From the IMG/VR virus record IMGVR_UViG_3300031749_000019, positions 1 to 35,538 of that record: a DNA stretch of 35,538 nucleotides, one strand, 5' to 3'. This stretch comes from a virus. Under the pieces are notes generated by a model. That model was not told the origin of the DNA, searched no databases, and was given only the letters and a program-made list of their open reading frames with translations. Positions 1-35,538 of this stretch are shown here, piece by piece. The translations under genes and the position numbers were made by a program. Each line of letters begins with the position of its first letter. Within the stretch, counting starts at the first letter, position 1.

Positions 1-127
1 AGGAAATCTGCTAAAGCAAAGAAAAGAGCGGGTAAAAGTTTTGTGGCTAGTGGCAAAAAACCAGTATTAGGACAAGGGGGTAGATTTAAGGCTCTGAAGG
101 GAGCATTGGCTAAAAAGGGAGCCTCTA
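1..127. repeat. Direct terminal overlap (circular-contig signature)
   Basis: Bases 1-127 are identical to bases 35412-35538. A 127-base exact end overlap is what a circular molecule gives when assembled with a k-mer of 127. The repeat lies inside a coding region (the small basic protein gene that crosses the junction), as expected for an arbitrary break and not for a biological terminal repeat. The unique circle is therefore about 35,411 bp. Confidence 0.93.
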
Positions 128-216
128 ATCCCGGTGCCTTGGCGGCTTGGATTGGAAGAAAGAAATATGGCAAGGCTCGTTTCCAAAAGTTAGCAGTTAG
201 AGGAAGGAAAAAATAA
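1..216 (+). CDS. Small basic phage protein, C-terminal part (gene crosses the circle junction)
   Basis: This is the 3' part of a gene that starts at 35391; the reading frame enters at base 1 with an Arg codon and stops at 214-216. The joined protein is 78 residues, very rich in Lys, Arg, Gly and Ala, and ends with the pattern NPGALAAWIGRKKYGK followed by a basic tail. Proteins with this ending are common as small uncharacterised genes near the head and tail genes of uncultivated phages, so a minor virion or DNA-binding role is plausible but unproven. The next gene starts two bases after this stop. No enzyme motif is visible. Confidence 0.85.
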   Translation, partial: RKSAKAKKRAGKSFVASGKKPVLGQGGRFKALKGALAKKGASNPGALAAWIGRKKYGKARFQKLAVRGRKK

Positions 217-217
217 T

Positions 218-358
218 ATGCCTTTTGCTTCAAGAAAACAAATGCGTTATATGTTTAGTCAGCACCCCGATATTGCGGAGAGGTGGGCTCGTGAACAAAA
301 AGCCAAAGGACAGCCATTAATTGTCAAAAGAAAAAAGAAGAAAAGGAGTAAAAAATAA
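218..358 (+). CDS. Small basic phage protein, 46 aa
   Basis: A 46-residue frame whose stop codon overlaps the ATG of the next gene (TAATG), a typical coupled arrangement. The N-terminus MPFASRKQMRYMF with a following HP and W, and the Lys/Arg-rich tail, match a widespread small uncharacterised phage protein type. It has no membrane segment and no cysteine pairs. The upstream gene ends two bases before it, and a purine run (AGAGGAAGG) ends about 9 bases before the ATG. Function unknown; its place between the portal-distal head genes and the connector suggests a minor virion or assembly role. Confidence 0.8.
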   Translation: MPFASRKQMRYMFSQHPDIAERWAREQKAKGQPLIVKRKKKKRSKK

Positions 359-999
359 TGGCAAAAACTAAATCTGATATTCTAAAATCAGTTTCCGCTA
401 ATGTTAATGGCACGGCTTCTGTCCCTGAAGGAGACGAATTGGATTTGTGGAGTGAGTATCTTGAGTCGGCTAATCAAGAGTGGGCTCACGCTTACGATCC
501 AGAAGTTTTGATTAAAATTTGCAAGACAACGATTTTACAGTCAGGAACTTCGGTTGCTCTTCCTGATGACTTTAAAGAAAAACTGGCAGGGTATGTGGAT
601 ATTGAAGGAGAATTGTGGGAAGAGTATTCAAAACAGGAAGCAACGATAACTACAGGAGATTATGTAACTTGGGGCGGAGATCAATCGGCGGGATATTATC
701 TTAATACCTCAAGGGCTTTGTATTCCACTTGCAGTGTTAAAATCCCTTATCATTCTCGGCCAACGTCTTTATCGACATTAACCTCTATCTCACCGATTCC
801 CGATCCTGAATTCTTAGTAGCCAGAGTCAGTGAGAAAGCAATGATGCAAAGAGGACAACCAGAATATGTTGAATTCCAAGCTAAGGCCGATCTTCTTTTG
901 CAAAGAATGGTAGCGGGTGAAGTGTCGACTGATATTGGCAGGAATAATCAAATTAGGACGCAAGCAGAATTAAATGACTTCGAAATTGGGGAGGATTAA
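358..999 (+). CDS. Probable head-tail connector/adaptor protein
   Basis: A 213-residue acidic, mainly helical protein with an aromatic-rich middle part (about residues 85-125). It lies directly upstream of the stopper/tail-hub gene, where podovirus-like phages encode the adaptor ring that docks onto the portal. Length and the alternation of N-terminal helices with a long C-terminal helix (residues 150-213) are compatible with such adaptors, but no diagnostic motif was recognised; the call rests mainly on position. The SD AAAAGGAG is 10 bases upstream and the start overlaps the previous stop. A minor tail protein is the alternative. Confidence 0.55.
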   Translation: MAKTKSDILKSVSANVNGTASVPEGDELDLWSEYLESANQEWAHAYDPEVLIKICKTTILQSGTSVALPDDFKEKLAGYVDIEGELWEEYSKQEATITTGDYVTWGGDQSAGYYLNTSRALYSTCSVKIPYHSRPTSLSTLTSISPIPDPEFLVARVSEKAMMQRGQPEYVEFQAKADLLLQRMVAGEVSTDIGRNNQIRTQAELNDFEIGED

Positions 1000-1001
1000 T
1001 T

Positions 1002-2954
1002 ATGGGAGTGTTTGTTTCTCCAAGAAGAAGGCGACCACAAGCAAGTCGAGAAAGTATTGTTACTTATTCTTCAGCCAGACAAGGATTAAATACTTATTTA
1101 CTGGATAATGAACTTGGGCCAGAAGAAGTAAGGGATGCCACCAATCTAAAGTTGGTTGGTAAGGGAATTTTAGAACCTCGTCCGGGAACGGGTTTTTTCT
1201 ATCAAGCCGATACCGCAACTGTCAGAATGCTAATGGATTTCTATCTTAGTGGTAATGTTGATGTTTTAGCAATTACCGATAGCGGCTTTTTGACCAAAAA
1301 ATCAGGGACTTCTTATACCAGAATATTGGGGGCTTCTTTTGCTTCTGGGGCAAGACCAGAAGGGGCTCAGATTTATGGCAAGATGTATTTTGTTGATGGT
1401 GTTCATCCATTAAACAGAACTGATGGAACGACACTTTTAAGTTATACCAAAATCTCTTCTCCTACTTCTTTGACCGTCACTAAATCATCGGGAACAACTG
1501 GGCCTTTAACTTATTCTTACCGTGTTGCTCACGAGTCGGATGTTGGACAAACGCTGGCTTCTGACCCAGTAACGATTGCCAGTGTGCCCGCAGATTTAAC
1601 CTCACCAAATTTTATTACTTTAAGTTGGACGCAGGGTTCGCCGGCAAGCTATATTAAGGGAAGTATTATTTATGGCCGTGAAGCGGGAGCGGAAAGTTAT
1701 ATGGACAGAGTGCCAAGCGATGTTACTTCTTGGATTGATACGGGAGCAACGATTCCTTCTGTGACGGTTTTTCCGCAGGCATACAATACCACCGATGGGC
1801 CAGTGGCTAAACATATTGCGGTTTATAAAGAGAAGATTGTTTTGGGTAATTTAACTGATGATGATTCAACGGTTATGTGGAGTGGGTCGGGACCGAATAT
1901 AGACAAATTCCATTATTCTGTTGGCGGTGGTTATTATTCGATTGAGAAACAATCAGGCGACAGGTGGGGGGTTACAGGATTGGCCGAAAAGGAAGGTAAA
2001 ATCATCGTTTTCAAAGGAATGTCAATCTTTCAGGCAAGTTTAAGTTACAATTCAAGTTTGGGGATTAATGAGCTTTCTGTTACTAAATTGGTTGATAAAG
2101 TTGGGTGTATTGCGAGCAAGACAATTCAACAGGTTGAAAATTCGGTGATGTTTGTTGCCTATATTCCCGGAAGAGGATTAGCTTTGGCTAAACTTGATTA
2201 TGAGCCAAACATTTTATCGTCAGTATTAAGATTTCAGCCTATTTCAGCAAGGGTGCAGTCGGTTATAGATCAAGTTAATTTTGCCAGGATTGAAGAATGC
2301 TGGGCGGTTTATTCTGATAAAAAATATCACTGGTTTATTCCCATTGGGGCGACTTCTTGGATTTGTCTTGTTTATGATGTTGAGAGATTGGCCTTTGTTG
2401 GCCCTTGGACTTTAACCAATGCTTGGGCGGGGACTGTTCATATGGACAACGATAACAAATATCACTTCCTTATTGGCAAATCTGACGGGAATGTGGTTGA
2501 ACTTTCCGATAGTTATGCTAACGATGAAGGAGTTAATTTTGACTGGACATATCTTTCTAAAAAAGAAGATTTTGGTATGCCGTTCCAATTAAAAACAGTG
2601 ATTGATGGCAAAGTAAAACTTAAAAATGTTTCTAGCGGGTCAGTGAGTGTTTCTTATCTAACTGAGGGTTCTGGCGGGCTTTCAGAGACGGCCAAAAGCG
2701 TTTCCGTTACCGCTAATGCTGTCTTGGCTGGCTGGGGATCAAGACGATGGGCATTTAATAACAAATGGGGTTATCAGCCATCGTCTTCATCTTCCAATTC
2801 ACCGATTGTTTATAAATATACTTTAATCAACAAACCGAATATAATTAGCACGCAAGTTCGTATAAGCGGGTCGGGATCTCGTTGTCAAATTATTTCCAGT
2901 CAGGTGAGAGTAAGACCGCAGGCGATAGGAAACATTCCTAGCACGTGGAGGTAA
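1002..2954 (+). CDS. Tail hub/stopper-like protein (P22 gp10-like)
   Basis: A 650-residue protein. Around residues 27-62 it has the segment GLNTYLLDNELGPEEVRDA, followed by LEPRPGTG, then many short beta strands. This opening (few residues, then 'nel.peE..d..Nl' and 'PRpGt') is typical of the beta-propeller stopper/packaged-DNA stabilisation proteins that close the portal channel in P22-like phages and of related podovirus tail hubs. It starts two bases after the connector gene, consistent with head-tail joining. The C-terminus carries a short basic stretch. No frameshift is seen. A large tail-fibre base protein is the alternative. Confidence 0.65.
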   Translation: MGVFVSPRRRRPQASRESIVTYSSARQGLNTYLLDNELGPEEVRDATNLKLVGKGILEPRPGTGFFYQADTATVRMLMDFYLSGNVDVLAITDSGFLTKKSGTSYTRILGASFASGARPEGAQIYGKMYFVDGVHPLNRTDGTTLLSYTKISSPTSLTVTKSSGTTGPLTYSYRVAHESDVGQTLASDPVTIASVPADLTSPNFITLSWTQGSPASYIKGSIIYGREAGAESYMDRVPSDVTSWIDTGATIPSVTVFPQAYNTTDGPVAKHIAVYKEKIVLGNLTDDDSTVMWSGSGPNIDKFHYSVGGGYYSIEKQSGDRWGVTGLAEKEGKIIVFKGMSIFQASLSYNSSLGINELSVTKLVDKVGCIASKTIQQVENSVMFVAYIPGRGLALAKLDYEPNILSSVLRFQPISARVQSVIDQVNFARIEECWAVYSDKKYHWFIPIGATSWICLVYDVERLAFVGPWTLTNAWAGTVHMDNDNKYHFLIGKSDGNVVELSDSYANDEGVNFDWTYLSKKEDFGMPFQLKTVIDGKVKLKNVSSGSVSVSYLTEGSGGLSETAKSVSVTANAVLAGWGSRRWAFNNKWGYQPSSSSSNSPIVYKYTLINKPNIISTQVRISGSGSRCQIISSQVRVRPQAIGNIPSTWR

Positions 2955-2956
2955 AA

Positions 2957-3301
2957 ATGGACGAAGATACACAAAAATCAAATAATGAAGAAGCTCCCAC
3001 TCCGAGTGTGGGTAATCCAGCAACATTAGAGGAGATTGATTTTGCTCCTTTACTTGATTATTTTGGTATGGACAGACCACTGTTAGATGAAAAAAATGAT
3101 TTAAGGTATATCTATAATTGGGTGAGGAAACAAGGGGAAGAAAAAGGAGACCAGATGTTAGCTCTTAAAAAATTAGAGATTAAACTTGGTTTTCCACCAA
3201 CAGGCGAGAACAGACTAAAAAGAATTGTCAACTATTTAAAGATTGACGAGCAATTAGAAGATTTGTTAAAAGAACAGGAGGCCTATGTTCGTACCCGATA
3301 A
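2957..3301 (+). CDS. Small acidic helical protein, unknown
   Basis: A 114-residue acidic protein with a disordered N-terminus rich in Glu, Asn and Pro and a helical C-terminal half with Lys/Glu periodicity. The ATG at 2957 is preferred over an in-frame GTG at 2945 because GGAGG (2947-2951) sits 5 bases before the ATG. It slightly overlaps the next gene. No known domain was recognised. Its location among tail genes suggests a minor structural or chaperone role. Confidence 0.7.
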   Translation: MDEDTQKSNNEEAPTPSVGNPATLEEIDFAPLLDYFGMDRPLLDEKNDLRYIYNWVRKQGEEKGDQMLALKKLEIKLGFPPTGENRLKRIVNYLKIDEQLEDLLKEQEAYVRTR

Positions 3302-3677
3302 GGTTGACCCAGCAGTTGAGAGGCTCAAGGCTGTTAGTTCCACCTCCGCCAAGCAAGACGAGATTATTTCCGAACTTCAGGGGGTGGCTAAAGAAAGTGG
3401 GAATTTAGCAACACTTGCAGGGACTGTTTCAGACTCAAAAATACAGGTTAATGTAGGAGACCTTTATGCTGCACTTAAAACAATAATAAATGCTATAATT
3501 AGACCGTTATGGGTAGACCCGACGACATCAAGGATGAAGGCTACTGTCGATGTAGTATCAACAGTATCAACAGTATCAACAGTATCAACCCTTGCTAATA
3601 TAGGGTCTGCCAATGTAACTGGAGGTTATATTGATAGATTATCTTGGGCAAATACTATTCGTCCAAGAATAACTTAA
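3285..3677 (+). CDS. Small tail/fibre-associated protein with VST repeats
   Basis: A 130-residue protein with an AGGAGG ribosome binding site just upstream. Residues about 5-40 form an amphipathic helix with a heptad-like pattern ('erLkavsstSakQdeiiseLqg'), typical of trimerising N-termini of phage fibre-type proteins. Near residues 90-101 it has four consecutive Val-Ser-Thr triplets encoded by a perfect 9-base tandem repeat. It lies between the stopper and a large beta-rich tail protein. A fibre adaptor or minor tail protein is the best guess. Confidence 0.6.
   Translation: MFVPDKVDPAVERLKAVSSTSAKQDEIISELQGVAKESGNLATLAGTVSDSKIQVNVGDLYAALKTIINAIIRPLWVDPTTSRMKATVDVVSTVSTVSTVSTLANIGSANVTGGYIDRLSWANTIRPRIT
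3554..3589 (+). repeat. Four tandem copies of a 9-base unit
   Basis: The unit AGTATCAAC is repeated four times without a mismatch and encodes (Val-Ser-Thr)x4 in frame. Perfect identity at all codon positions suggests recent slippage growth; copy number could vary between strains. Confidence 0.95.
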
Positions 3678-3681
3678 AAAT

Positions 3682-5265
3682 ATGGCAACAACACTGTCAT
3701 TCAAAAATCTTATAGACATTCCGCAATGGAGAACGCTGGCAAACTCTATCACGGCAACTGCGGCGGCTTCTTGTCTATGCGGTGACAATAGAAATGATGC
3801 ATCCAGAGACCCATTTTTATATCTCTTGGTTAATGCTACCACCTTCCAAAGATATAATGTCTTAAATGATGAGTGGCAAACTTTAACTTCTCCAGCCTTA
3901 GCGGGAACCTTTGGAGCGGGAGCAGGTTCAGTTTTTGTTGCTTCGGCTGGTCCTAATGGCACAATAGCAGCAGGCGCTACTACTACCTCTATACCTCTTA
4001 CAACTGCTTTGCCAGCAGCAGTAGGTGTAAATCAACTTGCGAATAGGGGAGATGGGGTAGGTTACAAGATAAGAATTATTGGCAATGCCACAGGTTCATC
4101 TGGAAAAACAGAAGAAAAATATATTGTTGGAAACACTGGTGGAACTACTCCTACTATTTATCTTGATAGTGCTTTAACTTTTACTCCCATAGCGGGCGAT
4201 AGATATGAAATCTTATCTGGCAGGGTAATGTTAATGTCTGCGGGGACATTAGCAGCAGGCATTGTTAAGGCATATGATATTGCTACCAATTCTTATGTTA
4301 CGGTAACTCAAACTAACCTACCTGCAACAATTAGCACTGACTCAGAAAATGTTGTTCTTGATGAACAATTTGTTCCTTCCACCAGAAGTCCAGGAGAAGG
4401 ATTTTTTGGTAATCTTGTTGCTACAGCAAGTGCTGCTACTTCAATTACAGGTCAGGCAACTGGTGGCGATGCTGGAGTTTTGGCTAATGAATACAGAAAC
4501 TTTCAGATTAGGATTGTGCAAGATACTGCAACTCCGACTGCTGTAGGACAACGCAGGATTATTTCTTCTCACACCGCTGGGGCTTCTCCTGTTTATACTG
4601 TGCCGGCTTGGACAGTAACGCCTTCTGCTACTGCCACATTCGTTATTGAGAATAACAATGATGTTCTTCTATCAACTTCTGCTTCGACTACGATGTATTC
4701 TTATCGAATGGGTGGATTTACCGCAGATGGCACTTGGTCTTATACGGGAGTAGTTGGAACAAACGGAGCCTTGGCTTATGCGGTTCGCCCTGCGGCTTCT
4801 GGAGCTGGAACTAATGCTGTGCCTTCTTGGGGTCTTACATTAGATAGTGCCAAATTAGCCAGACATAGTTATATCTATTGGTTTAGGGGTGGAGCGACAA
4901 ATACTCTTGATTTACTTGATATTGCAGGAGCGGCAGGAACAGGGGCTTGGACTGCGGCAATTACTTATGGTGGTTCAACTGCAGCGACTACTTTTACCAC
5001 TGGCACAGGAAGTTGCTATGATGGTGCGACTAATACAGGAAAATACGGATATATCAATGTGAATGCTACGCAAAGATTCTTGAGATTTGATGTGTTAAAC
5101 AGAACACTTGAACCGTGGGCTTATTTGCCTTATGCCCAAAGCACAGCAGCACCAGGAGAAAAGATAGCAACTTCGTTATTTATTGATGGGACGACTAAAT
5201 TGGCATTCTTGCACGTAATTCAAAGCACTGGAACAGTTTTCTGGAATTGTGCGATACAGAGATAA
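3682..5265 (+). CDS. Large beta-rich tail protein (possible receptor-binding or propeller protein)
   Basis: A 527-residue protein rich in Ala, Gly, Ser and Thr. It has repeated beta-hairpin-like units, for example 'YNVLNDEWQTL' near residue 60, 'AYDIATNSYVTVT' near 200 and 'FDVLNRTLEPWAYLP' near 485. These 'x-D-v-x-t-n-x-w' strands resemble kelch/propeller-type tail proteins seen downstream of stopper genes. There is no Shine-Dalgarno sequence before the ATG. A promoter and attenuator-like terminator follow 15-100 bases after its stop, ending this group. Receptor binding is inference. Confidence 0.6.
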   Translation: MATTLSFKNLIDIPQWRTLANSITATAAASCLCGDNRNDASRDPFLYLLVNATTFQRYNVLNDEWQTLTSPALAGTFGAGAGSVFVASAGPNGTIAAGATTTSIPLTTALPAAVGVNQLANRGDGVGYKIRIIGNATGSSGKTEEKYIVGNTGGTTPTIYLDSALTFTPIAGDRYEILSGRVMLMSAGTLAAGIVKAYDIATNSYVTVTQTNLPATISTDSENVVLDEQFVPSTRSPGEGFFGNLVATASAATSITGQATGGDAGVLANEYRNFQIRIVQDTATPTAVGQRRIISSHTAGASPVYTVPAWTVTPSATATFVIENNNDVLLSTSASTTMYSYRMGGFTADGTWSYTGVVGTNGALAYAVRPAASGAGTNAVPSWGLTLDSAKLARHSYIYWFRGGATNTLDLLDIAGAAGTGAWTAAITYGGSTAATTFTTGTGSCYDGATNTGKYGYINVNATQRFLRFDVLNRTLEPWAYLPYAQSTAAPGEKIATSLFIDGTTKLAFLHVIQSTGTVFWNCAIQR

Positions 5266-5281
5266 CAGGATAAAATATCTC

Positions 5282-5310
5282 TTGACAAAACTTTTTACTT
5301 ATTGTAGAAT
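5282..5310 (+). promoter_or_regulatory. Strong sigma70-type promoter
   Basis: TTGACA (5282-5287), a 17-base spacer and TAGAAT (5305-5310). The expected start is near 5317, only a few bases before an AGAAC-loop hairpin and terminator, so the leader begins with the attenuator. It would drive the coiled-coil and large virion protein genes. Confidence 0.8.
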
Positions 5311-5320
5311 TGCTCAGTAA

Positions 5321-5365
5321 GGTAGAAAAGAACTTTCGCCGACCTTTTATACGGGTCGGTTTTTT
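5321..5365 (+). promoter_or_regulatory. Leader attenuator, AGAAC family, copy 2
   Basis: Upstream hairpin: GGU (5321-5323) pairs with GCC (5338-5340, one G-U), GAAA (5325-5328) with UUUC (5334-5337), loop AGAAC. Overlapping terminator: CCGACC (5339-5344) pairs with GGTCGG (5354-5359), then six Ts (5360-5365). The two hairpins share bases 5339-5340, so they compete. Regulation is inferred; the pairings are seen directly. Confidence 0.75.
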
Positions 5366-5366
5366 A

Positions 5367-5390
5367 ATGGTTAAATATGCAAAGGAGTAA
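5367..5390 (+). CDS. Seven-codon leader minigene (tentative)
   Basis: ATG directly after the terminator U-tract, encoding MVKYAKE and stopping four bases before the ATG of the next gene. Its 3' end contains the AAGGAG ribosome binding site of that gene. It could couple translation to the leader, or be chance. A similar four-codon frame follows the copy at 35326-35369. Confidence 0.25.
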   Translation: MVKYAKE

Positions 5391-5393
5391 AAA

Positions 5394-6593
5394 ATGGCAG
5401 TCATTATAGACCCATACGGAAGAGGACAGTCAACATCAATGAGTCCTGGTCAGGCAATTCTAGGAGGTTATTCAGTACAGACAATTCCACAAAATGCTAG
5501 TGTGAGTCCTTATTACGCTAAGCCAAATACTTATTATTACGCCCCTGCAGGAAGAGTTCCTGGAGCAACAAGTGTTTCTTCAGGCGGTAGTACTCCTTCC
5601 GGTGGTGGTGCTCCTTCTTCTGGCGGCGGTGGTGCTCCTTCTGGTGGTGGTGGAGGAGACGGTGGTCAACCTTCTGGTCCCTCCGTGCAAGATTTAATCA
5701 ATCAAGCCTATGAAGCTCAAATGGGAGCACTTAATACTTTAGAACAGCAACTTCCGCAACAGGCAGAAGAGGGCAAACAGTTTTGGACGCAGGAATACAA
5801 TACTCTTGCTCCTCAATATCAACAGGAACAGCAAACAAGGCTTGGTGAACTTCAAACAAGAGAGGGACAAGCTCAACAGCAACAGCAACTGGAAACCGCT
5901 AAGGTCAAACAGCTCTTAAGTGAATTGCAAAATCGTCAGGCGGCACAACTTGCCTATACTGGCGGATATGGTTCAAGCGCCAATCCCGCTATGGCTGAAG
6001 CCTTTGGCAAACAAGCCTTTTCCTCTATGGGGACACTTGCTTATCAGGGACAAAATGTCCTTGATAATATAAATGCCGAAAGAGAAAGAGTTAAAAACTT
6101 TTATTCAACCGCCTTGGCCAATCTTCAAAGTCAAGTAGATACTGCTAAACAGCAAATTCAACAGGACTTAAACGAAAAATTAAACAATATCACTCAAGCT
6201 AAAGGTGAGGCAGGAAGGGCAAAGGCTCAGGCAACCCTTGAAGCGTGGCAGAATTACACCAATCAACTTTCTCAATTAAATTTAGAAAAACTAAATTGGC
6301 AGCAAAATCTTACGGCTTGGGCTTTGGAGAAAGGAAAAAGTTTAGATGCTGCTAAAAACTTTGCCTTGCAGGCAACCGGAGGATTTAATCCAGAAGCCTA
6401 TACTTTTAATCCTAATCAACCGATGACAGTTGGACTTGGACAACAGGCCTATTACACCCCACCGATTAGAGTTTCAAGAGCAACGGGTAACTACACAGAT
6501 GAGGAAAAAAGATTAGCAGCCCAGTTGGGTTTGACACCAGATCAGGTTAGACAGGTAAGTAACGGATTGGGGAATTATCAGACTTTTCAATAA
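5394..6593 (+). CDS. Coiled-coil virion protein (possible ejection or tail protein)
   Basis: A 399-residue protein. The N-terminal third is low-complexity with Gly/Ser-rich loops (about residues 60-100). Residues 105-330 form long Gln/Ala/Leu-rich helices with no Pro, predicted coiled coil. The C-terminus includes 'YTDEEKRLAAQLGLTPDQV', a small helical motif. It sits immediately before the 1259-residue protein, as small internal or ejection proteins do in podoviruses. AAAGGAG lies 7 bases before the ATG. It is preceded by its own promoter and attenuator. No catalytic motif. Confidence 0.55.
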   Translation: MAVIIDPYGRGQSTSMSPGQAILGGYSVQTIPQNASVSPYYAKPNTYYYAPAGRVPGATSVSSGGSTPSGGGAPSSGGGGAPSGGGGGDGGQPSGPSVQDLINQAYEAQMGALNTLEQQLPQQAEEGKQFWTQEYNTLAPQYQQEQQTRLGELQTREGQAQQQQQLETAKVKQLLSELQNRQAAQLAYTGGYGSSANPAMAEAFGKQAFSSMGTLAYQGQNVLDNINAERERVKNFYSTALANLQSQVDTAKQQIQQDLNEKLNNITQAKGEAGRAKAQATLEAWQNYTNQLSQLNLEKLNWQQNLTAWALEKGKSLDAAKNFALQATGGFNPEAYTFNPNQPMTVGLGQQAYYTPPIRVSRATGNYTDEEKRLAAQLGLTPDQVRQVSNGLGNYQTFQ

Positions 6594-6606
6594 ACAATAA
6601 AAATGA

Positions 6607-9600
6607 ATGGCAATTTCGAAATTAAAATCTCTTCAGGACTTTTTAGGAAACGCTGTCAACACGGTTTCTAATTATTTTAGTCCAACAAGGCCACCTTCTT
6701 TTGTTTCTCCAGAAGCAGGAAGCCAATCAAACAATACCGCTTCAAATTATTCTCCCTCTCCTTTTGTTCAAGACCTAGCCCAAATACAGGGTTTTATTGA
6801 AAGTCCTAAGCAATTAAATATTGTTCCGACAATTAATCCTTTTAAATCAACAATCCTTGGAAATATTGGCAATGCTGTCGTAAATATTCCCGGTGGGTTG
6901 GTTAATACAATTAGTCAGGGAATAACCGCACCTCTCTTTGATGTCGGGCAAATGATAGGAAGACCTTTTAGCGGAAGGCAATATAACTATAATGAAATGA
7001 AAAATATTGGGAGATTAGGAATGCAACGAGCGGGGATTGTTAATCCGCAGGCCGCACAACAACAGGGAACAAAATATGGATTTAAACAGGTCGCTGGGAA
7101 CGTGGCCGAAACGGTACTTCCGATTGCTTCTGCTTATGTGCCCACAGGAGTAACAAATATTGCAAAGGAGGGAGTTGCTAAATCATTGGGTTCTACAATT
7201 TTGCAAGGAGCGAAAGAGGGGGCGATTCAGGGTGCGGGTTATGGTTTAGTAAGCGGACTTGTCGGAAGTAGAGAAGAACAAAATAATGCTAAATATGCAC
7301 TGAATATTCTAGGAAATATGGCCGCCGGAGGAATTGTTGGAGGAGTCGTTGGAGGAACTTCTGCTGGAATTGGTGGACTTATAGAATTAACAAAAAGACC
7401 TCGCTCTGTTGAAACACAGTTGAGAGACAGTATGGGAAGATGGACAGAGGGTGAGACCCCAATCAAACCAAAAGGAATGACGAATGCTCAATGGAATTTT
7501 CAGTTAGAATTTAATAAAAAGTATGGACGAAATCCATATACGCCTGTTTATCCAAAAGATTTAGAAAAGGCAATCAAATATGAAGCCGGTAAAAAACAGA
7601 TTGGTCTTTCTGTCAGAGATATTAATAAAGATATAAATCCATTAGGGGAAACTAAAACAATTGCACCAGAAAATAAATTGCCAAAGCCGGAAGTACCCCC
7701 AACATCAGAAATATTACCGCAAGGCCACCAAGGAAATGGATTAAATCCTCCATCGAGTTCTCAAATAAGTTCATCGGGAGAGATTATAAACCCAACCGAT
7801 CCTTTTTACAACATCAATCGGTTAAATATCTCTAATGAAGCAAAATCGCAGTTAAAAGAGAAAATAACTGGAGAATTTAAACCAGAATTTGAGAAAGTAA
7901 CTGGAGAGAAAATGTCGGCAGATGAAATTGTTAAAAGGGCGCAGTCGGCAAGTGATGAATTAATTCAGACGATAGGAAGAGAAAAAACAGCAGAGTTAGG
8001 AGCGGCTCAATTAAGACTTCGACAAACGATTGCCCAAATGGTAGATAGTGGAAAGGTTGATAAAGATTTATTAGAGAAAATGAGAGCAGATAAATCTTTT
8101 TCGGCAAATACCGCAAGACTTCAGCAGCAAAGAACAATTAATGCTGATCCCAAATCTCCCAATGGAAGATTATTACAGACAATGCTTAAAAATATTCTTG
8201 ATGTGAATGAAGATCTTGATGGGATATTGGCAAAAGCAAAAGGTGTTGATTTCAATGATCCGAAGCAGGCAACCGAATTTTATCGTCAATTTATTAAACC
8301 AAAGGCAGGAGATTGGATTGATAAATTGAGATATAACTCTATGCTTACAAGTCCTAACACTCATATTATTAATGCTACTTCTAACTGGCAAGGCACGGGA
8401 CTTATTACTCCCATCCAAAAAACAATAGAAGGTTCTATTGATAAGATTTTGTCAGTTTTAAATCCTAGTCGGGAAAGAACAAGATTTACTGGAGAAGGGT
8501 TGGCTTATGCAAGGGGTTATTACAACCCACAAACAGTTAAGGCCGCCTTCAAGAATATGTGGAGTGTTTTGTCCGGAGAAAGAATTTCAGAATACCCCGA
8601 CACAAGAAATATTCCGCTAACAACTGGTGGTGTTGGACGGGTGGTAGAAAATGCTTTAGACATTGGAGGTAGAGCGTTGGAAGCGGTCGACCAGTTGTTT
8701 ATGACTTTAACAAAGGGAGGGTTGGAGTCTTCATATAAGTATCGGCTTGGTAAGGGAGTTAAAATTGCTCCTTCGGCAGAAGAAGAAGCAAGCAATTTAT
8801 TATTTAGAGGCAAGTTAACAGAACCGGGGCAGGGCTGGATTTCAAATTTAATCGGAGCTGGTGGAGAAGCGGTGAAAAAAGTAGCGCACGGCGATAACGC
8901 AACTTTTCGGTGGATGGCAAAACTAACGCTTCCTTTTGTTAATATTGGAACGAATTTGGCAAAATCTGGGTTTGAATATAATCCTGTTACGGGAGCGTTT
9001 AATTTGATTGGCAATTCAGATAAAATTGCTCAAGCAGCTAAAATGCTTATAGGGGCAGGGGTAGTGGCAACCGCTGTTCCTTTTGCTCTTTCTGACAGAT
9101 TGACCTTCAAACTTCCATCGGGGAAGCGTGGCGATGCGGCCAGAGAGGCAGGAATGCTTGATTATGCAATTAAGATACCTACCCCAAAAGGAGAGCAATG
9201 GGTTCAATATACGAAGATGCATCCGGCAATTGCTTGGCAATTAGCAACGGTGGCCGCTCTTACTGATGCAATTAAAAACAGAAAAATTACAGAAGATGTA
9301 GGACAGAAGATTGCGGATGGAATTTGGTCGGTGATGCAATTTGGTTTGGACCAAACCTACTTTAAAAACGTTTCTGATTTTATGAGTGGTGTGCAGGGGA
9401 ATGTAGAAAGATTCGCCTCGATTCCCTCAAACTATGTTTCACAGTTTATTCCCTTTAGGGCTTTTGCTTCTTGGTTAAATAGAATAATAGATGTTTATCA
9501 GAGAAAACCCGATACTGATGCAAGTTTTATAACCCAATCGCTACAGCAAATTCAATCACAATTGCCGATACTTTCAAAGAATGTTCCTGTCCGAACAAAT

Positions 9601-10386
9601 GCAAATGAAGAACCAATGACTTGGCAAAATAGAATCTTTAATGCTTTTTCTCCATACAGAACTTCACCAGAAAAAGAACCAGCTAAACAGTTCTATGACC
9701 TTATTACTAATACTGCCAAAATTACCGGAGATAAACTTGCTTTAGCAAAACAAGCAGCAAGAAATATTAAATTGGAGAATCAAACGGCTCCTGTTAGAGC
9801 AGAAGACTTATCCGGAGCTAAGCAAAGAGCAATGGACAAAGCATATATTGATAATATTAAGGCAAAAATAGATCAGGCTGGTAGTGGATATACAGAATAT
9901 AAGGGTTATGCAATTTATTGGGATACACAAACACAGACAGCAAAGGTAGAACGACTTGTCGATATGGAAAAAGCACAAACAACAGCTGCTTATAATTTGG
10001 CAGCCGACCAACTAAAGGATGACAAAGATTGGCAAGGATGGATTGACGCAACACAAAAGTATATAGATTATCTCAAGGAATATCAGAAAACTCTTGATCC
10101 CAAAACTGATAAGGCTGCTTATGACAACATTGAAAATACTATTAGAGACAAAGAAAGATATATAGAAAAATATAAAAGTTATGGTGGATTTGAAAAGCCG
10201 AAAAAAGTTAAAATTCCTCGCCTCAAATTAAGTTCTGTTAAACCAATTCAGTCTAAAAAGATTAAACTCGGGGGTGATTTGTCCAAATACAAATTATCGG
10301 GCTTGAAATCCAATATAAAATCTGTTAAAATACAACCAATTAAGTTAGAACAGTATCCTAACAAAAGAACTTTGCAGGGGCGTTGA
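6607..10386 (+). CDS. Very large virion protein, probably ejected with DNA
   Basis: A 1259-residue protein, the largest in the window. Residues about 80-260 are Gly/Ala-rich with several hydrophobic segments (e.g. 'AAGGIVGGVVGGTSAGIGG'), suggesting membrane insertion. Residues 430-560 are helical. Near 575-600 the segment 'LRYNSMLTSPNTHIIN' matches a motif typical of large polyvalent proteins and podovirus internal virion proteins. The Lys-rich C-terminus (1190-1259) contains repeated 'K(I/L)..lKp' units. No lytic transglycosylase Glu motif was found. There is no clear ribosome binding site. The last codons double as part of attenuator copy 4. Confidence 0.6.
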   Translation: MAISKLKSLQDFLGNAVNTVSNYFSPTRPPSFVSPEAGSQSNNTASNYSPSPFVQDLAQIQGFIESPKQLNIVPTINPFKSTILGNIGNAVVNIPGGLVNTISQGITAPLFDVGQMIGRPFSGRQYNYNEMKNIGRLGMQRAGIVNPQAAQQQGTKYGFKQVAGNVAETVLPIASAYVPTGVTNIAKEGVAKSLGSTILQGAKEGAIQGAGYGLVSGLVGSREEQNNAKYALNILGNMAAGGIVGGVVGGTSAGIGGLIELTKRPRSVETQLRDSMGRWTEGETPIKPKGMTNAQWNFQLEFNKKYGRNPYTPVYPKDLEKAIKYEAGKKQIGLSVRDINKDINPLGETKTIAPENKLPKPEVPPTSEILPQGHQGNGLNPPSSSQISSSGEIINPTDPFYNINRLNISNEAKSQLKEKITGEFKPEFEKVTGEKMSADEIVKRAQSASDELIQTIGREKTAELGAAQLRLRQTIAQMVDSGKVDKDLLEKMRADKSFSANTARLQQQRTINADPKSPNGRLLQTMLKNILDVNEDLDGILAKAKGVDFNDPKQATEFYRQFIKPKAGDWIDKLRYNSMLTSPNTHIINATSNWQGTGLITPIQKTIEGSIDKILSVLNPSRERTRFTGEGLAYARGYYNPQTVKAAFKNMWSVLSGERISEYPDTRNIPLTTGGVGRVVENALDIGGRALEAVDQLFMTLTKGGLESSYKYRLGKGVKIAPSAEEEASNLLFRGKLTEPGQGWISNLIGAGGEAVKKVAHGDNATFRWMAKLTLPFVNIGTNLAKSGFEYNPVTGAFNLIGNSDKIAQAAKMLIGAGVVATAVPFALSDRLTFKLPSGKRGDAAREAGMLDYAIKIPTPKGEQWVQYTKMHPAIAWQLATVAALTDAIKNRKITEDVGQKIADGIWSVMQFGLDQTYFKNVSDFMSGVQGNVERFASIPSNYVSQFIPFRAFASWLNRIIDVYQRKPDTDASFITQSLQQIQSQLPILSKNVPVRTNANEEPMTWQNRIFNAFSPYRTSPEKEPAKQFYDLITNTAKITGDKLALAKQAARNIKLENQTAPVRAEDLSGAKQRAMDKAYIDNIKAKIDQAGSGYTEYKGYAIYWDTQTQTAKVERLVDMEKAQTTAAYNLAADQLKDDKDWQGWIDATQKYIDYLKEYQKTLDPKTDKAAYDNIENTIRDKERYIEKYKSYGGFEKPKKVKIPRLKLSSVKPIQSKKIKLGGDLSKYKLSGLKSNIKSVKIQPIKLEQYPNKRTLQGR
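10303..10331 (+). promoter_or_regulatory. Promoter inside the 3' end of the large virion gene
   Basis: TTGAAA (10303-10308), a 17-base spacer and TAAAAT (10326-10331), all within coding sequence. The predicted start, near 10338, would give a leader containing the attenuator at 10357-10405 and then the fibre gene. Confidence 0.5.
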
Positions 10387-10405
10387 AAGATTGACGCCCT
10401 TTTTT
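10357..10405 (+). promoter_or_regulatory. Leader attenuator, AGAAC family, copy 4 (overlaps a coding end)
   Basis: Upstream hairpin: CCU (10357-10359) with AGG (10376-10378), CAAA (10362-10365) with UUUG (10371-10374), loop AGAAC. Terminator: AGGGGCGU (10376-10383) with ACGCCCUU (10394-10401), eight pairs with one G-U, and six Ts (10400-10405). The shared AGG makes the hairpins exclusive. The stop codon of the large virion gene (10384-10386) lies in the terminator loop. Confidence 0.7.
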
Positions 10406-10425
10406 AGTGGAGAAACGGAGGAAAA

Positions 10426-11505
10426 ATGTCAACTATAAGTAAAATTTTACCAGCACCGCCAAATAATTTTTCGACCACCTTGTCGGCAGATATTACTGCC
10501 GCCGCTCTTTCTATCGGTTTAAACAGTATTACCGGATTAGGGAGCGAGGGGGTAGGGGTAATTTACAAGAAAAAAACAGACGGAACCCCCGACGAGACCA
10601 CCGTTGAGTTTGTCCATTGGACAGGTCTTGGGACAAATACAATTACTTTGACCGACACGGGAGATAGGGGAATTTCAGGTTCTTACAATGGTGCTCAAGC
10701 TCACTCCAACGGCGATACTTTTGAGGTTTGGGTTCATTCAAGCTATTATCCACGGGATTTTGCTTTAGTTGAACATGCGGCTGACGGGACTCACGACCCA
10801 ACCAAAGTAACTACCAGAACTGCTTTTGAAACAGAACATAAAACCGATAATACTCACGATTCAACCAAAGTGGCAATGCTGGCGGGAGAGCAGACCCTTA
10901 CAGGGCAAAAGACTTTTAGTGGGGGAATTAAAACAGATACGATTGCTGAAGTAACGACTGGGGCGAAGACAACAATTAGCAATGGGATAAAGACCGACAC
11001 GGTAGATGAAAAAACTGCCGATGCTGGAGTAACGGTTGATGGTTGTTTAATTAAAGATGGAAATGTGGCAAAAGCAACGATTTTAAGCACAACCGCTAAA
11101 GCAGCGGCTTATGTAAGCGCAAGTCAAACAATTTCTTCTAACACTTGGACTAAGGTTAATTTTGATACTGAACACTATGACCCAGGCAATAATTTTGATA
11201 CTACCAACAAAAGATTTACTGCGCCAGTAGCAGGCTATTATTTGATTACTTCTTTAATCGGTTATAGTAGTGTCCAAGACCAAAAAAGGTATATATCGGC
11301 TATTTACCAGAATGGCTCAAGAATTAAGACATTTTATACAGTAGCAAGTGGAACGACTAACGCTTATTGTTCTCTTTCGGCAATTGTTTATCTGGATGCT
11401 AATGACTATGTTGAAATTTGGACTTATCACGATGCGACAGCGAGCCAGTCTTTGGATGGACAAAGTTTGTTTTCTGATTTTTCAGTTCATTTGTTGTCGG
11501 TATAA
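10426..11505 (+). CDS. Tail fibre protein with C1q-like C-terminal head
   Basis: A 359-residue protein. Residues 1-120 form a beta-rich attachment domain; 120-215 contain repeated 'THD.TKV', 'KTD' and 'T(S/G)..TKT' units like a fibrous shaft. The last 140 residues ('ASQTISSNTWTKVNFDTE', then 'RFTAPVAGYYLITS', ending 'SDFSVHLL') have the strand order and key residues of C1q/TNF-like jelly rolls, where F-x-A/v-P-x-a-G-x-Y is the hallmark. Such heads bind receptors in phage fibres. SD CGGAGG is 6 bases upstream. Host receptor binding is the likely role. Confidence 0.75.
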   Translation: MSTISKILPAPPNNFSTTLSADITAAALSIGLNSITGLGSEGVGVIYKKKTDGTPDETTVEFVHWTGLGTNTITLTDTGDRGISGSYNGAQAHSNGDTFEVWVHSSYYPRDFALVEHAADGTHDPTKVTTRTAFETEHKTDNTHDSTKVAMLAGEQTLTGQKTFSGGIKTDTIAEVTTGAKTTISNGIKTDTVDEKTADAGVTVDGCLIKDGNVAKATILSTTAKAAAYVSASQTISSNTWTKVNFDTEHYDPGNNFDTTNKRFTAPVAGYYLITSLIGYSSVQDQKRYISAIYQNGSRIKTFYTVASGTTNAYCSLSAIVYLDANDYVEIWTYHDATASQSLDGQSLFSDFSVHLLSV

Positions 11506-11510
11506 CTAAT

Positions 11511-11591
11511 ATGAACGGCTTTAATTTTGAAACAATACTGGCGCAAACCCAGCCGTCGGGAGGCCTTGCTGAAAGATGGCTAAAGGATTGA
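11511..11591 (+). CDS. Possible 26-aa peptide
   Basis: ATG shortly after the fibre stop; encodes a 26-residue peptide ending WLKD. No ribosome binding site and no family recognised. It overlaps a second short frame. Could be chance. Confidence 0.2.
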   Translation: MNGFNFETILAQTQPSGGLAERWLKD

Positions 11592-11665
11592 TCGCCACAC
11601 AAGGATATGAATGCGCCTATTCATTCAATCAAAGTCAATGTTCTAGAGGAAAGCAATATAAATAA
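11576..11665 (+). CDS. Possible 29-aa peptide with two Cys
   Basis: A 29-residue frame with Cys at positions 13 and 22; GGGAGG lies about 12 bases before the ATG, a rather long spacing. Within it, ATGAAT and ATTCAT form a short inverted repeat. Weak support. Confidence 0.25.
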   Translation: MAKGLIATQGYECAYSFNQSQCSRGKQYK

Positions 11666-11686
11666 ACATTTTTATTTTTAAATGAA

Positions 11687-11944
11687 ATGGGCAAAAAGGA
11701 AACATCACTCAAAGAAACTCTATACAAGAACTTCCCTTGGATTGTGGGTGTACTTATTACTTTCCTTAATCTGTGGTTGTCTTATAACATTTCTCCTATT
11801 AAACAAGATATTGCAAATAATTCCTTTCGTATTTCCGCCTTAGAGAAGTTGGTAGATAAACAAGAGGATTATAACCTGCGACTGGAAGGTAAAATAGACA
11901 CTTTAATTAAAGAAGTTGCTGCATTAAACGAAAAGGTTAAGTGA
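11687..11944 (+). CDS. Holin-like or membrane-anchored coiled-coil protein
   Basis: An 85-residue protein: charged N-terminus, one hydrophobic segment at about residues 17-36 ('WIVGVLITFLNLWLSY'), then a heptad-patterned helix to the end. This single-span plus coiled-coil plan resembles XhlA-type haemolysin/holin accessory proteins. It lies 17 bases upstream of a C39-type peptidase, which fits a lysis pair. No ribosome binding site is evident. The alternative is a membrane tether for the neighbouring peptidase. Confidence 0.55.
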   Translation: MGKKETSLKETLYKNFPWIVGVLITFLNLWLSYNISPIKQDIANNSFRISALEKLVDKQEDYNLRLEGKIDTLIKEVAALNEKVK

Positions 11945-11961
11945 TTTACTATCCCTAAAAT

Positions 11962-12900
11962 ATGTCAAAGTTAAATATCGAACCTATAAGCCAAAATGAC
12001 CCAAGGTGGAAGGACAAAAAACTCGGCACTTCAGCTTTGACAATTGGTCAAGCAGGGTGTGCTCTCGATTGTGTTTCAATGCTTTGCACTTACTTCGGAC
12101 ACCCAATACTTCCTGATGCTTTGAATGATTGGCTAACAAACAACAGCGGATATGCTAACAGAAATTTATTAAAGTGGGAAACAATAACTAATCTTTATCC
12201 TGATATTGTCTGGAAAGAAAGAATAGACTGCCCTGATACTCCCGCCCCCCTTGAGAGAATAGACGAACTTCTAAACAACCGAATACCAGTGATTGCATTG
12301 GTAGATTACAATCCAAACACAAAGGAAATCGAACAGCACTTTGTTTTGATAGTCGGAAAAGATGTTAATGATTACTTTATTGCCGACCCGATGTGCCAGC
12401 CAGGTGATGGTGTTTATTACTTGTCGGCAAAATATGGCCAACCAGCAAAGGCAATCTGTGGGTTGAGGATATATACTGGAAATCCACCACAAGAGCCTTC
12501 TGGTGGCACTACAGAGCCCTACAGCGATATCCCTGAGCGGGTTACCAAAATAGAAATTGGACTGGACAAGGTAAATGATGAGTTGGCTAAAAACACCAGA
12601 AGATTAGATGAAATCCAAAGGTCGGTAGATGTGGTTTCTGCTGACAGGGCAATACTTGAAGATATCCAGGCTAAACTAACAGAATTAAAAGAAACTGTAA
12701 GATTAAATTCTGATACCCTTGCGAATACCAAAAAAGAACTTCGAGATGAGATAAGAACAAACTTGGAGCTTTCAGAACAAAACACCAAAGAACTTACTGC
12801 AAGAATTGAAGCACTGGAAAAAGGATATTCCCTTAATGAAAGCAAGTTTGGGTTTATCAAGAAATTATTTGGGAAGTATTTTATTATTAAATTAAAATAA
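11962..12900 (+). CDS. C39-type cysteine peptidase with coiled-coil tail (endolysin-like)
   Basis: A 312-residue protein. Residues 1-160 carry a papain-like C39 (peptidase_C39_2 type) domain: Cys33 in GQAGCALDC, His126 in QHFVLIVG and Asp142 in FIADP form the expected triad order. Residues 185-295 form a long coiled coil with Leu/Ile heptads; the C-terminus is basic and hydrophobic. The domain type occurs in phage lysins that cleave peptidoglycan stem peptides or cross-bridges, and the holin-like gene upstream supports lysis. The coiled coil, rather than a wall-binding domain, is unusual and could mean oligomer formation or virion association. No ribosome binding site. Confidence 0.75.
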   Translation: MSKLNIEPISQNDPRWKDKKLGTSALTIGQAGCALDCVSMLCTYFGHPILPDALNDWLTNNSGYANRNLLKWETITNLYPDIVWKERIDCPDTPAPLERIDELLNNRIPVIALVDYNPNTKEIEQHFVLIVGKDVNDYFIADPMCQPGDGVYYLSAKYGQPAKAICGLRIYTGNPPQEPSGGTTEPYSDIPERVTKIEIGLDKVNDELAKNTRRLDEIQRSVDVVSADRAILEDIQAKLTELKETVRLNSDTLANTKKELRDEIRTNLELSEQNTKELTARIEALEKGYSLNESKFGFIKKLFGKYFIIKLK

Positions 12901-12901
12901 T

Positions 12902-13192
12902 ATGCCTAAAACAAAACAAATAGACTTAAAAAGAGAATTTAAAGCAATTAACACCAGTCATAAAGAGGCAATGGCAATGAAATGCGCAGAGTGTTTAGGT
13001 TTTTTTGTTGATGGTTATGAAAAATGCACTAGTGAGACCTGCCCACTTCTGGATTTTTTTCCCCCTTTTTCTTTTGTAAACAAAGAAAAATTTGTTGAGA
13101 AAATGAGGGAAAAAGCTAGAGAGCTCGACAACGATAATTCTTTTGTAGCGAGGATAAAGACGAGGCAGAACAGAGTGGCAAGAGCAGTCTAA
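12902..13192 (+). CDS. Small zinc-ribbon-like phage protein
   Basis: A 96-residue basic protein starting two bases after the previous gene. Residues 27-50 contain CAEC and, after a gap, C-x4-C followed by PLLDFFPPF. This CxxC...CxxxxCPL pattern is common in small uncharacterised phage proteins thought to bind zinc. The rest is Lys/Arg-rich helix. Role unknown, possibly nucleic-acid binding. Confidence 0.65.
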   Translation: MPKTKQIDLKREFKAINTSHKEAMAMKCAECLGFFVDGYEKCTSETCPLLDFFPPFSFVNKEKFVEKMREKARELDNDNSFVARIKTRQNRVARAV

Positions 13193-13222
13193 AACGGTCG
13201 AAAGGGTCGAAGGTGGACATAT

Positions 13223-13363
13223 ATGAGTACTAAGAAATCAACCAGAGGACAAAAAAGTGGTCGAGGCAAAAGACCAAAAGTAAAAAGCGAACCATTTTCT
13301 ATCAAACATTTGCAAAAAATTCTTGCTGGAAGAATTAAAGAGGCAAGAGAAAGGAGAAAATGA
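13223..13363 (+). CDS. Small basic protein, 46 aa
   Basis: A 46-residue protein, about 40 percent Lys/Arg, with an unstructured N-terminus and a C-terminal helix. AAGGTGG lies 7 bases upstream of the ATG. The stop overlaps the start of the next gene (ATGA). No family recognised; RNA or DNA binding is possible from charge alone. Confidence 0.65.
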   Translation: MSTKKSTRGQKSGRGKRPKVKSEPFSIKHLQKILAGRIKEARERRK

Positions 13364-13560
13364 ACAATGAAATAGATTTAGAACAATTTTTATTTCAACT
13401 TCAGAGATTAGAGGGTCAAGGGGCCAAAACACAAAGCCTTCAGGAAGAAACGTGGGAAAGAATAAAAGATGAAATTGAAGGAAAGGTTGACCAAAAAAGA
13501 CTAGAAGAGCAAATACTTTTTGAAAGAAAAGAAAGGAGGTCGAATGCAAAACATTCCTAA
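13360..13560 (+). CDS. Small acidic helical protein, unknown
   Basis: A 66-residue Glu/Gln-rich helical protein, translationally coupled to the preceding basic protein (ATGA overlap) and overlapping the next gene by 17 bases. AAAGGAG lies just upstream. The opposite charge of the two coupled proteins hints at a partnership; no known domain. Confidence 0.6.
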   Translation: MNNEIDLEQFLFQLQRLEGQGAKTQSLQEETWERIKDEIEGKVDQKRLEEQILFERKERRSNAKHS

Positions 13561-13804
13561 AGAAGTAGAAGAGATTATTCCTTCAAAAGAACTTTTAGTT
13601 AATACTGTCAAGGAATTTTTACGAGTGGGAATTTTGGCAGTGATACCAGTCCTAATTTCACAGCTAGAGTCGCAGAAAGTTGATTGGAGAACAATTGGAG
13701 TTGTCTTTGTAGTTGCTATCTTAAAAGCAGTCGATAGAGGAATTCACGAGTTGGGAAGAAAAACAAACAACACGAATTTGGAAAAATCTATTTTGAGGTT
13801 CTAA
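13544..13804 (+). CDS. Holin-like two-segment membrane protein
   Basis: The ATG at 13544 is chosen over 13520 because AAAGGAGG lies directly before it; the product is 86 residues. Two hydrophobic helices (about 24-41 and 47-63) are joined by a short polar turn, with a charged C-terminal tail containing 'RGIHELGRK'. Size and topology fit phage holins. It lies about 640 bases downstream of the C39 peptidase. With the protein at 11687 there are two holin candidates, which could be holin and antiholin. Confidence 0.6.
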   Translation: MQNIPKEVEEIIPSKELLVNTVKEFLRVGILAVIPVLISQLESQKVDWRTIGVVFVVAILKAVDRGIHELGRKTNNTNLEKSILRF

Positions 13805-13806
13805 AA

Positions 13807-13863
13807 AAACCGCCATTTTGAACTTCGCACAGCGGAGTGATGTTGGCCGACATCTGACGGTTT
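13807..13863 (+). promoter_or_regulatory. Possible three-way-junction RNA structure in a leader
   Basis: Outer helix AAACCG (13807-13812) with CGGTTT (13858-13863); first arm CTTCGC (13823-13828) with GCGGAG (13832-13837); second arm GATGT (13839-13843) with ACATC (13850-13854). It lies between the holin-like gene and the phosphoesterase and could be a weak terminator or a regulatory RNA. Confidence 0.4.
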
Positions 13864-13892
13864 ATTATGGAGTATATATCAAATTGTATCAA

Positions 13893-14852
13893 ATGTCAAA
13901 AGAGACGCTGATTATTGACGGAAAAGGGACAGAAAAACTGATAAGACCAGTTGAGCAAGTTATCTTCCAAGACAAAAAACCTCCCGTTGTCGATGAAGAA
14001 AGTATCTTAAAACATCTTCAGCAGGCAAGAGAACTCTACAAAAGTATGGAAGTTGGCCAAAAAGAGGCAACAGTAGAGTTGAAACCAAAGTATCCTGATT
14101 TACCTGCTTTTATCTGGCTTCTAAATGACAGTCATATGGGGAGTGTGTTTACGGATTATGAAAGGTTAATTGCCGATTACAAAGTTGTTAAAGAAACTCC
14201 TAATTTTTACACAATTACTAACGGAGATGAGGTTGATAATTTTTTAGTGGATACTGCTCAGGCGGCTGGAGTTTATGAAGACTCTATCTCACCAGAACAG
14301 CAGGCACTTCTTGTTCAACGTCTTTTCAAAGAATTGGCAGGTCAAGAAAAATTATTGCTTTGTTCTTTTGGAAATCATAACGATTTTATTCAAAAGAGCG
14401 GGCTTTCTTTTGAGGGAACTTGGTTAAGGAATTTACCTTGTCCTGTTTTTAACTGCGGCGGGCTTCTAAACTTGAAATTTGGCAGTCAGGAATACAAGAT
14501 AGCCACTACTCATCGGTTTTGGGGTTTTAGTCGGTTAAATCCAACAAATGCCTGCAAAAGGTTTATGGAACACGTCTATCCTGATGCTGATATAGTTTAT
14601 TTAGGGCATTCTCATCAAAAAGAATATCTCTCTTTTCAAAGGGGTGGAAAAGAAAGACTGGCAATTATCGGCGGTTGTTACAAAACAGATGATATTTTTG
14701 GCCCAAAAAGAGGATTGGGTGGCGGCGGACAGATGGGCGGTTTAGTCTTAGAGCTAAGACCAGACAAAAGAGATATGCACGTCTTTGATTCAGTTCAAGA
14801 AGCAAGCGAATATTTTGAGTTACTAAGAGAAATAAAAAATGGAAGTAAATAA
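13893..14852 (+). CDS. Calcineurin-like metallophosphoesterase
   Basis: A 319-residue protein from the ATG at 13893 (upstream frame extension lies in a structured leader and begins with a non-ATG codon). The five metal-binding motifs are in order: D-S-H in LNDSHMG, GDEVD, GNHND, an isolated His in THRFWG and GHSH. This is the calcineurin-type phosphoesterase fold with a two-metal site. Residues 1-65 are an extra N-terminal part. Phage members act on nucleic acid ends, nucleotides or phosphoproteins; the substrate cannot be read here. It overlaps the methyltransferase gene by 14 bases, so the two are co-translated, suggesting DNA-directed work. Confidence 0.8.
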   Translation: MSKETLIIDGKGTEKLIRPVEQVIFQDKKPPVVDEESILKHLQQARELYKSMEVGQKEATVELKPKYPDLPAFIWLLNDSHMGSVFTDYERLIADYKVVKETPNFYTITNGDEVDNFLVDTAQAAGVYEDSISPEQQALLVQRLFKELAGQEKLLLCSFGNHNDFIQKSGLSFEGTWLRNLPCPVFNCGGLLNLKFGSQEYKIATTHRFWGFSRLNPTNACKRFMEHVYPDADIVYLGHSHQKEYLSFQRGGKERLAIIGGCYKTDDIFGPKRGLGGGGQMGGLVLELRPDKRDMHVFDSVQEASEYFELLREIKNGSK

Positions 14853-15615
14853 AATATACCAAGGCGATTGTCTAGAAGTTTTAAAAGAAATACCAGATAA
14901 CTCTATTGATATGATTTTGACTGACCCTCCTTATATGATTTCGAGTTCTTTAAAAATAAGACGCCAAAGAAATCCGATGAAATTTACTAAACAATATAAA
15001 TTTAAGGGTAAGGATATAAATTATGAATTTGGCGATTGGGATATTTTTGAGACCATGACTGATTATTTACAATTTACAGAGAAGTGGTTTAAAGAATGTA
15101 TTAGGGTTTTAAAAAAAGGGGGGCATATTGTTAGTTTTTTTGATAAACATAAATTATCTTATTTAGTCCATTGGGCAGAAGAATTAAATGTTAAAACTCG
15201 TCAATGTCTTTTTTGGATTAAATCAAATCCCGTCCCTCAAGCAAGAAAGGTGGCTTTTATGTCAGCAGTAGAGCTTTGTTATTGGGGAACTAAAGAAACT
15301 ACCGAAAGAAAATTTGCCACTTTTAATTATCAATTAGGACAACACCCTGATTACATTATTACGCCGATTTGTTCAGGCAAGGAAAGGAATCAATTTGGTT
15401 TTCATCCTACCCAAAAACCAGAAAAAGTAATTGAGTGGATAATGAGTTATTTAAGTAATAAAAATGATATTATTTTAGACCCATTTATGGGAAGTGGAAC
15501 TACCGCAGTTGTTGCTAAAAAAACAGGACGGAATTATGTCGGAATAGAAAAAGAACCCGAATATGTAAAAATAGCCCAGAAAAGAATTGAAGCTATTCCT
15601 AATTTATTGATTTAA
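14839..15615 (+). CDS. DNA adenine/cytosine-N4 methyltransferase (beta-class)
   Basis: A 258-residue protein. The catalytic motif DPPY (residues 29-32) precedes the SAM-binding motif DPFMGSGTT (about 212-220), the motif order of beta-class amino-methyltransferases; HPTQKPE before it is also conserved. Length is normal for a single-subunit phage enzyme and no restriction partner is adjacent, so protection from host restriction or regulation is likelier than a full restriction system. It overlaps the upstream phosphoesterase and is followed by an HNH gene 11 bases on. The target sequence is unknown. Confidence 0.88.
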   Translation: MEVNKIYQGDCLEVLKEIPDNSIDMILTDPPYMISSSLKIRRQRNPMKFTKQYKFKGKDINYEFGDWDIFETMTDYLQFTEKWFKECIRVLKKGGHIVSFFDKHKLSYLVHWAEELNVKTRQCLFWIKSNPVPQARKVAFMSAVELCYWGTKETTERKFATFNYQLGQHPDYIITPICSGKERNQFGFHPTQKPEKVIEWIMSYLSNKNDIILDPFMGSGTTAVVAKKTGRNYVGIEKEPEYVKIAQKRIEAIPNLLI

Positions 15616-15626
15616 TTAAATGAAGT

Positions 15627-15857
15627 ATGACAAGGAGTAAAGAAGCAACGGGAATACTGGCTGACAAGAAAAGAGTAAAAGAAATTTACGGAAACAGGTG
15701 TGCCAACTTCGAAGAGTGCCACTCAACAGAAAAACCGCATATCCACCATATTCTTTTTAGGTCTGATGGTTTTCCCCGCAAAGTAACAGAAAATAAAGCT
15801 AACTACGTTGCTTTGTGCTGGAAGTGTGAGAGAAAAGTCCACGAGATGGCTAAATAG
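15627..15857 (+). CDS. Short HNH-type zinc nuclease domain protein
   Basis: A 76-residue protein with C-x5-C, HIHHI, N-x4-LC-x2-C and a terminal VHEMAK, the His-Asn-His plus zinc-Cys arrangement of HNH nucleases. It is only the core domain with no DNA-binding extension. It directly follows the methyltransferase, so a nuclease/methylase pair can be considered, although free-standing HNH genes are common in phages. No ribosome binding site. Confidence 0.65.
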   Translation: MTRSKEATGILADKKRVKEIYGNRCANFEECHSTEKPHIHHILFRSDGFPRKVTENKANYVALCWKCERKVHEMAK

Positions 15858-15861
15858 GGGG

Positions 15862-15928
15862 TTGACAAAAAGGTTAGGGAGTGGTAATTTCAAGATATGA
15901 AAAAGACTTGTGGTAATTGTGATATAAT
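15862..15928 (+). promoter_or_regulatory. Two candidate promoters for the early region
   Basis: The first is TTGACA (15862-15867), 17 bases, TAATTT (15885-15890). The second is an extended -10 element TGATATAAT (15920-15928) without a good -35. The second starts a few bases before the terminator at 15936. Confidence 0.55.
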
Positions 15929-15935
15929 AAAAACA

Positions 15936-15972
15936 CCCACCGAGATTGGCCACAAGCCTGCGGTGGGTTTTT
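15936..15972 (+). terminator. Intrinsic terminator with a competing upstream strand
   Basis: CCCACCG (15936-15942) pairs with CGGTGGG (15961-15967), then five Ts. In its loop CCACAAG (15950-15956) is complementary to CTTGTGG (15907-15913), which is transcribed only from the upstream promoter; that pairing would enclose and disturb the terminator. Confidence 0.65.
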
Positions 15973-16242
15973 GGTAGCAAAATCGGAATATAACAGCCTG
16001 CAGTAAAGGCAACCCAACTGCACAATCAAGTATCCCAGAGCTAAAAAGCAGTTTTCCGACTCGTTAAAGGATACGAAGAAGGCCGGGGAGAAAATGAAAG
16101 TTTTTTGAGCCGGATTTAAAAACTTCAATGATTGTGGGTGTACTATTCCTATAAGGAAAAAAAAGACTATATGGAGTCTCTGGGAAGTAGGGAGAAGAGG
16201 GGGTTTAAGGGGGTGATATCTTTTTATATAGTTAGTAGTTAG

Positions 16243-16707
16243 ATGACAAAAGAATATCTCGAATATCTAAAAACGGCGTCATGGAAAGAATTTAGGATGA
16301 AAACACTAAACAATCCTTTTTATGGCAAACCACATCGTTGTTTTGTTTGTAACTCCCAAAAATTACTCCAAGTCCACCACTTAACATACGAACATATTTT
16401 TGAAGAACGACCAGAAGATGTTATGATTTTATGCAAGTATTGCCACGACAAGATTAAAGGAAGAAAAGACTACGAAATTGCTCCTTTCCTTTTGAAGAAA
16501 GAGTTTGAAAAAAAAGCGAGTGAAGCGGAGAAAATGAATCCCGCATGGGCAAACAGTGGTTGGAGAAAGAAATCTAAATCAAAGAGAAAGAAGTGGAAAA
16601 AGTTTTTTAGAGTTAATTTTCCAAAGAAAACGGTAAACAAAATAAGTATTGAAAAATTAGGAACTATTGCATATTACAAACTGAAAAGAGATGGAATTAT
16701 TTTATGA
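16243..16707 (+). CDS. HNH endonuclease family protein
   Basis: A 154-residue protein. Residues 34-70 carry CFVC, VHHLTY and ILCKYCHD: an HNH domain with structural zinc cysteines. The C-terminal half (90-154) is very basic (Lys/Arg-rich) and probably contacts DNA. It follows the gene-free region with no ribosome binding site, and its stop overlaps the start of the next gene. It could be a free-standing homing endonuclease or a packaging/replication nicking enzyme. Confidence 0.75.
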   Translation: MTKEYLEYLKTASWKEFRMKTLNNPFYGKPHRCFVCNSQKLLQVHHLTYEHIFEERPEDVMILCKYCHDKIKGRKDYEIAPFLLKKEFEKKASEAEKMNPAWANSGWRKKSKSKRKKWKKFFRVNFPKKTVNKISIEKLGTIAYYKLKRDGIIL

Positions 16708-16892
16708 CCTTAGAAACAACCTTACAAAACGCAAGAAAACGCTGGTTAGAAGCGAAAAGTAAAGGTGATACCAAAGGTATGGAGCTTTGGGAAAAACTAG
16801 GGAAGAGTATCAAGACTCGGATTGAAGAGAAATTAGCTTTAGTCAAAAAAGAGCAAGAAATAGAAAATATATTCGGCGGCAAACTAAAATAA
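16704..16892 (+). CDS. Small helical protein, unknown
   Basis: A 62-residue charged, fully helical protein coupled to the HNH gene by ATGA overlap. No family recognised. It precedes a promoter and the HTH gene. Confidence 0.55.
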   Translation: MTLETTLQNARKRWLEAKSKGDTKGMELWEKLGKSIKTRIEEKLALVKKEQEIENIFGGKLK

Positions 16893-16902
16893 ATTTGCCT
16901 AC

Positions 16903-16931
16903 TTGACAATCTTATTTAATCGTGCTATACT
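16903..16931 (+). promoter_or_regulatory. Consensus promoter giving a leaderless HTH transcript
   Basis: TTGACA (16903-16908), a 17-base spacer, TATACT (16926-16931). The expected start (about 16938-16939) coincides with the ATG of the HTH gene. Confidence 0.82.
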
Positions 16932-16938
16932 TTGTTTA

Positions 16939-17109
16939 ATGAAATACTATACACCTTTAGAAGTTGCGAAAATCTGCGGGGTTGACCGAATTACTATTTA
17001 CCGGTGGATTGCTTCTGGAAAACTTCCGGCAAGATCTTTTGGCTTCAAACAAAGAAAATATATTGCCGAAATCGACATTCCGACTTTCTTAAGAAAGAAT
17101 CAAGGCTAA
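16939..17109 (+). CDS. Excisionase/MerR-like HTH DNA-binding protein
   Basis: A 56-residue protein, nearly all one winged-helix domain: 'YYTPLEVAKICGVDRITIYRWIASGKLPARSFG' is the classic helix-turn-helix plus wing of the excisionase/HTH_17 family. The ATG at 16939 is preferred over an upstream in-frame start at 16903 because that codon lies inside the promoter. The mRNA would be leaderless, like lambda cI. It sits between two consensus promoters, so it may regulate its own and the downstream early promoter. No integrase is present, which argues against a true excisionase role. Confidence 0.8.
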   Translation: MKYYTPLEVAKICGVDRITIYRWIASGKLPARSFGFKQRKYIAEIDIPTFLRKNQG

Positions 17110-17117
17110 ACTGGCTA

Positions 17118-17146
17118 TTGACATACCTTGTTATATGTTGTATGAT
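17118..17146 (+). promoter_or_regulatory. Early operon promoter
   Basis: TTGACA (17118-17123), 17 bases, TATGAT (17141-17146), followed by AAAGGAGG before the gene at 17179. It probably drives the run of closely packed small genes that follows. Confidence 0.82.
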
Positions 17147-17178
17147 AAGGGTGTTAATAAAAAGCAAAAGGAGGCAAA

Positions 17179-17646
17179 ATGTCAGTTAACATCCACGGCA
17201 AAAAATACATTACAGTTGCCGAAAGAGTCCAGATGGCTCACAAGGATTTAAATGAAATTAGTATAACCACTGAAATAATCCCCTCTGAAGCCTCTGTAAT
17301 CGTCAAGGCGACCGTTGTAACCCCAAAAGGTACATTTACTGGCTTGTCTGCCGCTAACCCCACCAAATTGATCGAAAAACAAAGCCCATATGAAGTTGCA
17401 GAAACCTCGGCAGTAGGAAGAGCTTTAGGATTTGCTGGATATGGGATTGTTGAGGGGATTGCTACTGCCGAGGAAATCAAAAAAGTCGAAGTCGATACAG
17501 GCGAAGAACCCGACATCGTATCGCAGAAGGCAAGCACTTCAAACAAGTGTCCATACTGCGGGGCTGTTGGCCCTTATCACAAAAAAGGTTGCCCGAATGC
17601 AAGTTTAAAACAAGTTGAAAACTTTTTAAAAAAGGAGGAAATATGA
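17179..17646 (+). CDS. Putative single-strand annealing-like protein with zinc finger
   Basis: A 155-residue protein. Residues 70-90 (SPYEVAETSAVGRALGFAGY) carry the 'E.ae.sAvGRAL...Gyg' signature found in phage early proteins often placed near Erf/Rad52-type annealing proteins; I regard that relation as tentative. Residues 124-138 hold C-x2-C-x6-H-x3-C, a zinc finger. It is the first gene of the early operon, with a strong promoter and AAAGGAGG, where recombination or replication functions are expected. If correct it would be the only recognisable DNA-metabolism protein of this region apart from the NinG-like one. Confidence 0.5.
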   Translation: MSVNIHGKKYITVAERVQMAHKDLNEISITTEIIPSEASVIVKATVVTPKGTFTGLSAANPTKLIEKQSPYEVAETSAVGRALGFAGYGIVEGIATAEEIKKVEVDTGEEPDIVSQKASTSNKCPYCGAVGPYHKKGCPNASLKQVENFLKKEEI

Positions 17647-17828
17647 TGACTTTTACTCAAGAACAAGTAGAAAAAATTACCGATGAGGCTTTAGAGATAG
17701 CAAGAATTCAAGCACTGGCTTACAAGCAAGGCTACCAGAAAGGGTTTGAAGATGGAAAAAAACAAGCGACTGAAGCTCTTGTAAAAATATATCAAGAAGA
17801 AGAAAGTGTCTTGCCGGAGGAAATATGA
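17643..17828 (+). CDS. Small acidic helical protein, unknown
   Basis: A 61-residue protein, AAGGAGG upstream, overlapping both neighbours by four bases. Contains 'YKQGYQKGFEDGKKQA', a helix with Gly/Lys periodicity. No family recognised. Confidence 0.6.
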   Translation: MMTFTQEQVEKITDEALEIARIQALAYKQGYQKGFEDGKKQATEALVKIYQEEESVLPEEI

Positions 17829-18022
17829 GCGAACTAGTTTGCGAAAACTGCGGTGAGAAGATTACTTGGGGTGAGTTCAAATACTCGGTCTCAAGTATGA
17901 AAAAAGCACTTTGTCAATCTTGTCAGAGAAAGTTTAGAGAAGAACACTATCCTAAGAAGTTGGCCGAGCTTTTGAACAAAGAGCTAGGCCAAGAGAAGCT
18001 TACGAATAAAGGGAGTGCCTAA
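17825..18022 (+). CDS. Small zinc-finger protein
   Basis: A 65-residue protein with two Cys pairs: CENC near residue 6 and CQSC near residue 30, 21 residues apart, consistent with one zinc ribbon, followed by a basic helix. GCCGGAGG upstream. Role unknown; probably nucleic-acid binding. Its stop codon is inside the first hairpin of the leader at 18013-18086. Confidence 0.6.
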   Translation: MSELVCENCGEKITWGEFKYSVSSMKKALCQSCQRKFREEHYPKKLAELLNKELGQEKLTNKGSA

Positions 18023-18086
18023 GTTGGCACTCTCTAATGTGGGTTGGCTTAAAAGAAGAATCTAGGCGAACCCACTTTAGAGGAGG
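18013..18086 (+). promoter_or_regulatory. Structured leader of the glucosaminidase gene; stem reaches the ribosome binding site
   Basis: Hairpin one: GAGTGCC (18013-18019) with GGCACTC (18026-18032). Hairpin two: CTCTAA (18032-18037) with TTAGAG (18077-18082) and GTGGGTT (18039-18045) with AACCCAC (18069-18075), thirteen pairs around one mismatch. The second stem covers the first bases of GAGGAGG (18080-18086), so it may tune translation. It lacks a U-tract and is not a clear terminator. Confidence 0.6.
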
Positions 18087-18092
18087 CTAACT

Positions 18093-18704
18093 ATGAAAAC
18101 AAAGAAAATTACAAAAAGAGATAAAAAGGGCAGGTTTGCTTTTAAGGGCGGTGGGCTCAGACTAATTGTAGGTTTAGTTATTGCCTTTTTGTTAGCTTTA
18201 GCTTTAGTGAAAGGAGCAGAGTATGTCTTCTCATCAAGTCAAACTCCGCCTATTGTCAGTCCTCTTCCCGACCCGATTCCGCCAGTTACCCCCAAAGAAA
18301 GAAGAGACACAACCTCCTCAATCATTGACCGCTACCTTAGAAAGAAAGGCTCACCGCTTGAAGGACTTGGTTCAGTCTTTTACGACGAGGCTCAGAAGCG
18401 TGGTTTCCACCCATACATTCTCGTGGCAGTCGCAGGAGCAGAGTCGAGCTTTGGTAAACATACCCGCAGAAATCACAACTTTCTCGGGTGGGCGAGAGGA
18501 AAAGTGGGTTTTTCCTCAGACTCAGACTGCATTGAGAAAGTGGCACAGAAAATCGCCGAGTTACCATATTACCGAGATTTTCTGGCTACGGGTGAAGTGG
18601 CGGAGTTCTGCCTTTCCTACAACGCACCAGAAGCCAGAAGCTACTGCAAGACAATCAGGAAATTTATGAGTGAACTCAAAGAAGAGGAGATGCGGCCATT
18701 CTAA
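18093..18704 (+). CDS. Membrane-anchored glucosaminidase-type peptidoglycan hydrolase
   Basis: A 203-residue protein. Residues 1-20 are basic, 22-40 a single membrane segment, 50-70 a Pro-rich linker and 75-195 a glucosaminidase/lysozyme-like domain with the probable catalytic Glu117 in AGAESSFGKH and the following NFLGW. The signal-anchor plan suggests action at the outer face of the membrane, i.e. a signal-arrest-release type endolysin or an enzyme for remodelling the wall. It lies 5 kb from the C39 peptidase, giving the phage two wall hydrolases. Expression may be tuned by the leader hairpin. A 148-codon frame in another phase inside it is a shadow. Confidence 0.75.
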   Translation: MKTKKITKRDKKGRFAFKGGGLRLIVGLVIAFLLALALVKGAEYVFSSSQTPPIVSPLPDPIPPVTPKERRDTTSSIIDRYLRKKGSPLEGLGSVFYDEAQKRGFHPYILVAVAGAESSFGKHTRRNHNFLGWARGKVGFSSDSDCIEKVAQKIAELPYYRDFLATGEVAEFCLSYNAPEARSYCKTIRKFMSELKEEEMRPF

Positions 18705-18712
18705 GGAGCAAA

Positions 18713-19051
18713 ATGAAAAAACAAAATATGGAAGAAGAAAATAAAAAGGTAATAGCTGTTGATTTTGATGGTGTTCTTCACGAATTTAAGGAAGGCTGGA
18801 CAAGAGAAATTCCAGAAGGAAAACCCGTCAAAGACTCTTTGTGGGCGATTAAGGAGCTTACGAATAAGGGGTTTTCTATTGTTGTCTACACGAGCCGTGC
18901 AAACTTAGAAGCAGTCTCTCTTTGGCTTAGACAAAACGGGTTTCCAGCGTTAGAAGTAACAAACCATAAACCAATAGCTATAGCCTATATAGACGACAGA
19001 GGAATAAGATTTGAGAATAATTGGGAATCTATTGTTAAGTATTTTATTTGA
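18713..19051 (+). CDS. HAD-like phosphatase
   Basis: A 112-residue protein. Motif I is DFDGVLH (Asp17 and Asp19), motif II is YTSR (about residue 60) and the C-terminal acidic motif is IDDRGI (about 93). There is no cap domain, and the size matches minimal phage HAD phosphatases that dephosphorylate nucleotides or polynucleotide 3' ends. AAGGAG is 5 bases before the ATG. It is followed 12 bases later by the ParB-like gene. Substrate unknown. Confidence 0.75.
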   Translation: MKKQNMEEENKKVIAVDFDGVLHEFKEGWTREIPEGKPVKDSLWAIKELTNKGFSIVVYTSRANLEAVSLWLRQNGFPALEVTNHKPIAIAYIDDRGIRFENNWESIVKYFI

Positions 19052-19063
19052 AGTTTTAAATTT

Positions 19064-19633
19064 ATGAATGTAGAAATTAAAACAAGATTAGTAGACCAAA
19101 TTAAAGAAATTAGAACAATTGGAGACAATTTTCCTGTTTATCGAGACGCTGAGGTCAAAATAAAAAGGGTTAATCCTAATGAAGTTTATCCAATTTCAAA
19201 ATATGTGGTTGAAGGAAATTTGGAAAAAATTATGAGTATTAGAAAAGAACTTGAAGCAAGAGGTTTTAATATCTTTGATTTAGATGACATTTTGGAATAT
19301 GACGGAGGAGCAATTTCTCCGCCACTGGTTGAAAATGACGGAGAAGTTGATTGTATTGTTGATGGACTACACCGCCTCTTTTTAGCAAGAATTGAAGGAA
19401 GAGATGTAAAAGTAATTTATGTTACTGGAGCTGATAGCTCTCACCCTCTAATCGGTAAGCCAATTAGTTGGGACAGGGTTGTCAGGCGTCAGGATTTACC
19501 CATTGACCCAAAAGAAAGAAGAGATTTGAGAGAAGGAATTGAAGACACAAGTGAATGTTTGAGAAGAAACTATCGAGACTTGTCTATATTGGGTTCGAAA
19601 GGAAGGAGGGCTACTCGTGGACAAGAAAATTAA
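19064..19633 (+). CDS. ParB/sulfiredoxin-fold protein
   Basis: A 189-residue protein. Residues 30-115 show the ParB-N/Srx pattern: 'IKRVNPNEVYP', then PPLVEN and VDGLHRLFLAR with the nucleotide-binding DGLHR at 100-104. After this, 'PISWDRVVRRQDLP' and C-terminal 'YRDLSILGSKGRR' are conserved-looking extensions outside canonical ParB, and there is no HTH for DNA segregation. That favours a small enzyme (nuclease, NTPase or kinase-like) over partitioning. It overlaps the HIT-like gene, suggesting joint action. No ribosome binding site. Confidence 0.65.
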   Translation: MNVEIKTRLVDQIKEIRTIGDNFPVYRDAEVKIKRVNPNEVYPISKYVVEGNLEKIMSIRKELEARGFNIFDLDDILEYDGGAISPPLVENDGEVDCIVDGLHRLFLARIEGRDVKVIYVTGADSSHPLIGKPISWDRVVRRQDLPIDPKERRDLREGIEDTSECLRRNYRDLSILGSKGRRATRGQEN

Positions 19634-20123
19634 GTTACTAACTAGAAAAGAATATGATAAGTGGCTTGCCGCTTTACCTAAAAATGTTTGCACCTTTTGC
19701 CAGTGGTCGACGTATCAGTCGGTTATCAAAGAGTTCAAATACTGGGTTTGGATAAACAACATTGCTCCCTACTGGTATTTTCATACCTTGTTTGTGCCAA
19801 AAAGACACTTTGAAAGGGAAGCAGATATGACAATAGACGAGATGGCAGAGTTGGTAAGGATAAAAGAATTTGCTTTTGATGTAGTGATGTCAGCTAGGCT
19901 CACTTTTCCCAACGGAAGAAATAAAGGTCAACCCGTTGAAAAGTTTGTCTATTTTCATCGTTTTAGAGTTAATCGATTTGACCCTATTTCAGGAACGATG
20001 AGACCAGCTCATTACCACGACCATTTTTGTCCTGATATTGACCATCGTTGGGACTCGACATTGAACAAAGACGCCAAAAATTATCCAATCACAGATTTTA
20101 TTGAAACAAATTTATTAACTTAA
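19617..20123 (+). CDS. HIT (histidine triad)-like nucleotide-binding protein
   Basis: A 168-residue protein starting with GTG at 19617, chosen because AAGGAGG lies 7 bases upstream. Residues 54-64 ('YFHTLFVPKRH') and the triad HYHDH (132-136) match the HIT fold, which hydrolyses or transfers nucleotide phosphates. An insert between strand and triad (95-130) is unusual. It overlaps the ParB-like gene by 17 bases. With the HAD and ParB-like genes it forms a compact nucleotide-chemistry trio. The exact reaction is unknown. Confidence 0.65.
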   Translation: MDKKIKLLTRKEYDKWLAALPKNVCTFCQWSTYQSVIKEFKYWVWINNIAPYWYFHTLFVPKRHFEREADMTIDEMAELVRIKEFAFDVVMSARLTFPNGRNKGQPVEKFVYFHRFRVNRFDPISGTMRPAHYHDHFCPDIDHRWDSTLNKDAKNYPITDFIETNLLT

Positions 20124-20142
20124 AAGAATAAGAAGGTGAAGA

Positions 20143-20361
20143 ATGAAAAGATATAGCGAAAAGAAGGTAGAGGGAGCAATTAGGTTGCTTTTACAAGACT
20201 TATGGAATGAAGAAAGTGAAGTCCAAGCCATATCGCCACCAGGCAGATATATTATTTGGGGCGGGAAGTTTGGTAAAAAAATTGGAACGTATTGGAATAA
20301 ATGTAAAAAGTATCTTGATTTGCCATTAAAGAAAATGGAATTTCCAAAGGAAGAAAAATGA
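20143..20361 (+). CDS. Small protein, unknown
   Basis: A 72-residue basic protein with a helix in the first 25 residues and 'PPGRYIIWGGKFGKKIG' in the middle, which looks like a beta hairpin. AAGGTGA upstream; overlaps the next gene by four bases. No family recognised. Confidence 0.55.
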   Translation: MKRYSEKKVEGAIRLLLQDLWNEESEVQAISPPGRYIIWGGKFGKKIGTYWNKCKKYLDLPLKKMEFPKEEK

Positions 20362-20666
20362 AAAAACAAAATAAAGACTGGAAGGAAGAATTTGAAGAAA
20401 GATTTTTAATCAGAAAGGGAAATGGTCTATGGGTTAATCCTGATACTTTTAAAATTGAAAATGTTTATAATTTTATCCGCCAACTTCTTGCTCAAAAAGA
20501 GAAAGAGGTAATAGAAGAAATAGAGGCAATCATCAGACAGTATAGTGCGACATTGCCAATTGAAATAGAAAGACACGGAGGGGAATACTGTCAGGGGATG
20601 CACGCAGGAATAGATTTATGTATTGATGCAATTTTAAAACTTAAAAGACTAAGGAGAAAAGAATGA
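20358..20666 (+). CDS. Small helical protein, unknown
   Basis: A 102-residue protein coupled on both sides by four-base overlaps. The pattern 'W.eeFeerF.....gLW' followed by a long Glu-rich helix resembles small phage proteins of unknown function. Cys at about residues 77 and 86 are isolated. No catalytic motif. Confidence 0.55.
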   Translation: MKKQNKDWKEEFEERFLIRKGNGLWVNPDTFKIENVYNFIRQLLAQKEKEVIEEIEAIIRQYSATLPIEIERHGGEYCQGMHAGIDLCIDAILKLKRLRRKE

Positions 20667-20854
20667 AAGAAAGAATAGAAGAAACTATTGAAGAGTTTAT
20701 GTATAGTCAGGTTTTTGGCTTAGAAATTAGCCAAGAACAAATTGACGAACAAAGGAAATCTTTTGTCCAAAAGCACAAAGTACAAAAACCGAAAGAGTCT
20801 GTTTTAAAAGGACAAGAGAGAATAAAAACTATTAAGAATGCAGGAGGGAGGTGA
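20663..20854 (+). CDS. Small charged protein, unknown
   Basis: A 63-residue helical protein, coupled upstream by ATGA. Its 3' end contains the GGAGGTGA ribosome binding site of the next gene. No family recognised. Confidence 0.5.
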   Translation: MKERIEETIEEFMYSQVFGLEISQEQIDEQRKSFVQKHKVQKPKESVLKGQERIKTIKNAGGR

Positions 20855-20859
20855 AAAAA

Positions 20860-21075
20860 ATGGCAATTGTTCTTATTTGTTTATGGTTTTTAGGCCTTTT
20901 TTTATTTACTGAAATAAGTGAAGAAATACGACGAGAAAGACACGACAAAGAGATTAAAGAGTTTGAAAGACAAAGAGAAGAAGAAATGAAAACATTTGAT
21001 GGTTTTAAAAAGCACTTTGTAGCATATTCAACCGATGATACACCAGAAAAGGCGTGGAAAAGATTAAAAGAATAA
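20860..21075 (+). CDS. Small single-span membrane protein
   Basis: Starts at the ATG at 20860, 8 bases after a perfect GGAGG; an in-frame GTG at 20851 lies inside that site and is less likely. The 71-residue product has a hydrophobic segment at residues 2-18 (a signal-anchor), then a Glu/Arg-rich helix and a short C-terminal domain with 'TPEKAWKRLKE'. Probable inner-membrane protein with a cytoplasmic or external helix; role unknown. Confidence 0.6.
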   Translation: MAIVLICLWFLGLFLFTEISEEIRRERHDKEIKEFERQREEEMKTFDGFKKHFVAYSTDDTPEKAWKRLKE

Positions 21076-21085
21076 GGAGAAAAGA

Positions 21086-21121
21086 ATGACAGATAAAAAA
21101 AGAGAGGAGGTGAAAAAATGA
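21086..21121 (+). CDS. Eleven-residue coupling peptide (tentative)
   Basis: ATG with its own AAGGAG site, encoding MTDKKREEVKK, ending in TGA that overlaps the ATG of the membrane protein gene. It contains that gene's GGAGGTGA site, so its translation would expose or mask it. Could be a coupling minigene. Confidence 0.35.
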   Translation: MTDKKREEVKK

Positions 21122-21381
21122 AAAAAGATATTTTTAAGAAGGCAGTTGGAATTATTACGGCAATCTTAACTTTCTTAGCTTGTTTAAGCAACGTAACTGG
21201 ATTGCAGGTTTTTCCTTTTTTCCTCGCACTGGCTTTAATGTATTTTATTGTTTACCGAGGAAAAAACTGGAACTTGTGGTTAATCGTTTTATCTGGGTTA
21301 ATGTTTCTTATCAATTTGTATTCAATCTCGTGGATTGATATGATTGTCTGGTTGACAATAATGGTTGCATATATCAAGTAA
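21118..21381 (+). CDS. Small three-span membrane protein
   Basis: An 87-residue, strongly hydrophobic protein with three likely membrane helices (about residues 9-30, 33-48 and 52-86, the last possibly split). GGAGGTGA is 6 bases upstream. Small multi-span phage membrane proteins serve as holins, superinfection exclusion factors or sugar-lipid handlers; nothing decides here. Confidence 0.6.
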   Translation: MKKDIFKKAVGIITAILTFLACLSNVTGLQVFPFFLALALMYFIVYRGKNWNLWLIVLSGLMFLINLYSISWIDMIVWLTIMVAYIK

Positions 21382-21413
21382 AATGATAATAGAAATGAAA
21401 GGATGTGATAGTT

Positions 21414-21521
21414 GTGCCAAACGGTAAACCAAGAACTGATGCTCAAAGAAGAGCAAGACATCATGCGCTATATGGGAATACAAATATTCCTAAAGTAAGG
21501 AGAGGAAAAAATAGTAAGTAA
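21414..21521 (+). CDS. Conserved-looking small basic protein, 35 aa (GTG start)
   Basis: GTG start, encoding a 35-residue protein beginning (V)PNGKPRTDAQRRARHHALYG and ending with a basic tail. The 'P.GKPRT..qR..RH...YG' pattern recurs in small uncharacterised phage and small-genome bacterial proteins as I recall, so it is probably real despite its size. AAAGGA lies about 11 bases upstream. Confidence 0.5.
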   Translation: MPNGKPRTDAQRRARHHALYGNTNIPKVRRGKNSK

Positions 21522-21531
21522 ATAGTAAGTA
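21510..21531 (+). repeat. Short tandem repeat, two 11-base units
   Basis: AATAGTAAGTA occurs twice in tandem across the stop codon of the 35-residue gene and the leader of the next. It probably arose by slippage; no function is claimed. Confidence 0.7.
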
Positions 21532-21533
21532 AG

Positions 21534-21644
21534 ATGATAGCTATTTTTTGTTTTTTCGGTCTAGTAAGTTTTATTTTAGGCGTAATAGTTGGAGTTGGTA
21601 TGGGTTTTTATATTGCCAAAAAGTCAATCAAGGATATTTTATGA
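21534..21644 (+). CDS. Small membrane peptide, 36 aa
   Basis: ATG at 21534, 36 residues, of which about 3-28 form one Gly/Val/Ile-rich membrane helix followed by a basic tail. Its stop overlaps the start of the HNH/NinG-like gene (ATGA). The charge and spacing fit a real coupled small membrane protein. Confidence 0.55.
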   Translation: MIAIFCFFGLVSFILGVIVGVGMGFYIAKKSIKDIL

Positions 21645-22144
21645 AACAAGTTACTCTTAGCAAAAAACTCTTTTGCAGAAGGTGTGGAAAGAAATTAAGG
21701 AACGGAATTTCCAAGTATTGTTTGAGTTGCAAAAAAGAGATTGAGAGAGAGAAGAGATTAAAACTTCAGGAGAAGAAAGCCAATTCTCCTTCTGTTCTCA
21801 AAAAAGCCTGTGATATTTTGTTTTCGCAAGTTATTCGATTGAGAGACGGGAAGTGCTTAAAATGTGGTAAAACTTACAATCTTCAGACAGCTCATTTAAT
21901 CAATCGGAACAATTTGCTTTATCGCTGGGACGAGAGAAATGCGATTACTTTGTGTTACGCTGACCATATTCTTTGGGCCCACAGAAATCCACTGGAGTTT
22001 CAATTCTGGTTAAACGATAACTATCCCGAAAAGTATCAATTCTGGTTAACTCATAGGCATACAGTAAATACAGAACCCTTATCTTACATTGACATTAAAT
22101 TTAAGTTAGAAAGACGTCTGGAAGAATTAAAAAATCAAAGGTGA
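21641..22144 (+). CDS. NinG/Rap-like HNH recombination protein
   Basis: A 167-residue protein from the ATG at 21641, coupled to the membrane peptide; upstream codons in the same frame belong to that gene's region. N-terminal zinc finger (CRRC at about 12-15, then C-x2-C at 27-30), a basic helix, then a NinG-type domain with CLKC, 'LQTAHLINRNNLLYRWDERNA' (about 81-100) and a late LCYADH. This is the architecture of lambda NinG (Rap), a junction-cleaving factor in phage recombination. It precedes the terminase genes. Confidence 0.75.
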   Translation: MKQVTLSKKLFCRRCGKKLRNGISKYCLSCKKEIEREKRLKLQEKKANSPSVLKKACDILFSQVIRLRDGKCLKCGKTYNLQTAHLINRNNLLYRWDERNAITLCYADHILWAHRNPLEFQFWLNDNYPEKYQFWLTHRHTVNTEPLSYIDIKFKLERRLEELKNQR

Positions 22145-22148
22145 TAAA

Positions 22149-22262
22149 ATGAGAAAGATTACTTTGTTCGTTTTAATTGGACTTTGGCTTGATTTGATTG
22201 CTGTTTTCTTTTTGTTAGGGGAAATGGCGGGCTTGGTTGTTTTTTTAGGAGGTAGAAGGTGA
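22149..22262 (+). CDS. Small membrane peptide, 37 aa
   Basis: ATG four bases after the NinG-like stop; one hydrophobic helix spans residues 4-34 with a basic C-terminus. Its 3' end holds GGAGGTAGAAGGTG, including the start of the next gene. Probably real by coupling and composition; role unknown. Confidence 0.5.
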   Translation: MRKITLFVLIGLWLDLIAVFFLLGEMAGLVVFLGGRR

Positions 22263-22411
22263 AAAAACAAAACAAAAAAGAAGAGATTGTTGTTTCAAAG
22301 ATTGAGGAATTGGTTGAATGGTTAGATAAGGGTGGGCAAGTTGATCAGAATTGTGTTTATGGTTATTTGAAAGGATTGATTAATTGGTTGAGAGGTGCAA
22401 AAAAAAGATGA
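22259..22411 (+). CDS. Small protein, 50 aa (GTG start)
   Basis: GTG at 22259 preceded by GGAGGTAGAAG, encoding a 50-residue amphipathic helical protein with a Trp in 'EWLDKGGQVDQNCVYGYLKG'. It overlaps both the previous stop and the next minigene. No family recognised. Confidence 0.5.
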   Translation: MKKQNKKEEIVVSKIEELVEWLDKGGQVDQNCVYGYLKGLINWLRGAKKR

Positions 22412-22461
22412 AAGTAGTAGAAGTTGAAATAGAAAAATTAAAACTAAAATGCCAACGCTGA
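22408..22461 (+). CDS. Possible 17-aa coupling peptide
   Basis: ATGA overlap with the previous gene; encodes MKVVEVEIEKLKLKCQR and ends 13 bases inside the small terminase gene. It may only relay ribosomes to the terminase start, which lacks its own ribosome binding site. Confidence 0.3.
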   Translation: MKVVEVEIEKLKLKCQR

Positions 22462-22862
22462 AACAAGAACAGACGGTAAAAGACCTGCTGGAAAATACTG
22501 GAAAGCCCATAAGCCGGGCAATGCTTGATAATGGTTATTCACCAGCGACAGCCAAGAACCCGTGTGAACTTACAGAATCAAAAGGCTGGAAAGAACTTCT
22601 TGAGAAGTATTTGCCGGATGAGAAGCTTCTTAAAAAGCATGATGAAGCACTAGAAGCAAAGAAGTGGAATGATTTTACCGGAGAGAGAGAAGAGGATCAC
22701 TCCATCAGATTAAAAGCAATTGAGTTAGGATACAAACTTAAAGGCAAACTAAATGAAGGAAGTGTCAATATCTCTGGTGAAAAAGTGATAGCGATACTTG
22801 GAGGAATAACGAATGACATACATAATAACAACGGCGACTCGCAAAATTCTGAAACTAAATAA
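22449..22862 (+). CDS. terS: Terminase small subunit
   Basis: A 137-residue protein. Residues 1-50 form a helix-turn-helix-like DNA-recognition part ('ISRAMLDNGYSPATAKNP'), residues 52-105 a helical oligomerisation part ending 'HSIRLKAIELGYKLKGKL', a pattern frequent in small terminases. It directly precedes and overlaps the large subunit by 50 bases. It recognises packaging sites on phage DNA and stimulates the large subunit. No ribosome binding site; coupling from the upstream frame is likely. Confidence 0.8.
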   Translation: MPTLKQEQTVKDLLENTGKPISRAMLDNGYSPATAKNPCELTESKGWKELLEKYLPDEKLLKKHDEALEAKKWNDFTGEREEDHSIRLKAIELGYKLKGKLNEGSVNISGEKVIAILGGITNDIHNNNGDSQNSETK

Positions 22863-23997
22863 GCGTATTCGGGGAGTTTCCGGAGGAACTTCAGCTTCTA
22901 AAACCATCTCAATTCTTCTTTGGTTAATTGATCGGGCCCAGTCGGCAAAAGAAAAAGAGATAATTTCGGTAGTTTCAGAATCTATGCCACATCTTCGGAA
23001 GGGTGCAATGAGAGACTTTTTAGAGATAATGCAACAGCACCATTACTTCAAAGACGACAGGTGGGAGAAAACCAATTCTACTTATCGCTTTGAGTCCGGT
23101 TCGATTATTGAATTCTTTGGGGTTGAGAATTGGGAAAAGGTCAAAGGAGCAAGAAGGGATATTTTGTTTATTAATGAGGCAAACCATATTTCTTTTGAAA
23201 CATACAATCAGCTTGAGGTAAGGACAAAGAAGATAGTTTGGTTAGATTGGAACCCAGAGAGCGAGTTTTGGTGGTATGAGGAAGTTTTACCAAAGCAGGA
23301 TGTTGATTTTATTACTTTAACTTACAAAGACAATGAGGCGCTTGATCCCCAAATTGTTGCTTCGATTGAATCAAGAAAAGAGAACAAAAACTGGTTTCGG
23401 GTCTATGGAGAAGGGCAACTTGGAGAAGTAGAAAACAAGATTTACAAAGACTGGCAAATAATAGACGAAATTCCTCATGAGGCAAGACTTGAAAGGTATG
23501 GTTTGGATTTCGGTTATACAGCTGATCCCACAGCGATTGTGGCGGTTTATTATTACAACGGCGGCTATATTTTAGATGAGATAACTTATCAAAATGGACT
23601 TTCTAACAAACAAATAGCGGATATTTTATTGAACATTCCTTCAGCTTTAGTTATCGCAGATGCGGCTGAGCCCAAAAGTATCGATGAGGTAAGAGGTTAT
23701 GGGGTGAATATTCTACCTTCGCAAAAAGGTCAAGGAAGTGTTCTTCAGGGAATTCAGTATGTTCAACAGCAGAGGATATCAGTTACCAAGCGAAGCCTCA
23801 ATCTCTTAAAAGAATATCGAAATTATCTTTGGCAGACAGACAAAGGTGGGAAAACAATAAATGAGCCAGGAGTAATCTTTAACCATGCGATGGATGCTGT
23901 TCGTTATGCGCTAAATAGTTTAACTTCTAATCAAAGTAATTATCAAGAATATGTCAAAAAGAACCAAGGAGTCCGAGATCAAGACCTCGGACTATAA
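22813..23997 (+). CDS. terL: Terminase large subunit (PBSX/Terminase_3 type)
   Basis: A 394-residue packaging motor and nuclease. ATPase: deviant Walker A GGTSASKT (24-31) and Walker B ILFINE (117-122) with catalytic Glu122. Nuclease: GLDFGYTADPTA (about 228-240), IADAAEP (about 285) and NHAMDAVRY (near 360), the RNase H-like acidic residues. The order and length fit PBSX/SPP1-like terminases, which often cut headful-style. It overlaps the small subunit and the next gene by about 50 bases each. The first residues before 'RGVSGGTSASKT' are short, as in this family. Confidence 0.95.
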   Translation: MTYIITTATRKILKLNKRIRGVSGGTSASKTISILLWLIDRAQSAKEKEIISVVSESMPHLRKGAMRDFLEIMQQHHYFKDDRWEKTNSTYRFESGSIIEFFGVENWEKVKGARRDILFINEANHISFETYNQLEVRTKKIVWLDWNPESEFWWYEEVLPKQDVDFITLTYKDNEALDPQIVASIESRKENKNWFRVYGEGQLGEVENKIYKDWQIIDEIPHEARLERYGLDFGYTADPTAIVAVYYYNGGYILDEITYQNGLSNKQIADILLNIPSALVIADAAEPKSIDEVRGYGVNILPSQKGQGSVLQGIQYVQQQRISVTKRSLNLLKEYRNYLWQTDKGGKTINEPGVIFNHAMDAVRYALNSLTSNQSNYQEYVKKNQGVRDQDLGL

Positions 23998-24277
23998 AGA
24001 ATTAACCGACTATTGGACACAAAATAAGGAGAATGAGGATTTGGCTATTAAGTGGCTAGGGATATTATTCCCTGAATTGGCGGGATTTCGTGAATTGCTA
24101 CTGAAGTTGGATATTTCTTTGGACGATATTTTTGATTATCTTTATAACCTGAGGTTGGTAAAAACCCACGGCTATGGGAGTATCAATACAACAGTTTTCG
24201 AAGGGAATATTACCAAGATTGAAGGACTAATTAGAACAATTAAGAAACAAGAGACTCTTGAAAAAAAGCAAGAGTAG
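23951..24277 (+). CDS. Small head-module protein, unknown
   Basis: A 108-residue acidic helical protein overlapping the terminase 3' end by 47 bases, with no ribosome binding site. It lies between the terminase and the portal. 'KTHGYGSINTTVFEGNITKIEG' in the second half resembles short phage proteins of unknown role. Its last codons contain the -35 of the portal promoter. Confidence 0.6.
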   Translation: MSKRTKESEIKTSDYKELTDYWTQNKENEDLAIKWLGILFPELAGFRELLLKLDISLDDIFDYLYNLRLVKTHGYGSINTTVFEGNITKIEGLIRTIKKQETLEKKQE

Positions 24278-24285
24278 TGTATAAT
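24258..24285 (+). promoter_or_regulatory. Portal operon promoter
   Basis: TTGAAA (24258-24263), a 16-base spacer, TATAAT (24280-24285). The start near 24292 coincides with the first stem strand of the attenuator. Confidence 0.75.
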
Positions 24286-24290
24286 AAAGA

Positions 24291-24336
24291 CGGTTCAAAA
24301 GAACTTTGACCGCAAGATATTACTTGCGGTTTTTTT
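24291..24336 (+). promoter_or_regulatory. Leader attenuator, AGAAC family, copy 3 (before the portal)
   Basis: Upstream hairpin: CGGU (24291-24294) with ACCG (24309-24312), CAAA (24296-24299) with UUUG (24305-24308), loop AGAAC. Terminator: ACCGCAAG (24309-24316) with CUUGCGGU (24323-24330), then seven Ts (24330-24336). They share ACCG. The portal ATG follows five bases later without a ribosome binding site. Confidence 0.8.
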
Positions 24337-24340
24337 ATTT

Positions 24341-26359
24341 ATGGCAGACAAAGTAAACAAAAAAGAAGAAAACAAGTTGGCCTACACAGACCTTCTAAAG
24401 GAAGTAGTTGAGCATTATAACGAAGGTTTTGCAACTCTTCAAACTCGCATAACCCACAAGGATCAAGGATTTAACGAGTATGATAATTTATTCCGTTCGT
24501 ATATTCAGAAAGACAAATGGCCGTTTAATTCAAGGATTTTTGTTCCTCTTTCCTTCCAATCGGTTTTTTCAAAAGGAACAAGACAATTAATCGGCAAGAT
24601 AAAAGGCAGGCTGGTGGCAACTCAATATGGCAACGAATTAGCTTCAAGAATAGGGACAGAGCTTCTGTCAGCCCAATACGATGATCATGATTACTTTTTT
24701 GAAGAGCCATTAGTTTCAAAATGGTTTAGGATGGATCAAAATGCAAGAAAATATGGAGCGTCTTTTGGTTTAGTGGCTTGGCGGCGGGAGGTTGACCATA
24801 ATGGCAAGGTTGTTTTTGACGGTCCAACATTTGAGCCAATAGACAAAAGCAAAATAATGTTTCCCGATGGCGTTTCTTCAATTTCTGATTCTGAATGGGT
24901 GATAATTGAGAGAACGGCAAGAATAGACGAACTTGAAAGGATAAATGAAATTAGTGTTGCCAAGAATGGTCAGCCCGCATATCTTCAATCGGCAATAGAT
25001 AAGTTAAAAGAGATGAAGAACAATCAGGTTTCAAATCAAAATCCCTCGACTAACACTAGGATTAGAAATTTAACAGACAGAAGAAAAGGTTTTAGAATTT
25101 TGACTGAATACCGAAAGGACGTTTGGATTACTTGGTGCCCAGACGTTGGCAGTGAAGAAGATGCCCCCGGACTTATTTTAAGAGTGATTGAAAATCCATA
25201 CAATCACGGACTTATTCCAATTATCCGGCTTGTTTATATTCCGATTGATGATGATATTTACGGGGTTTCGGAGCTTGAGCCAGTTAGAAGCGAACAGAAG
25301 GCGACCAATGCTTTGGTTTCAGGTTTCATTGAATCGGTTTCAACCGAACTTTACCCAATAATCAAAGGACATCCGACTAATGTTGACTGGAAGACGATTG
25401 AATTCAAACCAAGAGCTGCGTGGTTGATGAATAACCCCTCTGCTGATGTGGTGAGGCTTGAAGGAGCAATTACTTTTACCAGAAACTTTGTAGAAGCGTA
25501 TAGGCTTCTTAAATCTTCTTTCGCCGAAGGAATGGGCGAAACAACTGCTGATGTTTCTAATATGGCGGCGCTGACGGCCGACAAGACAGCTACCGAAGTT
25601 AGGGACACCGCTAGTTTGCGGACAGCTAGAGATAATCTTAATAAACTTTTCTTGTCCGCCGCTATTACTAAGATGTATTCACTTTGGTGGAGTATGGATC
25701 AGCAATTCTTGACCGACAAAAAAGTTATCAAAGTTGCCGGCAAGGAAGCGATTGAGTATTTTGTTAATGAAGGATTGCACGACTATACTCTTAACGATGA
25801 GGGTTTTGACTTTATTAACAGCTTTATGGAAGAAAATCCGGGAATGGACTTTGAAACTGCCTATGAAACTTTGAGGACTGATGGAAAACTTGAACAATTT
25901 GCCGTTCCTATTTATCCGGTAAAGGTGGGGAACGAGGTTTTGCCTAAACTCCAGCTTGAGGTAGACGGTAAAAGCGGGTTTTTGTCGGTTGAGAACAAAG
26001 ATTTGACTGGTCAATACAAATTCTCGGTTGACTTAAATACTATTGGTGCACCGAATACTGAAAAGGAAGCGGCCAATCTTAACCAGTTTGCTCAACAATT
26101 GGCAGAGTTGCAGGCAAAAGGACTTTTGGGAGATTACAAAGTCAAATTTAAGGAATTGTATGAGACACTTGGTGAGAAGTTGCAAATTCACGGAGTTGAT
26201 AATTTCTTTGAGAAAGTAGTACAACAACCGCAATCGCCTATGCCACCACAAGGACAAGGAATGCCCCCGCAGGGAGAGATGATCCCGCCAGAAGCCACAC
26301 AGGGCGCTCAACCGCCTATTACTCCGCAGACCTTAATGGGAGGAATGCCAAATGGCTAA
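24341..26359 (+). CDS. Portal protein
   Basis: A 672-residue protein in the portal position between terminase and scaffold. The middle part has 'YGASFGLVAWRRE' and 'GPTFEPIDKSKIMFPD', with further portal-like segments 'GLIPIIRLVYIPIDDDIYGVS' and 'ADVSNMAALTADKTATEV', and a Pro/Gln/Gly-rich tail (about 630-672). These are typical of large P22/podovirus-type and SU10-like portals, which form the twelve-fold DNA channel. No ribosome binding site; the ATG abuts the U-tract of the attenuator, so initiation must be non-SD. Confidence 0.82.
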   Translation: MADKVNKKEENKLAYTDLLKEVVEHYNEGFATLQTRITHKDQGFNEYDNLFRSYIQKDKWPFNSRIFVPLSFQSVFSKGTRQLIGKIKGRLVATQYGNELASRIGTELLSAQYDDHDYFFEEPLVSKWFRMDQNARKYGASFGLVAWRREVDHNGKVVFDGPTFEPIDKSKIMFPDGVSSISDSEWVIIERTARIDELERINEISVAKNGQPAYLQSAIDKLKEMKNNQVSNQNPSTNTRIRNLTDRRKGFRILTEYRKDVWITWCPDVGSEEDAPGLILRVIENPYNHGLIPIIRLVYIPIDDDIYGVSELEPVRSEQKATNALVSGFIESVSTELYPIIKGHPTNVDWKTIEFKPRAAWLMNNPSADVVRLEGAITFTRNFVEAYRLLKSSFAEGMGETTADVSNMAALTADKTATEVRDTASLRTARDNLNKLFLSAAITKMYSLWWSMDQQFLTDKKVIKVAGKEAIEYFVNEGLHDYTLNDEGFDFINSFMEENPGMDFETAYETLRTDGKLEQFAVPIYPVKVGNEVLPKLQLEVDGKSGFLSVENKDLTGQYKFSVDLNTIGAPNTEKEAANLNQFAQQLAELQAKGLLGDYKVKFKELYETLGEKLQIHGVDNFFEKVVQQPQSPMPPQGQGMPPQGEMIPPEATQGAQPPITPQTLMGGMPNG

Positions 26360-26660
26360 AACAAAAGAGACAGAAAAAGAGATTGAACTTGAGTATTGCC
26401 AGCAGATTAAGGATTTTGTTAATTCCGAGGCGTGGAAAAAGTATGCTCTGCCGATGATTAGTCAAGTTGTTACCAAAGAACTTCCTAAGCCAGTTGGGCC
26501 AGATTGGGAAGATAAATACCGTTATGCCTTTGCTCTTTCTGATGCCTTTGCAATGATAATCAATACCTTGCAGAATTTATCTGGCAAGGATGAGTTTATC
26601 AAGAAAATGGAAAAGTTTTTAGAGGAAGGAAAACCAGATGCCCCCGTCGACGAAGCCTGA
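26352..26660 (+). CDS. Small head-module protein, unknown
   Basis: A 102-residue acidic helical protein overlapping the portal stop by 8 bases. Contains one long helix to residue 40 and another in 'DKYRYAFALSDAFAMIINTLQNL'. GGGAGGAATG lies upstream. Position between portal and scaffold suggests an assembly or chaperone role, without sequence proof. Confidence 0.6.
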   Translation: MAKTKETEKEIELEYCQQIKDFVNSEAWKKYALPMISQVVTKELPKPVGPDWEDKYRYAFALSDAFAMIINTLQNLSGKDEFIKKMEKFLEEGKPDAPVDEA

Positions 26661-26856
26661 TATAAAATTTGAAAAAGTTAAAGCTGGAGATAAAGTTAAA
26701 GAAGTCGAGACTTGGTATCTTGGACAAGGGACGGAAATTCATAATAGCGTTGGTTGTGATCATTATTGGATACAGGTTACGGGAACACAGGTACAATGTA
26801 AAAAATGTGGATTAGGTTTGTTTGGCCACGCTGTTGACGGAAAACTAAAAAAGTGA
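26638..26856 (+). CDS. Small zinc-ribbon protein
   Basis: A 72-residue protein with GCDHYW (about 39-44), then CKKC at 54-57 and a late GH; a plausible Cys/His zinc site. GGAAGG upstream. It overlaps the previous gene by 23 bases. The promoter for the scaffold gene is inside its last codons. Found in head modules as small 'decoration-like' or unknown proteins. Confidence 0.6.
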   Translation: MPPSTKPDIKFEKVKAGDKVKEVETWYLGQGTEIHNSVGCDHYWIQVTGTQVQCKKCGLGLFGHAVDGKLKK

Positions 26857-26862
26857 TATAAG
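26834..26862 (+). promoter_or_regulatory. Scaffold operon promoter
   Basis: TTGACG (26834-26839), 17 bases, TATAAG (26857-26862) with an extended TGA before it. The transcript would begin at strand 1 of the attenuator. Confidence 0.75.
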
Positions 26863-26866
26863 GGGA

Positions 26867-26945
26867 TTGTAAATAGTTTTTAGAGAACCTAGAAGCCATT
26901 TACAAGTTTGCGAGGAAACTCGTGGATTTGTAAATGGCTTTTTTT
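26867..26945 (+). promoter_or_regulatory. Three-strand attenuator before the scaffold gene
   Basis: Strand 1 TTGTAAAT (26867-26874) and strand 3 TTGTAAAT (26928-26935) are identical; each can pair with strand 2 ATTTACAA (26898-26905). Pairing 2:3 extends to a perfect 12-base-pair terminator (26894-26905 with 26928-26939) followed by seven Ts; its loop holds a GAAA-capped mini-hairpin (26910-26921). Pairing 1:2 would prevent the terminator. Confidence 0.75.
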
Positions 26946-27000
26946 ATGCCATTCGTTTCGCCAGCGTTATTGGTAGGGAGGAGGTGAATAACCAAATCTT

Positions 27001-27822
27001 ATGGATGAAGAAAATTTAAAGGGAGTAGAAGGAGAAGAGAAAACTCCTTCAGAGGAACAACCCGCCTCAGAAGAAAAAACCACTCAGAAAACTGAGGATG
27101 TTCTTTCACAATCGGATTTCCCAGAGGATGCAGACAAGCAGAAACAAGCATTTTACTCGATGAGGAAGAAGATTGAAGAGTTGGAAAGTAAACTCTCGCA
27201 ACAGGAACAAGATGCAGACCTGATCAATATGGCGAGAGGCACTTCCGAAATACCTACGGGTTATGTACCCCAGCCTTCTACACCCGGAGTAATGTTTGAT
27301 GAAAGCGATCCTGCTACTCAAGCGTTTTTGAGCGAGGCGCAAAGAGCGAAGCAAGAGGCTATGGCGGCAAGACAAGCAGCCATGGCGGCTCAGGCGCAAA
27401 TGGAAGACTTTGAGGCTTGGCAAAAATACCCAGAATTAAATCCAAAGTCGCCCAACAAAAACAAGGCTTTTATCGATGATGTCCAAAAGGAATTTTTGGC
27501 AGAACGATTAAAAGCAATCCAGCAAGGAAGACAACCAAAAAGGTTAGTCGAGGTAGCTGAGCAAGTTCAAAAACACTATGAGGAAATTCGGAACCAAGCA
27601 AAAGAACAGGCGCTTTCTGAATCCAAAGCTACTATGGAACAAAAGGAAGCAGCCAGCCTTGAAAGTCGGGGAACAAAAGTTGATTTGACAGGTAGTGCTG
27701 ACGAATCACGAATCGAGGAGTTGAGAGCAAGAGTAAGGAGAGGCGATACAAACGCTCTAACCGAGCTTAATAAGTTATCGGAACCTTACATTCAATCAAT
27801 TCCTGATGAAGCCCCCTTTTAA
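27001..27822 (+). CDS. Scaffolding protein
   Basis: A 273-residue Glu/Gln/Lys-rich, highly helical, soluble protein with no cysteine and no membrane segment, located between the portal and the capsid gene. The N-terminal 50 residues are acidic and disordered; residues 55-80 and 115-145 (Ala/Gln-rich) are coiled coil; the C-terminus is basic then acidic. This is the normal composition of internal scaffolds that template the procapsid and leave or are cleaved. GGAGG lies 16 bases upstream, unusually far. Its own promoter and attenuator precede it. Confidence 0.8.
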   Translation: MDEENLKGVEGEEKTPSEEQPASEEKTTQKTEDVLSQSDFPEDADKQKQAFYSMRKKIEELESKLSQQEQDADLINMARGTSEIPTGYVPQPSTPGVMFDESDPATQAFLSEAQRAKQEAMAARQAAMAAQAQMEDFEAWQKYPELNPKSPNKNKAFIDDVQKEFLAERLKAIQQGRQPKRLVEVAEQVQKHYEEIRNQAKEQALSESKATMEQKEAASLESRGTKVDLTGSADESRIEELRARVRRGDTNALTELNKLSEPYIQSIPDEAPF

Positions 27823-27860
27823 GGATTCATCGTCAAAAGGAGGTGAATAATAAATAGGCA

Positions 27861-27889
27861 TTGACCTAGCACATTAACAAGTCTATAAA
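27861..27889 (+). promoter_or_regulatory. Capsid gene promoter
   Basis: TTGACC (27861-27866), 17 bases, TATAAA (27884-27889). The transcript would start near 27896 and include about 190 bases of leader plus exon 1 and the intron. AGGT and ACCT followed by CTTTTTTAT just after it form only a weak hairpin. Confidence 0.7.
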
Positions 27890-28057
27890 GGTATTGTTGA
27901 CCTCTTTTTTATCATTTGTAATGATAGAGAGGGAAAGGTTGAACATATTTTATTGATTCCAGATAAAGATATAAAAGCTAAACATTTGTCAATATCGGAA
28001 AGTAAAATAAAAACCAAATACTCAAAATATCGCCTTTCTTTATTACAGACTTGTTAA
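27878..28057 (+). pseudogene. Coding-like remnant without a start (possible nuclease fragment)
   Basis: A 59-residue open frame with no start codon that ends at TAA 28055-28057. It reads like protein, with strands 'YKGIVDLFFIICND' and 'HILLIPDKDI' and later 'SISESKIKTKYSKYR'. The pattern recalls the C-terminal part of intron-associated or PD-(D/E)XK-type nucleases, but this is impression only. Together with the orphan RBS it suggests DNA inserted between the capsid RBS and start codon. Confidence 0.35.
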
Positions 28058-28084
28058 TCACTACGAAGTTGATGCCAAAAATAT

Positions 28085-29444
28085 ATGGCGCAATTAGCTG
28101 GTGTTCATCAGACCTTAAAATAATAGGGTCCGCTGGGAGCAATCCCTTCGAAAAAATAGCTCTTTGAAATCGGTGAAAGTCTGAACGAATTGATAATCAT
28201 CTCAATTTATGATATACCAGCAGTGGTATGCGTAAAGAAGAGAAGATTACAATGTCGAAGATAACGCCGAGCCAAGATATACGACTTGCTTGGCTGGCAG
28301 GAATAATAGACGGAGAAGGAAGTATCTCAGTTCCCTCTTTTGTTCTTTATCCTGCTGGCACAAGTTCGCTATCGGAGCGAATAATCCCAATTATAAAAAT
28401 GGAAAATGGACGGGGAGGAAAAGACGTATATCGGGTGTAACGACTGAGTAAGAGCTTCTTCAAATACCGATGTGAAGATAAAGCCACAGTCTGGTCTATA
28501 TAGAAATATATAGAGGCTAGCAGAAATGACTAGCCCCGTTCATAAGAACGAGTAACAACAACGACATGGATACGACCAGAAGAGAGGATCTTTTGGATCG
28601 TATTATTGATATCTCTCCTGACAAAAACTATTTGTCCACCATCATGGGGACGGTTGAGGCAACTCAAACGTTGCATGAGTGGACAGAATATTATCAGGCA
28701 CGTCCAACCTCAAACAGCACAAGCGGTGAGGGAGATGAAAATTCTTTTAGCGACCTTTCTGTTCCGACCAAGAAAAACAACATTTGCCAAATTATAAAGG
28801 AAGTGTTTGCTGTTTCTCGAACGGACATTAAAGTCAATAAGGTTTCTCCTAAAGATGCTTATGCTCGTGAGATGGGTTGGGCCATGAGGAGATATAAGAA
28901 TAAGGAAGAGTATGCCATTTTGAGAGGCACAAAAGCCTCTGGTTCATCGGGTGTTGCTAGAGAAATGAACGGGATTATTGCCACGGTTATAACCGATGGT
29001 TTATATACTGCTCGTGCATCTGGTACATCCATGTCTGAAGAACGCTTTAGATACATGATGAAGGCGTCCTGGGACAAGACCGATGAACAGCTTGTAGACT
29101 TGCTTTTGACAACGGGAGCAAGAAAACAAGACTTTGGCAGGTTCTTTACAACTTCAACACCGAAGACTATTCCTGCAGACGACAAGAGACTGGTTCAAGC
29201 CTTGGATGTCATTGAGACAGACTTTGGCTCGCTGGTTGAAATTCGTGCTCATAAGGATATGCCAGATGGCGCAGTTTTGGCTGTTAGAAAAGATTTGCTC
29301 AAGAAAGCATATCTTGATACACCTCAACACGTACCGAATGGTATTACCGGCGATAACAGGAAAGGTCATATCGTTGGCGAGTTAACAGTTCAAGTAGATA
29401 CGGCGAGAGCAATGGTCTACGAGACTGGATTCAATTTAGCTTAA
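28085..29444 (+). CDS. Major capsid protein (SU10/DUF5309-like), split by a group I intron
   Basis: Exon 1 is 28085-28115 (MAQLAGVHQT plus one base) and exon 2 is 28564-29444. Joining them gives codon TAC and a 303-residue protein, in frame. The sequence 'REDLLDRIIDISP' near residue 20 and 'SWDKTDEQLVDLL', 'VRKDLLKKAYLDTP' and the short C-terminus after 'YETGFNLA' fit the HK97-fold SU10/DUF5309 capsid family. Exon 2 alone would begin at an internal Met and lose the N-terminus. No ribosome binding site is adjacent. It is the shell protein, with scaffold upstream and a terminator (29467-29530) downstream. Confidence 0.85.
28116..28563 (+). ncRNA. Group I intron in the capsid gene
   Basis: About 448 nt. 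P1: exon GACCT (28111-28115) pairs with GGGTC (28126-28130), ending in the required U-G at the splice site. P2-like: GGGA-GCAA-TCCC (28135-28146). P3: ATCGGT (28169-28174) with ACCGAT (28466-28471). P7: GACTG (28442-28446) with CAGTC (28487-28491). Peripheral hairpins at 28188-28207, 28214-28229, 28495-28514 (GAAA loop), 28515-28535 and 28537-28550. The intron ends with G28563. The ordering P3, P7, P3', P7' is that of group I; subgroup is not assigned. Confidence 0.88.
28228..28440 (+). pseudogene. Truncated LAGLIDADG homing endonuclease in the intron
   Basis: A 70-residue frame with one LAGLIDADG motif (LAWLAGIIDGEGSI, about residues 23-36), then only about 34 more residues ending 'GGKDVYRV'. 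Normal single-motif enzymes are well over 100 residues and need the downstream DNA-binding sheet, so this is almost certainly an inactive remnant. The end abuts the P7 strand of the intron, suggesting an internal deletion that kept the ribozyme core. The start overlaps the P6-like hairpin. Confidence 0.8.
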
Positions 29445-29466
29445 TAGGGAAATTAAGCTAGTAGTC

Positions 29467-29530
29467 TAGGGTAGGAGACTTAAAAATTAGTAGTATTGCT
29501 CCCTACCCTACCCGTAGGGGGCATTTTTTT
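29467..29530 (+). terminator. Terminator after the capsid gene with competing strand
   Basis: Terminator: GCTCCCTAC (29498-29506) pairs with GTAGGGGGC (29514-29522), followed by A and seven Ts. Strand 1 TAGGGTAGGAG (29467-29477) can instead pair with CTCC-C-TACCCTA (29499-29510, one bulged C), which uses the terminator's 5' strand. A separate perfect hairpin, TAGCTTAAT (29437-29445) with ATTAAGCTA (29452-29460), spans the capsid stop. The capsid and downstream genes may thus be differentially read. Confidence 0.75.
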
Positions 29531-29538
29531 ATAAATGT

Positions 29539-30102
29539 ATGGGCAAATGTGTAATTTGCGGAAAAGAACTTACATCCGACCAGGAAAAATGTTGTAGTGT
29601 TAAGTGTAGAAACACTTATGCCAGATCTTTTTTTAATGAAGAAACACGGAAGAAAATGAGTTTGGCAAAAAAATTTAACCCCTCTTTCTATTGGTTGGGG
29701 AAACATAGATCAGAGGCGGTTAGGCAAAAGATAAGCGAGAAATTAAAGGGGCGTCCAGGACATAGTCCGCCTAAATGGGCAATAGAAATTTTTAAGAGGA
29801 ACGCTGTTCATCGAAGCGGAAAAGATCATTATAACTGGAAGGGTGGAATATCTTTTGAGCCATATTCAGTAGATTGGACGGAAACACTAAAAAGAAGCAT
29901 TCGGGAAAGAGATCATTATATTTGTCGGGTGTGCAATAAGATACAGGGAGATGAGGTATTTTGTGTGCATCATATAGATTATGACAAGTTGAATTGTGAC
30001 CCAAATAACTTGATTACTCTTTGTAGGAAGTGCCATGTTAAAACTAATTACAATAGGGATTACTGGAAGAAATATTTTAGACAACTTTTATGGAAGAGAT
30101 AA
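29539..30102 (+). CDS. Free-standing HNH homing endonuclease with NUMOD3-like motifs
   Basis: A 187-residue protein. Residues 4-24 are a zinc finger (CVIC and CCSVKC). Residues 35-43 (KKMSLAKKF) and 60-72 (VRQKISEKLKGRP) match NUMOD3-like DNA-binding repeats. Residues 125-165 are an HNH domain (CRVC, VHHIDYDKLNCDPNNLITL, CRKCH). This is the layout of phage homing endonucleases. It sits directly behind the capsid terminator, so it may be the partner that mobilised the capsid intron locus, or an independent invader. No ribosome binding site. Confidence 0.85.
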   Translation: MGKCVICGKELTSDQEKCCSVKCRNTYARSFFNEETRKKMSLAKKFNPSFYWLGKHRSEAVRQKISEKLKGRPGHSPPKWAIEIFKRNAVHRSGKDHYNWKGGISFEPYSVDWTETLKRSIRERDHYICRVCNKIQGDEVFCVHHIDYDKLNCDPNNLITLCRKCHVKTNYNRDYWKKYFRQLLWKR

Positions 30103-30443
30103 TAGACAAAACAGGAATACCACGACCGAAATGGGCAGTTGATTTGGTGGATAATTTTTTGGCAAAAGTAAGGTCTCGGCCAATGTGGGAAATGATAGAT
30201 TTTATTGTTTCCGTTTATATTACAAAGCACCCCGAATACTTAAATCAACCAAGGACTTCTTACATCAATAAGTTTGCTTCAACTAAAGACAAGAGTATGA
30301 GAAAGTTGCTCACAATCCCCGTTGATCTGAAAGACACAATTGACTGGTTTTACAAGGAAGATATTAAAAATATTGGTGAAGTAAAGTTTTGGCGAAAGTT
30401 TGCACAAAGATATCCTAACCTTTCGCCAGCGGAGAAGATATGA
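30090..30443 (+). CDS. Unknown protein, 117 aa
   Basis: A 117-residue helical, basic protein overlapping the HNH gene by 13 bases and the glycosyltransferase gene by four. 'RPKWAVDLVDNFLAKVRSRPMW' forms an amphipathic helix; no known domain. It could be a glycosylation cassette helper or a leftover of the HNH insertion. Confidence 0.5.
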   Translation: MEEIIDKTGIPRPKWAVDLVDNFLAKVRSRPMWEMIDFIVSVYITKHPEYLNQPRTSYINKFASTKDKSMRKLLTIPVDLKDTIDWFYKEDIKNIGEVKFWRKFAQRYPNLSPAEKI

Positions 30444-32743
30444 ACAAGCTAGCGTTAAATATGATTATAAAAGACGATACGGAGGCGGAGATTTTGTATC
30501 GGTGTTTGTCTTCAATTGCTCAATATGTAGACGGTATTTTTATCACAATTACCAACAAACCCCACGACAAGATTAAAAAGATTATTGAGGCTTTTGGTGG
30601 CAGAGTGTCTTTTTATCAATGGGATAAGTCTTTTGAAAGAGCAAGAAATTATGCTTTAGACCAAGTTCCCGAAGAATATAATTATATTGTTTGGACAGAC
30701 GCCGACGACGTTTGGGAAAATGCCAAGATGTTGCCGGCAATGGTTGATTTGATGGATAAACAGGGGATAACTGCTATTTATTTTGATTATAATTATCAAA
30801 TCAATCCCAAAACAAAAGAAGTTGAGATTGTTCACCCAAGAGAAAGAATAATCAAAAGAGGTTATTACCGCTGGAAGGGAAATCTTCACGAAACCCTTAT
30901 TCCGCAAAGAGAGGTCAACAATGCTTACTTTAAAGACATTAAGGTTAATCACTATCCGCTTCCTACAGCTGGCGAGACAAATTTGACAAGAAACCTAGAA
31001 ATACTAGAGGCGACCTATAAAGAAGAAGGAGATAAACACGATCCTCGAACACTTTACTATCTCGCTAGAAATCTTTTTGATGTAAGAGAATTAGACAGGG
31101 CGGAAAAGTTATTTATTGATTACTTGCAAAGTTCGGGTTGGGACGAGGAAAGAGCAATGGCGGCCAATTACTTGGGCTTGATTTATCTTTTTAAAAGAGA
31201 TTTTGACAAAGCTAAGGCTAGTTTTTTACAAGCAATCTCCGAGAAACCTAATTTCCCCACTTGGTATGTTAATTTAGCTTATCTTCACGCCCTGCAAGGA
31301 AAATTTGAAGAAGCAGTGCATTATGCTAGATTGTTTGTGGCAACTCCTCAACCTGATACTTCAATGGTTTTAATTCCGGTTGACGACAAGATGCGATATT
31401 ACGAAACAATCTTTTTGATTGCGATGGGAAAAAGGAAGTTAAAGGAGGCCAAAGATGCCTGCAAAGCAATCTTGGAGATTTTCCCCGACGATGAGGATTA
31501 CAAAAAGAAACTGGAGGGGCTGGAAAGGCTGGACGAGTTGATTGAGGTAACTAAAGGGGTTGATTATGTTGCTAAAGAGTTAGACAAACAGAAAGAAACA
31601 GAGAAGATTGGTCTTCTTTTGCACGCCTTACCTTCAACAATTGAAGACAATGCGGTGATTGAGCAGTTAAAACAAAAGTATTTACAGCCTACTGTATGGC
31701 CAGAGAAGTCAATTGTTTATTTAGCTGGCAAGACAATTGAGGAGTGGACGCCAGAGAGCCTTAAAACGGGTTTAGGGGGCTCAGAGACGGCAATTGTGCA
31801 GTTATCTAAGGAATGGGTTAAGTTGGGTTATAAAGTAACGGTTTTTGGCAATTGTGGGGCCAAAGAGGGTATGTATGATGGCGTGGATTATAAAAATTAC
31901 TATCGTTTCAATAAGTATGATACTTTTGATACTTTGATTATTTGGAGAGCACCGTGGGAGTTGGATTTTAAGTTCAAGGCAAAAAGAATTTGGTTGGACT
32001 GCCACGATGTCTTAAATCCTTTAGAATTTACACAAGAGAGGATTGCTAATGTCGATAAAATCTTTGTGAAGTCGAGGTTTCATCGTGATTTTATTCCTCA
32101 CGTGCCAGACGATAAAATAGTTATAATTCCGAATGGGTTTGATAAAGAGTTGTGCCGTTATAACAAAGCTAAGCGTAATCCCTACTCACTGATTTATTCT
32201 TCAAGTTATGATCGAGGGCTTGAGCAAATGCTTACTTGGGGTTGGCCGATTATTAAAAAAGAAATCCCAGAAGCCGAACTTCATATTTATTATGGTTGGA
32301 ATTTGTTTGACGCCGTTCATAGAAACAACCCCGAACGGATGATGTGGAAGAAAAAGATGATTGAGTTAATGAGTCAGGACGGAGTTTTTGAACACGGCAG
32401 GATAGGTCATGAAAAACTGCTTGAGGAAAAAAGCAAATCGTCAATTCATTATTATGTAACGAATTTTGAAGAAATCGATTGTATTTCGATAAGGGAGTCT
32501 GCGGCAGTTGGTTGCGTACCAGTAACTTCAAACTATGCCGCCTTGAAAGAAAAAGATTATGTGATTAAGATTAACGGCGACCCTAATCTGCAAAAGACAC
32601 ACGAAGATGCCGCCAGAGAGATTGTGTGGCTTCTTAAGACCAAAGAAATGGAAAAATACAGACAGGAGTTCAAGGAAAGGGCGAGAAAGGAAAGTTGGCA
32701 GGAGCAGGCAAAATTATGGATATCAGTTTTGAAAACAAATTAG
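30440..32743 (+). CDS. Trifunctional glycosyltransferase: GT-A + TPR + GT-B
   Basis: A 767-residue fusion. Residues 1-190: GT2-like GT-A domain with DADD (87-90), the metal/nucleotide-sugar site, and 'YYRWKGNLHETL' near 146. Residues about 195-360: tetratricopeptide-like helical repeats ('AMAANYLGLIYLFKRDFDKA', 'YVNLAYLHALQGKFEEA'). Residues 415-767: GT4-like GT-B domain with 'LGGSETAIVQLSKEW' and late 'ESAAVGCVPVTS'. Fused synthases of this kind add sugars stepwise, here likely to a virion or host surface target. It is the first of the cassette, coupled to the upstream gene by ATGA overlap. Confidence 0.85.
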   Translation: MNKLALNMIIKDDTEAEILYRCLSSIAQYVDGIFITITNKPHDKIKKIIEAFGGRVSFYQWDKSFERARNYALDQVPEEYNYIVWTDADDVWENAKMLPAMVDLMDKQGITAIYFDYNYQINPKTKEVEIVHPRERIIKRGYYRWKGNLHETLIPQREVNNAYFKDIKVNHYPLPTAGETNLTRNLEILEATYKEEGDKHDPRTLYYLARNLFDVRELDRAEKLFIDYLQSSGWDEERAMAANYLGLIYLFKRDFDKAKASFLQAISEKPNFPTWYVNLAYLHALQGKFEEAVHYARLFVATPQPDTSMVLIPVDDKMRYYETIFLIAMGKRKLKEAKDACKAILEIFPDDEDYKKKLEGLERLDELIEVTKGVDYVAKELDKQKETEKIGLLLHALPSTIEDNAVIEQLKQKYLQPTVWPEKSIVYLAGKTIEEWTPESLKTGLGGSETAIVQLSKEWVKLGYKVTVFGNCGAKEGMYDGVDYKNYYRFNKYDTFDTLIIWRAPWELDFKFKAKRIWLDCHDVLNPLEFTQERIANVDKIFVKSRFHRDFIPHVPDDKIVIIPNGFDKELCRYNKAKRNPYSLIYSSSYDRGLEQMLTWGWPIIKKEIPEAELHIYYGWNLFDAVHRNNPERMMWKKKMIELMSQDGVFEHGRIGHEKLLEEKSKSSIHYYVTNFEEIDCISIRESAAVGCVPVTSNYAALKEKDYVIKINGDPNLQKTHEDAAREIVWLLKTKEMEKYRQEFKERARKESWQEQAKLWISVLKTN

Positions 32744-33258
32744 AGAATGGGCATATCGAGAGGATTGTTCCTAATATCAGCCCGCAGAAATACGTTGATG
32801 AACATATTGAGAGGTATAACTATGCCAAGGGCTTAATGTATGGTAAAACCCTTGATGCTGCCTGTGGTGTTGGGTATGGTTCAAAGATATTAAGTGAAAA
32901 GTGCGATAAGGTAATAGCGGTTGATTATTCACAAGAAGCGATAGATTATGCCTCAAAACATTATGGTGATCCTAAAATTTCTTTTGAGTGTCAAGATCTT
33001 GATCGTTGGGATATTCCGATCGTCGATTGTGTTGTCTCGTTTGAAACGTTAGAACACCTAAGAGATCCGCAGAGGTTTTTACAGCAGGTTTTTGACAGGT
33101 CGAGATTGTTTGTTTTCTCGCTTCCTCTTAATTCCCCGATAACCGAATTTCATTTGCGGAAATTTGACAATATCGATGAAGTGAAACAATTTATAGGAAA
33201 AGAATTTGAATACTTTATACAAAAAGACGTTTATGTTGTGGGAGTATGGAGAAAATAA
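32716..33258 (+). CDS. SAM-dependent class I methyltransferase
   Basis: A 180-residue protein from the ATG at 32716; it overlaps the upstream stop. Motif I is LDAACGVGYGS (about 38-48), followed by 'VIAVDYSQEAIDYA' (motif II, acidic Asp), 'VDCVVSFETLEHL' (motif IV/post). A Methyltransf_11/25-type fold. In a glycosyltransferase cluster it probably methylates a sugar or lipid-linked intermediate, capping the glycan. GGAG lies 12 bases upstream. A DNA-methylation role is unlikely without a target-recognition domain. Confidence 0.8.
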   Translation: MDISFENKLENGHIERIVPNISPQKYVDEHIERYNYAKGLMYGKTLDAACGVGYGSKILSEKCDKVIAVDYSQEAIDYASKHYGDPKISFECQDLDRWDIPIVDCVVSFETLEHLRDPQRFLQQVFDRSRLFVFSLPLNSPITEFHLRKFDNIDEVKQFIGKEFEYFIQKDVYVVGVWRK

Positions 33259-33929
33259 CTTTTTCAATTATTTGTCCTCTTTATAATCGAAAGAAAGAAG
33301 CTCATCTTGTTACACAAGAGTGTTTAGATAGTGTTTTTAGATACTCCAAAGATTTTGAGTTGATACTCGTTGACGATGCCTCGCCTCTTTATGTTGATGA
33401 TTTATTGTCTCAAGCTGATATAGCTATTAAACACAAAAAGAATATGGGGCTTGCTCCGAGTTGGAACGATGGAATTAAGATTGCTAGGGGTAATTATTTG
33501 GTTTTGATAAATAACGATATTGAAGTTTGTGAAGGGTGGCTTGAAAGAATGAAAAAGGCATTAGATATTTTAGATGGGGCTGTTTGTGGACCAGCAGTTG
33601 AACACCTACCTAACGATCCGTCGCAACCCGCCCACCAGTGGTTTCCGGGCAGTTGTTTTATGCTGAAGAGAGAAACAATCGAAAAGGTAGGTTTATTTGA
33701 CGAAAATTTTATTCCATATTACTTCGAGGACACCGACTACTGGACAAGATTATTAAAGACAGGTTTGAAAACGGTTAGGGCATTTGATGTCTTTATTAAG
33801 CACAAAGAAGGATTTACGGTTAAGGATTTAGCAAGAGACGAACAATACCAAAAGAATTACAAGAAGTTTATGGAAAAGCACGGATTTGACCCAATACCAG
33901 TTTTTTGCGGCGGGGAGGAGCTAAAATGA
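33246..33929 (+). CDS. Family 2 glycosyltransferase
   Basis: A 227-residue GT-A protein, short but complete: 'FSIICPLYNRKKE' at the N-terminus, 'LILVDDASP' (about 39-47), 'GNYLVLINNDIEV' (about 80-92, the DXD-like NND), then 'GLFDENFIPYYFEDTDYWTRL' (about 155-175, the acceptor/EDxD motif). This is the classical rhamnosyl/galactosyl-type GT2 layout. It overlaps the methyltransferase by 13 bases and the next gene by four. No membrane segment, so the donor would be a cytosolic nucleotide sugar. Confidence 0.88.
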   Translation: MEKITFSIICPLYNRKKEAHLVTQECLDSVFRYSKDFELILVDDASPLYVDDLLSQADIAIKHKKNMGLAPSWNDGIKIARGNYLVLINNDIEVCEGWLERMKKALDILDGAVCGPAVEHLPNDPSQPAHQWFPGSCFMLKRETIEKVGLFDENFIPYYFEDTDYWTRLLKTGLKTVRAFDVFIKHKEGFTVKDLARDEQYQKNYKKFMEKHGFDPIPVFCGGEELK

Positions 33930-34603
33930 TAATACTGTATCGGATTTGTCCTCACAACAGCACCAAAAGTCCATTCTTCCCCGATAATAAGTTAAAGATG
34001 GTTGAGGTATGCTTGAAGTCTTTTGTTGACGGATTTGGCGATATTAAACCTAAAATTATCTTTATTTTAGACACTTGTCCGCCAGAATATAAAGAGTTAA
34101 TTGAAAGAGTTGTGCCTTTTGAAAAAGAATTCATTGAAGGAAACAATTTAGAAAATTTGGGTTCATTTAGAAAGCAGGTTGAGATCGCTTGCGGTTTAGA
34201 TGATTATGTTTTGTTTCAAGAAGATGATTATTTGTATGTGCCGGATGTTGGGGAAAAATTACAAAAAGCGGTTGAGAAATTTGATTTTGTTACTCCGCAG
34301 GACGAATATCTTTATTATTTTAACGAGCCAAGACATATCGGAAAATATGAGATTAAGGTTATCGCCGACCACCATTTTAGGGAGGTTAATTCAACAACCC
34401 TAACTTTTGCCTGCCATTCTAAACTGATTAAGGAAAATAAAGATATAATTTATAAACACGAGATTTGGGATTTTCCGATGTGGCAGGAAATAAGAGGAAA
34501 AGATTATAGAATTTGGTGTCCTATTCCTACTTTTGCCACTCACCTTGCTGATAATTTAGCACCTTGTGTAGACTGGGGAGAAGTATGCCAAAAATATCAG
34601 TAA
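33926..34603 (+). CDS. Glycosyltransferase-like protein (GT-A fold)
   Basis: A 225-residue protein from the ATG at 33926, with GGGGAGGAG just upstream. 'IIFILDTCPPEYKE' (about 45-58) and 'YVLFQEDDYLYVPD' (about 95-108, EDD as the DxD-type metal site) match GT-A chemistry, as does 'NSTTLTFACHSKL' near 160. It overlaps the next gene by 19 bases. Similarity is weaker than for the neighbours. Acceptor unknown. Confidence 0.7.
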   Translation: MIILYRICPHNSTKSPFFPDNKLKMVEVCLKSFVDGFGDIKPKIIFILDTCPPEYKELIERVVPFEKEFIEGNNLENLGSFRKQVEIACGLDDYVLFQEDDYLYVPDVGEKLQKAVEKFDFVTPQDEYLYYFNEPRHIGKYEIKVIADHHFREVNSTTLTFACHSKLIKENKDIIYKHEIWDFPMWQEIRGKDYRIWCPIPTFATHLADNLAPCVDWGEVCQKYQ

Positions 34604-35307
34604 TAACACCGACAATTTATCCTGAAAGGTTAGAGATTGTTAGAAAAGCACTCTCTAACCAAACATTTAAGGATTTTGAGTGGCTTATTGGCTCTCCGTT
34701 TGACCCTCAGATAAAAGAAGTCAGATGGATTGTAGATGATTTTAAGGGTGGTTTTTGGAGTTTAAATCGTGTATATAATCGTTTGTTCAAAGAAGCCAGC
34801 GGCGAGCTTTTGGTGAGCCTACAGGATAATATTTGGGTGCCACCTACTGGGTTGGAGAAGTTTTGGATTGATTATGATGCTACAAGAGGAATAATCAGCG
34901 GAGTGGGCGATCAATATGCAAAACTTGATGAATTTGGCAAGCCAATTGTAAAAGTTTGGGAAGATCCGAGAAAAACAGATAAATATGGCAGTTTTTATGA
35001 GTGTAACTGGAACGATGCCGAATTTAATTGGTGTGCTATTCCCAGACAGGCAGTTTTTGATGTTGGCGGAATGGACGAAAATTTAGACTTTTTAGGATAC
35101 GGGGGCGACCAGCTTCAACTTTGTGAAAGGCTTAATGACTTAGGTTGTAAATTTTACTTAGACCAAACTAATGAGAGTTTTACTTTAAGGCACGGAAGAA
35201 AAGAAGGCTGGGATGAAAATCATGTTTTGCATAATGGAGCTTATGATAAGAGAAAGGCAGAATTAAAAGAAAAAGGTCTTTGGCCGGTCTTGAATTATTT
35301 AAAATAA
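34585..35307 (+). CDS. Family 2 glycosyltransferase
   Basis: A 240-residue GT-A protein from the ATG at 34585 (GGGGAG is 4 bases upstream). 'ISVITPTIYPERLEIVRKAL' opens the fold; 'LLVSLQDNIWVPPTGLEKF' (about 80-98) carries an unusual QDN in place of DxD; 'GGMDENLDFLGYGGDQLQLCERL' (about 170-192) is the acceptor motif. It is the last gene of the cassette; a promoter and attenuator follow within its final codons and just downstream. If QDN cannot bind metal, activity could be altered. Confidence 0.8.
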   Translation: MPKISVITPTIYPERLEIVRKALSNQTFKDFEWLIGSPFDPQIKEVRWIVDDFKGGFWSLNRVYNRLFKEASGELLVSLQDNIWVPPTGLEKFWIDYDATRGIISGVGDQYAKLDEFGKPIVKVWEDPRKTDKYGSFYECNWNDAEFNWCAIPRQAVFDVGGMDENLDFLGYGGDQLQLCERLNDLGCKFYLDQTNESFTLRHGRKEGWDENHVLHNGAYDKRKAELKEKGLWPVLNYLK

Positions 35308-35317
35308 GTGATATAAT
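35290..35317 (+). promoter_or_regulatory. Promoter for the small-protein/connector operon
   Basis: TTGAAT (35290-35295), 16 bases, extended -10 TGATATAAT (35309-35317). The start near 35324 is just before the attenuator. Confidence 0.75.
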
Positions 35318-35325
35318 CTAAAGCA

Positions 35326-35369
35326 GGTTAGAAAAGAACTTTCACCGCCTTTTGTTGAGGCGGTTTTTT
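35326..35369 (+). promoter_or_regulatory. Leader attenuator, AGAAC family, copy 1
   Basis: Upstream hairpin: GGU (35326-35328) with ACC (35344-35346), GAAA (35331-35334) with UUUC (35340-35343), loop AGAAC. Terminator: ACCGCC (35344-35349) with GGCGGT (35359-35364), followed by six Ts. ACC is shared. Directly after the U-tract is a four-codon frame (35371-35385) that ends in the AAGGTGA ribosome binding site of the next gene. Confidence 0.8.
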
Positions 35370-35390
35370 AATGGAAAGAAGGTGAGAAAT

Positions 35391-35538
35391 ATGGCTTTTA
35401 AATATGTTCAAAGGAAATCTGCTAAAGCAAAGAAAAGAGCGGGTAAAAGTTTTGTGGCTAGTGGCAAAAAACCAGTATTAGGACAAGGGGGTAGATTTAA
35501 GGCTCTGAAGGGAGCATTGGCTAAAAAGGGAGCCTCTA
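35391..35538 (+). CDS. Small basic phage protein, N-terminal part (continues at base 1)
   Basis: The ATG at 35391 follows AAGGTGA by 6 bases and encodes MAFKYVQ before entering the 127-base overlap; the protein continues at base 1 and ends at 216, giving 78 residues in all. It is the first gene of an operon that leads into the connector and stopper. Confidence 0.85.
   Translation, partial: MAFKYVQRKSAKAKKRAGKSFVASGKKPVLGQGGRFKALKGALAKKGAS
35412..35538. repeat. Second copy of the 127-base end overlap
   Basis: This is the same sequence as bases 1-127. It continues in frame the gene that begins at 35391, so joining the two ends restores one uninterrupted reading frame. That supports circularity over a tandem duplication. 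Confidence 0.93.

Follow-up and report, generated by a model that had tools for sequence, protein, structure and literature searches.

A probable small RNA switch with a recurrent AGAAC loop before five gene sets of a bacterial virus

One small RNA switch is repeated before five gene sets, mostly virion genes, of the bacterial virus analyzed here, and matched base-pair changes in related viruses show that the shape of its hairpin is under selection. The window, by which we mean the whole 35,538-base stretch of IMG/VR record IMGVR_UViG_3300031749_000019, contains five leaders (A to E), each consisting of a sigma70-type promoter, a 5'-end hairpin with the pentaloop AGAAC and an overlapping intrinsic terminator, followed by a gene (Table 1). 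These leaders precede the portal gene, the gene set with the major head protein and further genes on the same side of the genome. We consider it likely, with a probability of about 0.7, that they are five units of an RNA switch in which transcription terminates by default and factor-dependent read-through is achieved via the AGAAC hairpin and its outer stem.

Table 1. Positions of the leader elements, the genes that follow them and the candidate factor in the window
Feature	Position	Strand	Details
Leader A promoter	35290..35317	+	TTGAAT-16-TATAAT, TG before -10
Leader A antiterminator hairpin	35326..35346	+	GGU-UA-GAAA[AGAAC]UUUC-ACC; copy at 35333
Leader A intrinsic terminator	35344..35364	+	ACCGCC/GGCGGT; first 3 nt are the outer 3' arm
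Leader A gene start	35391..35538	+	78-aa basic protein, spans record ends (127-base terminal repeat)
Leader B promoter	5282..5310	+	TTGACA-17-TAGAAT
Leader B antiterminator hairpin	5321..5340	+	GGU-A-GAAA[AGAAC]UUUC-GCC; copy at 5327; one outer U-G pair
Leader B intrinsic terminator	5338..5360	+	CCGACC/GGTCGG
Leader B first gene	5394..6593	+	399 aa
Leader C promoter, weak	10346-10351 (-10 box)	+	TAGAAC
Leader C antiterminator hairpin	10356..10380	+	CCU-AA-CAAA[AGAAC]UUUG-C-AGG; copy at 10364; outer CCU/AGG or UCCU/GGGG
Leader C intrinsic terminator	10376..10401	+	AGGGGCGT/ACGCCCTT
Leader C first gene	10426..11505	+	359 aa
Candidate trans-acting factor	23951-24277	+	108-aa protein, upstream of leader D
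Leader D promoter	24258..24285	+	TTGAAA-16-TATAAT
Leader D antiterminator hairpin	24291..24312	+	CGGU-U-CAAA[AGAAC]UUUG-ACCG; copy at 24298; initially noted site
Leader D intrinsic terminator	24308..24331	+	ACCGCAAG/CTTGCGGT
Leader D gene, portal protein	24341..26359	+	672 aa
Leader E promoter	26834..26862	+	TTGACG-17-TATAAG, TG before -10
Leader E antiterminator hairpin	26868..26904	+	UGUAAAU-A-GUUUUUAG[AGAAC]CUAGAAGC-C-AUUUACA; loop 26884-26888
Leader E intrinsic terminator, long	26893..26940	+	
Leader E first gene	27001..27822	+	273 aa; possible scaffold by position
Major head protein, within leader E gene set	28566-29444	+	

The elements of a leader follow one order: promoter, outer 5' arm, unpaired base(s), inner helix, pentaloop, inner 3' arm and outer 3' arm, the last of which also provides the first bases of the intrinsic terminator, with translation starting soon after the U-tract. 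The promoter box (TATAAT or TAGAAT) lies 11-24 nt from the loop in most leaders, and the outer 5' arm, which pairs over 3-8 bp, begins approximately at the predicted RNA start. One or two unpaired bases usually separate the outer arm from the inner helix, which is usually 4 bp long, and the unpaired base about 4 bp under the loop is most often a purine. The distance from loop to terminator is nearly constant across leaders. The geometry itself varies, with a 2-nt or 2x1 bulge in leaders A and C, no bulge in the homologous leader G004_D and a mismatch in G003_D.

The original prediction had named four copies with compensating changes in their stems. Those four copies are real, and all of the stem and terminator strings quoted for them are present in the sequence; the total, however, is five. 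Leader E had been overlooked because its stem, GUUUUUAG/CUAGAAGC, is wholly unlike the NAAA/UUUN of leaders A to D; its loop is again AGAAC, and around that loop it has no sequence in common with the other leaders. The string AAAGAACTTT occurs 5 times in the window versus 0.60 expected in shuffled sequence (0/100 shuffles reach 5), and the fifth exact match, at 13586, lies inside an ORF and has no such hairpin or terminator. By themselves, leaders A to D are modest evidence for selection on the structure, given that an A-U pair recurs unchanged at three of the four inner positions. Their single-sequence folding z-scores were only -0.56 to -1.79, and that of leader E was -3.59. Leader C (10346-10404) overlaps the 3' end of ORF 6607-10386, and many of its hairpin bases are also protein-coding. 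In leader D (24331-24341), the start codon stands right after the terminator U-tract with no evident Shine-Dalgarno sequence.

With the homologous leaders found in related phages, the total set comprised 22 leaders from eight phage or contig lineages, with the AGAAC loop present in 18 of the 22 while the stems vary. The other four loops are AGAAA, AAATA and, twice, AAGAA, two of them standing at gene positions where other phages have AGAAC. Five relatives with 55-85% identity came from a portal search, and an alignment search contributed four contigs at 50-52% identity that have one common portal leader sequence; the leaders of G005 repeat those of G004. At the portal gene, AGAAC was present in all six distinct phages (G000, G002, G004, G001, G003 and G032) with differing stems: CAAA/UUUG, GAAA/UUUC, UAAA/UUUG, UCAA/UUGA, GA/UC and CAGG/CUUG. 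Before the next gene set it was present in four of six, and the bulged geometry was kept in the two others (AGAAA in G001 and AAATA in G003). Additional AGAAC leaders were found in G002 (two), G004 (one), G032 (one) and the MAG contig L187, where the leader lies upstream of the terminase. In L187 (4482-4560), the AGAAC leader is followed by two similar tandem terminators before a gene upstream of the terminase. G016, which has a related terminase, has two AAGAA-loop hairpins before terminators; in its record (L155, minus strand, at ~7761 and ~13557) CCGAAGAACGG occurs twice before terminators, and AAGAA appears to be a related but different recognition loop.

Other searches delimited this set. 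A capsid search in IMG/VR gave 8 loci, of which 7 were in records already in the set and the eighth was L220 (36% capsid identity), while a portal search in genome contigs confirmed 0 of 63 candidate stretches. A scan that requires overlap with the terminator lists 16 leaders. The IMG/VR pattern scan (TATAAT, gap, AAAGAACTTT, gap, CC) returned 91 stretches, of which only those of G002 passed the hairpin-plus-terminator test; we discarded the rest as chance. In L182 (31% portal identity), no AGAAC leader was seen at the portal or the next gene set, and another repeated element, TAACTTGCAAACCTA, stands before both (2650-2664 and 5086-5100). In several terminase relatives (L008, L009, L011, L017, L023, L027 and L029), a start codon is immediately preceded by a promoter-like box and an intrinsic terminator but no AGAAC, and these may be leaders that use a different recognition element. 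The promoter match, summed over the 22 leaders, was 211, compared with 165.2 on average and at most 177 in 200 shuffles; the promoters of leader C, G004_C, G016_1 and L187 were no better than shuffled sequence.

Covariation on the leaders of related phages, the check proposed with the original prediction, was measured by pair counts against shuffles and slid partners in place of R-scape, and on that measure the prediction was supported. Alignment A4 holds 20 of the 22 leaders (13 distinct), the two G016 leaders being omitted for their other loop register. In its inner helix, 50 of 52 cells were paired (96.2% versus 65.1% in shuffles), the covariation score was 1.071 versus 0.375, a value that 0/500 shuffles reached, and 20 cells were doubly changed versus 5.8 in shuffles. 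Both sides had changed in 4/4 pairs, a measure that is weak alone given that 65/500 shuffles also attained it. Sliding the partner by one column lowered pairing to 46-56%. Alignment A7 covers the whole geometry and holds 11 of the 22 leaders, namely those in which a single 5' base is unpaired 4 bp beneath the loop, and it therefore leans to that geometry. Here, both sides had changed in 8/8 pairs, 95.5% of cells were paired, 27 cells were doubly changed versus 8.1 expected, and the score of 1.016 versus 0.301 was again reached by 0/500 shuffles. The claim that pairing is kept while sequence varies was borne out. Given that the stems change with pairing kept while AGAAC stays, the selected object is RNA.

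Exchanging 5' and 3' halves among leaders abolished the structure. When the 5' halves of the 18 AGAAC leaders were permuted with composition and loop kept (5000 permutations), the native total of 146 bp compared with a mean of 60.0 and a maximum of 107, and inner and outer stems formed together natively in 15/18 leaders versus a mean of 3.4 and a maximum of 11. An outer stem of at least 3 bp was present natively in 21/22 leaders versus 10.6 on average and 18 at most in 10000 permutations. The summed outer pairs of the 12 portal and next-position leaders were less striking, their value being reached by 55/10000 permutations. Several leaders had been found via an inner-stem criterion, so a fairer test is given by the outer stem and by those leaders that were located through their gene position, and the 22 leaders are related by kinship and are not independent samples. 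The loop was also specific: in the sequences scanned, AGAAC before a terminator gave 19 matches, 13 of them with a -10 box of at least 5/6, versus 0 to 6 matches for each of the 19 remaining permutations of those letters, no more than 2 of these matches having a box of that quality. This count missed L187 and G002_E, and three of the 19 AGAAC matches (L049 8779, L051 15468 and L076) look like chance, with 2-bp stems and a poor -10. A homologous leader whose stem is broken in full without compensation was not found among the 22. The nearest were G003_D, which has a 2-bp inner stem and a U.U mismatch and keeps GGU/ACC and AGAAC; G004_D, in which one continuous stem runs without a bulge; and G032_E, whose outer run is just 2 bp and then a mismatch.

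Whole-leader folds placed the terminator in the minimum-energy structure of most complete leaders, and these structures often held the terminator together with the inner hairpin, the outer stem being absent. The isolated hairpin is weak in leaders A to D (-2.6 to -5.7 kcal/mol) and reaches -12.1 kcal/mol in leader E; for G032_D, the minimum fold has a different register with a 4-nt loop. Given that the terminator is favored and the hairpin is weak, the outer stem and not the inner hairpin would be the switch, and a stabilizing input would be needed. The suggestion that two exclusive hairpins are kept at once therefore stands for the outer stem (3-4 bp in leaders A to D), which excludes the terminator, but not for the inner AGAAC hairpin, which can coexist with it. 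In the mechanism that we propose, RNA polymerase would start at the sigma70-type promoter a few bases upstream and make the hairpin at once, and the outer stem would take the first 3-8 bases of the terminator 5' arm. By default, the terminator would win because it is much more stable, leaving a short RNA of ~45 nt (in leader E, ~70-80 nt). The AGAAC pentaloop, together with the unpaired base some 4 bp beneath it, would be bound by a trans-acting factor, which is probably an RNA-binding protein that the phage encodes and produces earlier in infection. The bound hairpin would have its outer stem stabilized and the terminator foot removed, and transcription would continue into the genes, presumably late in infection.

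We considered other explanations for these leaders. The AGAAC hairpin could be the loading site of a processive antitermination factor that modifies RNA polymerase, in which case the outer stem would be minor and farther terminators would also be ignored. A 5'-end hairpin beside a terminator is where hairpin-loaded factors are placed, as described for LoaP/dfn in PMC12691694, the inner AGAAC hairpin persists in the folds while the terminator forms, and several of the transcription units are long. However, a pure loading site needs neither selection on the outer stem nor a 3' arm that doubles as the terminator 5' arm, both of which are observed here, and among the window proteins that were scanned, Pfam returned nothing NusG-like; we regard this explanation as unlikely. 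A DNA-bound antiterminator of the Q/AlpA kind acting at the promoters, with AGAAC as part of a DNA site or incidental, would fit the succession of promoter, very early terminator and gene, which is the layout of Q/AlpA-controlled operons (PMC7969949). We consider it very improbable, given that the stems change as pairs with only five bases fixed, whereas a DNA site needs no pairing, and that leader E lacks the shared sequence around the loop. Moreover, the AlpA site is placed between -10 and -35 in PMC7969949, and the constant part here is downstream of the start.

The balance of structures could also be set without a protein, by a small RNA, a metabolite or RNA polymerase kinetics alone. No binding protein was identified among the window proteins scanned, and the upstream hairpin, being made first, could briefly block the terminator. 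Against this, the combination of a constant five-base loop and an unpaired base some 4 bp beneath it is typical of protein-recognition hairpins and suggests a bound protein; operators of the MS2/PP7 type are built in this way, with a constant loop and an unpaired base below. The element is also too small for the usual metabolite pocket, and the window had no Rfam riboswitch match at the gathering threshold, so that we judge protein-free sensing to be improbable, if slightly less so than a DNA-bound factor. Hardly credible is the notion that these are ordinary terminators of upstream operons, which a promoter and a hairpin happen to precede. They do stand directly after upstream genes as well (leader C, for example, lies inside the end of ORF 6607-10386), but the covariation, the constancy of AGAAC, the promoter enrichment and the nearly fixed loop-terminator distance all speak against it.

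Returning to factor-dependent read-through, we tentatively propose, at somewhat less than even odds, that a single protein encoded by the phage and belonging to an undescribed RNA-binding type, possibly the 108-aa protein encoded upstream of leader D, reads the bulged AGAAC hairpin at about five promoters and opens all of the terminators together, so that antitermination at the RNA level turns on the virion genes, in phages that probably infect Patescibacteria. The 108-aa protein is present in all six phages with AGAAC portal leaders and went undetected both in L182 and in the nine further terminase-related records with which it was compared, and by this co-occurrence it is a candidate for the trans-acting factor. 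The candidate is weakened by G016, one of those nine, which has AAGAA hairpins and no 108-aa homologue by tblastn, and the protein could equally be a packaging protein. Its predicted structure was poor (mean pLDDT 63), and the model had no fold match in the PDB. The family DUF2292 (E = 0.075) fell below the curated cut-off and is not claimed, and the literature on DUF2292/YezD yielded nothing useful. The window proteins scanned with Pfam contained no known antitermination domain, and no PHROGs antiterminator was found. In L011, L017, L023, L027 and L029, small proteins with a common pattern and basic ends occupy the position of the 108-aa protein, between the terminase and the next leader.

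In classical phage antitermination, the factor is recruited either by a single DNA site (Q) or by nut RNA (N). In this phage, each of several transcription units has its own RNA switch, with one recognition loop common to all, which would amount to an RNA-based regulon. The leaders fall within the general class of terminator/antiterminator leaders: a stem shares bases with the terminator 5' arm, and its pairing is kept by compensatory change. In the RAT elements of BglG, SacY and LicT, a protein-stabilized hairpin overlaps the adjacent intrinsic terminator and disables it, according to PMC9981650 and PMC3369931. The phage switch resembles these in that the antiterminator overlaps the terminator foot, a comparison that concerns the overlap design only. 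It differs from them in its hairpin of ~20-24 nt in most copies, its single AGAAC pentaloop and 5' bulge, its place within a few bases of the predicted start, its five copies before phage gene sets and the absence of a sugar-system context. No Pfam match to a PRD/CAT-RBD protein was found among the window proteins scanned, and a host-encoded one is possible. ANTAR RNAs (EutV, NasR, AmiR) also have a small hairpin with conserved loop bases beside, and exclusive with, a terminator. Their two hairpins carry hexaloops with A at position 1 and G at position 4 (PMC3369931), whereas the phage leader is one hairpin with a pentaloop and so lacks the ANTAR signature, and no ANTAR protein was found in the window.

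The LoaP targets dfn and mln share with the phage leader a short leader hairpin upstream of terminators that is read by an antitermination factor, as we propose here. Their UNCG-type tetraloop and leader of several hundred nt, as given in PMC12691694, differ from the AGAAC loop and terminator overlap seen here, and the UNCG signature is absent from all 22 leaders. Q and AlpA load onto promoter DNA sites (PMC7969949), and their operons likewise place an intrinsic terminator after the promoter and before phage or lysis genes, with a factor needed for read-through, as would be the case here; the constrained element of the phage leader is instead base-paired RNA downstream of the -10 box. The window had 0 matches in Rfam 15 at the gathering threshold, and leader D gave only weak, sub-gathering matches. 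In the literature searched, from which subscription papers were mostly absent, no description of the AGAAC leader element was found.

The first and last 127 bases of the window (1-127 and 35412-35538) are identical, so the record probably represents a complete genome, either circular or terminally redundant. Relatives of the terminase at 58-66% identity occur in variously labeled MAGs, one of them a Woesebacteria contig, and the genome of L187 appears to be in the same phylum as the genome of that contig, given that the two phylum searches returned the same set of genomes. These sequence affiliations make a Patescibacteria host likely, with the caveat that small contigs can be mis-binned. The leader pattern showed no enrichment across 379 genomes of the probable host phylum (that of G036), with 1 match and 1 in the control, and had 0 matches in 96 genomes of the phylum of G037; because the pattern requires both TATAAT and GG...CC outer arms, host elements that have diverged would escape it. 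Given this lack of enrichment, the element looks phage-specific. The compact hairpin could serve as bait for an RNA-binding protein in phages of a hard-to-culture bacterial group, and as a short, modular terminator switch it is open to study in a laboratory strain. The terminase (22813-23997) is close (63-72%) to that of many other phages and not to that of the phages with common portal and head genes, and a predicted module swap lies between ORF 22813 and ORF 23951. After the head genes, positions 30440-35307 of the window hold a run of glycosyltransferase, TPR and methyltransferase genes.

Follow-up and report, generated by a model that had tools for sequence, protein, structure and literature searches.

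A putative antitermination element with an AGAAC-loop hairpin, repeated at five late promoters of a tailed phage and present in its relatives

In the RAT/BglG-SacY-LicT systems, a leader hairpin overlaps the foot of an intrinsic terminator, the two folds are mutually exclusive and termination is the default, as set out in two papers (PMC9981650, PMC3369931). The RAT sequence is conserved and 29-30 nt long, according to the second (PMC3369931). The same paper describes ANTAR leaders (EutV, NasR, AmiR), in which a small loop-specific hairpin overlaps a terminator at several sites per regulon, the ANTAR targets being two tandem hairpins with hexaloops that have A at position 1 and G at position 4 (PMC3369931). 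The put RNA of HK022 is about 70 nt long, has two stem-loops and antiterminates without dedicated protein factors, putL being located just past its promoter (PMC9378689). The element described here was found in a window of 35,538 nucleotides, i.e. the whole stretch of DNA that was analysed (IMG/VR record IMGVR_UViG_3300031749_000019, positions 1 to 35,538). Five sites of this window show the same order: a sigma-70-type promoter, a hairpin with an AGAAC loop near +1 and a terminator whose foot overlaps the hairpin. This is probably a phage-wide late-gene antitermination element, a cis switch present in five copies over the virion genes and activated by a factor via the hairpin.

The window is a tailed-phage genome whose likely genes are on the + strand. 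An identical 127-base direct repeat is found at its ends (1-127 is the same as 35412-35538); therefore, the genome is probably complete, circular or circularly permuted, and about 35.4 kb long. The genes that frame the element are the following:

22813-23997, + strand: large terminase gene (PHROGs)
24341-26359, + strand: portal gene (PHROGs)
27001-27822, + strand: probable scaffold gene, assigned by position only, between the portal and major capsid genes, with a homologue in five other phages
28566-29444, + strand: major capsid protein gene (PHROGs)

A PHROGs search with the 27001-27822 gene gave no match. The capsid protein is 25-28% identical to the listed capsids of Pseudomonas and other phages, for instance that of Krylovvirus tf, the record of which compares its own genes to LUZ24. 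Nine IMG/VR records were retrieved with the portal, whose identity to that of the window is 50-85%. They were treated as five further lineages: G001 (L001), G002 (L064), G003 (L065), G004 (L066) and G008 (L070). L067, L068 and L071, which have the same leader sequences, were grouped with G004, and G007 (L069) with G008. Portal and capsid searches of the genome contigs collection retrieved no relative. In the window, the major capsid gene is split after MAQLAGVHQT (about 28085) by a match to a Group I intron (RF00028, 28106-28513; 35.3 bits, E 3e-7, under the gathering score of 50), the gene being uninterrupted in the relatives. Moreover, an HNH endonuclease gene (29539-30102) has been inserted after the capsid gene, before the conserved gene that follows; in G008, only about 69 bases lie between the capsid gene and the latter.

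The leader of the scaffold gene comprises the following features:

26834-26862, + strand: scaffold-gene promoter (-35 TTGACG, 17-nt spacer, TG-A-TATAAG)
26857-26862, + strand: -10 of this promoter, TATAAG, with a canonical +1 at about 26869, within strand 1 of the hairpin
26867-26905, + strand: predicted antiterminator hairpin, 16 pairs with one A/C mismatch and a counterpart in all six phages (strand 1 26867-26883; AGAAC loop 26884-26888; strand 2 26889-26905)
26891-26945, + strand: intrinsic terminator (stem 26891-26914/26919-26942, GAAA loop, T-run 26939-26945)

The promoter scores 5/6 at its -35 and has an extended -10; a -10 is found at the same place in 6/6 phages. The hairpin, TTGTAAATAGTTTTTAG-AGAAC-CTAGAAGCCATTTACAA, folds at -13.6 kcal/mol, compared with a mean of -2.8 (z -6.5, p 0.001) for shuffles restricted to the sequence 5' of the terminator arm. 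The terminator has a 24-pair stem of -32.9 kcal/mol followed by seven T, and its 5' arm has 14 paired bases in common with the hairpin. As the chain grows, the predicted fold is the hairpin for lengths of 40 to 65 nt and becomes the terminator once the leader is complete, both in the window and in L001-L004. The fold of the whole 26860-26950 region reaches -38 kcal/mol (z -7.4), a value equalled by 0/200 shuffles. Just 5' of the promoter, a gene conserved in all six phages (26638-26856) encodes a 72-aa protein with a CxH...CxxC motif.

The initial annotation had proposed a three-strand attenuator in this leader, based on an 8-mer present twice and pairing each time with a segment located in between. 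This triple does exist (TTGTAAAT at 26867 and 26928, ATTTACAA at 26898), and TTGTAAAT/ATTTACAA/TTGTAAAT is the only one of its kind within 80 nt in the window. The isolated triple was rejected as the core of the finding, since 12 of 100 dinucleotide-shuffled versions of the window also contain at least one. The 8-mers belong to two more extensive folds that are alternatives to each other: the terminator described as 12 bp has a stem of 24 pairs, and the 8-bp pairing of strands 1 and 2 is part of a hairpin of 16 pairs. The leader had also been viewed as independent, which does not hold, since the unit recurs at four other sites of the window and in all relatives for which the region is covered. 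The attenuator itself is supported by its conserved position, by compensatory changes and by its repetition at other late promoters.

These four further sites (AGAAC at 5329, 10366, 24300 and 35335) each hold AAAAGAACTTT. They are listed below with an early-type promoter for contrast:

5305-5365, + strand: site before the 399-aa ORF at 5394, syntenic with G002 29250; 24.7 bits (-10 TAGAAT 5305-5310; hairpin 5321-5340, AGAAC at 5329; terminator 5338-5360 plus T-run)
10326-10406, + strand: tail-fibre site, syntenic with G008 376; 27.1 bits (-10 TAAAAT 10326-10331; hairpin core 10357-10378, AGAAC at 10366; terminator 10376-10401)
24280-24331, + strand: portal-gene site; 26.8 bits (-10 TATAAT 24280-24285; hairpin 24291-24312, AGAAC at 24300; terminator 24308-24331)
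35312-35369, + strand: site before the late genes that cross the contig end; 23.7 bits (-10 TATAAT 35312-35317; hairpin 35323-35348, AGAAC at 35335; terminator 35344-35364)
16903-16931, + strand: early-type promoter, TTGACA-17-TATACT, without element or terminator

All five sites of the window precede virion-type genes, namely the portal gene, the scaffold gene, the 399-aa ORF, a C1q-domain fibre gene and the late genes crossing the contig end. By contrast, neither the early-type promoter nor a second strong promoter of the early region (17118-17146) is followed by the element or by a terminator. The tail-fibre leader is longer, with a gap of 19 nt before the folded hairpin. It also carries, 5' of the AGAAC hairpin, a second conserved AGAACAGTAT (10340-10360 in the window, oriented 340-360 in G008). 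Other units of the window have a different anatomy. At 15923-15972, a TG-A-TATAAT promoter is followed about 6 nt later by a CCCACCG/CGGTGGG terminator, with no AGAAC hairpin; this is perhaps a small RNA or another attenuator. At 29464-29530, the post-capsid terminator is preceded by TAGGGTAGGAG, which is complementary to its 5' arm CTCCCTACCCTA, and another three-strand arrangement is possible there; none was seen in the folds of the post-capsid terminators of the relatives.

Considering the window and its relatives, the element is found at 19 distinct sites in six phages, a count that omits the near-identical records G005, G006, G007 and G009 as well as a loop-variant unit of G003 (14719). 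The portal and scaffold positions are each occupied in 6/6 phages. The other sites of the relatives precede the homologue of the 358-999 gene (G002 and G004), the homologue of the 5394 ORF (G002) and the fibre gene (G008). The loop deviates at the scaffold sites of G001 (AGAAA) and G003 (AAATA). The loop-variant unit of G003 (oriented 14719-14769) is likewise made of a promoter, a hairpin and a terminator, with an AAAGA loop, before the homologue of the 358-999 gene. Together with the AAATA of the scaffold site, this may indicate that the loop is drifting in G003.

A covariance model, R1, was built from fourteen 22-nt cores cut at fixed distances from the loop, excluding the bulge-less scaffold cores of the window (26884) and G008 (17794). 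R1 recovered three sites outside its training set (G002 24365, G002 29250 and G008 376), each of them located between a -10 and a terminator. Other weak hits of R1 (E 0.08 to 0.7) were not counted unless they were known sites; the scaffold hairpin of the window, devoid of a bulged A, obtained 14.8 bits (E 0.27). With these three added to the fourteen, the consensus of the 17 aligned cores is a P1 helix of 3 pairs, a 2/1 internal loop, a P2 helix of 4 pairs and an AGAAC loop, this pentaloop being present in 15 of the 17. Single folds often reduce this internal loop to a bulged A in the 5' strand, and such a hairpin may resemble the coat-protein operators of RNA phages.

In these 17 cores, 90.8% of the cells are paired and 7/7 pairs changed on both sides. 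Both-side changes were counted in 40 cells versus 11.1 in shuffles, covariation is 0.845 versus 0.277 (0/500 shuffles as good) and registers with a slid strand are at most 52% paired. Since sites were found by the loop plus at least two P2 pairs, P2 was partly pre-selected; P1 is free of this selection, and its pairs changed on both sides in 5, 6 and 11 rows. Furthermore, 94.4% of the cells of the scaffold terminator stem are paired in the six phages, and 14 of its 24 pairs changed on both sides. Therefore, both alternative folds are kept while the letters change. One could object that each unit encodes a short, stable non-coding RNA, about 45-80 nt long, whose 3' end is set by the terminator, the late genes being driven elsewhere, as small RNA genes are likewise composed of a promoter, a compact folded RNA and a terminator. 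However, the units are located directly 5' of late genes, the sites within one genome preserve the pairing but not the sequence outside the loop, and the overlap of strand 2 would serve no purpose in such an RNA, which makes this explanation very unlikely.

The association of these features was also searched on control readings of the same phages, using a rule that combines AGAAC, three adjacent pairs and a hairpin of -9 kcal/mol or lower before a T-run. In the six phages (145,122 bases), the coding strand gave 17 hits, each accompanied by a -10 that scores 5/6 or more; two of these hits come from a single leader, which has an AGAAC at 10347 and another at 10366. When the sequences were read as reverse complement, reversed or complemented, 0, 1 and 0 hits were obtained, respectively, none with a -10 of this quality. 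In other viral contigs (1.08 Mb of strand), seven hits to the rule were obtained, three of them with a -10, in a set that is biased upward because most of its contigs were fetched for holding AAAAGAACTTT.

Hairpins start 4-10 nt past the -10 at 17 of the 19 sites (19 and 30 nt at the fibre sites), and T-runs start 33-73 nt past the predicted +1. At all 19 sites, 3-14 bases are paired both in the hairpin, on its 3' strand, and in the terminator, on its 5' arm, and the terminator is the more stable fold (-10.9 to -34.4 kcal/mol versus -2.7 to -14.5 for the hairpin); therefore, the default state of the element would be 'off', i.e. termination. Taken singly, hairpins differ from shuffles with p of 0.05 or less at 7/19 sites, short ones being marginally stable and the fold at 10366 no better than shuffles; the combined p is 2e-8, with related sites counted as independent. 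In several full-length leaders, P2 and the loop can coexist with the terminator, only P1 being strictly exclusive.

These terminators might merely end upstream transcripts, with the scaffold stem acting as an RNase III or mRNA-stability element, the 5' hairpin protecting the 5' end and the overlap reflecting space economy. A long duplex would suit RNase III, and the scaffold-site stem has 22-24 pairs in most phages (-25 to -34 kcal/mol), far more than a terminator needs. Nevertheless, terminators are ordinary, with 8-11 pairs, at four of the five sites of the window, the overlap between hairpin and terminator is kept at 19/19 sites and a promoter lies 5' of the terminator at each of them, so that this terminator would shut it down unless bypassed. 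We thus consider this processing function quite unlikely.

The position of the transcription start also bears on the proposal that RNA initiated de novo at the scaffold promoter lacks part of strand 1, whereas readthrough RNA from the portal promoter contains all of it, the two being handled differently. As proposed, the promoter starts right at strand 1, its canonical +1 (about 26869) being inside this strand. De novo RNA would indeed lack part of strand 1 and lose 2/16 pairs, but the hairpin would be largely retained (a change from -13.1 to -12.0 kcal/mol). A start only 1-2 nt later (26870-26871) weakens it to -8.1 or -7.0. Over the 19 sites, and before the 3' arm of the terminator is made, the four loop-proximal pairs form with a mean computed probability of 0.857 in de novo RNA versus 0.771 in readthrough RNA, i.e. 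with 60 nt of upstream RNA added (Wilcoxon p 0.12). This probability is much lower in readthrough RNA at 5329 and G008 376, and higher at G003 2632.

According to a factor-free model, the start site would set the completeness of strand 1 and thereby make termination differ between the two RNAs. This would agree with the start at strand 1, with the weakening of the hairpin to -8.1 kcal/mol or less stable values from 26870 onward and with the strong difference computed at 2/19 sites. The other data speak against it: only 0-2 pairs are lost at the predicted starts of the 19 sites, no systematic difference is found (p 0.12) and the terminator is more stable in either RNA. We hold such a model to be highly improbable as the basis of the switch. 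Start sites seem placed to include the hairpin rather than to cut it, and the proposed contrast of the two RNAs is no general feature, although it may exist at single sites.

We propose the following mechanism for the factor-activated element. Host RNA polymerase would initiate at the sigma-70-type promoter and the first 20-40 nt of the RNA would form the hairpin, with the P1 foot (often GG/CC), usually a 5' bulged A, the four pairs of P2 and the AGAAC loop. The 3' strand of P1 would also form the foot of the intrinsic terminator, within its 5' arm. Without the factor, the more stable terminator would displace P1 and late-gene transcription would stop. The factor would most probably be a phage protein synthesised at an earlier stage of infection; it would hold the AGAAC hairpin, so that P1 blocks the terminator foot and the polymerase continues, whether it started locally or upstream. 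A weak hairpin, a conserved loop and bulge and a stronger terminator would be the expected look of a factor-dependent switch. The anatomy, the repetition, the synteny, the compensatory changes in both helices and the order of the energies are seen in the sequences and their folds, whereas termination and antitermination themselves, the need for a trans-acting factor and its identity as a phage protein are inferred. The further reading, in which each late promoter is fused to a protein-recognised AGAAC hairpin and a dedicated phage RNA-binding factor switches the whole late regulon on together, is in our opinion evenly balanced.

Candidates for this factor were looked for among the proteins of the phages. 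Conserved small ORFs are found beside the sites: 108 aa at 23951, 102 aa at 26352 and 72 aa at 26638, the CxH...CxxC motif of the 72-aa protein being present in G004 too. None of the three gave a convincing match in Pfam or PHROGs, nor did the profiles of the 108-aa and 72-aa proteins in PDB. A PDB hit of the 108-aa profile (2e-9) was rejected, as it is limited to 26 residues of a repeat protein and none of its stretches passes by itself. The structures predicted for the 108-aa and 72-aa proteins are too poor for interpretation (mean pLDDT 63 and 58). These searches gave no link between the three proteins and RNA, and no candidate for the factor emerged. Known families were also searched in the seven phage records, which are mostly fragments: CAT_RBD (PF03123) matched 0/7 records and 4/14 control genomes, the ANTAR domain matched 0/7 records and no control genome either, and the NusG family (PF02357) matched 0/7 records, the fragments of which may lack the gene, and 10/14 controls.

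A hairpin acting in cis on RNA polymerase, as put does in HK022, would dispense with a factor and make the enzyme ignore the next terminator and possibly later ones. No antiterminator protein was recognised in the profile searches, the conserved loop and bulge could contact the polymerase, and the element is located just past the promoter, like putL, put needing no dedicated protein factors (PMC9378689). However, the same paper gives put about 70 nt and two stem-loops (PMC9378689), versus a single hairpin, mostly about 22 nt long, at our sites, and a polymerase-modifying RNA needs no base sharing with a terminator, yet 19/19 sites have it. Such a put-like action is therefore unlikely, and we favour activation by a factor through the hairpin.

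At gathering scores, Rfam gave no match in the window or in four loci holding other sites, and the best match below threshold for 26840-26960 was the SpF19 sRNA (22.3 bits versus 60). A search of the open-licence literature, with partial coverage, retrieved no paper on such an element; as far as found, the AGAAC late-promoter switch thus appears undescribed. Viral contigs were scanned for TATAAT...AAAAGAACTTT...TTTTTT, which gave 53 stretches; by eye, the matches looked like coding sequence or chance, the exceptions being L011 and L032, where other terminators are found. In two narrower scans (3 and 11 stretches), the matches with structure came from the known relative G002 alone, apart from one in L108 that resembles an end-of-gene terminator. 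In a further scan (89 stretches, 80 loci listed), 4 of the 81 matches re-read passed for hairpin and terminator; among those listed, three are from G002 and the fourth, L182, has a weak fold. Finally, R1 was run on four named-phage loci, selected by distant capsid homology, and on L105, where its best score, 18.5 bits, is inside a coding gene. Hence, the scans run did not find the element outside this clade.

Known phage late switches are mostly promoter-acting or polymerase-modifying. If the proposed mechanism is true, the late genes of these phages would be turned on by antitermination rather than by a new sigma factor, a new polymerase or a Q-type protein, and their control would lie in an alternative RNA fold that recurs at five late promoters within a single genome. 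The covariance model offers a direct route to other users of the element and to its factor. Moreover, the 19 leaders make the mechanism testable by reporter and in vitro transcription assays.

Compared with known systems, the element shares with lambda Q and N and with Xp10 p7 the control of phage gene classes at promoter-near terminators. Those factors modify the polymerase via DNA, NusA or boxB sites, whereas what is conserved here is an RNA structure that overlaps the terminator and is alternative to it. Like HK022 put, the element would be a phage RNA that defeats terminators from just past the promoter; unlike put, it has a 22-nt core with a single stem-loop, and put serves early genes and distant terminators whereas this hairpin shares bases with its own terminator. 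That terminator is an intrinsic one by its sequence, a stable stem followed by a T-run. As in ANTAR leaders, a small loop-specific hairpin lies over a terminator at multiple sites, but there is one hairpin, with an AGAAC pentaloop, instead of the tandem hexaloops; in the tail-fibre leader, the second AGAAC (10347) has three adjacent pairs and no hexaloop pair. The element differs from RAT by its AGAAC pentaloop, four pairs, usually bulged A, length of about 22 nt and position near +1, as well as by its occurrence at the late promoters of a phage, five times per genome. The single alternative hairpin overlapping the terminator foot, as in RAT and BglG-SacY, is found at 19/19 sites, which corresponds to the topological half of the RAT definition. 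By analogy, the element would work like RAT, and the type of control that RAT and ANTAR systems exert on sugar or amine genes would be used here as a temporal program for virion genes.

Follow-up and report, generated by a model that had tools for sequence, protein, structure and literature searches.

A predicted group I intron with a truncated LAGLIDADG reading frame divides codon 11 of an SU10-type major capsid gene in an uncultured virus

Group I introns in phage capsid genes are already established. In LittleE, a cluster J mycobacteriophage, RT-PCR and N-terminal sequencing demonstrated splicing of the capsid intron, and the same paper cites a group I intron in a capsid subunit gene of the lactococcal phage Tuc2009 (PMC3706429). 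According to a 2025 survey of phage group II introns, phage group I introns apparently prefer genes of nucleotide synthesis and DNA metabolism (PMC12350094). Few phage products are made in larger amounts than the capsid protein, and an intron that interrupts its gene has to be removed with high efficiency.

The locus described here lies in the window, the whole 35,538-nucleotide stretch of IMG/VR virus record IMGVR_UViG_3300031749_000019. An exact direct repeat of 127 bases occupies both ends (1-127 and 35412-35538), and the record is therefore likely to be a full genome of some 35.4 kb. Upstream of the capsid frame at 28566-29444 lie a terminase gene and a portal-like gene. Glycosyltransferase and TPR genes occupy 30440-35307, 3′ of the capsid region, and the gene at 30440-32743 has counterparts behind the capsid gene in the relatives L001 and L003. 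The capsid gene itself is divided as follows.

28085..28115, + strand: exon 1 of the major capsid gene, 31 nt, encoding MAQLAGVHQT and the first base of codon 11
28116..28563, + strand: predicted group I intron, 448 nt, last base G, from the RF00028 match, the fold z-score and the homologue in L170
28564..29444, + strand: exon 2 of the major capsid gene (SU10_MCP), PF17236 at 175 bits from exon 2 alone

Read without splicing, the frame from ATG 28085 gives MAQLAGVHQTLK and then two stops, which lie two codons inside the intron. Joining 28115 to 28564 produces a single 303-aa frame that matches PF17236 SU10_MCP over the whole protein (176.5 bits, cut-off 24.1); this is the Pfam family that the original prediction called DUF5309. 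That prediction had an intron splitting the gene after ten codons, a 31-base first exon and an in-frame 303-residue product. All of this is borne out to the base, with the refinement that codon 11 itself is split, as T|AC (Tyr). The internal Met start expected of automated annotation is also what a mechanical ORF call returns (28566-29444, 292 aa). Short 5′ exons of this kind are lost by gene callers, so that capsid N-termini are misstated; the N-terminal peptide predicted for the exon 1-bearing capsid protein is MAQLAGVHQTYMDTTR.

Three relatives in IMG/VR, L001, L002 and L003, have capsid proteins 91, 76 and 74% identical to that of the window and carry the gene in one piece. Across the predicted junction, MAQLAGVHQT-Y-MDTTRRED, they read MAQLTGVHQTYVDTARRED, MAQLAGVQHTYMDTTRRED and MAQLAGVHQTYMDTTRRED, respectively, matching it without interruption, and farther relatives read MAFGLDTYQDSARRED, MAYGLITYQDTGRRED and similar. 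The Thr-Tyr at the splice site is common to all close intronless relatives. The joined N-terminus had been said to fit the family, and homologues lacking residues that match exon 1 had been named as evidence against it. None was found, since every close intronless homologue begins with those residues and continues into exon 2. The same alignments bear on a reading in which exon 1 is a chance ATG and the region an ordinary structured leader before a capsid gene that starts at 28566. Apart from the automatic ORF call nothing speaks for it, whereas exon 1 equals the L003 N-terminus residue for residue (MAQLAGVHQTY), its residues or close variants occur in all close relatives, and the joining is in frame, at a U and a G. 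Contradicted by the homologues, this reading was rejected and its probability is close to nil.

The intron RNA contains the helices of a group I core, read as follows.

28111..28130, + strand: P1, GACCU (28111-28115) with GGGUC (28126-28130), U.G pair at the 5′ splice site, also present in the MFE fold
28159..28455, + strand: P3, GCUCUU (28159-28164) with AAGAGC (28450-28455), fully paired
28170..28270, + strand: P4, UCGG (28170-28173) pairing with CCGA (28267-28270)
28442..28491, + strand: P7, GACUG (28442-28446) with CAGUC (28487-28491), fully paired
28513..28536, + strand: P9-region hairpin with the family motif GAGGNNNGCAGAAATGNCNNNNCC, covariation over 104 sequences

The P1, P3, P7 and terminal G named in the original prediction are all where it placed them, and its helices are paired. 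The group I model search that it proposed was only partly in its favor: Rfam RF00028 matches 28106-28513, from the exon end to P9, with an E-value of 4.3e-7 in a 1-kb stretch, but at 35.3 bits, under the curated cut-off of 50. As the match is also dropped by filters when the whole window is scanned, the score alone is insufficient to settle the assignment. The intron fold is unusually stable (z-score -7.1; 0 of 100 shuffles as stable). When the intron is folded in full by itself, P7, a pseudoknot partner, is left unplaced, and the core was therefore read by hand, with core helices other than P9 taken from a hand alignment of seven or eight introns. Across eight introns P3 has eight different sequences, each paired at six of six positions, and the fifth pair of P7 is G-C, A-U or U-A in relatives. 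P9 and its adjoining helices covary over the 104 related introns listed, with 97% paired against 72% in shuffles, and 424 double changes against 112 ± 12. Rfam group II domains gave no match at E up to 10 across 27823-28900, and a group II intron was rejected on this ground. The group I features found are the U in the P1 U.G pair, the terminal G with an in-frame junction, and P3, P4 and P7 with covariation. The elements of the original prediction are thus confirmed as real, and its reading of them as a group I intron is supported.

A homologous intron occurs in L170 (IMGVR_UViG_3300037851_000300), whose capsid protein is 38% identical to that of the window. It is placed in the same gene family at the same Tyr codon, giving MAIGLIT-Y-DDASRREDLVD when spliced. 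The two introns are 71% identical over 66 nt at the 5′ splice site and 84% over 64 nt in the 3′ domain; the alignment also spans P4-P6 and the ORF start, and the P7 region agrees at 14 of 14 positions. P1 and P3 differ between the introns with compensation, P1 being AACUU/GAGUU in L170 and GACCU/GGGUC in the window. L170 thus shares the codon, the gene family, the RNA and the start of the ORF with the window, but has a full 149-aa LAGLIDADG ORF, a 662-nt intron and an apparent TTG start, where the window has a 62-aa remnant within 448 nt. An ATT start considered for L170 exon 1 was replaced by this TTG once the introns were aligned. Read by eye, the SU10-type capsid gene of L172 (~1560-2500) has an insertion with an HNH ORF at a later site.

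Two endonuclease genes, neither part of the original prediction, accompany the capsid gene.

28252..28440, + strand: LAGLIDADG homing endonuclease remnant, 62 aa, motif LAWLAGIIDGEGS, sense strand
29539..30102, + strand: free-standing, intact HNH endonuclease gene with NUMOD3, missing behind the L001 capsid gene

The remnant retains a LAGLIDADG motif, LAWLAGIIDGEG; at 62 aa it has no Pfam match, and its homologues in L170, L007 and L019 match PF14528. It is 46% identical to the 149-aa ORF of L170 over 41 residues and 54% to L007 over 37. Mobile introns carry an intact endonuclease gene; here 62 of about 150 aa are left. With most of the LAGLIDADG protein gone compared with L170, the intron has probably lost its own mobility. 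The HNH gene could have a role in intron movement; in L001 the next gene begins about 69 nt past the capsid stop, with no HNH gene between.

The junction, the core helices, the presence or absence of the intron in relatives, the shared site and the truncated ORF are established at the level of sequence, from which we infer splicing and its efficiency. We consider it highly probable, at roughly 0.92, that this is a group I intron of the kind found in bacteria and phages, most of whose own homing endonuclease is gone. A late transcript would be translated from ATG 28085 to the stops two codons into the intron. The intron would then fold, with P1 gripping the end of exon 1 through GACCU/GGGUC. 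Guanosine would attack after U28115, and the freed exon 1 would in turn attack after G28563. The joined mRNA would encode the 303-aa SU10-type major capsid protein. The intron may formerly have been mobile through its LAGLIDADG endonuclease, as in L170, and we propose that it is retained now because its removal is needed for capsid production. The HNH gene, intact and 95 nt downstream of the capsid gene, could mobilize it by co-conversion. Against this explanation stand the sub-threshold RF00028 score, the hand-read core and the position of the Shine-Dalgarno sequence, orphaned with respect to translation of the spliced message. The insertion that separates it from the start codon is a further element beyond the original prediction.

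27838..27846, + strand: Shine-Dalgarno AGGAGGTGA belonging to the capsid gene, orphaned ~239 nt upstream of the ATG
27856..28082 (ends approximate), + strand: ~228-bp insertion in the Shine-Dalgarno/ATG gap, from the leader alignment with L001-L003
27873..27888, + strand: left arm of an inverted repeat, 16 nt, 94% complementary to 28043-28058
28043..28058, + strand: right arm of the inverted repeat, partner of 27873-27888
27881..28054, + strand: 58-codon open frame with no start, possible C-terminal remnant corresponding to phrog_13389 positions 126-178 of 196

Ten relatives whose leaders match have a GGAGGTGA-like motif ~8-14 nt ahead of the capsid start codon; the distance in the window is ~239 nt because ~228 bp are inserted. 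The insertion is absent from the leaders of all relatives compared. The disrupted start region, the truncated endonuclease ORF and the open 292-aa frame would all suit a dead, non-splicing remnant, with the capsid protein made from internal Met 28566. Yet P1, P3, P4, P7 and the 3′ domain have all been preserved, the conserved residues of the family are still present in exon 1, where drift would be expected if it were unused, and ATG 28566 has no preceding Shine-Dalgarno unless the message is spliced. Such a dead remnant is improbable, and a spliced group I intron is preferred.

The insertion was considered as a second group I intron and rejected, as 27856-28082 has no Rfam group I or group II match. 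A helix of at least 15 pairs arose in 5 of 2000 dinucleotide shuffles of the insertion. An outer helix of nine pairs, GGCAUUGAC/GUUGAUGCC, can form at the insert ends; with it formed, the Shine-Dalgarno lies 11 nt and the ATG 8 nt from the helix, in a fold 1.5 kcal/mol above the minimum. The 58-codon frame matches phrog_13389, a family of unknown function, at E 7e-4 (5e-5 in a genome search), and finds nothing in PDB sequences or NCBIfam and nothing significant in Pfam. By protein, no relatives of the insertion were found in viral contigs, cultured phages, PDB or NCBIfam, and phrog_13389 is absent from 778 further genomes. In phage T4, a hairpin brings the distant Shine-Dalgarno of one gene close. 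The insertion may be a decayed endonuclease-like gene, tolerated since its outer stem draws the Shine-Dalgarno near the ATG. The 16-bp inverted repeat with the outer helix at the insert ends, the 11/8-nt spacing in a near-minimum fold and the phrog_13389 fragment point this way. The lack of an assigned function for phrog_13389 and its absence from those 778 genomes count against it, as do the failure to find a second copy of the insert and its uniqueness here. We hold this reading tentatively, at somewhat less than even odds.

The end of exon 1, GACCT, has two further copies in the insertion (27863-27867 and 27899-27903), a short way downstream of the orphaned Shine-Dalgarno. Two copies appeared in 3 of 1000 shuffles (0.3%), a pattern that was noticed post hoc and is a lead only. 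Conceivably the insertion and the intron form one switch, in which an upstream GACCT is spliced to 28564, removing exon 1 and placing the Shine-Dalgarno before Met 28566. If so, alternative splicing would decide which of two capsid proteins is made, or at which of two rates translation runs, in a manner that resembles the c-di-GMP riboswitch-ribozyme of Clostridioides difficile (PMC3984707). It counts against the switch that splicing of this kind would leave a long spacing, of 26 nt or more, and we regard the switch as very unlikely.

The intron belongs to a wider family. The 3′ hairpin pattern GAGGNNNGCAGAAATGNCNNNNCC, scanned over viral contigs, occurs in at least 120 stretches; its stem is paired in 126 of the 130 matches listed, nearly all of which run into a GTAACA-like end. 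The 50 distinct exon 2 proteins among the matches listed, whose listing order is unknown, were scanned singly against PHROGs. They comprise 32 major head proteins, three portals, two major tail proteins, a terminase, a tape measure, a ribonucleotide reductase and ten uncalled or of unknown function. L007, uncalled by PHROGs, is Phage_capsid_4 by Pfam, and L019 is 57% identical to it, which brings major capsid genes to 34 of the 50 listed, against one DNA-metabolism gene. In cellular genomes the motif occurs in 23S rRNA genes, including a bacterial element (L238) that is group I by RF00028 (63.6 bits, above the cut-off) and has the same GCAGAAATG hairpin at its intron end, with rRNA as its host gene. 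In cultured phages the motif adjoins tail, RNA polymerase, ribonucleotide reductase and ATPase genes; the consensus 3′ domain as a BLAST query returned nothing useful from cultured phages. Given these other host genes, the capsid preference is a property of the uncultured-virus sample, among the matches listed.

Splice models were built for eight capsid-gene introns that carry a LAGLIDADG ORF or what is left of one. In seven of them, from four lineages, the intron follows the T of a Tyr codon, at codons 8 to 30. LAGLIDADG introns at T|AY near the N-terminus were seen in different capsid families in L037, L079, L007, L019, L113 and L170. Across the site, about 80 intronless homologues of the L037 type have GG-Y-MYS, GG-F-MYS or sequences close to these. 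A proposed rule that an in-frame stop always lies within five codons of the splice site was dropped, as a hand count in L170 looked contrary. The capsid gene of L012 (2780-3600, 4720-4989) apparently has two group I introns, the second at 51.7 bits, above the Rfam cut-off.

Among described systems, LittleE shares with the window an intron of group I type in the major capsid gene, a LAGLIDADG-like ORF, intronless relatives, a U before the intron and a G at its end. It differs in its 819-bp insertion, in an ORF on the opposite strand, and in phage group and host, whereas the window has a truncated ORF in the sense orientation and its intron sits in codon 11. Tuc2009, likened here by description only, is also a phage whose capsid gene holds a group I intron. 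The locus combines an unusual leader with a family-level capsid pattern among the matches listed, and the intron family is little described. Its occurrence in uncultured viruses mainly in capsid genes, among the matches listed, contrasts with the reported preference for metabolism genes (PMC12350094), a contrast that is testable at scale.
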